A stretch of DNA of 64,000 nucleotides. It comes from Thuidium tamariscinum (lineage: Eukaryota; Streptophyta; Bryopsida; Hypnales; Thuidiaceae). The position numbers and the translations under genes are program-made. Positions 1 to 64,000 of this stretch are shown piece by piece. How positions within the stretch are numbered: position 1 is the stretch's first letter; each line of letters starts with the position of its first letter. Where the stretch lies: assembly GCA_947034885.2 (NCBI GenBank), contig OX344751.2, positions 46,529,082-46,593,081 of the forward strand. Direction: 5' to 3'. The notes under the pieces were generated by a model that was not told the origin of the DNA, did no database searches, and saw only the letters and a list, made by a program, of their open reading frames with translations.

Positions 1-478
1 CAAGCCAATACTGGACCACGTTCAGTGTTGCGGGAACATTCCAAAATCGGAGACCTGAATCTCCGTTTAATCTGCAAAGTCCTTGTGTCCCTAGGAGGAA
101 CAAAATGGAGTTGGGGCACATGCCGAAGGAAAAAAAATTGAAATTGGATAGTAAAAATAAACTTGTTTACCTCCTCAAGAATATCATTTTCATTTCAATT
201 AGCGCTCAAATGACAAATTTTATTAAAATAGCAGTGTTCCATATGCCATTTTTTCACGATTCTAAACACTAACATCTAGGACACAAATGGATCTCAAAGA
301 TCTATGATAGATTTAGATTTCAAACTACGTGGTCTAAACCATCTTGGATAGATATAGATTTTAGACATCTAGGGCTATTGTAGATTTCAAAAATCTAATT
401 GATTTAGTTTTCAAACTACCCGGTCCAAACTATAGAAAGTGTCAAAGTAAAGGAATGTTGCCAATTTAATGAACTAAT
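1..478. other. AT-rich non-coding start of window
   Basis: No coding frame is supported. About 209-477 resembles a ~300-bp MITE family that is better preserved at 6666-6969 and 16411-16728: it shares the opening aaattttattaaaat, the internal words tagatttagatttcaaac and ggtctaaacc, and the closing gtgtcaaagtaa. The right end is worn and directly abuts the next element at 479. Confidence 0.5.
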
Positions 479-1201
479 GGGTCGTTGCAAGAAACACTTA
501 CCAATTTTGTCTCAAAATGGCTCAAAAACAGTGAGTCTTGTGAGTCCTGTGACCCTTTGAAATTAAAAAAAATTTAATTGAAAAAAATATGGATAATTTG
601 AAGAGCAATGAGAATATTATGTCTCTTGAAATTCAGACCTAAGAAATTTTTCTCTAAATGTTATAGACAATGGAAAATACAATGAAAATAGCTCTTTTTT
701 CACTAATTTGGTAAAAATAGTAAAAAAATTCAAAAAATGAAAATGAATTTTTTTTCTCCAAGTAAAGGTCTTTCTTTTCTAACAAATTTCATCTTTGGAA
801 AAAATAAATTTTATTCTCCACACTTACGCAAAGTCAGCCACTTTGACGACATGTGGAGGTTGAATAGTATAGTATTTTCAAAAAATCTCTTTGGGGTCTT
901 GTGTAACTTTAGGTGAGGTCCTCGCATGCCAATTTTCAGCTCAAAATTTGCATTTTTGGGTCAAAAATAGGACTAAAAAACCCCAAAATGGCCAAAGTAG
1001 ACATCCAATTGGGGGCAGTTTTAAAATAGTAAACTAATTTTGAAAAAATTCAAAAATTACACAAAATGTAAAACTTTTGTAGGCACCTTCATTTCAAGTT
1101 TCAAGTCAAATGAACAAAAGATGCAAAAGTTATGAGCAAAAAGCTACCTCCTAAAGGTCAAGGGGACAAAAAAAAACGACAAGTGTTCCTTGCAATCACC
1201 C
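479..1201 (+). mobile_element. 4-bp-TSD MITE, subfamily I (copy A)
   Basis: A 723-bp non-coding element. It begins GGGTCGTTGCAAGAAACAC and ends TTCCTTGCAATCACCC, imperfect terminal inverted repeats. The flanks carry the same 4 bp, TAAT at 475-478 and at 1202-1205. A reverse-complement relative lies at 17817-18547. No transposase is encoded, so it must move with enzyme supplied in trans. The superfamily is not assigned; variable 4-bp duplications are known for groups such as Sola and Ginger. Confidence 0.8.
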
Positions 1202-1235
1202 TAATTCACTATTCAAGAGCAAAAGTTATACACTA

Positions 1236-1843
1236 ACAAAATCATTGCAAGAAACACTTACCTATCTCAATGAGTCTTGTGACTTTTGGAATAATTTTTT
1301 TTTAAAAATAAAATGAAATATAGATATTTTGGAGAGAAATGAGAATATTGTGTCTTTTAAAATCTAAACCTAAGAAAATTTAACTCTAAAATTTATACAC
1401 AAAAAAAAGCACAATGAAAAATACAATGAAAATAGACACTTTGATGTTTGTTTGTTTTTAAATTGTAAAAAAAATTTAATTTAAAAAAAAACTTTTTTCC
1501 TAATTTAAAGATGCTCTTCAATCACTTTCATCTTTGGGAAAAATTAATTGTGTTCTCCACACTTATTCAAAGGTAGTGCACTTTGAGTACATGTAGAAGT
1601 TAGAGAGTTTACTATTTTAGAAAATCTCTTTGTGGACTTGTGTAATTCTAGTGGAAGTCCTTATAAGACAATTTTGAGCTTTAAATTTTCATTTTTGGGC
1701 CAAAAATAGGACTTATAATCTTCAAAATGACCATGGTTGATATATAGTCGGAATGTGTTTTAAAATATAAAAATAATTTTTTTCAAATTAAGAAAATTAC
1801 ATAATCTTTAAAAGTATTATATATACCTTAATTTCAAGTTTCG
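1236..1843 (+). mobile_element. Truncated copy of the 4-bp-TSD MITE, subfamily I
   Basis: Starts atcattgcaagaaacacttacc, lacking the terminal GGG, and follows copy A through the shared words agaatattgtgtctttt, ttctccacactta and aatttcaagtttc. Similarity stops near 1843, so the right end is lost. It is much more diverged than copy A beside it, suggesting an older insertion. Confidence 0.6.
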
Positions 1844-1849
1844 CTAGAG

Positions 1850-3174
1850 GATTTTTGGACCCAAGAAATGCCCTCTAATTTTGATATCACTATAAGAATA
1901 ATGGTTATATTCAAAGTATACTTCTTAAATCAGAAGAGGTGCGTGAAGTGGTTTTGTCAAGTAGTCTCCGGGGGATCACTCCTTATAATCTAACCCTTAA
2001 ACAACGTGGGAGAAGGGGGGGGCACCCACAAAACCATCTTTTCTGAAAAATCATGGGAATCATTGGTATTAAAATATCCAAATATATATGCACATTTGAA
2101 GTCAAAAAATTGTAGAAGATCTTCCTATTTTACCCCTATTTTCAAGGATGAATGCTTGCAATTCTCTCCTCTCCTACAAGATGATCTCTTGTTCATTGCC
2201 CCAAAAATGGCTCCAGCATCATTTAGGGGTTAAAGTATACACCTAAGTTAAGAGAGTATTTTATGTGGGGCTATTTACCTTATTTTTTGTAATTAAGGTG
2301 ACCATCTCCTCTCTTTACAATTTTTTTTTCTTCTACTACATACATGTATAGGATATATACCATGAAACATAAAACAATCAATGAATTCAAATGCCATTGA
2401 CCAAGTGGTAGTTTTTAACTTCTAAAGGTCAATTGTTCATTGAACAAACAATTGAAAATTTGAGTAAGTTCCTATGAAGTGAATTTTGATTGGATGTTCA
2501 TAAAATTTTGAGTTTTTGACACAAGATATGAACACTTATATCTTTAAGTGAAAATACCATTTTTTTCCAAGTAGGGCTCCAATTCAAAGTTATGCTCCTC
2601 TAAATTTTCTTGGTAGGTTGGGCAATTAGAGCAACTTTGGTACATCTTTTGCAAAAACACCCACAAACTTTTGAAATTTGGCAAATGTGCAACTTATTAA
2701 ATATGGAATTCAAGTGTCCTAAGAAAATTTAGTTCTCTATTTACATTCTGAGAGAAGTAAAACTTTGTTAGCTATATTGAAGCACCTTCAAAGAAAACAT
2801 TTTCTTATGAATGGAAGTTCTATTATTTTGCAACCCATGAAGTCAAAGTTCTTGAAATTTTTCACACAGATTCCAAATGTTTTTTCTAATTTAATTAAAT
2901 TTGAATTTCAAATGAAAAATTTCTTCATTGCACAAGAAAACATCAAAAAATGATTAGTGTATTGCCAATGCATTTAACCTCCTTTCATTGTAAGTTGATT
3001 TAGAATAAACTTAATTCCATATTTGCTTTTGAAATTTTTTATGAATGAACCTAACTTCATGTATATATGAATGGTTACAAAATTTTACTCTAAAAAGGCT
3101 TGAAGTTCATCGTCCTTCTTTTGTAGGAATAAAAGAAAGTTCTCATTTCTAGCATTGTAATCTTTCAATTCACA
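1850..3174. other. Non-coding AT-rich interval with a dispersed repeat
   Basis: No supported gene. A piggyBac-type right terminus (TTTAGGGG followed by TTAA) ends at 2233 but no partner was found. About 2255-2475 is related to 61885-62190: both have the words ctatttacctta, ttctactacata, accatgaaac, gtggtagtttt and gtcaattgttcattgaacaaac. That second copy is interrupted by a CACTA end at 62191, so this one acts as its empty-site relative. The rest is unrecognised. Confidence 0.45.
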
Positions 3175-3178
3175 TGGT

Positions 3179-3911
3179 GGGTCATTGCAAGAAAGACCGA
3201 CCGATTTATGTAGCGTTTTCCACAGTACTGCTGAAATTTTCGGGAGTACTGTATAATTAGAAAAACAATTTTTAAAAAATGTAAAAAATATGTTTTAGGT
3301 ATATACCTCTAAGAAGAAGGTACCCTAGTAAGGAAAAGTGAAGGAAAATTCTCTAAGTAGGAGAACTAGAAAAGTGCAAATTTTCATGAAAATAGCTACT
3401 TTGACATTTTAATTTGTAAAAAATAGGAAAAAGAATTTTTTTAAAAACTAAAAATTGGCAATTGGGGAGAACTTTATGATGAAGAGATTTCACCAAAAGA
3501 ATGATCTCAAAACCATCTCAAATGTTCAAAAGTATGCGCGCAAGGGAGGCCTGTTTGCGCATATGTAGAGGAAAGAGAATAATTATTTTTAAGATTTCCT
3601 TTGGTAGAAACATGCCTACCTAGTATGGGAATAGGCCACAGAAATTTCAGCTTTAGATCATTAATTTTGGATGCTCCCCAGTACTAAAAACCCCTAAACT
3701 ACAAAGTGTGACAAATTAGCTTAATTGAAATTTAATTATAAAATGATTTTTGAAAATTTCTGAAAAATAAGGAATTTGATTGTTGTCATGTCAGAAATCT
3801 TTAGTCAAAATTTCAAGTTAATATGGTTCATACTTTAAAAGTTATAATCAATAACAACTCCGTCATTCAAAGTGTGATGCAAAATAGTACAGGTCTTTCT
3901 TGCAATCACCC
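3179..3911 (+). mobile_element. 4-bp-TSD MITE, subfamily II (copy D)
   Basis: A 733-bp element from GGGTCATTGCAAGAAAGACC to GTCTTTCTTGCAATCACCC. It is flanked by TGGT at 3175-3178 and 3912-3915. The reverse complement of almost the same sequence is at 19101-19833. It contains the core word TAAGTAGGAGAACTAGAAAA shared with subfamily III. No coding potential. Confidence 0.85.
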
Positions 3912-4320
3912 TGGTCAAATGGATTGAATGCTTTTCTAGACATTGCCTTAATGGTTCAATAAATTATTTATATGATTGGAATTTTTTTTTATAAATTTGG
4001 TCACTGCATCTAAAATTGGCTATAATTTGGACATGCTTCTTTAGAAACACCCTCCATGCTTTAGGAAATAAGAAGTTTAACATTGAATACTTCTATAATC
4101 TCCATTGAAACTATCCCATAAACATTCTATTGGATATGATTGTGTATATCATATATAGCTTCAAAGATTGAAGTTGAATGGACCATCAATTTTGTCTTCA
4201 TGTTGTACAATTTTTAGTTTGTTGAATCCACTAAAGTAAACTCCCCATTTATGTTGAATGAGGTCATTCCTATCACTCATGGTCAATGTCTTACACTTAC
4301 ATTTAATTTTTAATTATGTA

Positions 4321-5715
4321 CAGTGGGGTACCAATCAAAATGTCGTTTTTGAATTCACAGTGAGAAAAATTTCAGTACTTCCACCTTTGAAAGCCTCCCA
4401 AGAGCTCAAAAATTGGTGTTTCACCACGAAATTTTTATCACAGCATCATCTTTAAGTTAATTATATGTATGCCAAATCTCAAGGCCAAAAGATTCACCAA
4501 AAAAAAGTTATTCAAAATCTACCAACATGGGTAGTGGTGAGAAACATTTCACTACTTTCAACTTTGACACCTTCCTAAGGATTGAGTTTTTTTTCTTTTT
4601 CCATGAAAATTTTGTCATGAAAAAATCTCTATGTTTTTAATATGTATAAAAAATTTCAAGTTAAAAACCTTTTTTCTTAAGAAGATATTTGAAATCTCCC
4701 AATAGGTGTAGTTTTCAAAAAAATTTCACAATTGCCAACTTTGACACCCTTCTAAGGGCTGGAAATTTTTTTTCTTACCATGAATGTTTTTTTGTGAAGT
4801 CATCTGTATGTTGATAATATGTGCTCCAAATTTCAAGTTGAAATGAATTACCAAAAGAAAGATATACAAAATCTCCCAACATGTGTAGTTGTGAGGAGGA
4901 GTTTTTGAGCCCTTAGTATAGTGTTATTTTGTGGAGTAAAGTTTGACATGAATGTAAAAACTCAACCTCACAACTACACATATTCAAAGATTTTGAATAT
5001 CTTTTTTTGGGTAAGTGTTTTGAACTTGAAATTTGGAACACATATTATCAACATAAATTTGACCTTATTCAAAAAAATTCATGTTAAATAGACAAATTTT
5101 CAGCCCTAGGGAGGGTGTCAAAGTTGGCAATAGTGAAAATTTTCTCACAACTACATATGTTGGGAGATTTTGTATATCTTTTCTTTGGTAATTCATTTGA
5201 ATTTGAAATTTTGAGCATGTATTATCAACATATAGGTGACTTAAAAAAAACATTCATGGTAAGAAAACAATTTTTCAACCCTTGGGAGGGTGTTAAAGTT
5301 GGCAATTGTGAACATTTTCCTCAAAACTACTCCTGTTGGGAGATTTCAAATATCTTTTTAAAAAAATGTTTTTATCTTGAAATTTTTTATACATATTAAA
5401 AACATAGAGATTTTTTCATGACAAAATTTTCATGGAAAAAGAAAAAGAAATCAATCCTTAGGAAGGTGTCAAAGTTGAAAGTAGTGAAATGTTTCTCACC
5501 ACTACCCATGTTGGTAGATTTTGAATAACTTTTTTTTGGTGAATCTTTTGGCCTTGAGATTTGGCATACATATAATTAACTTAAAGATGATGCTGTGATA
5601 AAAATTTCGTGGTGAAACACCAATTTTTGAGCTCTTGGGAGGCTTTCAAAGGTGGAAGTACTGAAATTTTTCTCACTGTGAATTCAAAAACGACATTTTG
5701 ATTGGTACCCCACTG
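4321..5715. mobile_element. Foldback transposon with long repetitive arms (Tc1/mariner-like ends)
   Basis: The two halves are inverted copies of each other: the left end CAGTGGGGTACCAATC matches the reverse complement of the right end at 5700-5715. TA flanks both ends (4319-4320 and 5716-5717), and CAGTG next to a TA duplication is typical of Tc1/mariner DNA transposons. Each arm is about 600 bp and is built from roughly three and a half degenerate units of ~170-185 bp. Units start near 4360, 4535, 4706 and 4889, each carrying a word like caactttgacaccttcctaagg. The centre near 4910-5125 is less symmetrical. No transposase is encoded. Short open frames inside it are not genes. Confidence 0.75.
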
Positions 5716-5717
5716 TA

Positions 5718-6665
5718 CATTATTGGTACCATGTCAAATTTTAGTGAACTACCCTTCATTGTAGAATCCTTAAGCTTGATTGTGTTCATTTTTGTCATCT
5801 ACATGAAATTATCTATTTACATTTATACTCATTGTACAATAAAAAATTTGTACAATTTCTATTTGTTAAGGCTAACTTATTAATAAAAATTCCTACTTCG
5901 TGATGTTTTTACATAACCTAATTTATATAAAATAAATTGCATAGCATTTCATAGACCCTATAATAGTCCTATATATTATATAAAAAATTTCTCGTTTGAA
6001 TTAAATGGACCATATCTTTTAACTCACATAGTTTTAAAAAACAAACTAAGAGTAATCTCCCCGAGCAGGTAGTCTAGGTTAGGACTTCACGGAGTACAAA
6101 AGTGATGGAACTTGAGAAACGTTTTTTTATTCAGTTAGGGTGAAAGTGATGGAACTTGAAAAATGATTTTTAATTTAGTTGTTCCAATTTATCTCCTAGC
6201 ATGTGGTCAACTATTTGAGCATTATAATATTTTGCTTGCTAGATATGCACTTCAATCCTTCCCACTTGTATCCCCTTATTTTTTTAATAGAATCCTTCTC
6301 ATTCTCATGTCATGTGTCTTTTACTAAACAACACCCTAAGCCAATGATAGTCTATTCCAACCTTACTCAAAAATATTTGTTTTGCCTTGTATTACAATAG
6401 ATCATGTCTAATATACTTTAGTTAATTGATTCATTATAGGTGGTTCTACCTTATTGATGATTTAGTTTTTTCTTCTATATATCTTGTATTACTTCTACAA
6501 TTCCACTTAATAATTTTTTAAAGAATGAAAATCACATTATTTTTTGTTATTTTTTTTCCTAGACTTCCAACTCAATTGTTCATGATAAAAAAAGATTTGA
6601 TCTCAAAATCATTTAGTGCAAATTCTTTTGAATTAAAAAGATTCAAAGCCCCATAAACTAATTTT
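5718..6665. other. Non-coding AT-rich interval
   Basis: No coding frame, structural RNA or repeat that I can support. It holds only short frames rich in Leu/Ile/Phe codons, as expected in AT-rich DNA. Confidence 0.4.
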
Positions 6666-6969
6666 CCATGATGGCAAATTTCATTAAAATGGAAAATTTC
6701 CAGTACTTTGACACTTTTTACAGTTTAGACCACACAAGATGAAATCTAAATTAGTCATAGATTTTTGAAATCCAAACTTGTCGAAGATGTTTTAGACTGT
6801 ACAATCTCAAATCTAAACTTGTCATAGATTTATGAAGTCTATATAAGTCATAGATGCCTAAAAATCTATACCAATCCTAGATGTGAGTTTGTAGTTCATA
6901 TCGAGTATTTGGTATGAAAAATGGCATATGGAATATTTAGTACCATTTCAACAAAATTCGCCATCATGG
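6666..6969. mobile_element. ~300-bp MITE, TIR CCATGATGGC
   Basis: Ends are inverted copies: CCATGATGGCAAATTTC on the left and the complement of GAATTTTGTTGAAATGG-type sequence on the right, closing with GCCATCATGG. Related copies are at 16411-16728 and, degraded, at 209-477. The interior is full of atctatgac/tagattt words. The target duplication is not clear, so superfamily is unknown. Confidence 0.6.
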
Positions 6970-8103
6970 TGCTCCTTTAATATGATTTCTTCACTATGAC
7001 TATGAAATGCATTTACATTGCAATCTATGCAAAGTGTTTGAAATTCTTCGACACATTTTCATAGAGCCTATTCCATTGCAAAACCCTACTGTTACACATG
7101 CCGAAAAATACTTTTCTAAAATATTAGGCCCCTTGCACTAGGAAAGGTAGTTTTGACGATATAAAGGCTTTATACCAACTTTTAGGGGTTCAATTTGAGT
7201 GCCCTGACAGGATAGGACCAAGGTGTTTATGTCAATGATTTTGAGAGAAAGAATGTGAAGTTATAAAGAAATGGATGAAAATTGTCAAATCTTTCCCACC
7301 CGTTTCCACTAAGCTAGTAGGTTTCCAACACTTTCCTTGCTTCATGATTAAATCGCCCCAAAATTGTAATGTTCTCATGGAGATTATGTTCGAAATTCAA
7401 ATCACTGGTGTGAAAATCTACTTTAGCGAGCACAACCAATTATAATCTTGGAGGTCTAGGAGTTTTTTTGCAAGGCTATCCATACAATAGGGGTTGTCAC
7501 GGCTCCTTCACTTGCAGTGGAATTCCCTGGGAACGTCTACATGACACGTTTCCATTTGTCTTCCATGTCAGGCTTGGGATTCATTTCTTGGGAAATTCAC
7601 TATAGCTCTCTTCACCTTCGCGGGTGCTTAATTGTTCCTTGGGATTCATTCCCTGAAAAAATTTGATCTTCCACTTCGTAGTTTCACCCCTCCGTTGCAC
7701 TATTTTTGCCCCTTCACCGATTTCATCTTCATTTCGGCTATCAAGCATGCGGACGTTTTTACCTAGGTCTCACTCAAGGTGACCAAACCTCAGGGGTTCA
7801 TCTTCTGGCCTTTCTCCAAGGGTTGTCACAGCACCTCCGGCTTCCAGCAAACCGATTGGCTCACCCTTTTGCTCAATTCCCAGAGAAAATCTGGCACCTG
7901 AAGGTGCCGTGGCAGCCCCTAATGGAATCCACAGCTTGCTTAATTTCCCGTATTTGCAACTTCATGACTCGGGTGAACTCCATCAATACTGCCATCACAG
8001 CTCTAGCTCGCTTGCTCGCGCAGAAGAATACTAGTCTAAAGTGGTGTCGTGGTGCCAGTGGCTTTTTTTTTTAAAAACCGGCGCCAGTGACTTTGGTCTA
8101 AGC
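6970..8103. other. Non-repetitive flank upstream of the first gene island
   Basis: Base composition rises in GC from about 7500. An open frame of 122 codons at 7706-8074 has no recognisable domain, and its last codons run up to a T-tract and the MITE, so I do not call it a gene. This is best read as distal upstream sequence of the 8979 gene. Confidence 0.35.
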
Positions 8104-8106
8104 TTA

Positions 8107-8408
8107 GGGCCACCTTCCATGCGAGCCGGGCCGGTAAGAAAGCCGCAAGACGACAAGCAGGAGCTGCCGATTCTCTTGCCGGCCTTGGTGAGCGGAGAAG
8201 CAGGAGCAGCAGCTTCACCGATATTGGTGGAAGACCGGTGGAAGACAGGATTGGTGGAGAGCGATCGAATTTCAGGGAATCGTTACATGTGCTCATCTTA
8301 CTCGACATCTCCCTAGCCACCGGGTTCACATAGAAGTGTCATCGCTCACTTGTCACTGTAGCTCTCCCGGGAAACTTCTACCGGCCCGGCTCACATGGAA
8401 GCTGGCCC
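8107..8408. mobile_element. PIF/Harbinger-type (Tourist-like) MITE in the gene's upstream region
   Basis: A 302-bp GC-rich element. The left end GGGCCACCTTCCATG and the complement of the right end (GGGCCAGCTTCCATG) form terminal repeats of about 33 bp that continue into a shared GAGCCGGGCCGGTA. TTA flanks both sides (8104-8106 and 8409-8411). GGGCC ends with a 3-bp TTA/TAA duplication are the hallmark of Tourist-like Harbinger MITEs. It lies about 570 bp before the ATG at 8979. Open frames inside it are accidental. Confidence 0.8.
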
Positions 8409-8652
8409 TTAGACGTGGGCCAGAAGGTGATTGCAATTGTGCCTTCAGCATGTACCGATCCTGTGTCCTGCACCCCAAGTGCTACAGTCACCGTGTTTGA
8501 GTTCTCGAGCTTATCCCACAGATCCACCGTCCGTCGCTTCTGGGGAGTGGGGAGTGGGGACATCTGAACGGAAGGATTGAGGAGGGAGCGTAATTGGCGC
8601 CCCGGATTTACCGCAATTGACTGAGACGACGGATGATTGTGCTCCAGCGGCG

Positions 8653-8659
8653 ACGTGGC
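8653..8659 (+). promoter_or_regulatory. ABRE-like ACGTGGC motif
   Basis: GACGTGGC lies about 150 bp upstream of the TATA-like site and 325 bp upstream of the ATG; ACGTGGC is the core bound by ABA-response bZIP factors in land plants. A second ACGTGGG occurs at 8413, just past the MITE. Single short motifs occur by chance, so this is only suggestive of stress or ABA control. Confidence 0.3.
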
Positions 8660-8809
8660 GAAGAACCGCGTCCGCTGCGCACTCAGCGGCACTGGTCTGG
8701 ACGCCCGCCCACCCGCCCACGCTTCCCCTTCCCGGTGGGCAGCTCTCCTTCCCCCTCCTTGCAGCGTCCTTGGATCGGCCATTGATCGCTAGCTGCAGCA
8801 AGGAGGACA

Positions 8810-8816
8810 TATATAT
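8810..8816 (+). promoter_or_regulatory. TATA-like box of the 8979 gene
   Basis: TATATAT sits inside a 14-bp palindrome (8806-8819) in otherwise GC-rich DNA, about 165 bp before the ATG. This would place transcription start near 8840-8850 and a 5' leader of ~130 nt. Confidence 0.45.
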
Positions 8817-8978
8817 GTCTCCCAGCTCCTTCGAATTTCATAGTGCTTGTAGCTCTCGTCCTCCAGCTGAACTTGCAGCCCACTCCTTGCTTTCTCTGCG
8901 GAATTCAGTGGTATCCTACTTCTCGCCGAATTGGCATTCCTTCGATTCCCATTGTGTCGGTCATCACTGTCCTTCATC

Positions 8979-10200
8979 ATGTCTTACGGAGATGAGTCGG
9001 GTTACGGATCCAGGAAGGCCAACTATGGCGATGATGACAACGAAGGCGGATACAAGGCCACCGGCACTTACGGGGATGACCAGGAGTCTGCTGGGTCGTA
9101 TGGCCAGAAGAAATCTGGGCACGGCGGATACGGGGATGACTCCACCGTGGAGGAGTCAGCGTTCAAGAAGTCGGGTGCTGGCTACGGGGACAATGAAGAG
9201 TATGGCGCTCAGAAGACTTCCGGTTACGGAGCGAGGAGGAACGACGAAGACGAAGGCTACGGACAGAAGAAAACCTCGGGATACGGATCCAGGAACGAGG
9301 AGGAGGAGACTAGTGGCTACGGGCAGAAGGCGTCTTCCGGCTATGGATCCAAGAAGAAGGATTCCGATGGCGATGGGATTCCTGATGAGTTCGAGAAGAG
9401 CCAGTACAACAAGGAAGATGTGAGCTTTCTCGTCCTACATTGTTGCTTCTGTCTGGATTTGTTCGTTTCTTTTGTCAGATTTAGAAATGTCGGTGACTGG
9501 TCGAGTTCAATTTGTTGCCTGGAGCTTCGTTGCGAACACATGCTTGAAGTAGTGTTAGAGACCCGCATCGGTAGTTGGACTAGTTGCGAGTGATTGGTTG
9601 AATTGGTTTGATTCTAGATCCTGTTCATGACAATGCTTTGGTTCATGCTGCAATGTGTAGGTCGAGGATTTGAAGAATCGCACTGACATTGACGACGACG
9701 AGAGGGAGCATCGCCGCAAGGTTTTGGTGGCCGAAGTGGCAGCGGGTGTGGTTGGAGCTGGAGTGCTGGGAGTCGCCGGATACGCGGCGTACAAGCACTT
9801 CAACAAGGATGACGACGAGGAGAAGACTGGCGAAGAGGGTGAGGAGAAGACCGGATTCTTTGGTCGCAAGAAGAAAAATGACGACGATGACGAGACTTCG
9901 GGATACAAGAAGAGCGGCTACGGCCAAGACGAAGATGAGACTTCGGGTTACAAGAAGAAGACCGGCTATGGCGATGATGCAGAAGGCTATGGAAAGAAAT
10001 CGAGCTATGGTCAGGGCGATGACGAGTCCTCAGGCTACAAGAAGAAAACAAGCTACGGTGAGGACGAAGATGAATCATCAGGCTATGGCAAGAAGAAGAG
10101 TAGCTATGGTGAGGATAATGACGAGTCGTCAGGCTACGGCAAGAAGAAGAGCGGCTACGGAGAGGACGAGGAAAAGAAGGAGAAGAAGAGCTGGTTCTAG
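8979..10200 (+). CDS. Low-complexity YG/DE/K-repeat protein with a glycine-rich hydrophobic segment, two exons
   Basis: Exon 1 is 8979-9419 and exon 2 is 9661-10200, encoding 326 residues. The 241-bp intron starts GTGAGC, ends TGTAG and is phase 0. Residues 1-125 are repeats such as SGYGxKK and GDDxES. Residues 128-139 (DSDGDGIPDEFE) form an Asp-rich calcium-binding loop like those in EF-hand or thrombospondin type 3 repeats. Residues 168-190 (VLVAEVAAGVVGAGVLGVAG) are a glycine-rich hydrophobic stretch, possibly a single membrane or glycine-zipper segment. Residues 222-315 are repeats of ~16 residues, acidic DEDESSGYG alternating with KKK. The protein ends in EKKEKKSWF. I do not recognise a named family. 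The strongly hydrophilic repetitive character and an upstream ABRE-like motif fit a desiccation or stress hydrophilin, but that is inference. The ATG chosen is the first one giving the repeat frame; codons are GC-rich, unlike the surroundings. Confidence 0.8.
9420..9660 (+). other. Intron of the 8979 gene
   Basis: The donor GT follows codon 147 (AAGGAAGAT|GTGAGC), and the acceptor AG at 9659-9660 precedes GTCGAGGATTTG. The interval is T-rich, lacks the YG repeat code, and joins two frames that only make a continuous protein after its removal. Confidence 0.8.
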
Positions 10201-11275
10201 ACAAGTTTGGGACTTCCCCTTCCAACACGTTAGGATTCGAGAAGCGTCGTGCAAGGACTCTGTAATTTCTGTAAATTTCAATTCGTGTTTGGAACCTCGC
10301 GTACGTGGCTTAGTTGTGGAAGATCCGCGAGGTTGGAAGATCGGTGCAAGGGCTCACTCTTGTCATCACTGCTTTGTGAAATTTGTTTCCGACGCTTCAA
10401 TGGAATTATAAATTGTCTTCGTACCTCTCACCACGTTTTCATATTCCTCCGGTCACTGGGATAAGAGTTTGCCTAGCTGTTTCCAGTTCTACAACAGGAT
10501 CCAAAAGTTCTGAAAGAGCTTGCCTTCCGCAGAGATTTGCAAATGCCAATGCTCACCTCTTGTAACGCAGTTCAATGAAGTTTAACGAGAAGACAATTTT
10601 TTTCATAATTACGCAGGAGAGAATTCATGCATGATTTTATGTGCAACGAACTCTACTTCGCAAACGCACAAACGCACAATTCGTCCGCGCTGAATTCTTC
10701 GTGAAATGGTGCAGGCGGATCTCTTCTCAAGAGCAGGCAACCTTGCATTGAAGATTTGCACTTCAGTTGGCAGATACATGTACTGTACACCAGAAATGGA
10801 ATACGGAGTCCTGGTAAGCTGTATGAAAGCATGGGTGAACTCCATATTTTAGTTAACCGTAGTACATTTGAGCACAATTGTACTGTACACGCACTATACA
10901 GGACAACTGTGTCCCAGACTCCAAGCTCCTGAGCTTCAGCAAGCGGATGGAATCAGTTCAGTTAGACACCACTAACTTACTCGTTCAGTGTCAACTGTCA
11001 AGTCAAGCTTGCCATTATGCACAAATTATATAATTTTGAGTTTTTGACCCCAAACTCCATTGTCCCAGGCCTTGGGGAACAAACGAAAGTTTTGTTTTTC
11101 TAAACTTACGACCTAACAAACGAAAGGTTGGGTATGGACCTAAAATGCCAAATTCTGGCACTATTTTTTTGAAATTTCTTTTAAGATACAAGAACAGATT
11201 AGGTTTGTGGAAAATCATTCTCACTTCAATCGGTGCTTGGGACCTAAGCTTATATCACCCAAATTATCACCCAAA
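10201..11275. other. 3' flank of the first gene island
   Basis: The likely 3' untranslated region runs from 10201 for a few hundred bases (GC-neutral, unique). No clear AATAAA signal was seen close by. From about 11010 the composition returns to repeat-like AT-rich DNA. Short reverse-strand frames at 10609-10877 show no domain and are not called. Confidence 0.4.
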
Positions 11276-11279
11276 TTAA

Positions 11280-12232
11280 CCCCTTGACGCCCAAGAGGCT
11301 CAAAAGTGGCCTCACATAGTTTGAAAGTCCAATTCAAAGTGTTGTAATTTTTGTATCCAATGTTCAAATTCAATACAATAAAACTTGTTGGAAAACTTGT
11401 CCATCCAAGTCTAATTTGTGTATTAAAATTTTCACATCAATTGTAGATGTAAAGAATTTTTGAAGCCAATTACAGTTCATAGGTTCAATTTGAGTTCACC
11501 AAATTGCAATTCATGGTTGCAACTTGAAGGGCTTGTATTCCTTTCATATAGTATTTGTCTTAAGTAAAAAAAATTTGGGTTATGTTCTTTTAGAAGTCTA
11601 GTTATTGTGGTCAAATTTCCTTTGCAATCCACGGTGTTTTGAATGCTTCAAAGCAATTTGAAGTTCAAAAACTAGACATTTTAGGATTACAATGAACTTC
11701 GGTGGCTTGTTCTTCTTCATATGGTTCTATTTCTTATAAAAAAAAATTTGAAAAATTTGTGCATTCTAGTGTAGTTTATGTGGCTAAAATTTCATGTCAA
11801 TCCAAGAAGTTATGAGTGATTGAGAAGCATTTAAGTAGAAGGAGGTTAAGTCATAGATGTGTTTTTTACTCCCTTTTTTGCTATCTTTTTGGCCTTTCAA
11901 AGTCATTTTGCAAATACAAAGGTAGAGTCAATTGAATGACATTTTTTTTACCAATGTATTTGTTTGTTGCTTTTGAAGCACTTTTTAGCTTTAAGTTTTT
12001 TCATTTGAGTATGTTTGTTTTATAGTAAAATTTGAGCATCTTTTTTCAACATTAAAACATTATAATCTTGCAATCTATGAGGCCAAATGACTCCAAATTT
12101 GATCCATGTTATCTAATACACACACTACAAGATTTTACTATTAAGATTTTCATAAATTAGTGAGATGTAGGCTTATAAGGCTTGAAAAACAATGATATTT
12201 TAAAACCCAAAAAAGCCTTGGACCTTGAGGGG
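11280..12232. mobile_element. piggyBac-type MITE flanked by TTAA
   Basis: A 953-bp non-coding element. TTAA lies at both borders (11276-11279 and 12233-12236). The left end is CCCCTTGACGCCCAAG; the right end read inward is CCCCTCAAGGTCCAAGGC. That right end closely resembles the left end of the large piggyBac element at 21852 (CCCCTAAAGGACCAAA), so it is probably a non-autonomous relative mobilised by the same kind of transposase. It encodes nothing recognisable. Confidence 0.7.
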
Positions 12233-12236
12233 TTAA

Positions 12237-13143
12237 GCTATTTGCCTCCACCCTCACCGCCAATCCAATTTTTCAACATGAAATATTTTAAAATCCACAA
12301 TGCAAAAGTTTGAAGTTAATATGAAGACTTACAAGTAATTTGAATGATGCTAAAGAAATACTTTTTACTTTAATGCTAAAATGGTGCAATCTTCATCTTC
12401 AAATTTTTTGAAATTTATTCTACACATTCCTATGGAAGGTAGTAAGCTTTATTTGATCAAGCAAAGTGCAATATTTTTTCCACGTTCTATTATTTATGAA
12501 ACAGTAAAGTAAGAAATCATTAGTTTAGTGTGTAGTATTAAAGTGTGAATTCTACAAACACTCAATATACGAGGAGGCAAATTCATGTATCTTTTCCACA
12601 TGCTAAAACATTTCCAAAAAAATGTGATTTTGCCATGTAATTCTTTGATGAAGACATTATTCCATAAACATTGCATGACTTCTATAAAGTATAACGAGTA
12701 AGTTTCATATGTAAATTTTTATTGCTTGTACTTCATATGTTCTAAAAGTATACGTTGCTTTATATATTGTGTAATATTACATTATGTAATATATATTAAA
12801 TTATATTATATAATTAAATATAAGATAAAAATATATGATAATAAATATGTATATTAATGTTCCCTATGATATTCTCACCTCTTCTTTATAAGGTATTTTG
12901 TCCCTTCTATTTATTCTATTATCATAAGGTAATCCATTATTAGAAGGTAATATGAAATTACCACGGAGTAATTGATTACGATGATGCAATGGCCATTTTT
13001 TTTCAATCCTCAAGGAGTTCTCTTGATATTTAAAGAAAATGTATGGAATGCTTCATTGATTCCCATGAAAGATTAGGCTCTACCTTCCTTGTAATTTTCA
13101 TACTTGTCTAGAGCAAGATTCTCTAATTAAATATACAACAAAA
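12237..13143. other. AT-rich non-coding interval
   Basis: Contains an extremely AT-rich stretch at about 12765-12860 made of TA and ATTA words. No gene or defined element seen. Confidence 0.4.
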
Positions 13144-13436
13144 CATTAGGAGGGATTGGAGGCCTCTACAAGGCCGTTTCAAGATCTGTTTCCAAAACAT
13201 TGCAGTGAATTGTTGCTGTCAGCCAACAATTATCCAAAAAAAAAAATTAGGGCATGTGTGTGTGTCCCGAAATATGAAAAAAGTCCAAATTTTATTTATT
13301 TTTTAATTTTTTTTGGGTTGACCTGGCATGGTCTCAGCCACGTTGGAATCCTACGTTTTGGGGTCTTGTGGCAGTTTTGGCGTTCCCAAACTGCGGGAAC
13401 CCACAGTCTTGTAGAGGCCTGTAATCCTTCCTAATG
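13144..13436. mobile_element. ~290-bp MITE, TIR CATTAGGAGGGATT
   Basis: The left end CATTAGGAGGGATTGGAGGC and the complement of the right end (CATTAGGAAGGATTACAGGC) are inverted repeats that continue into CTCTACAAG. A same-orientation relative lies at 49938-50221, sharing ccgaaatatgaaaaaa and gggaacccacagtctt. The target duplication is unresolved, so the superfamily is open. Confidence 0.65.
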
Positions 13437-16400
13437 ATAATGCCCTTAAAAAACCATGTTTGTAGCAAGAGGTAAGTTACAAGCTCTCTCAATTGCCAAG
13501 AAAACCGTCCCATTAAAGAAAACTCCAACTGCAAGGATGAGATGAATGACAAAGTTCCCTCCAACTAAAATCATTAAGAAGGGGAATGGACTTAAGTTTG
13601 TAATCCACATGCCCTACTAAAAATTGGTTAGCTATGGTGTAATTGTGGTTTTTTCACTTGTCTTTTGAGTACATAGTGACAGACACTATAAAACTATGAA
13701 TTTCTAATTAATCTCCAAATTAATTGTATTGGTTGTACACATGGTGTATTGTGATAGGACATCAAATTTATTAGAACCCCCAGCTATGAAAAATTGTGGT
13801 GAAAGCTTTTACATGAGATGGTTCATGTTGTGTTGTGTACCAGAAGAGGTTGTACATCACAATTTCGATTAACAAATGAGGTTTTACATCACAATTTTGG
13901 ATTTGTACATGGAAAAAAAGTACCAAAAAAAGAACTAAAAAATGTGAAATAGGAGTATTGAAGCCAAAGCATCCACCTCAAACTATGAATTTGAAAATCT
14001 TTAAACCCTAAGACCTTGAATCACTTGGCCACATTTGAACTGCATTTGCATCAACCACAAACACTTGTATAGTGCCATAGAAGTCAAAACATGCAACATA
14101 GCAGAAGAAATGTAATCAGACCTCAAACATTGTGCACTTACCTAATAGTAGAAAAACAACTTATGAAAAAACAAAAAGAAAGTCACGGGAATGCTTACAG
14201 GAATGCCGCTCCAGTTGCACCGTGGATTGAAGTACCGCACCCAAAGGATCAAAACCTCAACTAGATCGAAATACTAGAACCATTGTAACCCCATTCATAC
14301 ATCCACCACTCACACAAAATCACTCCCCTCTCTAGGATCAAGATGGCACCCTAAGAACGTTTTATCTGAAGAAATAAAAAATACAAATCAAAAACCCTAT
14401 ATAGTGCCACTCATCAACACTCACCATTAGCAAAAGCGACAGCAAAAAAATGAAGCAAAAAAATGACAAGGAAGAGGTACTCACCCAGAAGCAACAGCGA
14501 GAAGCCCCCCACCTTGAAGCACTGTCAAGAAACACTGAAGATTACAGCACCGCACCCAACTACACTCGCACTGCACCTGATTCCTACAATTGTTCACAGA
14601 ATGCAGCTCTATTGATCATCGGCATTACAATGAGAATTCCGACTTACATATTGACTTAGTTGAGATTCTCAATTGACGCTCATTTTCTCGCTAGCTATAA
14701 CGATCAAGCTTTTTTGTTTGCGAAGGAAACTTCTTACACATTGTTGATGCTAGAAATTGATCTCAACTGTGCTAATGAGCTATTGGGTATGGGAAACCCT
14801 GAGATCAACAGCTGTGGACATTAGACTATGGTTGGATCAATGGTCCTTGTTTTTCCTCCCTTATTAGATCAATGGCAAAGAAGGTCCTATCTCAGAATCA
14901 ACGGCCCTGTTTAATTGCCACGGGTTGTTTTTTTAGGAAGAGTGGCTGCATCTTGAGAGGATAGTGCTTTAGCATATTCATCATTATAGAAATTGGAGAT
15001 TGTAATTAAAAATTAAGTAAAATGGATGACTCGTCATGGATTCCAAAATCATCTCAATTACTATTGAATTTTTGTTTTGATAAACAATGGGTTAGCAAAA
15101 GTCTATGCAAAAAAGTGTAGTGTATTGTGAATTCTACACACATCCTCACAATGTACAATGTGACAAAAAGAGGCAACACACCCTGTTCAATTAATTTTCT
15201 TGATCCCCTTCATCAAAAAAATTGACAACTGTTGGATTTGAATTAAAAAAAATTCCACCCACCCTCCAAGAAAAATCAACAGTTGTTGCATATAGATATG
15301 GATACTGAATACAAATACCAAATATAGATACGGAATACAGATATTGATATCGAATGCAAATACTAATATTAATATTGAATATATATACCCATACTAGATA
15401 TTGATATTGATACAGACAATGATACTAAATATGGATATGGAATACGGTTATACCATTTATCCTATATCCATTGTATCCAAGTCCACCTTGTGAGAATTAT
15501 AAGAGGGGTGGGGATGGGGGATTTCAAAAAGTTAAAAAAATTTATATTTAAAATTTAAATCAGATTGGCAGGGGAAGGAGGGAGGGGGGGGGGGGTAATT
15601 AAATTTTAAACTTTTTGAGTTTTTGAGCTCATTGTAACACAATTTGTCACAATGACAATGACAATGACAATGAGCTCAAAAGAGGCAATTATTGCCTCTT
15701 TGCCTCACATTGCAAGGTTCTATGTTTTCTTTATTTTTATGAATTGATGTAAGTGTCAATGATATGGTCTTTAATGGGGATAATTTTTTTAATTCAAAAT
15801 CCATAGTGAAATTTTTTTTCTCACAAACAATTGTCAAAGGAATCTAAATTTGTTTTGTGGAAACTTTTCAAGCTAAGCTAATATCTTCCAATCCATACAA
15901 TCAAACTTTAGAGAAAATTCCAAATGATATTATACAAGTTCAGTACAATATCCTATGTCTAATTTCCAAAAACAACATTCCTTGTCTGCATGGCTGAAGG
16001 CATTAGAAATCACAACCTTGAACGGTTTTGAACAATAAGTCTGTAGGAAATAAACATGCATCTCATATCTCATGTCCCATGTCCTGTGCATGCCTTTTTC
16101 AATACAAAAATTTAAGTGCATTGAGTAGATATTAGAAGTTTAGAAGACATCTTTATGCCTTTCAGACGTATGAACTTGAATATGTTGATGCTCCACTGCC
16201 TCTGCAATCAAATTATCTTCATCAGATCTCTTGGAATTGGCCAAGTACATCCAATGAAATTTGAATTGCACCTTTTATATGGGATTTGGATGCAGCAAGT
16301 GGCATAGTTAGTGATTTCAAAATTGTTGATCCTAATGGCTAATAATGACAAGGAGAACATTAAGGTTCGAAAATATGGACATACATACATTTGTACACAC

Positions 16401-17127
16401 TTTGCTTGGATGGCGATTTTTGTTAAAATGGTGGTACTTCATATGCCACTTTTTAGATTGCTTAGTCTGAACTGAAAACTGAAAATTGAGGTCTAGAATA
16501 GCTATAGATTTTCATACATTTAGGACTCATATAGATTTTTTAAATCAATGATGGATTTAGATTTCAAATTGAAGACTCTAAAACATCTTAGACTAGTATA
16601 GATTTTAGAAATCCACAAGACTCATAGAATTCAAACATCTATGACAGATTTAGATGTTAGACTTTACGCTCTCAATTGTAGAAAGTGCCAAAGTAATGGA
16701 ATTTTTCCATTTCAATAAAATTCACCATTTGGGAAGGCTAGCGAGATAGAATTGCTTTGTTACTATCTATGCAATTTTCTTTTTTTGTTGTTATTTGTGC
16801 TCAGGTTTTTGTTTCTTGTCTTAGACAAATAAATTGTGTTTGTGTTTGACTAGATTTGTGATTTTTCTTGCAACTTGCAAATGTACATCAATTGCCCACG
16901 TGGAAGTACTTATTCAATTAATTATGGCCATATACGATGCTATATAATAGCTAAGCATCTCATTTGTTGAGCATGTTGTAAGTATATGACTATTGACCTA
17001 GTCTATTTTATGACTTGAGTTGTGAAGGTAAAAGATTGAACTACTAAGGTCTTAATAGGTTGAGCTCTAGTAGTCTTCAATTGAGGGTGAAGGTGTAATA
17101 GCCCTTTTCTAGTTCAAGACAAATCAC
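13437..17127. other. Long non-coding interval with short tandem repeats
   Basis: No supported gene in most of 3.7 kb. A 69-codon frame at 14450-14659 has no domain. About 15290-15476 is a degenerate array of GATAY-containing words. A run of G lies near 15583-15596 and an AATGAC tandem near 15649-15672. About 16411-16728 is a MITE listed separately. The GC-richer part at 14190-14930 may be a fragment of an unrecognised element. Confidence 0.4.
16411..16728. mobile_element. ~300-bp MITE, second copy of the GATGGC family
   Basis: The left end GATGGCGATTTTTGTTAAAA and the complement of the right end (ATGGTGAATTTTATTGAAAT) match each other and the element at 6666-6969. It is non-coding. Confidence 0.6.
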
Positions 17128-17130
17128 AAA

Positions 17131-17344
17131 TATTATAAGAGAAAGGGGTGTTTTAAGTATAGTCCTAAGGATAAGATTTTAAGAAATGACTTTTTTTAGG
17201 AGATTTTAAGTAACAAATACGTGTCTTTCTAGTAAAATTTTACTAGAAAGACACGTATTTGTTACTTAAAATCTCTTAAAAAAAGTCATTACTTAAAATC
17301 TTATCCCTAGGACTATACTTAAAACACCCCTTTCTCTCGTAGTG
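17131..17344. mobile_element. 214-bp near-perfect hairpin, CACTA-type foldback MITE
   Basis: Two ~105-bp arms are almost exact inverted copies around the centre gtaaaattttac near 17231-17242. The right terminus reads inward as CACTACGAGAGAAAGGGG; the left terminus TATTATAAGAGAAAGGGG is a slightly mutated version. Flanks are AAA (17128-17130) and AAG (17345-17347), an almost intact 3-bp duplication. The transcript would form a long double-stranded RNA, so it is a likely small-RNA source. Confidence 0.65.
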
Positions 17345-17347
17345 AAG

Positions 17348-17812
17348 ATTCAATCAAAAGCCACTTAGTTTTGGAATGAAGTCATTGGACTTAAATGTAA
17401 TCAATGTGATGGTGCTCCATTTTAGAGACCTTATTTGCTAGGTTTTAGTGTAATATGTGTGAATTTTTTTTTAAAACCCTTCAAAATGAAACTAAGAATT
17501 GCAGCAAATCATTGATTAAACGTTGGGAGTGCATTTGGTTGTTGTGCATTCAAATTAAGCCAAATGTCAACATTGTGTGTTTTAGCATAGTTGCTAGCAA
17601 AAGTGCATTGTTCCTTGCTAGTGGCAAAAAAGTCAAGTGCTTCGCTATGCCAAATGCTCGTATCATAATTTACCAATCTAAAGAAGGTCGTGGAGTATGC
17701 TTCTTATTAGTTTCTTTTCTCAATGCTTGCTCATTTTCAACATCATTCTTTGAGTTATTTTTTTGAACATTCCTTACTTCTACTTTATTCTTTGTGTTGG
17801 TTAATTGTTTGC
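17348..17812. other. Non-coding interval
   Basis: A 103-codon frame at 17455-17766 exists here but shows no domain, and its composition matches the surrounding AT-rich DNA. I do not call it a gene. Confidence 0.35.
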
Positions 17813-17816
17813 ATCC

Positions 17817-18547
17817 GGGTGATTGCAAGAAATACTTGTCCTATTTTTTGTCCCCTTGACCTCCAACAGGTAGTTTTTTGCTCATAAATTTTGCATCATT
17901 TGTCCTATCAACTTGAAATTTGAAATGAAGGTGCACACAAAAGTTTTATATGTTGTATAGTTTTTTCAATTTTTTCAAAATTAGTTTACTATTTTTAAAC
18001 TGCCCCCGATTGGATGTCTACCTTAGTCATTTTGGGGGGGTTTAGTCCTATTTTTGACCCAAAAATGAAAATTTTGAGCTAAAAATTGGCATGCAAGAAC
18101 CTCACCTAAAGTTACACAAGACCACAAAGAGATTTTTTGAAAATACTATACTGTTCAACCTCCACATGTCGTCAAAGTGGCTGACTTTGCGCAAGTGTAG
18201 AGAATATAATTTATTTTTTCCAAATATGAAATTTGTTGGAAAAGAAAGACCTTTACTTGAAGAAAAAATGAATTTTTCATTTTCATTTTTTGAATTTTTT
18301 TACTATTTTTACCAAATTCGTGAAAAAAGAGCTATTTTCATTGTATTTTCCATTGTCTATAACATTTAGAGAAAAAAAATTCTTAGGTCTGAATTTCAAG
18401 AGACATAATATTCTCATTTCTCTTCAAATTATCCATATTTTTTTCAATTTAAAATTTTTTTATTTCAAAGGGTCATAGGACTCACAAGGACTCATTGATT
18501 TTGAGCCATTTTGAGCCAAAACCAGTAAGTGTTTCTTGCAACAACCC
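17817..18547 (-). mobile_element. 4-bp-TSD MITE, subfamily I (copy E)
   Basis: A 731-bp element from GGGTGATTGCAAGAAATAC to GTTTCTTGCAACAACCC. ATCC flanks both ends (17813-17816 and 18548-18551). It is the reverse complement of copy A at 479-1201 over its full length. Open frames inside (18091-18369 and others) are accidental. Confidence 0.85.
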
Positions 18548-19100
18548 ATCCTCATTATTCCCATTAATCAACAATCAGCTTTTGTCATATCTTGTATGGT
18601 TTCCTTGCATGATCTTGACAATGTTTCTGCAAACACTCATCATTTTGAGTGTCTTCTTCACTGGGAAGTCATCCCATCTATTGTCTTTGCAATGTTTGAA
18701 AGGGAACTAATGATGATGTTCAAAGGCAAGTGAATGAAGTAATGTCTTCTCGGAATGTAAGTGGTCTCACTCTGGTAAGACTAATACTAACAATTCTCTC
18801 TATTGTAGCTTAAAACTTCAACGTAAGGAATGTTGTAAGCCCATGGTTTCACATATTACTTGAAATAGACTTTCTTGATTGATGACCTCTTCTTATCTTC
18901 ATATACACGACATCCACTTTGTTTTGCAACCCGACTTGTAAAGAATCAAGATTGCAATTTCTTTGATAGTTTATAATTCCTAACCATGTAAGGAAATGCA
19001 TGCAAAAAATAGCCTAGTTGTATTCCATATTTTGCAATCAACCTTTGAAAAGAGTGCAAAAATTCAAAAGGTGAGATTATTTATTTTTTGCAATGGAAGT

Positions 19101-19833
19101 GGGTGATTGCAAGAAAGACCTGTACTATTTTGCGTCACACTTTGAATGACGGAGTTGTTATTGATTATAACTTTTAAAGTATGAACCATATTAACTTGAA
19201 ATTTTGACTAAAGATTTTTGACATGACAACAATCAAATTCCTTATTTTTCAGAAATTTTCAAAAATCATTCTATAATTAAATTTCAATTAAGCTAATTTG
19301 TCACACTTTGGGGTTTAGGGGTTTTTAGTACTGGGGAGCATCCAAAATTAATGATCTAAAGCTGAAATTTCTGTGGCCTATTCCCATACTAGGTAGGCAT
19401 GTTTCTACCAAAGGAAATCTTAAAAATCATTATTCTCTTTCCTCTACATATGCACGAACAGGCCTCCCTTGCGCGCATACTTTTGAACATTTAAGATGGT
19501 TTTGAGATCATTCTTTTGGTGAAATCTCTTCATCATAAAGTTCTCCCCAATTTCCAATTTTTAGTTTTTTTTAAAATTCTTTTTCCTATTTTTTACAAAT
19601 TAAAATGTCAAAGTAGCTATTTTCATGAAAATTTGCACTTTTCTAGTTCTCCTACTTAGAGAATTTTCCTACACTTTTCTTTCCTAGGATACCTTCTTCT
19701 TAGAGGTATATACCTAAAACATATTTTTTACATTTTTTAAAAATTGTTTTTCTAATTATACAGTACTCCCGAAAATTTCAGCAGTACTGTGGAAAACGCT
19801 ACATAAATCGGTCGGTCTTTCTTGCAATGACCC
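19101..19833 (-). mobile_element. 4-bp-TSD MITE, subfamily II (copy F)
   Basis: A 733-bp reverse-complement copy of the element at 3179-3911, nearly the same length and very similar. The flanking duplication is AAGT (19097-19100 and 19834-19837). Ends are GGGTGATTGCAAGAAAGACC and the complement of GGGTCATTGCAAGAAAGACC. Confidence 0.85.
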
Positions 19834-19837
19834 AAGT

Positions 19838-21093
19838 ATCTAATCTCAACTTTTATGATTCAGACTTTTGTAAGCTCTTTAGCCTTCAAAAAAGATGTGT
19901 GCACTTCACTTGCTATTTGAAATACTTAGATTGCATTTCTTTTGCAATTCAAAGAATTGAAATAATTGTGCTTTTCTAAAAGATGAATGCAAACAATGGA
20001 TTTTGAATAAATTGATGGTTTGCTAGCCAAACAAAGTTTTGAGATTTTGATGCAGTTGTCACTTTTTCCCATTTTAATAGGGCCTGTCATTGTATTTGGT
20101 TACCCACTAAAGATAACAAGTGTCTTCTACATCAAAGTAGAATTAGGATCCAATACTAAGGCCTCACTCTCTGCCAAAAACTTTGTAATTGTCTTTGCTA
20201 CGTACAAACGTCTCGGCAAAAGAACTTTACCAAAAATATGAGTAGGTCTTTGCGAAGTCAATGAAAGGTTTTCCTCGTTCAAAATCAAAGGTTACTTGAA
20301 GTAGCTCCCAACCTTGCATGGATATTTTATAGTCTAAAATGCACTTTCATCGTATATTATGTAGTCGTTGCCTTTACCTCCTTGGTTTTATAGTCACATC
20401 TTATCAAATAAAAAGAGGAATCTAGTTGACTTCTACAAGGGAAGTTGACTAGTCCTCAAATATGATAGGAGCAAAACAAAGTTCCTAAATTTATAGCATG
20501 CTTCTAATCATTCCAATAACTTTAAGAAAATATTGAGAGCTTCTTGTCAAAAATTTGCTTAGATCAATTGTTAATGGGTTGTGTAGTCTTGATTGTTTCA
20601 ATTAGTCTACTTGAAGTGTTAGAAGGAGGTTCAATAGGTGGAGATGTAGCATCTCCAATTGCTCAAAACTAAGCTTTGTTACCTCACAAAGAAAGGTATA
20701 AGAGATCCCTTTGAAATCTCATGAGAAGTTCAACTACAAACAATAATAAAATTGAATGTCCTTTTGTTTTTGAGTTAGAAAAAATTGAGGTGCCTCCAAA
20801 TGTTTAGTTGAGGTTGTCCATTGCAAAAAAATTTGCATCATACTTCTATTGCTATGCTACAAGACAATTTTTGGTGACTTCCACCAATTTCTTTGTCGGT
20901 TTTCTTATACATGTACTGTGTGTCTAGTTTTTGACTATTCCAATGCAGTTTTCATGAAGATGTCTACAATACAAACTCTTTTACTCAAAGAATACATTTA
21001 CAAGTCATATTTTCTTTTTGTAGCCTTTTGATGTCAAGATCCCTATTCCCTTCAAAGCCAATTGAAATTCCATTTTTCAAATAAACACTCAAA
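19838..21093. other. Non-coding AT-rich interval
   Basis: Short frames at 20020-20241 and 20849-21031 carry no recognisable motif. Nothing else is supported. Confidence 0.35.
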
Positions 21094-21097
21094 ATTG

Positions 21098-21816
21098 GGG
21101 TGAATTCAAGAAACACTTGTACTGTTTTTTGTCACATGGTGTGTGTTGATCTGCTTTTTGGTCATAACTTTTGTGTTTCAAATCTAAATGACTCAAAATT
21201 TATAGGGAAGGTATTGATGACTATCATACACTTTACATAATTTTTTCATAATTTTCAAAAATATTTTATTATTAAAATAGTACTAGTGATTAAATGTCAC
21301 AAATGCCAATTTAAAGGGTTTTAGTATTATTGAGTACCTTTTCTTTAATGATTTTGAGCTCAAATTTGGATGAATTGGCCTTCTAGTAGACTTCTAGCTT
21401 TCTAGATAATGGATTTTTAAAATAGTTATTTTTGTATGGTGTACAAGTCCACAAAGTGAGCCTCCTTCTACGTTTTTTTGGAAACATGTGAAAAATGATT
21501 TTGGTGATTTTTTTGATGAATAACCATCTTCATAAAGTTGTTGCAAATGGAAATTTTTTATTTTATTTTATTTTTAAAATTTTATTTTTTACTAATTAAA
21601 ACATCAAAGTATGTATTTTCTTAAGATTTGGCACTTCTCAAGTTCTCCTACTTAGAGATTTTTTTAACAAATTTCCTTCAGTGGTTTTCTTCAACTTAAA
21701 GGTTTTTACATTAGTCATATTTTTTTTAATTTTAAATTATTTATCTAATTTTAAAGTACTCCCGAAGAAAATCAGCAAAACGCAACAAATAGTATAAGTG
21801 TTTTGTGAATTCACCC
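21098..21816 (+). mobile_element. 4-bp-TSD MITE, subfamily III (copy G)
   Basis: A 719-bp element. Left end GGGTGAATTCAAGAAACAC; right end ...TTTTGTGAATTCACCC. ATTG flanks both ends (21094-21097 and 21817-21820). It shares the core word AGTTCTCCTACTTAGAGA with copies H, I and J. The usual GCAAG in the terminus is changed to TCAAG on the left and matched on the right, so the two ends co-vary. Confidence 0.8.
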
Positions 21817-22210
21817 ATTGTTGTTTTCAATGCAAACAATATGAACTTTAACCCCTAAAGGACCAAATAGCGTTTTTTGGAAACATAGCTTTTTTGGTCA
21901 GGCCAGTACTAGTAGAATATTGAGAATTTGGGTATGAAATTTTAACAAGAAGAGTGGTCGAGGAGTAGCTTTCAGATGCAATAATTCTCAATCCTTTCTG
22001 ATTCATACAAAAAAAAGTTATTCAAGGATAAGTACTTTTGTTTGCTCAGAGGGCAGCACGGGCACTACAATTTACACTAAGGCTAAATTTCTGTAAGCTT
22101 GCCCCAAGGGCCACGGGCAGAGTTTAGGGCAGGGGGTTTGAGTTCATTCAAGAATGGGTTTCCGTTGCTCTTTTTTTTGTGTCAGTCTTGGGCTTGTCCT
22201 CATTTATAAC

Positions 22211-22516
22211 CACTAGAAGAAAACTATGTTGTATTTGACAAAAACTGTGTTGAAACAGTGTTGCATTCAACATAATGCGTAGAGTGGATTGTGTTGAAGT
22301 CCTGCTTTGCCATGCGGAATTTTTCATTTAACACAAAATTCTGTGTTTTCCTTGTTCAATTTTGTGTTGACACGTTGAAACGCAGAATTTTGTGTTATAA
22401 AGGGAGAACTCAACACAATCCACTCCACACGTTACGTTGAACGCAACACAGTCCCAACACAATCTTTGTTAAATAAAACGCAGATTTGGCATAAATAGTG
22501 TAGTTTTCTTCTAGTG
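22211..22516. mobile_element. CACTA-type MITE
   Basis: Starts CACTAGAAGAAAACTATG and ends with the complement of CACTAGAAGAAAACTACAC. AAC flanks both ends (22208-22210 and 22517-22519), the 3-bp duplication expected for CACTA elements. The interior repeats aacacaat/gtgttga words in both orientations. It encodes nothing. Confidence 0.8.
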
Positions 22517-22519
22517 AAC

Positions 22520-24076
22520 ACTCTCAAATTTCGTCAGGGTAGCTGCAAAGCATGGCCAAGTAGAACAGAGGAAGTGCCAATCTTCACCATGGGTTGAAGC
22601 AATAACGGCCAACTGAAAATGGGGCCCTATTGTCTTGTTTACAAACTCAATCTTGGCTACACCTTGGACTTATGAATGATAAACTACAAGTGCAATATCT
22701 TGAACTAAATTTTTGACAACAAAAATATGGCAATTTCCATATTCACTATACAACATTTTATTCCTCTTGATGTGTTGCTTCAAAGCTGAAATCATGGCAT
22801 AATTGTAACCAAGACTTGCTCATGGGAATTCAAGAAATTAGAAGTTGCAACACTCAATTAGATATGATCTAAACTAAATATAGCTTACACCTATGATTTC
22901 AAACATCAATTCTTCACCATGATCTCAAATTCACAGTGATCTCACAAATATCAATTTGGGACCATGATCTCAAATGCACAATGATCTCACAATACTTTTT
23001 GATAGAACAAAATTCAATTTTGGTGACTCATTTCTAGCCTAACTAAACAAGACCAATTATGTGGAAGGACAAATCTGAAATTCAGCACATCATCCCACAA
23101 GCAAGAGTACAACTTTCAAAATATTTGGAATCAGAAAAACCTGTCTCACTCTCCTTGCCGCTTAGTCATTACTCCTACACAATGAAGACACAATTCCACA
23201 AACACTTCCCCAGCATTCCACGCAATTCACAATCGTAACATGTCTCTAGATGCAAATATACCCGTGCAGATAACAATTCCTCAAGAACTAGTCAAGGTAG
23301 AGAGGCAATCTGTGTGTACATCTGGAGGTGCAACAACAGTGGGGACGGAGATTCAAGAAGAAAGGCGGTCTACATGTGTCTGCATCGGTAGGTGCCATCG
23401 GAGTCGGGACAAAGGATTCGGGTCCGGATCCCCAAAGTAGCGAGGGAGGAGCAAGAAAGCGAAAGCTCTCATGTCCAACCTTCATCGATAGAGCAGAAGC
23501 AGCTAAAGAAGACCGACAGCAGCAACAGTTCGGCAGCAGGGACGGCGGATTCAGTTCCAGTGGCACCGACTTGAAGTGCAGCGTTGTTGGGGGTCCAGTG
23601 TAAACTCGCAGTAGTGGCGCCGTGGGTGGATCGCACTTGTCTTAGAGGCCGCAACTTGACATCGATACGAGAGTTTCAACCTATCATTTACATAGGGAGT
23701 TCAAACTTGTCGATAAGCAACCTTCTACCCTACAAGTTACAATACATGAGGACCGTGTATATGCGAGTTCGATTGTGGATCAGCTTTTTGAACTTCTCAT
23801 TCAGTACAAAGGAGCATCATCTGCACAAGCATCTAAGGTGGTGGCTTTGGTAAATCCAAAGCACTTGCGTTCTCTACCAGTTCCACGAGGTACAACAAGG
23901 TGGCCTGCAAATCTTCTATCCGCAAACTATTGTCACCACTTCTATAAACAAACAACGAGGTGCTTAGGGTGGTGTCAATGGCACCAGTTTCACCCACTTA
24001 TTCCTGCACTCGTCAAGGAACAAGTGTGACCCGATTTCCCTACTACAAGCAATAAATTAAACTTGCCACGAAGAAA
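22520..24076 (+). other. 5' part of the piggyBac element, unrecognised code-like segments
   Basis: From about 23240 the base composition becomes gene-like. Frames at 23240-23440, 23328-23603 and 23775-24029 are Ser/Gln/Lys-rich or domain-free and interrupted. They could be 5' leader, an accessory frame or decayed exons of the transposase that starts at 24077. I could not assign a function. Confidence 0.35.
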
Positions 24077-24664
24077 ATGTCGAGGAGAGCACGCTTCGAG
24101 AAAGGGAAATGGGTAAGTACCATCAGACCATTGTGCTAATATTGTGTTTGCCTTAGTAATGAATCTAGAGCTTTCAAAAACAAATGAAGAAGATGATTGA
24201 CTTCACTTTGCTTCTGTTGGCAGCTAGCGAAGGAGGACCTTCCTCCACGGTGGAGTGACCGACTCCAACCAGCATGTCCGAAAATCAAGCAAACTGTAGG
24301 CGACATCTCACCTATCGATACAAACTCCTCTAGCAGTAGTGATGCGCCACAACATCCTTGTACTACGAAAGTCCCCATAGACATGCCTATTAGTGAACTA
24401 GATCTCGACTTGGTGGAAAGCCAAGAACAACAAGATGGGTGGGCACAACAATGACCATCATCTTACGAGGGTTCTTCTTCTGAATCGGAAGAAGATGAAC
24501 ATGATTACTATATAGAAGCAGCAGGTTGGCCTCCAAAGCTTTTGCGTAGCCAAGCTTCCTTCACTCACAAATACCAAGAGGCGAGGAAGTCGTGGCCGGA
24601 GAGGAACATCGGCGCCCAAGTCGCAAGCTCAGAGCCAATCAGATTTACAGAAGTAGCTCCCTAG
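24077..24664 (+). pseudogene. N-terminal exons of the piggyBac transposase
   Basis: A short exon from ATG at 24077 to 24112 (MSRRARFEKGKW) is followed by a textbook donor GTAAGT at 24113. A pyrimidine-rich acceptor ends CTGTTGGCAG at 24223, and the frame then reads LAKEDLPPRWSDRL onward. The intron is 111 bp and phase 0. Exon 2 is Ser- and acid-rich (SSSSSD near the start, SSSESEEDEHD later), as is usual for the N-terminus of piggyBac transposases. An in-frame TGA at 24452-24454 interrupts it, and the frame closes with TAG at 24662-24664. No catalytic residues lie here. The link to the downstream DDD domain is inferred from position and orientation inside the same TTAA-bounded element. Confidence 0.5.
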
Positions 24665-25453
24665 CCTTCTGACTATTGTGGAAGACAGCAGCCTACATTT
24701 GCATAGGGGGAAGGCAATGCGGGGAATTCAAGGGTCCAGCCGTTCCCGCGTGGCAAGGAGGGAGGACCGGTTGACTTTTCAAATTTGAATGTGGAGTGCT
24801 TCAACGGATAGAACCAGCAGCAGGCGGAAGATAACTTTCAACAAGGCTAGGAAGGGATTGTTGCTAGGGATGGCAATTTAGGATTATCCAATAGGTTAGT
24901 GAACTAGAATCCACCCTGTATTGTTGGGCATTTTTTGAGTAGTTAGCTAGCATTTTGAAGTTGTGATATGTTTTTGAAAGCCTTTTGGAAGGATATAATA
25001 AAGACTACAATTTTCAACAACTATATGGAGAATTTGAAAACATTTAGAATTTTTTTTCCATAGATCAATATGTATAGATGTTCTTCACATATTTATATTT
25101 TCTTGGAAAGCCTATTGAGATCAAATGAAGAATATATTGAAGAAGTCAGATTATAATGAATAGAACTTCAATCAATCAAAAATAAAAAATCTAATAAACT
25201 ATAAGACGTGGAAAAAATAAGATTGTCAATTCATCCAACCCCTAAAGTTCATGAAGCTTCTAAGTGTTGATCCTAGTGAACATGTACTTTTTGGTAACAA
25301 AAGAAATGAGACACTACAACTTCCTAGGAAAAAGTTATTTTGACATACAAACTTCATTGTCCTCGGATCAGAATAGGTCCAAATCCATGTTCTTTATACA
25401 TTTATAGTTAGTTGGTGTGATTATGAATTTCTCATTTTATTTTTTAGAATTAC
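24665..25453. other. Non-coding interval inside the piggyBac element
   Basis: AT-rich, with no frame, probably intronic or decayed sequence between transposase exons. No separate element recognised. Confidence 0.35.
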
Positions 25454-25456
25454 TAG

Positions 25457-25630
25457 CACTACAAAAAAACGAGGGATTAAATGACTTGTCCATAGAGTCA
25501 TTGTGGACAACAATAGTTACAAAACTGTCATTTTGTAGTCATTTTGTAGTCATTTTGTAGTCATTTTGTAGTCATTGTTGTCCACAATGACTCTATGAAC
25601 AAGTCATTTATTCCCTTGTTTTTTGTAGTG
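25457..25630. mobile_element. CACTA-type MITE with internal 11-bp tandem repeats
   Basis: Begins CACTACAAAAAAACGAGGG and ends with the complement of CACTACAAAAAACAAGGG. TAG flanks both ends (25454-25456 and 25631-25633). About 25529-25570 is four copies of tcattttgtag. It shares the ATGACT/AGTCAT vocabulary with the larger CACTA element at 62191, so it is probably a deletion derivative of that group. Confidence 0.8.
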
Positions 25631-26074
25631 TAGAGTGAAAAAATAAATCTTTATGTAAAATTCCAATGAATGATATTTCAATCAATGAACAATTGCAATT
25701 CATGGAGTTTTTATAAAGATGTAAATCCTTCCTATAGATAGGAATTCTACACTACAAATTTTTATTTGCAACCTTGCAATTTCAATGTTTACATAATGAT
25801 AGCTCTACATTGAGTCAAATCCTAGTGAAAAAGCATATATAGTTACAACACTTATTTTATTTCAATATGTGAAAATGTCATCTTGTCATTCTAATGTCTC
25901 AATTTACCAATTGAGTTTTTTCTGTGGTCCACCATGTTATCAAAATGAAGTGAAATGTTATGAACTTGTTTTCTCAAAATTTGAATATTTTTTGGTTGGA
26001 TATGTCAAGAAACTTATGATGGTGGTTTTAGGCAGGACCACGTATTTGGTATCCCCCCTTTTCAACCGGAGTAG

Positions 26075-26309
26075 AGAAATGAAGAGAGCTACAATTTTGA
26101 TGAAGAAGGTCCTAGTTTCATACCTCATCATGCCAACTCTTCAAGGTTGCAATTCACAGGGAGGGTTCCGGCAAGGAGTGCGCATGAAGGTGCTTCAATG
26201 TTGAATGATTTGCCTAACATTGATGATGCATATGATGGGGATGAAAGTGATGATGGAAGAGATCCGGATAATCCAAAGGGTGTGAAGCATAGGTTCTGTA
26301 ATTCAACGT
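26075..26309 (+). pseudogene. piggyBac transposase fragment, acidic linker before the DDE domain
   Basis: An open frame begins after a TAG at 26072-26074 (possibly an exon start at that AG) and runs without a stop to the retrotransposon border at 26309. It is rich in Asp/Glu (DDAYDGDESDDGRDPDNP), typical of the region ahead of the piggyBac DDE_Tnp_1_7 domain. Reading continues exactly in frame at 44977 after removing the retrotransposon, through N-S-T-W-S-Q-S-N, which shows that the LTR element split this gene. Confidence 0.7.
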
Positions 26310-26943
26310 TGTCGTGATGTGGGCCGTCTATTAGGTAAATTTAGGCATCAAAATTTATTCAAGGGAAATTCCACTAGTAGAAAATCTCCCCGGTTCTGTT
26401 GATTTGGTCCTGTTGATCATCAACGCGACCAAATCAACAGAACTGGGGAGATTTTCTACTAGTGTTCCAAGTATTGATGGGTTAGGGTTTTTGGTGGCTA
26501 GTCTCACCGGGAGGTTATGTCTTGGGAGGGTATTTAAAGGGGAGGCTTTCCCCTTGGTTGCTCTCTTGTGTATTCGATTATTTTCCATTACTTGGAGTTG
26601 GAAATTGAGTGATTGTGTTTGGGAGCCATCTTTTTGTTTGAAGTTCTATTTTGTTCTTTTTGTTGATATTGGGTTTATGCTGAAGGTGTGTTCTTCAAGC
26701 TTGAGAGTGTAGTAGGCAAACTCGAGGTGGCTTCGAGTGCTACCATTTCTGTTAGGTTTGAGAATCGAGGGTTGAGGTTTGAGTTGTAGATCTTTTCGTT
26801 TAGACTTTATTCTTTTCGATAAGTGATAGGTTTAGCTTTTGGCTATATAGCTTATTGTTTCTTTTCATTTCTTTTTACTTCATAGACATCTACTACAGCC
26901 AGAAGCCCCGTGCTTTTCCGGATAGACCGCAATTCTTACGACA
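26310..26943 (+). repeat. 5' LTR
   Basis: 634 bp, of which 96 bp are a CACTA foldback plus its duplication. It contains TATTTAAA at 26531-26538, a probable promoter TATA box. Compared with the 3' LTR it lacks a ~37-bp tandem copy near gggtttttggtggc and a 14-bp copy near gaggtttgag, and shows a few point differences. Confidence 0.9.
26372..26464. mobile_element. 93-bp CACTA foldback element inside the 5' LTR
   Basis: Two 38-bp arms (CACTAGTAGAAAATCTCC... ) are inverted copies with one mismatch. TTC flanks both sides (26369-26371 and 26465-26467). The 3' LTR at the matching place reads gggaaattccaagtattg with no insert, which is the empty site and proves the exact borders. CACTA end plus 3-bp duplication assigns the superfamily. 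Confidence 0.9.
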
Positions 26944-26947
26944 TCTT

Positions 26948-26965
26948 TGGTGAACCCGACGTAAA
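26948..26965 (+). other. Primer-binding site
   Basis: TGGTGAACCCGACG starts 5 bp after the 5' LTR. A TGG start matches the CCA end of a tRNA. I cannot say which tRNA. Confidence 0.5.
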
Positions 26966-27004
26966 CATCCGGAGTAGTAGTGTTTGTGAGTTTTGAGAGG
27001 TGTT

Positions 27005-28000
27005 ATGGATTGTGAGGGAGGGTTTGGGGGTGATGGCGGTGGAGGTCCGCCAGACGATGGATTTGGTGGTGGAGGCAGAGTTCCAGATGTTGGTATGCTG
27101 CGTATGTTAGAGGCAATGAACTTGCTTTTGCAACGTCAACAAGATGTGCAGAAGAGGGAGGCTCAGGCAATAAAGGCGTTGCACTCTATTGTGAATCGGA
27201 TGGATCAGTTCGATGGGCGTGACATTTTGAAGTACATCCATTTCTATACTCATGAGATGGAGTTGAACAAGGTGGCCGAAGAAGAGATGATTGCAAACTT
27301 CGAGTTAGCTGTGATTCCGGAGATTCGTGGACGAGTGCAGGAGCTGATGGATAGTGATGGAGAGAACTGGCGTGATTTTGCCCAAGCATTGAAGGAGGAG
27401 TATTTTACGGAAGATTCAGAGAGGGTGACAAAAAGAACCTTTTTGGAGTGGGTTGCACGACCGGGTAAGGGTTTGACAGCAAACGAGCTACTTCGAGAGT
27501 TTGAGCGCCAGTTTGTGCAATTGACGGGGACTGAAAAGGCAACTTTGGAAGTAGAGAAGACAGAGCTATTGATACAAGCAGCAGATCCATGGTTACAAGA
27601 GAAGCTTGAGCCGCTTTTGGAGGATCGTAATGAAGAGTGTGGCTTGAAGTCTGATTGGAAGGATGTTGAAGGTGCGGTGTCTTTACTTACGAAGAGGCAA
27701 CGATGGAGAGACAAATCTATGGTGAGTAGTGCTAAGACTGAGGTACCGGCTGTAACACACTCTAAACCTTCTCATATTCCAGCAAAGGTAGAAGACTCAT
27801 CGATGGATGAATTAGTGAAGGGGATGCAGGATTTGAAGTTGAAGTTTTCTATGCTTGAAGAGAAGGGCCAAGTTTCAGGGGATTCAACATCAAAGCAGAA
27901 GATTGGACAGGCAGGTGGGCGATTGCCTCCTCGATGCATGTGGTGTGATAGTTTTGAGCATTCACGGAGAGACTGTCCTCATTTCATAGAGGCTTTGTGA
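27005..28000 (+). CDS. gag: Gag polyprotein of the Ty3/gypsy element
   Basis: 331 residues from ATG at 27005. It forms the virus-like particle shell that packages element RNA in the cytoplasm. The N-terminus is Gly/Asp-rich and the middle is an alpha-helical retrotransposon Gag-type region (residues about 60-210). Residues 311-324 form a zinc knuckle, C-x2-C-x4-H-x4-C (CMWCDSFEHSRRDC). A TGA directly follows the knuckle region at 27998-28000. The same frame continues into the protease region, so Gag-Pro may originally have been continuous and the TGA a CGA-to-TGA change, or the stop may be read through. Confidence 0.85.
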   Translation: MDCEGGFGGDGGGGPPDDGFGGGGRVPDVGMLRMLEAMNLLLQRQQDVQKREAQAIKALHSIVNRMDQFDGRDILKYIHFYTHEMELNKVAEEEMIANFELAVIPEIRGRVQELMDSDGENWRDFAQALKEEYFTEDSERVTKRTFLEWVARPGKGLTANELLREFERQFVQLTGTEKATLEVEKTELLIQAADPWLQEKLEPLLEDRNEECGLKSDWKDVEGAVSLLTKRQRWRDKSMVSSAKTEVPAVTHSKPSHIPAKVEDSSMDELVKGMQDLKLKFSMLEEKGQVSGDSTSKQKIGQAGGRLPPRCMWCDSFEHSRRDCPHFIEAL

Positions 28001-29326
28001 AACAATATTGTATTTTTCAAAGATGGACGGATTCATTCACGAGGGACAGGATTACCATTGGAGACGAACTTTGGTAAAGGTGGTATGAAGGTGTTAGCCG
28101 AGGGATTAGCAAAAGATCAAGCGAGTGTGAAGGCAGAGTGAAGTACATATGGAGTTGGGCTTGTTCATGATTGTGTAGGTGTGAGTATTGATGGACCGAA
28201 TCATTTCAATGCGGTGTGGACGAGAGCTATGGAACTTGCTGAAGGCAAAGGACTTACAGAAGACAAGTTGTGTTTAGCAGGCAGTTCTATTCGACAAACT
28301 ACGGGGTGGGATGATCCGGTGGACAGCTTATCTGTTCATGCATATATTGCAAGGAACCAACATGAAGCACTAGTAGAAGAGAAGCAGAAGAGAGATGATG
28401 TTGGTGAAGGTACATCGAAGAGGGCCAACAGGACAGAGAGGACACAACAGGCAAAGCCAGGGCCGGATGTTGCAATGAAAGGGAAGGGCAAGGCTGTAGC
28501 TTACAAGCTACAATCGGATATTGAAGCTGCTACGGATTTGAAGAAGGTGTTGGAAGAGCGTATATTGAATGGAAAGGTGGAGTTTACCTTGGGTGAAGTC
28601 CTTGGGATTGCAAAGCGGGAGTTCCATGAGGTTATTATGGACATCATTAAGCGGAAGAGGCACAGTTTGGGAGATGCTACAACTACAGATGCTCAAGGTA
28701 TTAAGGTGGAGGAGGATGAAGAAGATGAAGATGTTATTGACCAAATCTTTGGAGGTGTTGTAAGAATGGTATCAGTTCCAGAGGATGGAGAAATTCGAGC
28801 TTCAAGTCACTATTCTCGAAGTCATTGGGCAAGAGCTACAACAGAGACATTGGTTAAGCTAGGAGATTTAGAAGAACCTGTTGTTGCATTGGTGGATCAT
28901 GGCTCGGAGATCAATCTAATGTCAAAGGGATTATATGAGCAGGGCAAGTGGCCTATTGACACAGACCATGGGTGGCTAATTAGAGCAGCCAACAATACAC
29001 GTGGAGACTTGTATGGAGCTTGTCTAAATGTAAGCGTGGTGATTGGAGATGTGAGGGATGAGCAAAACTTCTTTGTGCAGGTTAATTCTTCTTACCCTGT
29101 CATTCTTGGACAGCCTTACAATACAGCTACACGAATGGAGACAAAGGTTATGGACAATGGTTCAGCATATGCTAGGATTAGAAGTCGGGATGGCAAGCAG
29201 GCTGTACAATTTTTGACTGTCTGTGCGGATCATGAGAGAAACCGTGAGAGTTTGAGGGCTCATCCTTTGCCAAAGGTGAGTAGAGAGTTTGGAAAAGGTT
29301 TTGATTACATGAGGGATTTTCATTAG
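28001..29326 (+). pseudogene. pro: Protease region of the retrotransposon, interrupted by stops
   Basis: The Gag frame continues past the TGA at 28000, meets another TGA at 28139-28141, then stays open to TAG at 29324-29326. The segment 28181-29326 has 381 codons. The active-site loop is VALVDHGSEINLM (catalytic Asp at 28895-28897), with the later ILG (SYPVILGQPYN) of retropepsins. D-H-G replaces the common D-S/T-G. Before it is a Lys/Glu-rich linker with no known domain. The downstream pol frame is shifted and overlaps this one by about 20 nt near 29305-29326. With two internal stops this copy is probably not able to make protease. Confidence 0.8.
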
Positions 29327-29406
29327 ATGCCATTGTAAGGCGGGATTGCAGTGGTGTAGGGGATAGTGGTTCCCCGCAGAGTAGGGAGAGAGATGGAGCT
29401 TCAGGT

Positions 29407-32400
29407 TTGGTTGGGTTATCTCGGGATGGATCTATTTTATACAAAAATACAAAAAAAATAAATAGAGAAGAGAAGAAGTACATTGGGAGTATTGAGAGTG
29501 AGTTGAGGAAAGTAGGGGAACTTGAAGATGATGAGCATATATCAGGGGTATTTGAAGAAACAGGTTTGAGTGATACAATGGGAGAGTTGAGGTTTTTGTT
29601 GGAGACAAGTATTGAGGGTGAGGACAAGATAGTGGGTATGCATTCAAAGGAACTTTATGATGAGGTAGAGCGGTACATTGACGGATATGAGGTGCAAGTT
29701 GATACAAAGTATAAGACTGTTGCAAAGAAGGTTAAGCCAGTAGCAGTGCCGCTACTGTTGGATTGTGAGGAGAAAGTTGAGAGGGCCACAATGCAGCCAA
29801 ACTTAAGGGATCCAAAGAAGATTGGACATGAATTTACAGATATGGCTTTGAGTGGACTTAAAATTGGAAATGAAGATTTTCTAACAAAGGTTGAAGCAAG
29901 AAGTTTTAGAGAGATGTTGATACACCATGGGAGAGCATTTGCATTTGAACCACATGAGATTGGATGCGTTGATCCGGGAGTTGTTGCACCTATGGTCATC
30001 TTTACAGTTCCACATGTACCATGGAATTTGCGACCGATTTCAGTACCAAGAGCGCATTTGCCTCAGTTGATAGAATTGCTTGATGAAAAGATCAGGATGG
30101 GAATATTAGAGCCTTCTATTGCACCGTACTCAAATCGGTGGTTTATAGTTCCTAAGAAGAATGGGAAGCTGAGGTTTATTCAGGACTTGCAACTAGTGAA
30201 TAGGGTGACAATTAGAAACATGGGTTCTAGCCCAATTGTGGATGAATTTGAAGAGGCGTTTGCTGGAAGGGCAATCTATTCAATGGGAGATCTTTACTCA
30301 GGATATGATCAGTTCCAATTGGCTATACACAGCAGAGACTTGACTACATTGAAGACACCATTGGGTTTATTAAGAATGTGTACATTACCTCAAGGGGCAA
30401 CAAATTCTGTTGCACATATGATGAATGCAATGAACAAGGTGCTGAGGGACTTCATTCCTCAAAAGACTATGCCATTTTTGGATGATGTACCTATTAAGGG
30501 ATGTATGGAGGAAGAGAAAGATGAGACATTGGATGGAATGGGGTGTCGAAAGTTTGTTGCTGAGCATATTGAGGATTGTCACAAAATTTTATCAAGACTG
30601 GAGGAGGTTCACTTGACTTTATCGGGGGTGAAGTCAATGTTTGGAGTAAGAGAGGTTTTGGTTGTAGGACACATGTGTGGACCGTATGGACGAAAGCCAT
30701 CAATGGAGAAGGTGGATGCTATTCAAAGAATGAAAGAGTATGAAAATACAACAGAGGTGCGTCGATTTTTAGGAGCATGCATTTTTTATTGCATTTGGAT
30801 TCCACACTATGCACATATAGCAGATCCGTTATATTGTCTATTGAGGAAGGGGCAGAAGTTTCAATGGAGGGAAGAGCAGAGCAATGCAATGAAAAAGTTG
30901 AAAAAACTTCTTTCTTCACCACCTACATTGAAGAAGATAGACTATGACAGTGGAAGGCCAGTGATATTGACAGTGGATGCCAATCCAATTGGAATTGGTT
31001 GGGCAGTTGGTCAAGATGATGAGAATGGTAAAAGATATGTAGTCAGATTTGGAGCAAAGGTTTTAAATTCACGACAACGGGCCTATGCTCAGGTTAAGAG
31101 GGAATTGTGGGGTGTTGTGACTGCTATGAAGAATGAGAAGGATTATTTGATTGGAGCTGAAGTAGTTGTAGAAACAGATTGTCTTCCATTATTGGGGATG
31201 ATTGCCAGTTGTTCTACACCAGACTTAGCTATGTTGAGATGGATTGCCTACAGTAAATCTATGGATCCAGAGTTCAAGCACATTGCAGGGAAGAACAATC
31301 CAGTTGCTGATATGTTGTCACGTGCAAGATATGAAGGTGAAGAGGAGATGGTTGATGAAGATGAAGATGTTGGTACAGATTTTTATTCTACTTCATTGAC
31401 AAGAAAGGAGGGCTTATGTTTGGTCACACCATTGGAGTCGTTTTTAGAAGAATCTTATGAAGGTGAATGGTTGCAAATTGGAAGATATTTGAATACATTA
31501 CAACGCCAACATGGATGGAGTGATGCAGACTTCAAGAGGATTCGACGGAAGGCCTACGGTTACTTTCTCCAGGCTGGAGTTTTATGGAAACATCCAAAGA
31601 AAAGGGGTGGAGTACCTCAACGAGTAGTGGGTCAGTTAGAAGAACAACAAAAGATTATTAGTGAATTTCATGAGAGTAGATGGACGGGACATCGTGGCAT
31701 ATGGGCAACTTTTACCAAGGTCAAAGAGAAGTATTGGTGGAAGGGTATGTACAAGGATGTAGTGAAGTTTGTTGAAGCATGTATAACATGCCAAATGTAT
31801 TCAAACGTACGCCACAGGGACGGATTGCATCCTACATTTCCATTAGCCATCCATTACAAATGGGTGGTTGATTTAGTAGCAATGCCTACGGGAGTTGGAC
31901 AGAAGAAGTATCTGGTGCTTGCTCGTGAGGATTTATCAAATCAAGTGGAAGGACAAGCTTTACGAACCAAAGAGACTGAAGTGGTTTGCCGTTTTCTATT
32001 GGAAGAGGTGATTTGCAGGTATGGCTGTGTGGGAAAAATTACTGCTGATAGAGGGGAGTTGGATGCTAAAGCAGCACCTGATTTTTTTGGCAATTTGGGG
32101 ATCAAGCTTGCATTGACATCAACTTATAATCCAGAAGGCAATGGTAAAAGTGAGCGAGGACATGTGTCAATTGTCAAGGCATTAGTGAAATCTTGTGATG
32201 GTAAATCAAATGATTGGCCAAGATTATTGCCTTTTGCTCTATGGGCTGATCGTACTACCCACAGTTCTGTTACTGGTTATATGCCTTTTGAGTTGATGTA
32301 TGGGCAAAAATCGGTCATGCCAATTGAAGATGTTGTGCCTACATGGAGTGCACTACCATGGGAAGATGGACTTAGTAGAGAGGAGCTTTTAGCATTACGT

Positions 32401-32805
32401 ATTCGTCAACTTGAAAGAAGACCGGAGGACATTGAGAGTGCTGTCACAAAGTTGGAGGCAAGAGAGAAGAACAAAGACAGATTTGACCGCAAGCATCGAT
32501 TGCGTTCTCGACCGATTCAAGATGGTGATTGGGTGTTGGTGTATGACAGCAGCTTAGATAATCAACATAGTACAAAGAAGAAATTTGCCAAGAAGTGGTT
32601 TGGGCCATATGTTGTGAAGCAAGCCTATGATAATGCTACATATTTGTTGAGAGAGTTGGATGGAACAGAGTTGAAGATTCCGATTGCAGGTAAACAAGTT
32701 AAGTTGTTTCGCCGGCGTGGTGAAGACCTCAGATTCGAAGACTTTGATGGAGTTGAAGTTGAAGACAATGAGGATGCGGAGGATGACCAGAGGCTAGAAG
32801 ATTGA
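29407..32805 (+). CDS. pol: Reverse transcriptase-RNase H-integrase polyprotein
   Basis: An open frame of 1132 codons; the same frame is open back to about 29305, so its true N-terminus comes from a frameshift off the protease frame, not from an ATG. Reverse transcriptase has the FLDD box at residues 357-360. RNase H has Asp 524 (TVDANPIGIGW), the YAQVKRELWG segment and VETDCLP. Integrase has an H-x6-H (from 755) and C-x2-C zinc site, then the D-D-E core at Asp 822, Asp 881 and Glu 916. A GPY/F motif (WFGPYVV) lies near 1065. No chromodomain is visible; the end is an acidic tail. It copies element RNA to DNA and inserts it in chromosomes. The long intact frame suggests a fairly young insertion. 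Confidence 0.9.
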   Translation: MVGLSRDGSILYKNTKKINREEKKYIGSIESELRKVGELEDDEHISGVFEETGLSDTMGELRFLLETSIEGEDKIVGMHSKELYDEVERYIDGYEVQVDTKYKTVAKKVKPVAVPLLLDCEEKVERATMQPNLRDPKKIGHEFTDMALSGLKIGNEDFLTKVEARSFREMLIHHGRAFAFEPHEIGCVDPGVVAPMVIFTVPHVPWNLRPISVPRAHLPQLIELLDEKIRMGILEPSIAPYSNRWFIVPKKNGKLRFIQDLQLVNRVTIRNMGSSPIVDEFEEAFAGRAIYSMGDLYSGYDQFQLAIHSRDLTTLKTPLGLLRMCTLPQGATNSVAHMMNAMNKVLRDFIPQKTMPFLDDVPIKGCMEEEKDETLDGMGCRKFVAEHIEDCHKILSRLEEVHLTLSGVKSMFGVREVLVVGHMCGPYGRKPSMEKVDAIQRMKEYENTTEVRRFLGACIFYCIWIPHYAHIADPLYCLLRKGQKFQWREEQSNAMKKLKKLLSSPPTLKKIDYDSGRPVILTVDANPIGIGWAVGQDDENGKRYVVRFGAKVLNSRQRAYAQVKRELWGVVTAMKNEKDYLIGAEVVVETDCLPLLGMIASCSTPDLAMLRWIAYSKSMDPEFKHIAGKNNPVADMLSRARYEGEEEMVDEDEDVGTDFYSTSLTRKEGLCLVTPLESFLEESYEGEWLQIGRYLNTLQRQHGWSDADFKRIRRKAYGYFLQAGVLWKHPKKRGGVPQRVVGQLEEQQKIISEFHESRWTGHRGIWATFTKVKEKYWWKGMYKDVVKFVEACITCQMYSNVRHRDGLHPTFPLAIHYKWVVDLVAMPTGVGQKKYLVLAREDLSNQVEGQALRTKETEVVCRFLLEEVICRYGCVGKITADRGELDAKAAPDFFGNLGIKLALTSTYNPEGNGKSERGHVSIVKALVKSCDGKSNDWPRLLPFALWADRTTHSSVTGYMPFELMYGQKSVMPIEDVVPTWSALPWEDGLSREELLALRIRQLERRPEDIESAVTKLEAREKNKDRFDRKHRLRSRPIQDGDWVLVYDSSLDNQHSTKKKFAKKWFGPYVVKQAYDNATYLLRELDGTELKIPIAGKQVKLFRRRGEDLRFEDFDGVEVEDNEDAEDDQRLED

Positions 32806-32862
32806 TTAAGGCCCACATCATTTTAGATCTAAATCAGCACATGCCGGAGGATGTGTAGGTTT

Positions 32863-32874
32863 AGATGGGGTGGA
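32863..32874 (+). other. Polypurine tract
   Basis: AGATGGGGTGGA lies directly before the 3' LTR start at 32875, the position and composition expected for the plus-strand primer. Confidence 0.7.
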
Positions 32875-33186
32875 TGTCGTGATGTGGGCCGTCTATTAGG
32901 TAAATTTAGGCATCAAAATTTATTCAAGGGAAATTCCAAGTATTGATGGGTTAGGGTTTTTGGTGGCTAGTCTTACCGGGAGGTTAGGGTTTTTGGCGGC
33001 TATCTCGCCGGGAGGTTAGGTCTTGGGAGGGTATTTAAAGGGGAGGCTTTCCCCTTGGTTGCTCTCTTGTGTATTCGATTATTTTCCATTACTTGGAGTT
33101 GGAAATTGAGTGATTGTGTTTGGGAGCCATCTTTTTGTTTGAAGTTCTATTTTGTTCTTTTTGTTGATATTGGGTTTATGCTGAGG
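32875..33186 (+). repeat. 3' LTR, first part
   Basis: Matches the 5' LTR from its first base to the word gggtttatgctga, then is cut by the hAT. Here a ~37-bp segment (gggtttttggYggctaKtc...gggaggtta) is present twice in tandem, once in the 5' LTR. Confidence 0.9.
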
Positions 33187-33356
33187 CAGGGTTGTTCTGC
33201 CGGACATTGCGACATCGCGACATCGCGACGTCACGAAACGTCTAGTAGACCCTCCGCGACGTCCATAAAAGTCAAATTTACCTTTGACTTTTTTAAAATT
33301 ACCACGTGGAAAATAATGCCACCTGGATGCCATGTGGCATCCACGTGTTACATTTT

Positions 33357-33417
33357 AGGGCGACCTCGGGTAGGGGCGACCTCGGGTGGGGTGACCTCGG
33401 GTAAGGGCGACCTCTTT
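33357..33417. repeat. Left subterminal repeats of the hAT
   Basis: Four spaced copies of GGGCGACCTC or a one-base variant, mostly followed by GGGTA/GGGTG. They are the complement of the motif found near the right end and in the internal array at 38.7-39.7 kb. Confidence 0.75.
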
Positions 33418-33479
33418 CTTTTTTCTTTTTTTCTTTTTTCTTTTTTAAGATTTCTATTCCCAGTGTTAGATTCTTGAAT

Positions 33480-34560
33480 AAGATTTGATGTTGCTTTACA
33501 GTCTTTTGTTGCTTACAAAGAAAGGATAATTTTGTGACGATGGACTTTTACACCCGAGAAGGAATGGATCTGATTTCCATATCTTGTATGCATGCCTATG
33601 CACTTAGTGATTTGGAACAATCCAGTCAAAATCACATAAGTTAGAATAAAGACATTATTTTGTGGCATATTTTAGCCCTTATGACGTTACATTCCTTTGA
33701 CTAGCAGTTACAAGTACTATTTCGGAACATTTCAATCACTTACAAGGAAAAAAGTAAAGGCATTTGAGATATATTTAACCTTGCTGACTCAATAGCCTGG
33801 TCTCAACTTTACTGCAAAGCCAGAACAATGAGTTCAAATTTACATGAACCATTGACAAAAAATCAATAAAAGCTGTATGAGGTTTTTTTTAAAATTAACA
33901 GATTCACAGCAAAACGGATTGATTCTACACAGAGATTACAGTAAGTGATTTAAACAATCCACCTGTATTAAAGGGAATCCAGCCTTGACCGAATTGGAAT
34001 AAGGGACCTTTATAATGTCCACATGCCGGATGGGATGACCACCTGGCTCTCACGCTGGTTGGACTTTTTTGGAACGAGGACTAAGCAAGTGAGCTGGACC
34101 CACCAGAACCGGTCGTTCCAACTGCCTCGCTATTTCTGGCTCCGTTCAGACTCGAAGTGATCCAGCTCCTTTGCAAACCAGTTGGCAACGAAGGAGAAGC
34201 TTTTTTTATTCCTGGATATTGAGTTGAGACACTGTTCCAAGGCTTGTTGCAGTTTCGTATGCAGCAGGATTCAACATGACGTCGTCACAACGTGTTAGCA
34301 ACAACCAGGTTCAGGAGTAGTGCCTACTGTGGATGTCATACAATGTGGAATTTCTTGTTGTTGAATGTTTAATTTGTTCCCTGTGAAAGCTATAACATGC
34401 GTTGTGGTCTGTTGACACCCGTTGCACCTCACTAACACTACATTGGATTGTTTTTGTTCTTGGGATGGGCACAGGTGAGGACCACATCCTCTTGGAGCAT
34501 TCTAAACGTTTTTTGGCAAACCACAACTTCCACATAGATACTTGATGGGTTAAATCTAAG
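33480..34560. other. Unique GC-neutral segment within the hAT, possible captured host DNA
   Basis: About 1 kb without repeat vocabulary, higher in GC than its surroundings and with gene-like words around 34020-34320. No domain-bearing frame: the 74-codon reverse frame at 34311-34535 is not recognisable. It resembles a promoter or 5' region of a host gene picked up by the transposon. This is inference from composition only. Confidence 0.35.
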
Positions 34561-35218
34561 TTCTTTGGATGTTTTGAAATACTTTAGGCAAATTTGAGTT
34601 TAGACATATGGATACCTTGTAGTCTCTATGTCTCAAAAGGAAAAAAATAGGGTGCTAATTTAGTGCCTAGGGCTGAAATACTAAATGCTTCAAAAAAATA
34701 GGGTACTTTTTTTGAGCCTAAGTTTACTTACACTTGTCTCAAAATTTACCACTATAGAGGATAAAGCTAAGTTTTTTATGACTAAAAAATATAGTACATA
34801 TTGAGGATCAAAGTAGGCAAAATTGATTTTCTACTGTTGTCTTTCTAGAAAATAGCAACTAACAAATATCTCACTACATGGAGGAGAAAGTATTTTGGCA
34901 AATATAGGACTTTATCAAAGTAGCTCTAAACTGCATTCCTATTGATAGGAAATTGATACCACTTCTAGAAACAAAAAAACATGCTACTGGTGACAAATAG
35001 AATCACGCCTTCTAGTAAGGATGTTCCAGATACAGAACTTTTTTTTTTTTGGTTAACATATGGAGAAATTCCATTGCAAAAAAAAGGGGGCAACCTCTTC
35101 TATTGCAAATTACATTTGTTACACTTCTCTAAAAATACAAAAAAGTGGATGTAACAATAAAATCTTCTACTTCACTTGTCTAAAATCATGTGGTAAAATT
35201 TTCATGAGGTATGACCAT
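34561..35218. other. Non-coding interval inside the hAT
   Basis: AT-rich, with words such as atagggtactttttttgagcc. No gene or defined element. Confidence 0.35.
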
Positions 35219-35222
35219 ATAA

Positions 35223-35939
35223 AGGCAATTGCATGAAAGACTTGTACTATTTTTCATCACATGTCTCATGTTGATCTATTTTTTGACCATAACTTTTGTA
35301 TTTTTGCTCCAAATGACTCAAGATTTCTAGAAAAGGTACTCATAACTATCATATAGCTTACATGAATTTTTGATAATTTTCAAAAATATTTAATATAAAA
35401 ATAATACTAGTGATTGAATGTCACATATGACAATTTGGAAGTTCTTAGTACTATGGAATACCTTTTTTTAATGATTTTGAGATGAAATTTGGATGAGATG
35501 GTCTTCTAATAGACTTCTAGTTTTACACACAAGGATTTTTAAAAATAGTTAATTTTATGTCATGTGGAGGTCTATAAAGAGAGCTTCATTTTGCTTGTAT
35601 TTTGAAACATATAAAATATTATTTTGGTAGATTTTTAACCGAATGACCATCTCCATAAAATTGTTGCAAATGGCCACTTTTTTATTTTTTGTATTTACTT
35701 ATTCTTACTATTTTTCCCTAATTAAAACATGAAGGTACCTATTTTCTTAAGGTTTGGCACTTTTCCAGTTCTCCTACTTAGAAAATTTTCCTATACAATT
35801 CCTTTTGTAGGTACCTTTGTCTTAAAGGTATATTTTTTTAATTTAAAAATTATTTTTCTAATTAAATAGTACTCCAAAAAAAGTCAGAAGTACTATTGCA
35901 AAACGCAACAAATAGTACAAGTCTTTCATGCAATCACCC
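35223..35939 (+). mobile_element. 4-bp-TSD MITE, subfamily III (copy H)
   Basis: 717 bp, ending TTTCATGCAATCACCC. The left terminus is mutated to AGGCAATTGCATGAAAG. Flanks ATAA and ACAA differ by one base. The interior matches copies G, I and J (actcaagatttctag, agttctcctacttagaaa). It lies inside the hAT, so it inserted later than the hAT was assembled. Confidence 0.75.
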
Positions 35940-35942
35940 ACA

Positions 35943-38720
35943 AATTAGAAGATATTTGCATTCAAAGTTGGAAAAATAAAATTTTGAATGTTGGCCTACA
36001 ATTTCAATGACTTTGACCACTATTTGTGGAAAATTTATGCACTATAGACTTTGTTTTTTATGTTGAATTACTCCTAAGAGCCCAAGGGGTTAGGACAAAA
36101 TACAAATGTGATAAAATACAATTTCTATAATTTTTTTGAAGTTAGCATCAAAGAAGATTATGTAAAGCACAAAAAATAGAAAGTATCTATATAGGTACAG
36201 TTATAAAGTTGTTTTTAGATTATCTTCAAATGAATTTTGAAGATATAACTTCAAAAAAATCACCAAAAATACAATTTTCATCTTAAATAGCACTTGAAGT
36301 TTTATTTGAATTAGTCAAAACTATGATTTCTATTGATTTGTGAAAAAATGAAAAAGATCTAGTAATGAGAGCATCAACACTTTTTCCAAATATTAAGTTT
36401 TTCAACACTATGCAATTATAAACACTTCATGATATTTTTCTAATAATTTCTTTTTGGCCATATTGATCTTAATTAGTTTTGAATGTAAATGTTGAAAGAC
36501 AATCTATTTTTTTTAAAGTGAAGCAAAAAGAAATTATGCCCAAAAATTATACCCAAAGTAAGGCAACAACCAAAAATGGTTGCTTGAGTACTTAGGGGTT
36601 AATAAATTGTTAGGTAGAAATAGGTTGAACAAGAAAATAAATTATTAATAGTTCTAAGATGTAATTGAAACATGTAAATTCTAATTGTGTGATTCTTCTA
36701 GGAAGAAAATTTAACCTTGAAAAACAATTTTTTAGAAAATTTGTGAAAATTGCATTCAAAATGAAATCTAATATGTTATTTTTTCAAGAAGTTTCTATAA
36801 TTGCTCAATAAACAAGATTGTCTATAATTTTTTATGTTTAGTCTAAATACAATTAATCATAGCTTTAGACAAGTGGATTTTTGATCCCTTACAAGTTATA
36901 TTTTAATTTCATTTTTGCAAATTTTTTCACATAATAATTTAGAAATGAACAAATGAGATTAAATTTTATGACAAAAATTACAAAAATTTGCACAAGAAAA
37001 TTCAAATTTGAGATTCTATACATAGACCTCAACACCTTATCACCTTGCATATAGGATATTCAATATTCTTTTTTAAATGGCACATCATAAAAGAACAAGT
37101 TAATTTATTTACATTACTTTTTGAAATTTAGAGGCATGCAATGTGGCTTAAGAATTTATGCTAGTATAATAATATCATGTCTTATTACAAAACAATGGAT
37201 GGAGGAAACTACTTTCAAGGGCTTCATCAACCATGGTTTATCCATAACCAAGTTCACCAACTATCTACTTGCCAATTGCTTCTTTAGATCAATACACTCA
37301 ACTTCTTCATTAATTGATGCATTTTCAGAAACTTCACTATTGTATTTTTTCCATATTATTAATTCATTTTCATTAATTTGGCAAATTTTCTAATAAAATA
37401 CAAAATAGATTCCATTGTGTATTTATACTTTTCTTGCATTCTTACTATACTCTTCTTTAAATGTTGTCACCTATTCACAGAGAATAATTCTAGAGTCATC
37501 TACCAATAGTTCTTCAACTTTCTTTCCATAATAAGATATTTGGAATGAATCTTGGGGGATAAAAAAATAATATCAAGGTACATAAAGTCAACCCACATAG
37601 TTCCCTAATGCATCTTTTTTTTAGGGCTTCTTTTAGTCATTCTTAAATGACATTAAAAGTTTTAACTAGACAACCAGATTGTTTATTTTTAATGCATAAT
37701 TACAAGAAAGAGCTTGCAAACCATAATAAAGATTTTAGAACTATATAGAGGGACAATTTGAAGAACAAGGGCAATTTTAGAACACTTGAGTTCTTAATCC
37801 CTAAAGGACCAAGGCCATTTTTCTACAAAAAAAATACTTAAACTCTCATTTTTATAGCAAAGAGAAGAAAAATTTGAAAATTATTTTTTTCGGCATCTAA
37901 CCTTAGATTCTTATACCTAACTAGTACAAAATTTCGTGGATATCCTTTTTAATAATTGTAAATATTGCATTTAGATATGAATTCAATAAATTATTTTTCA
38001 AGACAATGATTCAATTGTCCAAGAAACAAGATTGTTCATAACTTTCTCAAAATAAATCCAAATGTATCAAAACTTTTCATGTAGGCAAAAATATAATCTA
38101 TGAGAAAAAAATAAAAAATAAAACTTTGATTTTAAAAATTGTTGTGGGCTACTCCTCTCTGTTGTTTTGAGTTTATTTAGGCATAACTTTTTATCTTGGA
38201 TACTAATTGAAAAAATATAAATTCATATGAAGCTAATCAATTTTTCTATCTTCAAAAAAAAATCCAATAATCAAGACAAAAATTAAGACAATAGGTACCC
38301 ATATAAAATCTCATTTGTTCCCTAATTCCCTAAAGGCACAATGGTTCTTCAAGCATTACAAACCCTAGAAATCAAGAACTCCTAAAATACATTCCTAGAG
38401 AAAAATATCAAGGCATTAAGCTCTCCAAACTCAATCGAAGAAACAAAGAGGAGGTAAGCAATAAATATTTTTCAATAACTTAGAAAATAACTATTTCTAG
38501 GGTCTCCAGAGTCTGTGATGATATGAGAACCCTCGGACAAAAAATAATAATAAATAATTCTTCAAGTAGAATTGAAAAAAAGTTAAGAAATTCAAAACCT
38601 CGTTTTAATGGCCAAAAAATTTCGAAATAAAAGAAACTCATCCAAAAGCAAGGTAATAGCTCACACACCAATTACAATCGCCTTAGACAAACATTCTCCT
38701 ATAAAATTATGTTTTAAACC
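35943..38720. other. Non-coding interval inside the hAT
   Basis: Holds isolated piggyBac-type termini: TACTTAGGGG before TTAA at 36599-36602, and TCCCTAAAGGACCAAGG after TTAA at 37794-37797. They point away from each other and no partners were found, so they are probably remnants. The 90-codon frame at 37121-37393 has no domain. Confidence 0.4.
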
Positions 38721-38724
38721 CGTG

Positions 38725-39720
38725 TTCCCATACAAGTGATCACCCTAGACCCGCGTTCTCCTTCAAAGAGGTCCCCAAGATCCAAAATGGCCCCAAAATT
38801 GCAAAAAATTGAAAATTTGGGGGCAAACAATTCCCACCTCCTTAAGAGGTCGCCCTACACCCGTGTTCTCCTACAAGAAGTCGCCCTAGACCCGCATTCT
38901 CCTTTAAAGAGATCCCCAAGACTCAAAATGGCCCCAAAATTGCAAAAAATTGAAATTTTGGGGGCAAACAACTCCCACCTCTTTAAGAGGTCACCCTAAC
39001 AGCGCGTTCTCCTTAAGAGGCCGCCCAACACCCGCGTTCTCCTACGCGAGGTCGCCCTAGACCCGCATTCTCCTTCAAAGAGGTCCCCAAGACCCAAAAT
39101 GGCCCCAAAATTGCAAAAAATTGAAATTTTGAGGGCAAACAACTCCCACCTCCTTAAGAGATCGCCCTAACAGTTCGTTCTCCTTAAGAGGTCGCCCTAG
39201 ACCCCCTAAAAGAAGTCGCCCCAAGACCCGAAGTCGCCCCAAAATGGCCCAAAATGGCCCAAAAATGGCTTTTTTTGAACTTGGACAAGGGAATGGCTCC
39301 CACCTCCACCCGCGGTCGCCCTCCACCCGCGTTCTCCTACCTTCGGTCGCCCCACACCCGCGGTCGCCCACAAGAGGTCGCCCTTAGACTCGAAGTAGCC
39401 CCACACGAGGTAGCCCTAGACCCGCATTCTCCTTCAAAGAAGTCCCGAAGACCCAAAATGACCCCAAAATTGCAAAAAATTGAAATTTTAGGGGCAAACA
39501 ACTCCCACCTCCTTAAGAGGTCGCCCTAACAGCGCGTTGTCCTTAAGAGGTCGCCCTACACCCGCGTTCTCCTACAAGAGGTCGCCCTAGATCCGCATTC
39601 TCCTTTAAAGAGGTCCCCAAGACCCAAAATACCAAAAAAATTGCAAAAAATTGAAAATTTGGGGACAACGGCTCTATCTTCCCTATGCGGTGACTCTAAA
39701 CCAGTATTCGTCTATAAGAG
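38725..39720. repeat. GC-rich tandem array built on GAGGTCGCCC
   Basis: Repeats of a composite unit: a short GC-rich part (GAGGTCGCCCTA, ACCCGCGTTCTCC) and an AT-rich part (ccaaaatggccccaaaattg, then ttgcaaaaaattgaaa). The word ccccaagac or variant occurs near 38773, 38914, 39085, 39444 and 39615, giving spacings of 141 to 171 bp and one double step. It uses the same 10-bp motif as both ends of the enclosing hAT. Open frames across it, such as 38736-38999, are repeat artefacts. Confidence 0.75.
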
Positions 39721-40184
39721 GTTGTAGAGAAGTGATTGCCTATGAGACATAGAGTATGGCATTTTTTTTAAATTGGAGGGAAGAGTAGTGAAGTTGATTA
39801 TGATGAGTTACACTTGCATCAATTTTTGAACATATTAATGTACATTTTATATTTGGTGAGCTAAGACAATGTTTATGTTTGAGATTAGACTTCAATGGAT
39901 AGATGTCTTATATCATTTGCTAAATATTAAAGCTCTTCTCAAAATTTGTTTATCTTGAATTATCTATAGTAAAGCTTTAATTTTTGTATGTCTATTTTAA
40001 TCTATGAATTTTTTCTACTTTATAATTGAAGTGATAAGGTCAAAAATTTCAATGAGCATTCAACTTTTGTATAGAGGGGAATTTATTATTGTATGGATGT
40101 TTTTGTAAATGGAATTGTAATTTTTTGTATATTGATTTATTAAATGGGGAACAATTTACAATTTTACATAGATCTTTATTTATT

Positions 40185-41735
40185 ATTTATTATTTTGAAG
40201 TTCAATTCATAAATAAGTCATTATTAAAATGACTCATTGACATTTACATAAATTAAAAGGAGAAGTTATCATTTAAATTTCATCCTTCTAATTCTAAAAT
40301 TGTAGATTGAGGTAATAAAAAATACTTGAGTAGAATGATGCTTAAAGAATGGAGAATTCTAATGAATATATTCTTATATACTTGAGTCTCCATCTATTAT
40401 ATTGTATACTAGAATTTATTTGATATTTTTTTTTGGTAGGATAATTCTTTGACATTTTTGTAAATCAAAAAGAAAATGTTTTCATTTAAATATCTTTCCA
40501 CTAATTTTTAGAATTGACATGAAGGTGGTGACCTAATAAAATATGAGTACGGTGATACTTTGGAAATAGAAAAACTCAAATGGGCAAGTTGTTATTGAAA
40601 TCTCTATCCACTATTTTGAGTTCTAAAGTTTGCTTGATAAATAATTTACCAAAAATATGAGCCTTCAAATAAAAGTTGCATAAATCTAAAAGAGAAGTTT
40701 CATTTTTTAATCTGTTCCTTCTAATTTTAAAGATGAGAGTAAGGTTGTATTTAAATAAGACATAGGTATTATGATGCTTGAAAATTGAAAAAAGTTGAAT
40801 AGGCAAATTGTTAATAAAGTCTCCATCCACTATTTTGAGTTCTAAAATCTATTTGATAAAATAATTCACCATGAGGATGAGCCTTCAAAATAAAGTTGTA
40901 TATCAAAAAGAAAACTTATTTCACTTATACCTCTTCCTTCTAATTTTTAAGATGAAATCAAAGTGGTGCCTAAATAAGACATGACTATGATGATGGTTCA
41001 AAGATAGGAAAAATTGAAATAGGCAAATTGTTATTAAAGTCTCCATCCACTATTTTGAATTCTAAAATTTTCTTGATAAATAATTTGCCATTAGGATGAG
41101 CCTTCAAATAACATTTGTATAAATCAAAAGAAGAAGTTTTTATTTAAACCTCTTCTTTTTTTCTTTTTTCTTTATTGTTGAAGGTGAAAATTGATAAATA
41201 GTACATAAATATAATGATGCTTGGAAAATAGAGAATTTCAAATGGAGAAGATCGTTCACAAATATCCATGCATTATTTTTTATTCTAAAATTCACTTAAT
41301 GAATATTACACCATAATGATGGCTTTAAGATTTGATTCGATCAAAAGGGGAAGTTTTCATTTAAATCTCTTCCCTTTAGTTTTTAAATTTTTGGTAAAGG
41401 TAATGAAGAATACATGAATATGTTGATGCTTGGAAAATAAAAAAATTCAAACAAAGAAATTCTTAATTATACAAAATTCAAATCATTATTTTGTATCCTA
41501 AAATCCACTTTATAAATGTTACACCATTAAAATGACTATGAATTTTATATAAAATTAGAAGATAAGTTCTAAGTTAAAATAATCTCTTCCCTCTAGTCTT
41601 AAAATTTTTGGTGAAGGTGGTAAATAATACATGAATATAATGATGCTTGAAAAATAGAGAAATTAAAATGATGAAGTTCTTACACAAATATCCATTCATT
41701 TTTTTGTATATTGAAATCTAATTATTCAATAATAC
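40185..41735. repeat. Degenerate ~218-bp tandem repeat, about seven copies
   Basis: The marker gatgcttggaaaatagaRaa or close variants recurs near 40334, 40553, 40770, 40993, 41215, 41423 and 41642, spacing 208-223 bp. Each unit also has a catccactatttt word, a gataaataattcacca word and a tttaaatctcttccctc word. A stray copy lies at about 42835-43045. Non-coding. Confidence 0.7.
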
Positions 41736-42046
41736 AACATCTTGAAGGGCACTCCCAATTCTTTAACTATAATGTGCAATCAAATGAAGTGTGGTTTTAA
41801 TTCTCTTGGCCTAAATTTTAGACAATTTTTAGATGTAAACTAGCATTACTAAAATGGGATATTACTCATTATAAATAATGAAGGATAGGAAATAATACAC
41901 AACTTTACCTTCTTCTTCTTTTTCTAAAGTTGGGTTGCCAAAAAGAATCTCCAAAAATCTAAACTATTATGTAGTAAACAAAGTTTGAAATTAAGAATCC
42001 TATGAACTAAATTTTATGAGAGCATGAGCTCTATATATAAATGAGA

Positions 42047-42194
42047 GTGACAAATAATGGGTGACAACTAATGGGTGACAACTAATGGTAACAACTAATG
42101 GGTGACAACTAATGGTGACAACTAATGCATGACAACTAATGGTAACAACTAATGGTGACAACTAATGCATGACAACTAATGGTGACAACTAATG
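42047..42194. repeat. Minisatellite, unit ~13-14 bp
   Basis: About ten copies of acaactaatggKtg with small changes (gcatg, ggtaac variants) in a row. Confidence 0.85.
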
Positions 42195-44350
42195 GTTGTG
42201 CTCTTATAAGTATTCACACTTTGAATGTGTTTGAATGCAATTGTTGAATGGAAGTATTGCTTATCTAGTCTTTTTTAAATGTATCACATGTTTAGTCAAA
42301 GTTTTAATAAGAAATAAGGCCTTATTTCTTATATTGAGACAAAGTATAGTCTCAATTTTATCTTAGAGTCGAAGATAAATGGTTATAACTTTATAATTTT
42401 GAGTCTATTTGATAATTTGAGACTTTAATACAATAATACATGTAAAAACCTTTAATTGTCCAAAGGTTGCAATCTCATCTTATCGTCAATTCAATGATAA
42501 ATGACTAAGTTTTTTTTAGGGTAAAGTCTCAAAATATGTAAATTGTCTCATTTTAATGAATAAGGCCTTAAATCCTCTTCTCTTTGTGTTTGCAAGAAAA
42601 ATGGAATTCTTTTCTATGTATAATGAACATAGGGTGATAGGGTATAATTAATTAGCACCCCAAAAAATTCCAAAATAAAGATAGGGTGATTGAAATGACT
42701 TGACTTTAGAAATTTACGTAAAGATGTCCCTATTTTAATTCATCAAATGTACCTACATAGCCCTCATCTTTTAGGGGCTTGAATGCACATGATGTCCTAA
42801 CATATTACATAGTGCACCCCTTCAGTACAACATTAGGATGATTCTTTGACTTTTACGTAACTCACAAAGAGAAGTTTTAATTCAAATCTATTTCTTCTAA
42901 TTTTTAAATTTTAGGTGAAGATGCTAACTTGCTAAGAAATATAAGAATATGATGATCCTTGAAGATTAGAAAAAATCAAATGGGGATGATTTTAAAAAAA
43001 ATCACAATCCATAATTTTATATTTCAAAATCTTCTTGATAAGTAATACATGAGTAGATTGTAATCTCCTAAAGTTTCATTGTCTCTACAAGGGGTCAAAA
43101 TGGATTTTGAACAAGTTCCTATAAGGTCAATTTTTTATGGAACTTTTTGAAACACTTTTATAAGATAGAAAATCTTATTAGCTTTTTAGAAATGTAGTTT
43201 TATTTGAATTAGTGCCTAAAGGCAAGAGTCATATCAAAATAAGTTTAGATCTAAATTATGTAGGTAAAAAAAAATTCACAAAAGTTTAAAAATGTTTTTT
43301 TCTTATAGATTGTAATTTTGTCTACTTAGAACTTTGATTCATTTTATTTAGATTGATGATGTGAAGATTATGAAGCATTTTATTTTGCAGTCAATAATTA
43401 AAAGATTTTGAAATTGTTTGACATAGGATTCATTTTTTACTTCAATTTTAATTCTTTTTTAAACAAATAGTTTTGTAGTATTAACTTTGATTATTAGAAC
43501 AATCTCACTATTAGAACTAGTATTTCTAATTCCACCTTAGAGCTATTCATGATTTATTTTTTCCTCTATGATGTACCTTCTACTAAAAATTTAAAATAAA
43601 ATGAAATTTACATTATTTTTTTTATAGTTATTTTTCCTATATTTTCAATTTAGTTTTGAAGAATAATTTTTTTAAAGTCAAGATCTAAAGTGAAATTTTT
43701 TTTAAGTTAAGAAATCAAATCTCTTAAGCTAAAGTAGACTAGGCTATTTTCATTTGAAACTCCATTCTACCAAGTAGACCAGTTTGTTTTTGTCACTCTA
43801 GTTTTGGCCCCATTTCTACCTAAAAAAACCCCAATTCCCTTCACTCTATGACAAAATCAAGGATTTTATGACAAATTGGAGTAATGTGTTTCTATTTAAA
43901 TAGAGAACATCTAGTTGTTGATTAGGTGGTTATAGGATGTTTATAAGTTGTTTATGACCTTAGCCTAGAGGTGGTTTTGTAATTTAAAATTGTCCACTTC
44001 AAAAATTTACAGAAATTACAGTTTTGATTGAAAAATTATGATTCCATTTGGATTTGATTGAAAAAACATGTGCACACTTTAAAGAAATATGTGACCCTCT
44101 TAGAATTGGCTCCAATATAGCTAGATTTTAAATAGGCATGTCTACCTTAATTTGCCATTGTCCCCTCCCAAATGATTTCTTTACTTTGAAGTTTGAATGC
44201 AATTATCTTGCAATTTATGTGGTGAAAATTTTTGAAATTTTTTTCACATATTCTCATACTATAATGTTAGAAGATCCTACCATTACATACGCAAAAAATT
44301 ACCATTTCTAATTTTTTTTGTTTTTTGCACTAAAAATGGCAGTTTTGAGT
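42195..44350. other. AT-rich non-coding interval inside the hAT
   Basis: Apart from the stray 218-bp unit at 42835-43045, no repeat or gene is recognisable. Confidence 0.35.
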
Positions 44351-44369
44351 GTTTTTTTGAAAATTCCAA

Positions 44370-44510
44370 CAAAGAGGTCGCCCACCCGCGGTTGCCCCTA
44401 CACCCGAGGTCGCCCTCCCGCAGTCACCCCTTGATAAGAGGTCGCCTTGAAAACTACATACGCGGTCGCCCTATCTTGATGCGTAGTCGCCCCACCCGTA
44501 GTCGCCCTGC
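44370..44510. repeat. Right subterminal repeats of the hAT
   Basis: Seven or so copies of GAGGTCGCCC or variants (GCGGTCGCCC, GTAGTCGCCC) separated by 5-25 bp, in the orientation opposite to those at 33357-33417. Symmetrical subterminal clusters are usual binding sites for hAT transposases. Confidence 0.75.
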
Positions 44511-44703
44511 CTCGCTTTCCACGTCAGCGTGGACAGCCTGCCACGTAGGCAGAAACTTCTTACTTCGCGGTAAAAAATTTTACCCTTGCGCGACGGGACG
44601 GGACGGGGTAGCGACAGGTTGTCTTATACGACACGCAACATCGGACGTTGTACACGACGCCGAAACCCAAAAATATGTCTAACAGAACAACCCTGTGCTG
44701 AGG

Positions 44704-44976
44704 GTGTGTTCTTCAAGCTTGAGAGTGTAGTAGGCAAACTCGAGGTGGCTTCAAGTGCTACCATTTCTGTTAGGTTTGAGAATCGAGGGTTGAGGTTTGA
44801 GGTTGTGAGGTTTGAGTTGTAGATCTTTTCGTTTAGACTTTATTCTTTTCGATAAGTGATAGGTTTAGCTTTTGGCTATATAGCTTATTGTTTCTTTTCA
44901 TTTCTTTTTACTTCATAGACATCTACTACAGCCAGAAGCCCCGTGCTTTTCCGGATAGACCGCAATTCTTACGACA
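44704..44976 (+). repeat. 3' LTR, second part
   Basis: Continues the 3' LTR after the hAT and its second TGCTGAGG (44696-44703). It matches the 5' LTR from about 26661 to its end at ACGACA. A 14-bp tandem copy (gttgtgaggtttga) is present here but not in the 5' LTR. Confidence 0.9.
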
Positions 44977-46093
44977 ACGTGGTCACAATCCAATTTCACC
45001 TATGATCCAGAGCCGAGAACATTTGAAGGTGCATGGGGTCCTACAACATTTTTTTGCATGATGCCTACATTTATGCAATTGTTTACATTGTTTTGGCCAA
45101 ACACTGTATTGCGGAAAATAGTGATAGAGACTAATCGTTATGGGACTACACCGGATGAGCATGGAAAAACAAGGGGGGGGAGAAGGATGGTTGCCTATTA
45201 CAATTCAAACTTTGAAGGCCTATTTAATTAGCGTCTCGTATCTATAGAGGGTTGAAGAAGCAATCAAACATGAAGACATATTGGAGCAAAGAAGGCTCTT
45301 TTTTCCATTGTCCTCGGATTTTCAAAATTGTATCTAGGTTGAGGTTCACAGAGATCACAAGATGCTTTCATGTCACGAATCCTTCAAACTATGTTGGGCA
45401 AAGAGATATGCCCGGTTATGACAAGATGGGGCAAGTGCGGTGGCTTGCAAATGGAATTAAGGATAGTTTCAAGCGCGAGTGGTCTTTGGGGAAGTACCTT
45501 ACAATGGATGAGATGATGATACGGTACAAGGGTTCCTATTGCCCTGCTAGGCAATATATGCCTAAGAAGCCATTGAAATGGGGCATAAAGGTTTGGTGCT
45601 TGGCAGATTCAGTATCAAAATATGTGTACAATTTTGAAATCTATTGTGGGGCACTGGGGCCAACCATGAAGGAGTACAGGAAATACCAGGTGTGGTTCAT
45701 GGAGAGGCTAATGTGGCACACAACGTTGTGATGAGATTGTTGTATGGCGAAGGGAGAAAGGGACATGTTGTTGTCATAGACAACTATTTCTCTAGCGTTG
45801 GATTATTTACAGAGTTGGCTACACAAGAAATTTATGCCATGGGGACAGTGAGGTCTAATCGTGTGGGCCTACCAACCGAATTGAAAGTGGTTCAAAACTG
45901 GAGCAATTCACCTCAAGGCACATTACAATGGACAATGCACGAATCTCGTGGCATTGCATGCGTAATGTGGAAGGACAAATGCCTAGTGCTCCTCTTATCT
46001 ACAAATTCATTGCCTATTGGCTTTCTATATGTGCCTGTACCAACGGTTCCACGCAGAAATGGGGCAACAAGGGACCCAACCCAGACTTCTCCT
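44977..46093 (+). pseudogene. piggyBac transposase, main part of the DDE domain
   Basis: Matches the DDE_Tnp_1_7 fold: an N-terminal part (FEGAWGPTTFF, IVIETNRYG), then YWSKEGSFFHCPR and RCFHVTNPSN. The first catalytic Asp is in LTMDEMMIRYKG (Asp codon 45507-45509) and the second in VVIDNYFSSVGLF (45779-45781). It would cut and paste piggyBac DNA at TTAA. It is broken: frame changes lie near the G-run at 45172-45179, near 45230-45245 and near 45645. The retrotransposon splits it upstream, and a MITE cuts it at 46093. It is not functional here, but the residues are preserved. Confidence 0.85.
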
Positions 46094-46826
46094 GGGTGAA
46101 TGCAAGAAACACTTGTACTATTTTCCGTCACAAGCTAAGTACTGATCTGTTTTTTGGCCATAACTTTTGCATTTTTTCTTGAAATGACTCAAGATTTCTA
46201 GAGAATGTACTCATGTCTATCATACACCTTACATAGTTTTTTCTTAATTTTCAAAAATATTTTAATACTAAAATAGTACTAGTGATTAAATGTCACAAAT
46301 GACAATTTGGAGGTTTTTAGTACTAAGGAATACCTTTTTTTTAATGATTTTGAGATGAAATTTGGATGAGATGGTCTTCTACTAAATTTACATCTCTCCA
46401 AGTGAGGTATTTTGAAAAAGGTTATTTTTATGTGGTGTGGAAGTCTACAAAGTGAGTTTCTTTCTGCTTGAATTTTGAAACATATAAAATATCATTTTGG
46501 TGGTTTTTTTAGTGAATGACCATGTCCATAGAATTGTTTCAAATGTACACTTTTTATTTTTGTATTTATTTATTTTTACTATTTTTCCCGAATTAAAACA
46601 TGAAGGTATGTATTTTCTCGAGGTTTGGCGCTTTTTAATTTCTCCTACTTAGAGAATTTTTCTATCAATTTTCTTCAGTGAAAACCTTCATCTTAGAGGT
46701 CTATACATTGTTCAAATTTTTCAAATTTTTTTCAAATTTTTTTTCTAATTTTAAAGTACTCCAATAAAAGTCATGAGTACTGTAGTAAAACGCAACAAAT
46801 AGTACAAGTGTTTCTTGCATTCACCC
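46094..46826 (+). mobile_element. 4-bp-TSD MITE, subfamily III (copy I), inside the transposase
   Basis: 733 bp from GGGTGAATGCAAGAAACAC to GTTTCTTGCATTCACCC. TCCT flanks both ends (46090-46093 and 46827-46830). Removing it and one TCCT rejoins the piggyBac coding frame, giving clear proof of the borders and of the 4-bp duplication. Confidence 0.9.
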
Positions 46827-47300
46827 TCCTATGCACCTTGAGTATACCACACACATGAGAGGGGTGGATGTGGTGGATCAACTTAGAGCCTCATACTCTT
46901 ACCAAACTAGGTCACACAAGTGGTGGCACCGAGTTTTCTACTTCCTTTTGGACACGACGGTGGTCAATATATATGTCATCTATTTGGAGACCTTGCGTCA
47001 AAGTCGTCATCCGAAGAAACCGATTACTCACTTGCAATTCAAGGCTGACTTGTATGATGCTCTCACACAAAATTGGCGTGGCTGAAGAACTAATGTGGAT
47101 GAAGAAGAAGACCCATGCCCTCACATGCCAACTTCCAGCCGTTTGAGGCGTCCATGCCTATTGTATGGGGACACAAAGTGTAGCTTCTACTACCGTAGAT
47201 GCAACCGTGTGTTCTCATGCTTGAACCGTGGATGTTTTGAAGAATATTACTATGGGCACTGGAAGGCTAGAATGCAATACGGAACTACCGCCCACGAAGA
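46827..47300 (+). pseudogene. piggyBac transposase, C-terminal part
   Basis: Begins in the transposase frame right after the MITE (YTTHMRGVDVVDQLRASYS), including the third catalytic Asp (codon 46867-46869), then KWWHRVFYFLLDTTVVNIYV. An in-frame TGA at 47083-47085 interrupts. The same frame then gives a Cys-rich end (CLLYG...CSFYYRRCNRVFSC...CFEEYY) like the C-terminal zinc-binding domain of piggyBac transposases. The stop falls between the two domains. All three catalytic Asp residues of the DDD triad therefore survive in separate fragments. Confidence 0.8.
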
Positions 47301-47311
47301 CCATAAGGTGA

Positions 47312-47580
47312 TTTGCTATGTTGTAGACTTAGTTCCTCACCTTCTCTATTGTTTCCCCTACCCTTCTCTAAGTTTGTTTTGGGCCCCAAGAAATCTATTG
47401 CCTTCCCATTTTTTTTGCTATGTTGTAGAATCATTTCCTCACCTTCTCTATAATTTTCCTACCCCTCTCTAAGTTGTTTTGGTGCTTCTTCTAAATCTAT
47501 TGCATTCCCATTTTTTTTTGCTATGTTGGAGAGTCATTTCCTCACCCTCTCTCGATTTTTTTCCTATCCCTTCTACAAGT
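47312..47580. repeat. ~102-bp tandem repeat, 2.6 copies
   Basis: tttgctatgttg recurs at 47312, 47415 and 47517, each followed by a pyrimidine-rich tract with cctcaccYtctct. It directly follows the Cys-rich end of the piggyBac transposase and is probably part of the element's 3' region. Confidence 0.7.
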
Positions 47581-47749
47581 TTACTATAGAACTTTATATA
47601 TGTGTTTTATGACATTTTATTTTTTTTAGAAAAATCTTCTGTGCTAGTAATGTTAATTTTGTTAAAGGATTGTATGTCAAAATATTCCCTAAGACTTACT
47701 CAAATTTCATTTTGTAGTGATTCCAATCTAAGGACTATGGGTGCTAAAA

Positions 47750-48110
47750 TGAGTCCCTGGAGCATGAGAGTCCCTGGAGCGTGAAGAAGTTGGGCTGGCC
47801 TAGAGGAATATGGCATGATAGTGGGTGGGTGCTCCGCCCACTAGAACCGACATCCCCCCACACTCAACCTTTCCACCTGCCCCCACTAGGCCAGGTAAAT
47901 GGACTGGTAAAAAGATTGACCAGCCCAGCTCCTCAACTGTTGGTTGGTCAACTCTGGCGGGGAAGCTCCCCAACCGGGCCAGCTTCCTTGCCGGGGGCCA
48001 ACCGTTGGCAGATTGGCAACCTTGGCAAGGCAGCTCCCCTGCCAGGCCGACTGTTGCTGCCTGTGGGAGGGGTCCAATATAAGGGGCCAGGCTAGGGTGA
48101 TAGTATTTTT
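47750..48110. other. GC-rich island of unknown origin inside the piggyBac element
   Basis: Starts with a short direct repeat (gagtccctggagcRtga). GC-rich code-like DNA follows, with repeated GGCAGATTGGCAACC/CCTTGGCAAGG and AGCTCCCC words. Open frames on both strands show Pro/Gly-rich composition and no domain. Possibly a foreign fragment; not assigned. Confidence 0.35.
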
Positions 48111-48790
48111 GAATAGGATATATTTTTGTTGTTAGAATTAGTAAGAATGGACTCACGATGTGCACTCTGAAGTCGAGCATTTGGGAGGTGCCCAAAGACC
48201 TGAAACACACATAGAAGGCTGTGGCTAAATTTGTGATGCCAAATTTTGAGATTTTCAAATTGTGCATAGATAACAATTCCTAATGATGAAGTATGCATAC
48301 ATCATTGCCTCCACTGTTCAAATTTTTGATCCAAACTCTTTAAAAGTTCCAATTCGACAATGGAAAAATGCTAGTGTATATTACTTTTTTGAAACCTATG
48401 CCTACAATCATGTTATTTTTCTAATGTTCTAAGAATATAATGACTTTCAAATTTTTTGAGCATGCTCCTAACTTGTATGGTCAATGCAATCTGAAGTGTT
48501 ACAATGAAATTGGAATAGTATAGATGAGGAATTTGGCATTCTAAGTGCAGTTGCATGGGATTTTTACAGTGAGAAAAAAATAAATTCCAACTTAGAACTA
48601 TTAGATCTCACTTAATTCAAAGAATTAGAAGTTGAAAATTGGTAGGTGTCTTCACAATGAAGACAAGTTCAAGATTTTACGGTTAGTGGTCCAAAAAAAT
48701 TTGTTGATTCTTGTCCACTCTTCACATTCCACAAACACCCCTATTTTGACTACTTTTTCCAAAACCGCTTCCAAAACCTTTAGGGGTTAA

Positions 48791-49937
48791 GTAGCATTTG
48801 TTTTTTTGTATATTCAACCCAAATATGGGATCTTGGTCTATCCTTGTATGAGAGTGACTAGAAGGAATTCTAAATTTTTTTTACCATATCAATTACAAGA
48901 TATAAACATTTGAAATGAAGAAAATGAGTTTTTTTGCTCATAGCTTAACTAGAATATAAGGATTAGAATACTCTTAAATTTAAAAAAAATTAACTATAGA
49001 TTTTTAATTCAGGTTCTTTAATTTTATATTGAGACATTTGACTTATTCGTAAGGTACACTAAACCAGGGTTTAAACCCATGAGTTTTGTGAAAAAGCCGG
49101 TTGAGTTAAAAAAGTTGAAATAAAAGTGGGTATGAAACTTATTTTTCCATCAAAATGGTGCCTAAAAAAGTTTGGTCCCCACTTTTGAAGTCATATGACA
49201 TAAGTATCTTGCAAAAAAGTTTGACGCTTCAACTATAGTTGCCTTCTCAACTTCAAAAAAAGTCATGCCCAAAGTGGGGGGGACTTTACAAATAACTCAA
49301 TTGAGTCAAGATCTTTAGAATTAAAAGAAAAGTAGAAGATAAAATAAAAATACACTAATCACAATGGTAAGATTGTTTTAGAAAGAAAACTAAATCATTT
49401 GTGACTTCAATTTGTTTGAAAAATAATTCAGATTGAGTTTACAAATGGATTCAATATATTATATTCTTAAGAACTTCCTGCAATTCCTAGTATAATAAGA
49501 ACCTTTGTAACTTTCACATTCCTTATCTAAATAGAATGATTTAAGTTTTTTTATATAGACAAACAAAATTATATTTCATACCTACAAGACCTTTTCTTTG
49601 ATGAAAACTTGTGAAAATTGATCTTAAGAATCAAATATGCTAGTATAATTTTTTTTGCTTCCAATAATCACTCGCAAAACAAAACAAGACACTTCCTAAT
49701 TTCATATCACTAATCTAAATTGAATGAATTAAAGCTTTCCATGCACAATAGAATCTTTCTAAAGCAACACTCCTCGTATTCTATATAATACCAATGTTTT
49801 TTTTTTCTGTGCATTAAGTTTCAAAATAAAACAACAACATCATTTAGAAATAATCTTAGTAACTATACTTTTTAAAATAATCAATATCTGTACAACATGT
49901 GAGATTGATTGCCCAGTTCAAGCTTAGACTATATACA
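48791..49937. other. AT-rich non-coding interval
   Basis: No gene, RNA or element that I can support. Confidence 0.35.
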
Positions 49938-50221
49938 CATTAGAAGAAATCTGAGGCCTCCAAAGGGCCGCTTCGGGGCTGTTCCCCGAAATTGTTCTCT
50001 AACTACTGGCTGTTGTCAGGGCGGCATTTACCCAAAAAAAAAATTTAAAAAAAAATTGGGGGTCCTGAAATATGAAAAAAAGCCCAAAAAAATTTCAAAA
50101 ATAAATAAATAATGACGTGGTACTCTCTCGACCACCTCGGATTTCAGTTCACGCGGCAGAAACTACGTTCCTATAATCTGGGAACCCACAGTCTTCTAAT
50201 GCCCTTATATTTCTTCTAATG
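49938..50221. mobile_element. ~284-bp MITE, second copy of the CATTAG family
   Basis: The left end CATTAGAAGAAATCTGAGGC and the complement of the right end (CATTAGAAGAAATATAAGGG) are inverted repeats. It is the same orientation as 13144-13436, with the shared interior words given there. Confidence 0.65.
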
Positions 50222-50266
50222 AATGTCATTTATGCAATGACCCTCTCTAATGTAATAACCTCTCTA

Positions 50267-51245
50267 GGGTGATTGCAAGAAACATCTATCCTATTTTGTA
50301 TCACACGTTGCATGATGATATCTTTTTTGGTCATAACTTTTGTGTTTTGGCTCCAAATGATTCAAGATTTCACTATAAGAAACGCTTGTCTTTAGTGACA
50401 AGCTCTAATTTTTTATAACGTATTTTAGGTGATGTCAATGTTGACAATCCAAAAATTTATGCCAACAAAAATGTTCAATGTAACATCAATGTTAACATAA
50501 AGACATTGGACTATCAAACATTGATGTTATATTTGACATTTTTCTTGACATAAAATTTTTTAGTAGTCAACATTGACATCACCTAAAATACGTCATAAAA
50601 AATTAGAGCTTGTCACTAAAGACAAGGGTTTCTTATAGTGTTTATAGTAAAGGTACTCATGACTATAATACATCTAGCCTAATTTCTTTTGTAATTTTCA
50701 AAAATAATTTACTATTCAAAAATAGACCCCAATTATAGTACTATTCAATGCCCCAAAAAACAAATTTTAAGTTGAAATTTGGAGAATATGGTCTTAAAAG
50801 AGACTTGTAGCTAATGGCCAAAGGATTTTAAGAAATAATTAATTTCATGTGGTGTAGAGGTCTACAAAGTTAGTGTCTTTTTGCTTGCATTTTGAAATAT
50901 ATTAAATATCATTTTGGTATTTTTTTTGGTGAATGATCATCTCTATAGAATTGAACTTACAAATAGATAATTTTTATTTATTGTATTAAATTTTTTTTAC
51001 TATTTTAAACTAATTTAGACATCCAAATACCTATTTTCTTGAGATTTGGCACTTTTCTAGTTCTCCTACTTAGAAAAATTTTCTATAAATTTCCTCTGGT
51101 GGTTACCTTTTTCTTAAAGGTGTATACATTATTCACATTTTTCTAATTTTGAAAAATTAGTTTTCTAATTTTAAAGTACTACCCAGAAAATCATGAGTAT
51201 TTTTAAAAATAGAACAAAATTGATAGATGTTTCTTGCAATCATCC
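50267..51245 (+). mobile_element. 4-bp-TSD MITE, subfamily III (copy J), with nested CACTA MITE
   Basis: 979 bp including a 270-bp insert and its 3-bp duplication, about 706 bp without. TCTA flanks both ends (50263-50266 and 51246-51249). Ends are GGGTGATTGCAAGAAACAT and TTTCTTGCAATCATCC. Core word tctagttctcctacttag present. Confidence 0.85.
50371..50640. mobile_element. CACTA-type foldback MITE nested in copy J
   Basis: Ends CACTATAAGAAACGCTTGTC and the complement of CACTATAAGAAACCCTTGTC. The arms are inverted copies for over 100 bp, including agtgacaagctctaattttt. TTT flanks both sides. Copies H and I of the host MITE show the empty site (tcaagatttctag). Confidence 0.85.
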
Positions 51246-51249
51246 TCTA

Positions 51250-51793
51250 ATGTAATAAAACTTCAACTTGGTCTAGCCCTATTAAGACTATTCCTACCAA
51301 GGGCTTCCTATAACTCTATTCAAATGAATTTCATTTAGATAAGGAAGAAAAAAAAAATCTAGTATGTTATATCCTAAAAGTTTAGGGTGGGGGGTGGGGG
51401 TCCACTCCCTATTTGGAATTTGAATAAAGAATTCAATTTCTAAGGCCCTATACTTTCTTTCATTCCTCCAATATGATGTGCTCTTCCTTGATTTGTAGTA
51501 AAACTAGTCCTTTGCTGTTGTTAATACTCTTACAATTACATATTGACTTCTAACTACCTATTTTTTGCAAAATAGTTGAATAAACAGGAAAACAATGATA
51601 GAAACTTGCATTCTCCATCACCATCTTCGGTCCACTTCATCCCCATGGAGATAGGGATAGGAAAATGGATTCGTAGGAATGTTCTAAGAATATGCCCACC
51701 AGTTGGTTCCCTATTCCTGTCCCTATTATGAAACTTCAATTAGAAGGACAAAGATAGAGAAGCTCTTCCCAACTCATCTGCCTTTAAGGGCAA
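51250..51793. other. Non-coding interval
   Basis: No gene. A segment near 51657-51705 resembles 52194-52240 (ggataggaaa, attctaag). The relation is weak. Confidence 0.35.
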
Positions 51794-51918
51794 AACACCC
51801 ATTCCTGTCCATGTATCCATTCCCATTCATATGTAGCAGGGGTGCACATTTTTCGTTAAAAAATGTGCACCCCTGCTACATATGAATATGAATGGATACA
51901 TGGACGGGAATGGGTGTT
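51794..51918. repeat. 125-bp hairpin
   Basis: Arms of about 60 bp, 51794-51853 and 51859-51918, are inverted copies with few mismatches. They include AACACCCATTCC at the base and TGTAGCAGGGGTGCACATTT near a loop at ttcgttaa. It could be a tiny foldback element or a small-RNA precursor. No target duplication seen. Confidence 0.65.
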
Positions 51919-52404
51919 CCTACCTTAATCAATCCCTCTTGGTATATATAGTCAACAACTTTTTCTAATGTCCTTCCACTAAATTATTTTTATAGACTAT
52001 TTTGGTCAGTACAATCAACATTTGGAGAGAAAAGCTCTCACTTTGTGGTGAAAGGGGATGCAAGTTTCAAAAATTCAGTTCCTTATTTAGCAGCTACTGT
52101 AGTTTGGAAGATTGGAGATCCCTCTCCCTAAAATTATAGAGATGATGCACCTTGATAGGAGGGGATTCCTCCCTATCCAAATGAAATTCATCTGGATAGG
52201 CATAGGAAATTCAACTCATAGGGATATTCTAAGTTGCTACCTTTAGCAAGGTTTCTCCCATCCTGTAGATCCTGTATACACACGGATACCAGAGTGGACT
52301 GCCAACAAAGTGAGCGTTCAAGTAAACGGCCTTGTCTAAAGGAAAACCACCTTAAACTATACTTGTCCCCACTAGTAGACTCTTGCCTCATCCAATTGCA
52401 TCTA

Positions 52405-52676
52405 AGGTAGGTACACCCAAAAGCGCCAGTTTCTCTACTGTGCCTAGTTCCTGTTATTATGTTGTTCAAATTTTTTTACAGTCTTGTTGGTGAGTGAAAG
52501 CATGTTCCAACGCACCAAAGAACAGTGGATTTGGATACCGTATGCAAAAGTTATTAACAGTCAAAGTGTGTTTCTGAAAGCGCCATCTACAGTCTGGGTA
52601 CATGACTGATTTTGAAAATCTATGCACGTTGTACAGAGCGCTTTAAGGTCAGGTGCCATTTTGGGTGTACCTACCT
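52405..52676. mobile_element. ~272-bp MITE with TA flanks
   Basis: The left end AGGTAGGTACACCCAAAA and the right end (the same read inward) are exact inverted repeats of 18 bp. TA flanks both. A third partial copy of the terminus lies at about 52792-52806 (tttgggtgcaccta). TA duplication suggests Tc1/mariner type, but TIRs here are short. Confidence 0.5.
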
Positions 52677-52678
52677 TA

Positions 52679-53040
52679 TAGACTTTAGTGAATGTATTTG
52701 CAAAATGCTTGACTCTAATTTGTTGATGCATTCAAAGGACACATACCAAAATTTGATTGTTTCATTGTTGATTTTAGGAAGGTTCAAATTTGGGTGCACC
52801 TACATGACAATTTTAGTGGTTTAGGAAGCCAACACTTTGAAAAATCATTAACATTGCAAACAACATCCAAAAAATTTATTTTTATTTTTATTTTTATTTT
52901 CAATTTTCTTGATTTTCACTCACCAATACTAAGAGAATAATATTCTTAAAAAAACAATGCTGAATTCCTTATTTGGATGGTTTCCACTGCAGCACGGCAT
53001 CGCATTTCTGCTTTCTCTCCTAAGTCCTAACTTACGTCAT
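52679..53040. other. Interval before the second gene island
   Basis: Contains a TTTTTA tandem near 52873-52900. GC content rises from about 52970. A TTACGTCA (bZIP/CRE-like) site lies at 53032-53039. No frame supported. Confidence 0.35.
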
Positions 53041-53566
53041 GTCCGAGCATCCTCCTCGGGATGGATGAATTCCGACCACGGAACGAATGCGGACGTTCAT
53101 CCGCCAGCAGCGTGCTTTCAGGGGCCAAAGCCAGAGAGAGAGAGACACTCACAGAAAGAGACTGTCGTCAGGAGAACGTCGATGCAGCTGATGAGTGCGC
53201 ATCCCAGGCATCTGTCTGTTTTCTGCTCGTCGCCATCTTCACCATCCTCGCCATCCTCGCCCGCGCTTGCTGGCCACAGCCATCGCTCATCGCACCTCGC
53301 TCTGGCGCTGCTCGTCTTGGCGTAGTCCTTTTCGGGATGCGTTTTGGATTTGAATTGCGCCTCGTGGCTTGATTGGAGGGGTCGCTTGGCGTTTGTCGGG
53401 TCGGCTTGCTTCATGTTGGCCTTTCGGAGCGTTGGCGTGCGGCGGAGGATGCGGTGGAAGGTGGCGTGAAGCATCGGCGGTGGCCTGGCGACATCGGGAT
53501 TCGGAATTGTGGGCGGGGAGACGCGCGCAGGGGTTAGGGTTAGGGGCGGGGCCGGGTTCGATCGAG

Positions 53567-53623
53567 ATGTACCCTGCCCGGGTGGGAATTGGGATGTGTT
53601 TCGGTGGAGGCGGCGGCAATTGA
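53567..53623 (+). promoter_or_regulatory. Upstream open reading frame in the RanBPM-like leader
   Basis: ATG at 53567 and a second in-frame ATG at 53594 open an 18-codon frame ending at TGA 53621-53623, 97 bp before the main ATG and out of frame with it. If the transcript includes this region it could lower translation of the main protein. Transcription start is not known. Confidence 0.35.
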
Positions 53624-53720
53624 CGGAGTGAGGCATTGGACGGCATTGGGAAGGAGACCATCGCTCGACACGGGTAAGCTGGCGTCGTCTCCCGAGTCTT
53701 CGGCGTCGCCGACGTCGCCG

Positions 53721-55124
53721 ATGAGGGGGAAGTTGAGTCCGTTCGAGAAGCCGGCGCGGAGTCGTTCCAGTGTGATGTTTCGGGCGGCCCCGGATGAGGA
53801 AGACGACGTGGAGGAGGAGCCGACGCATTTGAACACGAATACTTGCAGCTCGTATCTGGTGGTGTCCACGGACAAGCTGACGGCGCGCTACAATGGCGAT
53901 AGTCGCCACGGCAACGACGTGGGCGCCATCCAGGCGAACCGGCCTGCGCCGTGCCGGCGGCTGCTCTACTACTTCGAGATGACGGTCAAGGACCGCGGGC
54001 AGAAGGGGTGCACCACCATAGGGTTCACGGATGAGTATTTCAAGAATTCGCGGCAGCCGGGGTGGGAGGTGAACAGTTATGGCTACCACGGCGACGACGG
54101 CAAGCTGTACCATGGGCAGGGGCGGGGCGAGCCCTACGCGCAGGGTTTTACCACGGGCGACACGGTGGGCGCCGGCATCAATTACGCCGCGCAGGAGATC
54201 TTCTTCACGCGCAACGGCAAGATTCTGCCGGGCATCTACAAGGACGTGAAGGCGCTGCTGTATCCGACGATCGGTCTGCACAGCCCCAACGAGAAAGTGG
54301 AGGTCAATTTTGGACAGCGCAAGTTCATGTTCGATGTGGAGACGATGGTGTTAGAAGAGCGGGGTCGCAGGCAACGTGCGGTGGAGGATTTGCAGCTTCC
54401 CCCTGCGGCCAGTCATAGCATTGTGCGGGCCTTTCTACTCCACTATGGGTACAATGATACTCTGACTGCATTCGATGCCGCGTGTGGGGCTGCAAACGCG
54501 GACGGCAGCGTGGATTCCGTCCCATTCCTTCCCAAGCAGGAAGCGAATGGCGCGATGGCGTCGTGCGACAATGATGACATGTACGCATTGGAGCAACGGA
54601 ATCTGTTGCGGCGGTTGATCCGGGAGGGCAATGTGGATCGCGTCATCACCAGCCTTCAGGAATGGTATCCACAGGTGAAGGAGGACCCGTTCTCTACCGT
54701 CACGTTTCTCCTGCACTGCCAGAAATTCATCGAATTGGTGAGGACAGGGCAAGTGGAGGACGCGGTGACTCTCGCGCGCAAGAAGCTGGCATCGTTTTTC
54801 GGGAAGTGCCGAGACCAGGACCTTCTGCTACACGATTGTTTAGCATTACTGGCTTACGAGCGCCCGCAAGATTCTCCGATTGCTTATCTTCTGCAGTTTG
54901 CTCAGCGCGAGGTGGTGGCCGATGCAGTGAATGCTTTTGTGTTGGGCACCAATCCCTCCATTCCGGTCGCGAGTAAGAACGGTAAACCTCCTCAATCTGC
55001 TTTGGAAAAGCTCCTCCGACAGCTGACCGCTTGCCATGTCGAGAAGCGGTTCTTGAACGGGGGCCAAGGTGAGGTGTTCCGATTGCATCGCATATTGCAG
55101 GGCGGCAAAGACGGGGGTTGGTAG
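53721..55124 (+). CDS. RanBPM-like SPRY/LisH/CTLH/CRA protein, CTLH/GID ubiquitin-ligase scaffold
   Basis: 467 residues in one exon. Domains in order: SPRY at residues 45-204 (RRLLYYFEMTVKDRGQKGCTT, GWEVNSYGYHGDDGKLYHG, VGAGINYAAQEIFFTRNG); LisH at 230-262 (SIVRAFLLHYGYNDTLTAFD); CTLH at 288-344 (LLRRLIREGNVDRVITSLQEWY, FLLHCQKFIELVRTGQVEDAV); CRA at about 341-441 (ALLAYERPQDSPIAYLL). This order is that of RanBP9/10 and yeast Gid1/Vid30, scaffolds of the CTLH/GID E3 ubiquitin ligase in cytosol and nucleus. The frame is open from a TAG at 53541, but the first in-frame ATG is at 53721; conserved-looking Ser/Pro-rich code upstream means a non-ATG or spliced start is possible. GC-rich codon use contrasts with the region. 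The lack of introns is notable; large antisense frames here are shadows. Confidence 0.9.
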   Translation: MRGKLSPFEKPARSRSSVMFRAAPDEEDDVEEEPTHLNTNTCSSYLVVSTDKLTARYNGDSRHGNDVGAIQANRPAPCRRLLYYFEMTVKDRGQKGCTTIGFTDEYFKNSRQPGWEVNSYGYHGDDGKLYHGQGRGEPYAQGFTTGDTVGAGINYAAQEIFFTRNGKILPGIYKDVKALLYPTIGLHSPNEKVEVNFGQRKFMFDVETMVLEERGRRQRAVEDLQLPPAASHSIVRAFLLHYGYNDTLTAFDAACGAANADGSVDSVPFLPKQEANGAMASCDNDDMYALEQRNLLRRLIREGNVDRVITSLQEWYPQVKEDPFSTVTFLLHCQKFIELVRTGQVEDAVTLARKKLASFFGKCRDQDLLLHDCLALLAYERPQDSPIAYLLQFAQREVVADAVNAFVLGTNPSIPVASKNGKPPQSALEKLLRQLTACHVEKRFLNGGQGEVFRLHRILQGGKDGGW

Positions 55125-57870
55125 CGTGGAGAACACTCAGATTGCCTGTTGCCTGTGTCCGTCTCTCAGAAATCCACTGTGTGCAATTCGTAGTGGGGCT
55201 GCAGAGGTGAGGGTAGCACGGCCTGTAGATAGCATCGAGGTGATCTAGACAGGGAGCACCATTTAATCTCTCAATTGATAAGATTCTCAGGTTGAATCCC
55301 TTGGAAGTCGGAATTGACTGTCCTCGGAACCCTAAATCACTACTCGCCGTATATCACTCGCAAGCGTGAAGTGAATACTGCGGCGTTTGATTGAACCGCA
55401 CTGTATGCACTGGCATTGTCTCCTGAACTGCTCTAGACGGACTGCACTCACTCCTAGTAGCGTTGTAACCTCCGCCGTGTCTCCGTCAAGTTATTAGGGT
55501 TAGCGGTCGTGGAGCTTACTCGCTCACGCCTCGTGTCTGGTGGACTGCGGACTTACTTCAGGAACTCTGGACACTAAGATCTTAGTGCTTGTTACCCCCG
55601 AATGCATCGTTCGTTTGTCGTTCCATCTTTCCTCCAATTGAGCTGCAGAACTTTTGGTGTTGCTTTTTTTGTGACCCGGATATCAGTAATCGGGATAACC
55701 TCTCCGCTGGAATAGGGCGTTTTGGTGGACTGTTTTTAAACCTACAGTTCGTATCTTCCCATACGATCCAAGGTCGTCAGACATTAGGTTTTTGATTTTT
55801 TGAGGGATTGACCCAGGCGTGACTTCTCTGAACGGTCGTACATCCAGTATTTTGGGTTTGTGGTGGGCTATGTTGAATGTCCCAGGTGGGCAAGCTGTTG
55901 TAGAACGGCTTGCATCCGAGCTTTGCATTTGGAGTGTGTGCTTTGGGAGATTTTATGGTGCTGTGGTTGATTTTACAAACGTGTACCATGGGAGGGTCTG
56001 ATACGTAACATCCGTGTGTGTTCTGTAATTGCGTCCACGACATGAACCATTTGGGTATTGCAGACTGTGCTCATAGCCTCTCGCTCTTCTCAGAGAGTTC
56101 ACTACAGTACTGTTTTATGACGTTAGTAGGGTGCTGTTGAAGTTCATAGGTCCGGCTTTACATGTCCTATAGCTCTCCTGTTGGTGCAAATTTAGAGTGA
56201 ACATGAACGACATGGTGCATGGTCCAGTGGTACAGCAAAGTTTTTCGGCGATATTTCACGTCGTCCGTAGCATTCATGGAGCAAATAGGTTTGTCATCAG
56301 GAAGATGCCACTCAATGTGCATTCACTATAGAATGAGCTTTTTGAAGATTTTGCACATGAGATGATATTGCATGAGCTTGAAGTGGATAAAATGAGCATA
56401 TTATGGACAGTTTATTGGAGTTTTGCGGGGGACTCGAGTCTTTCCAGCTACGGTGGGCAATAGACTTTCAATTTTCGTAATAGATTCAATCGAGTACTGC
56501 GGATATGACTTCTGCTTTTTCTGGGGGAGGGGCTGTGGACTCTTTTCAATCGTAATGGGTAGATTGCTCCCAATATAAGGTAGGAGGTCCATAAATTGAC
56601 CATCTACGGGCTGGATCTGAATTTTGGCGCTGGAACTGAATTTTGGGCAGGTGAAACATCTTGAAGTGTTTTTCAGTAAATTTTCCTTGAAAGACAAGTG
56701 GAATAGGCATCTAATTCAAGTTTTATATTTTTTTTAGAGCTTTATGGAATTATTCACAAGTTTTTGAAGTTGAAAGAAGTATTCATATGTGGTCATAGAA
56801 AATGACCACCTCCTAAAATGTGTAGATTTGATACATTGAAGAAAGCAAAATGTAAATTTGAATCATGTTTGCTTTTAATGCCTTGTCAAAGCTTGAGCAT
56901 CGTATCTTACATGACATTCATTTTTGTGTTGCTCAAAGAATGTCATATTAATAGCTCTTGCAATTGCTCTCACAAGAGAACATTTGAAGAATTTGATTAG
57001 TGCCTATGGAGTAAATTGCTAAATCTAATCTCAATAGGGTGTTTTCCCTTTCTTTTTTAGAAGAAGTTCCTATGCATAAGGAGTAATTTAAATATATCAT
57101 ATCTAGAACCATAGAAAGAAAATGTGATGCATTTCATACCATTTGTGCTCACAAAACGTAGAAGGCAAATTATGATATCATACCAATTGTACTGACAACA
57201 CATAAAAGACAAATTATGATATTGTTTGGAGCATATGCAATGTTGTTGTTTTTTGGTAAAAAAAATGCCACTTTACACTTGTTGGTGGGGCTTAATGAAA
57301 AGACAATGGGAACTTTTTTCAAAAAATGATTCCCTACTTGCTAATGTGGTAGTTGAAGCAAACAAAAAGTAGCCAAGTTGGCACTTGTCCTAACTTGGCT
57401 TTAGGGATTCCTTGCAACGTTAATCTCCTTCTCACTCCCACATCTACAATTTTAAATGCCAATTTTTTTATTCCTCTACTCCTTGCTTTGGACATGACAA
57501 TGATGTTGGCGTAATTTTTGTGATTTGGCATTGATCCACACTTCTTTATCGCCTACAAAGTGGTCTCAACCTCTCTTTATTTTGTCAATTGCACCTTCAT
57601 TTCTCGGTAGATTTTCATATTCTTGCTCCTTTAGAAGCTATGAATCCCACTAGGGTCTTAGGACTTGTAGGGTGTACGTTGCAAGTTAGTTGTAGTCTAC
57701 CTCTTGCAAATTCAATGTTAGTTGTTAGTTTTGCTTGTTAGTGGATGTAATTTTGTTGCAATGGCAATTTGCATTGTCATGCACATTGCCTTGTTAGCAT
57801 ACACTTAAAATTGCAAAAATTGCAAAGAAGGTGTTGTTTTGGTCATGACAATCCTTTGTCTTTTATTATG
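55125..57870. other. 3' flank of the RanBPM-like gene, then non-coding DNA
   Basis: Unique, moderately GC-rich sequence to about 56600 probably includes the 3' untranslated region. No poly(A) signal stands out. Beyond it the DNA turns AT-rich. The small frames at 55589-55795, 56401-56697 and 57334-57531 have no domain and are not called. Confidence 0.4.
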
Positions 57871-57874
57871 GTGT

Positions 57875-58626
57875 GGGTAATTGCACAAACTTCTATCAAT
57901 TTTGTTGCATTTTTACAATAGTCTTGCCTTTTGGGGGGAGTACTTTAAAATTAGAAAAATAATTCAAATTTTATGAAAAATATAGCTAATGTATACACCT
58001 ATAGAGTGAAGGTAACTACCAAAAGAAATTAATAGAAAAATTCTCAAGTAGAAGAACTAAAAAAGTGTCAAATCTCAAAAAAATAGATATTTTGATGTTT
58101 TAGTTAATAAAAAATAGGGGAAAAATATTTAAAACAAAAATCAAAATAGTTCATTTGCAAGAACTTTATTGTAATGGTCATCCACCAAAAAAAACACCAA
58201 ATTGTTTTTTACATTTTTTTCAAAATGCAAGTAGAAGGAGGCTCTCTTTGTGGACTTCTACACAACATATAATTACTTATTTCTAAAACCCCTTCATAGA
58301 GTGTCTACAAGTCTACTAGAAGGAATAGAAGACCATCTCTTTGAAATTTCAACTTTAAATTTATTAATTTGGGTACTCAATAATACTAAACCCCCCAAAA
58401 TTGGCAAGTGTGACATATAATTGGGGGCTATTCTTGGATAGTAAAACATTTTTTTTAAATTTCAAAAAATTAGGTACGGTGTATATTAGTCACGAGTATA
58501 TTAGTCATGAGTGTCTAGCTATAACTTTTAAGTCATTTGGGGATAAAACCTACAAGTAATGGCCAAAAAACTAATCAACTACAAGCATGTGACAAAAAAT
58601 AGTACAAGTGTTTCATGCAATTGCTT
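57875..58626 (-). mobile_element. 4-bp-TSD MITE, subfamily III (copy K), decayed
   Basis: About 752 bp, from GGGTAATTGCACAAACTTC to GTTTCATGCAATTGCTT. It is in reverse orientation relative to copies G-J: the ggggggagtactttaaaattag segment comes first. Termini are mutated and no target duplication remains, so it is older than the others. Confidence 0.65.
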
Positions 58627-58786
58627 ATTGAATCAGCTCTATTTTGTACTTGCTTTGCATACCTATACATATGCTCATTGCTCACCATGTATTAAGTTGA
58701 CGGTCAATTTTTGGAAATAGAATCTAGTCAAGAAGACTATAGAAGGGATGTGATGGTAAAAGTTGTTAGGTGTGCATCTATCATAT

Positions 58787-59515
58787 GGGTCATTGCAAGA
58801 AAGACCTATTGAAAAGCATAGCGTTTTGCACAATACTCATTTTTTTCTTTGGGATTACTATATAAATAGTAAATCAATTTTTTTTTAAGTGAAAAATATG
58901 TTTGATGTATATACCTTTAAGAAGAAGATACCCTAGGAAGGAAAAGCATAGAAAAATTCTTGAAGTAGGAGAACTAGAAAAGTGCTGAATTTTGTTGAAA
59001 ATTATAACTTTTACTATAGTTTCACATTTTAATTTGTAAAAATAGGAAAAGTAATTTTTCTTAAAACTAAAAATTGTACATTTGGAAAGACTTTATGATA
59101 AAGGTATTTCACCAAAAGAATGATCCGAAAACTATCTTGATTGTTCAAAAATGTGCGCGCAAGGGAGGCCTGTTAGCACACATGTAGAGGAAAGAGAATA
59201 ATGATTTTTTAAATTTCCTATGGTGGAAACATGCCTACTTAGTTTAGGAATAGACCTTAGAAATATCAGCTCTAAATTATTAATTTAAAGTACTCCCCAG
59301 TACTAAAAAACCCTAAACTGCAAAGTGTGACAAATTAGAGAAATTAGAATTTAAATATAAAATGATTTTTGAAAATTTCTGAAAAATAAGGTTTTTGATA
59401 ACTATCAAGTCAAACATCTTCAATAAAAATTTCAAGTTCAAAGAGTTAATGCTCATGACAACTCCGTCACTCAAAGTGTGACGCCAAATAGTACAAGTCT
59501 TTCTTGCATTCACCC
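58787..59515 (+). mobile_element. 4-bp-TSD MITE, subfamily II (copy L)
   Basis: 729 bp from GGGTCATTGCAAGAAAGACC to GTCTTTCTTGCATTCACCC. ATAT flanks both ends (58783-58786 and 59516-59519). It matches copy D at 3179-3911 in the same orientation, including the taggaatag and gtgcgcgcaagggaggcctg words. Confidence 0.85.
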
Positions 59516-59519
59516 ATAT

Positions 59520-60094
59520 GTGTAGCACAAAAGAAAGCAAATAAGGTTGCAAAGGAGGCGTTGGCATGTAGGTGGCTTGCAAAGAGCTTAAATGCAAGGG
59601 AAAAGTCATTGAACAACAAAAGAAAGAGACATAGAAGAAAACCATGAATTTTTATTTTCAATCTATACTAGGGGTAGGAGAAGGTTAGCCATTGTCACTT
59701 GTGTTTGGTAGATTGTTGCTGGAGGTTCCTAGGGTAGAACTAAATTCTTGCAAAGAATACTTGAGTGAAGATGACCAAGGCATGATACTTGCAAGTTTGA
59801 AGAATATGTTGTTATTGCAAGAAATAGTTCAAATTCCTAATTTGTCATCTGGTTCTAGTAACACAATGGTCGTCAATGCGAAGTTGTCATTGATCACAAT
59901 CTCCAAAGATTGAGAAGTAGAATATTCAAAATTCATTGAGGTTTTGATAGATTCTAAAGGCTCTACCATTTTGGTAATCACTCCAACTTTGAATCTCCTC
60001 CCTCAAAAAAGGTTGGCCCAAATCATTCTAATTTTTGTAGTTCTCAATCAAAGACTCAAATGTGGTATGACCATCATTAGAAGTTTTAGATCAT
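59520..60094 (+). other. Code-like fragment before the hAT-like pseudogene
   Basis: Immediately after copy L a Lys/Arg-rich frame reads for about 40 codons (KKANKVAKEALACRWLAK) to a stop near 59647. A second frame at 59692-59913 has no known domain. These may be N-terminal remains of the pseudogene that follows, or a separate fragment. Confidence 0.3.
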
Positions 60095-60368
60095 ATGGAT
60101 TATGAAGCTGCTATGGGCCAATTGGCCAAAGACATCATTGCTTTGGATGGAATTCTCTATGTGGCAAAGTGCAAAGTTTGTAGGACAATTGACAAGAAGT
60201 CCTATGTTATGGCACCAAGTCAAATATACTCTTCAAGTATGACGACAAACAAACCACAAAGAAGATTTGCCCCAATACAAGATCAAAGTTGGTAAACAGT
60301 ACATTGCCACACAATGTAGACACTGCGAAAAAAATTTGCTCTTAAATGTAGCCAAGGTTCTAACATCA

Positions 60369-60435
<67 letters not shown>

Positions 60436-60745
60436 TATATATATATTTGAACAAATCAATCAATGCACGAATTTGGAAGCCTTGAAGAAAAAGGTTCAAT
60501 TTGCTACTTTGTTTCAACTGCTTTCACATAGTTGTCCTATACTTGAATTTGAATTTCATCTTGCTTTGTACAAGTTGTTGGATATTCCTAATCTTCCAAC
60601 TATGCACTAGTGTGACAATTCATATTGGACCTTTCTTGGTTACATATACAAGTAGGTAGTTGAGGATACCAAAAGGCTCATTGCATCTACAAGGTATGTA
60701 GTTGTCACTATAGATGAAGTCATTGTCATTAACAACAATAATTTT
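60095..60745 (+). pseudogene. Decayed hAT-like (DUF4371-type) transposase
   Basis: The first part reads ILYVAKCKVCRTIDKKSYVM, like the Cys-x2-Cys start of the zinc-finger region of plant hAT-like proteins, then a HCEKN-like word. The second part, after an AT microsatellite, reads CDNSYWTFLGYIYK, VVEDTKRLIASTRYVVVTID and EVIVINNNNFLS. This is the pattern (DNS-W---YIYK-V---TK-LI----FVA---DEV) that I associate with DUF4371 domains. There are several stops and frame changes; it ends where a CACTA end begins at 60754. It is not functional, and too short to be the hAT enzyme of the 33187 element. Confidence 0.5.
60372..60446. repeat. (AT)n microsatellite
   Basis: About 75 bp of AT dinucleotides with one interruption at 60431-60433. 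It interrupts the hAT-like pseudogene. Isoleucine/tyrosine frames through it are artefacts. Confidence 0.95.
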
Positions 60746-60753
60746 CTTTCAAT

Positions 60754-60913
60754 CACTAGAAGAAAACCGTGTTTTTTTTATGTCTAGCCCTAACATACTC
60801 ATGTCCAGAGGTGAACATCTACATGTCTAGACAGATGTTTATATGTCAGAATGTGCATTCTAATGTCTATAGTAGATTTTTGTGTATGCTGGAGACGAAG
60901 GTGTAAAATTCTA
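60754..60913. mobile_element. Possible CACTA-type element, left end clear
   Basis: The left end CACTAGAAGAAAACCGTG matches the MITE at 22211. A candidate right end, ...AAAATTCTAGTG at 60913, shares only 8 bp of terminus, and flanks AAT and AAA differ by one base. Alternatively the element is longer and its right end was lost. Borders are uncertain. Confidence 0.35.
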
Positions 60914-62190
60914 GTGAAAAACAAGATGTGCTTCCATTGACATCGACTTTTTGCTAGCATTGGTTGAAAATAGGGTGATGTTGAAATTGATGTCTGTAGG
61001 AACGTTCATTGCCACGTCACCTTCATTGACCCATTTTGACTTTGGATAATTTTGTAAGAATTATTTTGGTTCAAAATAAAAATGCTGCCCAAGTAAAGAA
61101 AAAGGAAATGGGCAGTGACAGGAAAAATTCCGGGGAAAAAATGATAACGTGGCTGTTGACGTCACATCTGACATCAAATATTTGTGACATGGCAGACGCT
61201 ATAATCTGACGTGGCAGCATGCCACGTCACTACTTTCAGGTACTACACAAATTTCATGTTCTCTTAGACGTCGGAAGAGACTTAATTAAGTGATAGTAGA
61301 TGTCCTCTGAGACATTTATAAGTCTCATAAGGCACCTTGTAAGAGTGTGTCATGTTCATGTAGACGTTGAGTGTGACTTCAATGCGTTCCAACAGACTCT
61401 TATGAGACGATAGGATGGACCTTGTGACATTTATGGGAATTTTTGAACGTTTTAGGTAACATATTCTAGAGTTCAGAGGTGTTTAGCGTTGTACAAAAGT
61501 TAACTCCTACTGCTTGAAGTTTCATGTATTCTTCATTAAACTCAAGCAAAGTTACTATATATAAACATAAAAGACTATGTCCAAAGTTCATCCTTAACAT
61601 CCTATGCCATAACATTTTATAAAGTGGTCAAGGGACACTAATGTTCTATCTAGCATTTAGGAGTTTGGAGAAACTCTTTCATTGCAATGAGGATTGGATC
61701 AAGATGTTCATAGTTTGAAGTCTTCTATTTTCTATGACAACAATGATGTTTTTGTAGGGTTCAAACAAGTCATATGATGTACAACAAGTGAAGCGGATGA
61801 AGTAGGATAACACAAGATGTTTCAAAAGCATTGCAATAGAGAAGTAATATAATAAGAAAGCTTGTTTCTATAGAGTATTTTCAAAGGTATTTTATGTGTG
61901 GCTATTTACCTTAATTCTTGTATTTAAGATGACTGTATTTTTACATAAAAAGCTACAAAGGGCATATTTTCAATACCCTATAATTTTTGTAAATTCATTC
62001 TTGTAGGTTTTAAAATAGGGCTATGTTACATTTAAAATTGAATTTTTTTTCCTTCTACTACATATATGTACAAGATTTATACCATGAAACCAACAACAAT
62101 CAATTCAATTTAGGTGCTATTGACAAAGTGGTAGTTTTCAACTTTTAAGGGTCAATTGTTCATTGAACAAACACTTGAAAGTTTAGTTAG
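60914..62190. other. Non-coding interval with a dispersed repeat
   Basis: No gene. 61000-61450 has many gacgt and gagac words. About 61885-62190 is related to 2255-2475 (see there). Confidence 0.4.
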
Positions 62191-64000
62191 CACTACAAGG
62201 AATTGGGGTCCTAAATGACTGTCCTAAATGACTCCAAAACTGTCATTTCGGACACAAATGACTAAGAAATGACTTTGTGTCCAAAATGACTTGGGAAGTC
62301 ATTTCGGACATGTCATTCTTAATGACTGCAACCTATATATTATCACCATCCATTTGGCTTTGGATGAAAAAAAGATGAAAAGTTCAAACAAATTTTAGGA
62401 AAGGTCGGGCAGTTGCCCATTTTCAAAGGAAATTTTCCTATGTGGACGTCCACGTCAACCAATTATGTAGTCATTTTACAGTTATGTTACAATCATTTTA
62501 CAGTCATGATACAGTCAAAGTTTTGCTGACGTGGATGTCCACATCAGCCAATTATGTAGTCATTTTTCAGAGTCATGTAGAAGTCATTGTAAAGTCATTC
62601 TGTAGTCATTTAGAAGTTGTGATGGAGTTCAGATGGATTGACACATGGATAGTCATTTTGTAGTCATAGTAAGTCATTTCTAAGTCATTCTGAAGTGACC
62701 TAAATTTAGGGTTCAGATCATTCTTGAAAGATGTAGAAAGTCATGTAGGCAATGTGTATAAAGAAGACTGTCAAGACATTTGTATATGGAGTAGTCATTT
62801 TCTAGTCATACATTAGTACATTCCAAATTACACAACAATATACCATTTACCATACATTACATACAAAATTTCATACACAATACACCATATGCCATACATA
62901 ATATTTCATACATAAATTGTCATATACAATATACCATACATCATATTTGGTACATGGATTATGTGGCTTCCAAAGCCACTTAAAATGTGAGTGTAGAGAG
63001 GTAAAATGACAAGCATTTTATACTAGTGGGATGGTAGTAGGTAAGACAAACCATGTGGGATATGTAAAACGTAGGAATTGTGTTACAAATAAAAATTTCA
63101 GACCTCATTAATTCATAGTAACTTAACTTTTTTCAAAAAAATTTGAACTAATAAAAGTTGCTATATGAATCCTACTTTCATCTCCAAAAATCCGTTTTAC
63201 ATTTCAAGTTTTTGATCAAAAGTTATAGCCAAATTTACTAAAAGTTTTAGAAAAATTGGTATAGGAAGAAAAATAGGGGCACTTATAGTTGATTTTCTCT
63301 AAACAACAATGTATATGGTTGTACTAAATCTCTTGAGTTCACTTCATGCAAGGAAAGTGTGACAATGAATATATAAAATGTTTGCAATAGTATCATGAAT
63401 TATAATGCATAAGGTGCCAAAACAATAGTGAAGTAGTTGTATAATAGTCTATGACTTCTTAATAGTCATTTTGTAGTTAACAGAAGTCATTCTATAGTAG
63501 AACCAAAGTAGCAATGGAGTCATTTGCATAAGGAGAAAATGGGACTTAACATCAATCATTAGATCCATCTCAATACCTTAATGTAAGTTTAATGGGACCC
63601 TTAGTAAATCAAATGTGACTCAAGTGAAGTATCCAAAAATAGTGCAATGACCATTATGGTGCAAATTTTTAAAATTTTTTGTTGGCATAACAATATGAAT
63701 CTAAATAAATCATACAAATTCATGAATCCTAAAAAGAATAGTGTACATCAACAAAGAAAAAGACCACCGTCAATATATGAATTTAAAGAAAAAGACAAAA
63801 GAAGAATTTTATTGAAAAAAAATGTTTTAAAAAAATGAAAAAGATATATAAAGAGTAGAAAAAGTGAAAAGAACTTATTTACTCAAAAGAAATACTAAAG
63901 TGCGAATGCTATAAAACTCTAAATTGTATGTGATGTTGTGGTCGCTGTGAGCCCTCGAGATGGCACTCAGGACTCTAGGTCCATTTTTCGCGATTAAACA
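62191..64000 (+). mobile_element. Left part of a CACTA element, right end outside the window
   Basis: Starts CACTACAAGGAATTGGGG after TAG (62188-62190). The relative at 2255-2475 runs through this point without interruption. The first 600 bp are packed with AAATGACT and AGTCATTT in both orientations, like the subterminal binding sites of CACTA elements. A ~40-bp direct repeat (gtccac..caRccaattatgtagtcatttt) occurs near 62446 and 62537. No CCTTGTAGTG right end is found before 64000. The short frames here are not recognisable, so a transposase, if any, lies beyond. Confidence 0.6.

Follow-up and report, generated by a model that had tools for sequence, protein, structure and literature searches.

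The 11.5-kb element at 33187-44695 of the window, by which we mean the whole 64,000-nucleotide stretch of Thuidium tamariscinum DNA that was analysed (contig OX344751.2, positions 46,529,082 to 46,593,081), is a genuine, recently moved transposon and belongs to a family of similar ~9-14 kb copies. The family is young and multi-copy, is without recognisable transposase and shares its ends with a larger relative. We consider it probable that this is a large noncoding cut-and-paste family of ~11 kb that is mobilised whole in trans, with a ~29-kb class as the likely enzyme source.

A complete transposon inside an LTR

The bounds of the window element rest on an exact pair of terminal inverted repeats (TIRs), a target duplication and an empty site (Table 1). 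The first-pass annotation had proposed exact hAT-like ends with a perfect 8-bp duplication; both are present (13/13 for the TIRs and 8/8 for the duplication), which supports its description of a complete, exactly bounded 11.5-kb TIR element within an LTR. At up to 2 mismatches, the TIR had no site in the window beyond the element's own two ends; a shuffle control expects 1.6 matches at this setting, so lone matches would mean little.

Also as proposed, the empty site is found in the other LTR of the surrounding Ty3-type retrotransposon, with one base differing from the duplication. When one duplication copy is removed from the element's flanks, their alignment runs through the 5' LTR. The host LTRs show 5 differences over 530 compared sites, and the integrase core match in the host pol ORF scores below its cut-off. 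As a separate observation, we read a RanBPM-like gene as plant-like in character; its PDB matches are mostly animal and yeast proteins.

Table 1 Coordinates (window positions) of the element, its parts and its host retrotransposon.
Feature	Position	Strand	Remarks
5' LTR of host Ty3-type retrotransposon	26310..26943	+	supplies empty site TGCTGAAG at 26678-26685
pol ORF of host Ty3-type retrotransposon	29305..32805	+	RT, RNase H, integrase H2C2
3' LTR of host Ty3-type retrotransposon, left part	32875..33186	+	
8-bp target duplication TGCTGAGG, left copy	33179..33186	.	exact, 8/8
Left terminal inverted repeat CAGGGTTGTTCTG	33187..33199	+	exact; TIR search of window
Left subterminal region	33200..33355	+	end-probe matches among genome loci
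Left subterminal array, GAGGTCGCCC-type motif on minus strand	33356..33414	-	
Foreign 1.6-kb insert in T-tract	33419..35048	-	absent from 18/21 copies
Core A of family, AT-rich	35039..38686	+	most frames without sign of coding
TIR-bearing MITE-like repeat in core	35230..35939	.	same place in the 21 copies
Central motif array, right-end orientation	38717..39668	+	15/24 window motif matches
Core B of family	39686..42086	+	contains 217-219 bp tandem repeats, 40461-41682
13-14 bp minisatellite	42047..42196	+	
Right subterminal motif array	44374..44473	+	
Right subterminal region	44474..44682	+	common to coding relatives
Right terminal inverted repeat CAGAACAACCCTG	44683..44695	-	exact; TIR search of window
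8-bp target duplication TGCTGAGG, right copy	44696..44703	.	exact, 8/8
3' LTR, right part	44696..44976	+	starts with second duplication copy

A young family of large copies

Searching the 363-Mb genome with the left-end pattern returned 198 occurrences against 0 for the reversed control, and the best 40 of 485 candidate loci found with a left-end probe, the window's own included, match at 80-100% identity. These left ends, together with further copies that have the same ends, refute the idea that the window element is a one-off. The genome search for other copies, suggested in the first-pass annotation, thus succeeded: 18 of the 20 other copies read have a perfect 8-bp duplication and match each end within one mismatch. 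These 18 bounded copies are 9.5-14.4 kb long, and two of them have identical duplications, as if a single insertion had been copied. The duplication is mismatched (7/8) in one of the remaining two, and the right end was not found in the other. Because 18 of 20 other loci have the same structure with their own duplications, misassembly of 33187-44695 is very unlikely.

The best-40 lists of left and right ends combine into 30 correctly oriented pairs, among them the window copy, that span 9.3-18.5 kb; a further left-right pair spans 29.4 kb. Across 21 copies, core A has a mean pairwise divergence of 1.0%, and 12 of the 21 lie within 0.33% of the majority base.

Coding content of the 11-kb class

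The element had been described as having no recognisable transposase, and neither its 42 ORFs of 50 aa or longer (Pfam) nor its 126 ORFs of 32-49 aa matched a transposase family at E up to 1. For the other 20 copies, the transposase test was tblastn alone, using the longest ORF from each of 8 local hAT loci, not all of which are transposase frames; there was no match in any of the 21 copies. A recognisable hAT gene inside the window element is rejected by the ORF scans and tblastn together. The family therefore shows what is expected of non-autonomous elements, with several copies, the same ends, own duplications and no recognised transposase (by Pfam, on the window copy only).

A hidden protein in the core is likewise unsupported. 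The reference copy L024 has 18 frames of 60 aa or longer. In 7 of these no changes could be counted; among the other 11, N is larger than S in 10. The exception, a 63-aa minus-strand frame (L024 3793-3981; N 16, S 27) that may be coding, is intact in 19/20, and inherited changes enter its counts repeatedly.

Motif arrays at the ends and centre

The internal arrays noted in the first-pass annotation are real. For the GAGGTCGCCC-type motif, 23 of 24 window matches fall inside the element, where 1.2 are expected in the entire window. The arrays also recur in other copies, as that annotation had asked: motif clusters occupy both ends and the centre in 20 of 21 copies, the remaining one being L013, whose right end was not found. 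Since the arrays hold these positions, and since the length of the central array (0.8-9.2 kb among the 21 copies) differs even between nearly identical elements, their role is testable. We take the subterminal arrays to resemble the transposase-binding repeats of Ac.

In the movement we propose, a transposase made elsewhere would move the 11-kb element as a whole, by cut-and-paste in trans. It would recognise the 13-bp ends with the adjoining ~230-250 bp, including the GAGGTCGCCC-type arrays, which may bind it, and would come from the ~29-kb class, which has the same ends and begins with a long ORF.

The MITE-like repeat in the core, relatives of which also lie elsewhere in the window, predates the family's spread, because it sits at the same position in the 21 copies. 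An Rfam scan of the window gave no match at the gathering threshold, and an ARAGORN run found none.

A larger coding relative (~29 kb)

Among the 100 left ends listed, 36 run into a long ORF that lies 583-973 bp inside, giving 35 distinct ORFs; the commonest open form is 829 aa (ORF search, best 75 of 1220 candidates scored). Seven of the best 40 right-end matches lie 28.8-36.3 kb from the start of the long ORF. Candidate elements of this class span, among others, G000:C4:30354814-30384245, C2:523552-553152 and C6:1899395-1929006. The parts of the class that have been read are one left end (L050) and one right end (L051), 2.5 kb each, from two different copies. In L050, a TATA-like box and then the long ORF come after the left end; the end itself is 84-88% identical to the 11-kb copies in 16 of the 20 matches listed and 95-97% identical over 35-145 bases in the other 4.

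No transposase was seen in the two 2.5-kb end pieces. Pfam gives nothing significant for the known part of the long ORF (the best match, at E 0.016, falls below the cut-off), and a PDB search with a 580-aa part of it found nothing at E up to 1. Nevertheless, this coding relative may supply the enzyme that moves the 11-kb copies.

A body common to the two classes was not found in the parts read. Every one of the 118 pieces of L050 that match the 11-kb copies lies within the first 354 bases. In L051, 46 pieces match; they lie at the right end and arrays, except for 3 whose counterparts are private segments of copies L013 and L027. Because the parts read share only ends and motif arrays, apart from this L013/L027 repeat, the data do not establish that the 11-kb copies arose from the 29-kb class by internal deletion.

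hAT or another superfamily

The CAGGG-type ends, which we take to be hAT-like, and the duplication fit the original label 'hAT-type'; against the label, no hAT domain was found in the element, and Zisupton shares the duplication length. In the excerpted text of PMC10741241, short TIRs and 8-bp duplications are hAT traits. The duplication here is 8/8 in the window and perfect in 18 of 20 other copies, and the 13-bp TIRs fall within the 5-27 bp of hAT elements (13/13 in the window, at most one mismatch per end in the 18 copies). The same excerpt gives hAT elements as typically <5 kb, a usual trait rather than a strict criterion; the window element is 11.5 kb and the 18 copies 9.5-14.4 kb.

We give about an even chance to an ordinary hAT origin, in which the transposase would sit in the 29-kb class, in a third class that shares these ends or in separate hAT elements, all of these being oversized hAT derivatives. 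This overlaps with movement in trans as we propose it, naming the enzyme rather than a different movement. Besides the ends and duplications, many matches to PF05699 (best 150 of 714 candidates scored) and PF04937 (best 150 of 547) lie in long open ORFs of the genome, and 3 of the 100 left ends listed have a same-strand hAT gene inside them, at distances of 13.3, 14.1 and 14.6 kb. When left ends were placed at random, such neighbours averaged 0.11 and reached at least 3 in 1 of 500 trials; the distance range was picked after seeing the data. However, opposite-strand hAT genes near left ends are enriched too (2 lie 12-16 kb away, and the 4 found at 0-30 kb equal the 4 on the same strand), as nested repeats would give. 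Only 3 of the 75 best ORF loci of the 29-kb class have a listed PF05699 match no more than 35 kb away, each at its own distance, although weaker matches could be missed, and the 8 hAT-locus ORFs match none of the 21 copies. The candidates for the autonomous hAT copy sought by the first-pass annotation are these three left ends with a hAT gene inside (C2:829229+, C6:12022886+ and C10:24177464-); in the 29-kb class, listed hAT genes do not recur at a constant position. A third, hAT-bearing class of this kind may be the real enzyme source.

Alternatively, the ends and duplication could belong to a superfamily other than hAT, either Zisupton/KDZ or an undescribed one, with the 29-kb element as its giant autonomous member. 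We regard this as unlikely. Zisupton, like the family here, makes 8-bp duplications according to the excerpted text of PMC12730594, the read part of the first ORF in the ~29-kb coding class has no significant Pfam match, and no listed hAT domain stands at a fixed offset in that class. Yet the three left ends that have a hAT gene 13-15 kb further in lean toward hAT, and PF18758 (KDZ) finds no match in the genome, though 14 control genomes are equally silent. PF14372 gave no match either, with controls silent too, and viral contigs scanned for two patterns yielded no match.

A tentative extension, which we consider rather unlikely, is a giant, recently active cut-and-paste system. It would comprise a ~29-kb coding element with CAGGG ends and an unclassified first-gene protein (commonly 829 aa), perhaps of an undescribed superfamily or of a hAT lineage carrying additional genes, and an 11-kb noncoding family sharing only ends and arrays with it, the central array acting in transposition or as a transposase decoy. 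A 'hAT' label given from ends alone may mask other superfamilies.

Comparison with known elements

Plant non-autonomous hATs (Ds-like elements and hAT MITEs) resemble the family described here in their 8-bp duplications, short CAGGG-type TIRs, lack of a recognised transposase and apparent movement in trans. The family differs in its bounded copies of 9.5-14.4 kb, its largely uniform noncoding body and its central motif array. Because cut-and-paste efficiency is generally thought to drop with length, an 11-kb noncoding family with dozens of near-identical copies offers a natural case for asking what allows long elements to move.

Large CACTA elements, which have subterminal repeats, are of similar size, whereas the ends here are CAGGG and the duplications 8 bp. 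The excerpt of PMC10741241 describes CACTA elements as >10 kb, some >20 kb, with CACTA/CACTG ends and 3-bp duplications. The Hatvine-6 elements of grapevine are unusually long hATs with variable non-transposase sequence, according to the excerpt of PMC2528002; they have a transposase in common and differ elsewhere through transduplication, whereas here no transposase is recognised and the body is mostly constant. The fungal ToxhAT (14 kbp, with cargo), in the description available, is of comparable size as a large hAT-type element but bears a host gene; no cargo gene was identified in the element here.

Cargo and the foreign insert

The suggestion that the element is a carrier gathering other DNA is mostly unsupported: the body is fixed in the family, the core is ~1% diverged and 15 of 21 copies (L024 included) have no private segment, defined as at least 150 bp missing from the reference copy L024. 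Private segments occur in the other 6, the window copy with its one 1.6-kb insert among them. In three of the 21 copies the T-tract contains an insert of 1.5-1.8 kb, the inserts of the 2 other copies being diverged relatives of the window's (33419-35048), and 3 more copies have other private segments. Such segments are what favours a reading in which the 11-kb body is captured host cargo, as in Pack-TYPE elements, which we consider highly improbable given the copies that have none.

The best Pfam match among ORFs of the insert is zf-DNL (E 0.0084, below cut-off), the best PDB match of its 68-aa ORF has an E of 2.4, and Rfam over the insert gave one match, at chance level. Plus-strand folding of its conserved patch is no better than shuffles (z -0.06), and the minus-strand signal against shuffles is weak (z -1.68). 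A 98% identical copy of the insert lies in unrelated flanks (G000:C8:6268480-6270073), and the insert has an A-rich tail on the minus strand. These sequence features suggest that it is a retroposon and fit a later insertion rather than capture.

A large noncoding transposon family and its giant coding relative

The 11.5-kb element of the window is one copy of a noncoding family that is large and young and has a giant coding relative, a finding of real interest to transposon specialists; the first-pass annotation, which described a transposase-free, hAT-type element, is correct in its observation and understated. As claimed there, the element is exactly bounded inside an LTR, here the 3′ LTR of a retrotransposon: its terminal inverted repeats match at 13 of 13 positions and the 8 bp on either side are the same. 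No further inverted-repeat site occurs elsewhere in the window at ≤2 mismatches, with 1.6 matches expected from shuffles. The other LTR does supply the empty site, since the flanks, fused minus one duplication copy, align through the 5′ LTR, where TGCTGAAG differs by one base from TGCTGAGG. The host is a Ty3-type retrotransposon (RT, RNase H and integrase zinc-binding domains). A comparison of its LTRs over 530 sites, with 16 gap columns and the region of a 93-bp foldback insert and of a short tandem duplication set aside, shows 5 differences; the element insertion is therefore younger than ~1% LTR divergence.

Across the genome (363.2 Mb, 19 contigs), we scored the best 40 of 485 candidates for the left 234 bases and the best 40 of 408 for the right 323 bases. 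The two lists gave at least 31 left–right pairs in correct orientation, 30 of which, the window copy among them, span 9.3–18.5 kb and one 29.4 kb. Other copies thus exist, and among the 20 best other left-end loci, each read in two pieces, 18 have ≤1 mismatch at each end, their own perfect 8-bp duplication and a size of 9.5–14.4 kb. Two of these 18 (L014 and L017) carry an identical target duplication sequence and are probably a single insertion that was copied. Of the remaining copies, L015 (18.5 kb) has mismatched flanks, that is, no matching target duplications, and no right end of L013 was found within 14.4 kb. With ≤3 mismatches allowed, a left-end pattern of 34 defined bases matched 198 genome places; its reverse matched 0.

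The family body is fixed and young. In the two core blocks aligned for all 21 copies, pairs differ on average by 1.0% (core A) and 1.2% (core B), and 12 of the 21 lie ≤0.33% from the majority base in core A. Indels comprise a deletion (L026) and an insertion (L027) in core A and an insertion (L013) in core B. The idea of a carrier that gathers other DNA proved mostly wrong: 14 of the 20 copies compared with reference copy L024 lack any private segment ≥150 bp, and the six that have such segments are the window copy, L009, L013, L019, L027 and L028.

Coding content of the 11-kb elements

The reported absence of a transposase was borne out for any recognisable one. No transposase family was found to E = 1 by Pfam among 42 stop-to-stop ORFs of ≥50 aa and 126 of 32–49 aa in the window copy; the top hits were scattered and weak, zf-DNL among them (E 0.0084, under its cut-off). 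The other 20 copies were checked by tblastn alone: eight queries, each the longest ORF at one hAT locus and some of them not transposase frames, had no match at E ≤1 in the 21 copies. Of 11 frames in which changes could be counted, 10 have N above S, as expected without coding; one small frame is the exception. Where some copies have longer frames, these are mostly located over the central array or the right end.

A coding relative of about 29 kb

L050, a left end from a more diverged class, leads into motif arrays of both orientations, with a TATA-like box and a long ORF further in. The 580 aa read from this ORF gave nothing significant in Pfam (best E 0.016, below cut-off) and no PDB match at E ≤1. 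Among the best 75 of 1220 candidates in a protein search with it, 13 ORF loci are open for exactly 829 aa and their match contains no stop; the L050 copy itself has a 600-aa frame, and in a few other copies the frame reaches 845–854 aa. The ORF begins 583–973 bp inside the left end at 6 of 40 probe matches and at 36 of 100 listed pattern places (35 distinct ORFs). Right-end matches lie 28.8–29.2 kb from the start of the ORF match in 5 of 40 listed cases and 36.0–36.3 kb in 2 of 40; one complete left–right pair measures 29,432 bp. The 118 pieces that L050 has in common with the 11-kb copies all fall within its first 354 bases, and those of L051, a right end from a different copy, comprise the right end and arrays, except for three matching private segments of L013 and L027.

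Superfamily and source of the enzyme

The ends and 8-bp duplication fit the hAT label, which is plausible but unproven; Zisupton, too, generates target duplications of 8 bp (PMC12730594). KDZ and hAT-like RNase-H models had no genome match, their controls being equally silent. hAT genes are abundant genome-wide (best 150 of 714 listed for PF05699, best 150 of 547 for PF04937). No listed PF05699 match (best 150 of 714) lies inside the 31 pairs; of the 75 ORF loci, only 3 have such a match within 35 kb, each at a different distance. Open DUF659-type hAT ORFs, commonly of 1061 aa, are numerous in the genome, beside other hAT ORFs of up to ~1240 aa; together they look like a separate, recently active population.

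The single most likely ordinary answer is that a hAT gene sits in the largely unread interior of the 29-kb class or in a third class with the same ends, or acts from elsewhere. Relative to the 100 listed left ends, listed hAT matches are spread over −28 to +36 kb on both strands, and, counting against our main reading, a same-strand hAT gene lies 13.3, 14.1 and 14.6 kb inside three of them, so a third, hAT-bearing class is possible; random left ends have a mean of 0.11 such genes, with ≥3 in 1 of 500 trials. However, that distance range was set after the data were seen, and opposite-strand genes are likewise in excess (within 30 kb inside left ends, 4 on each strand).

With its bounded insertion, many copies, recent spread and lack of a recognisable transposase, the 11-kb element shares its ends with the 29-kb class. 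It would move by cut-and-paste in trans, through an enzyme that would recognise the inverted repeats and subterminal arrays and would most likely be supplied by the 29-kb class.

Motif arrays

GAGGTCGCCCTA has 24 window matches at ≤2 mismatches (1.2 expected), 23 inside the element: 4 at the left end (minus), 15 in the centre (plus) and 4 at the right end (plus). Counted as a 10-base motif at ≤1 mismatch, the 21 copies carry 4–13 near the left end, 10–213 in the middle and 4–26 in the last 1.6 kb (0 in L013, where the right end was not found). The internal array is shared: every copy read (21 of 21) has a central array of this motif in right-end orientation. Its length ranges over 0.8–9.2 kb, and the arrays therefore change faster than the core. 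L015, with L035 (C9:1003900–1023730), has a central array grown to 9.2 kb with 213 motif matches. The arrays resemble the subterminal transposase-binding repeats of Ac and would be bound by transposase.

The 1.6-kb insert and other features

Of the 21 copies, 18 lack the 1.6-kb insert of the window copy and have a T-tract that links left array to core; diverged relatives occupy the same place in L009 and L019. The segment recurs 98% identical at C8:6268480–6270073 between unrelated flanks. Its minus strand terminates in an A-rich tail, consistent with a retroposon that landed in the T-tract; no clear target duplication around the insert was established. A search with the insert (best 40 of 85 candidates) gave 39 further match rows that cover just ~100–430 bp of it, mostly 120–270; one is the L009 insert and two lie close together on contig C5. 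A patch of the window insert is kept at ~37 other genome places, mostly over 120–270 bp, the surroundings not. By eye, its helix arms read GTGGTC/GACCAC in the window and GTGACAGTC/GACTGTCAC in L019, which would suggest a compensatory change; single-sequence folding of the patch was unconvincing (z −0.06 plus strand, −1.68 minus strand).

Coordinates of features in the window
Feature	Positions	Remarks
93-bp foldback element	26372-26464	In 5′ LTR, missing from 3′ LTR
Empty site	26678-26685	In 5′ LTR
Second ORF of host retrotransposon	28142-29323	DUF4100 match, E 1.7e-07
Element	33187-44695	
1.6-kb insert	33419-35048	
Patch of insert	34265-34534	
Core A	35039-38686	
Central array	38717-39668	
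Core B	39686-42086	
piggyBac-type transposase fragment	45228-45728	Just right of 3′ LTR; DDE_Tnp_1_7, E 6.8e-27
Repeat family, ~700-1000 bp, GGGTGA-type ends	21098-21816, 35230-35939, 46094-46826, 50258-51247, 57880-58624	
RanBPM-like protein, SPRY + CTLH domains	53544-55121	Long intronless reading frame

The foldback matches its own reverse complement at 86 of 93 positions, has CACTAGTAG ends with TTC on either side and looks like a CACTA-type MITE. The host retrotransposon may have landed within or next to a piggyBac element. Some GGGTGA-end repeats show 4-bp duplications by eye, and the RanBPM-like frame is GC-rich within an AT-rich region.
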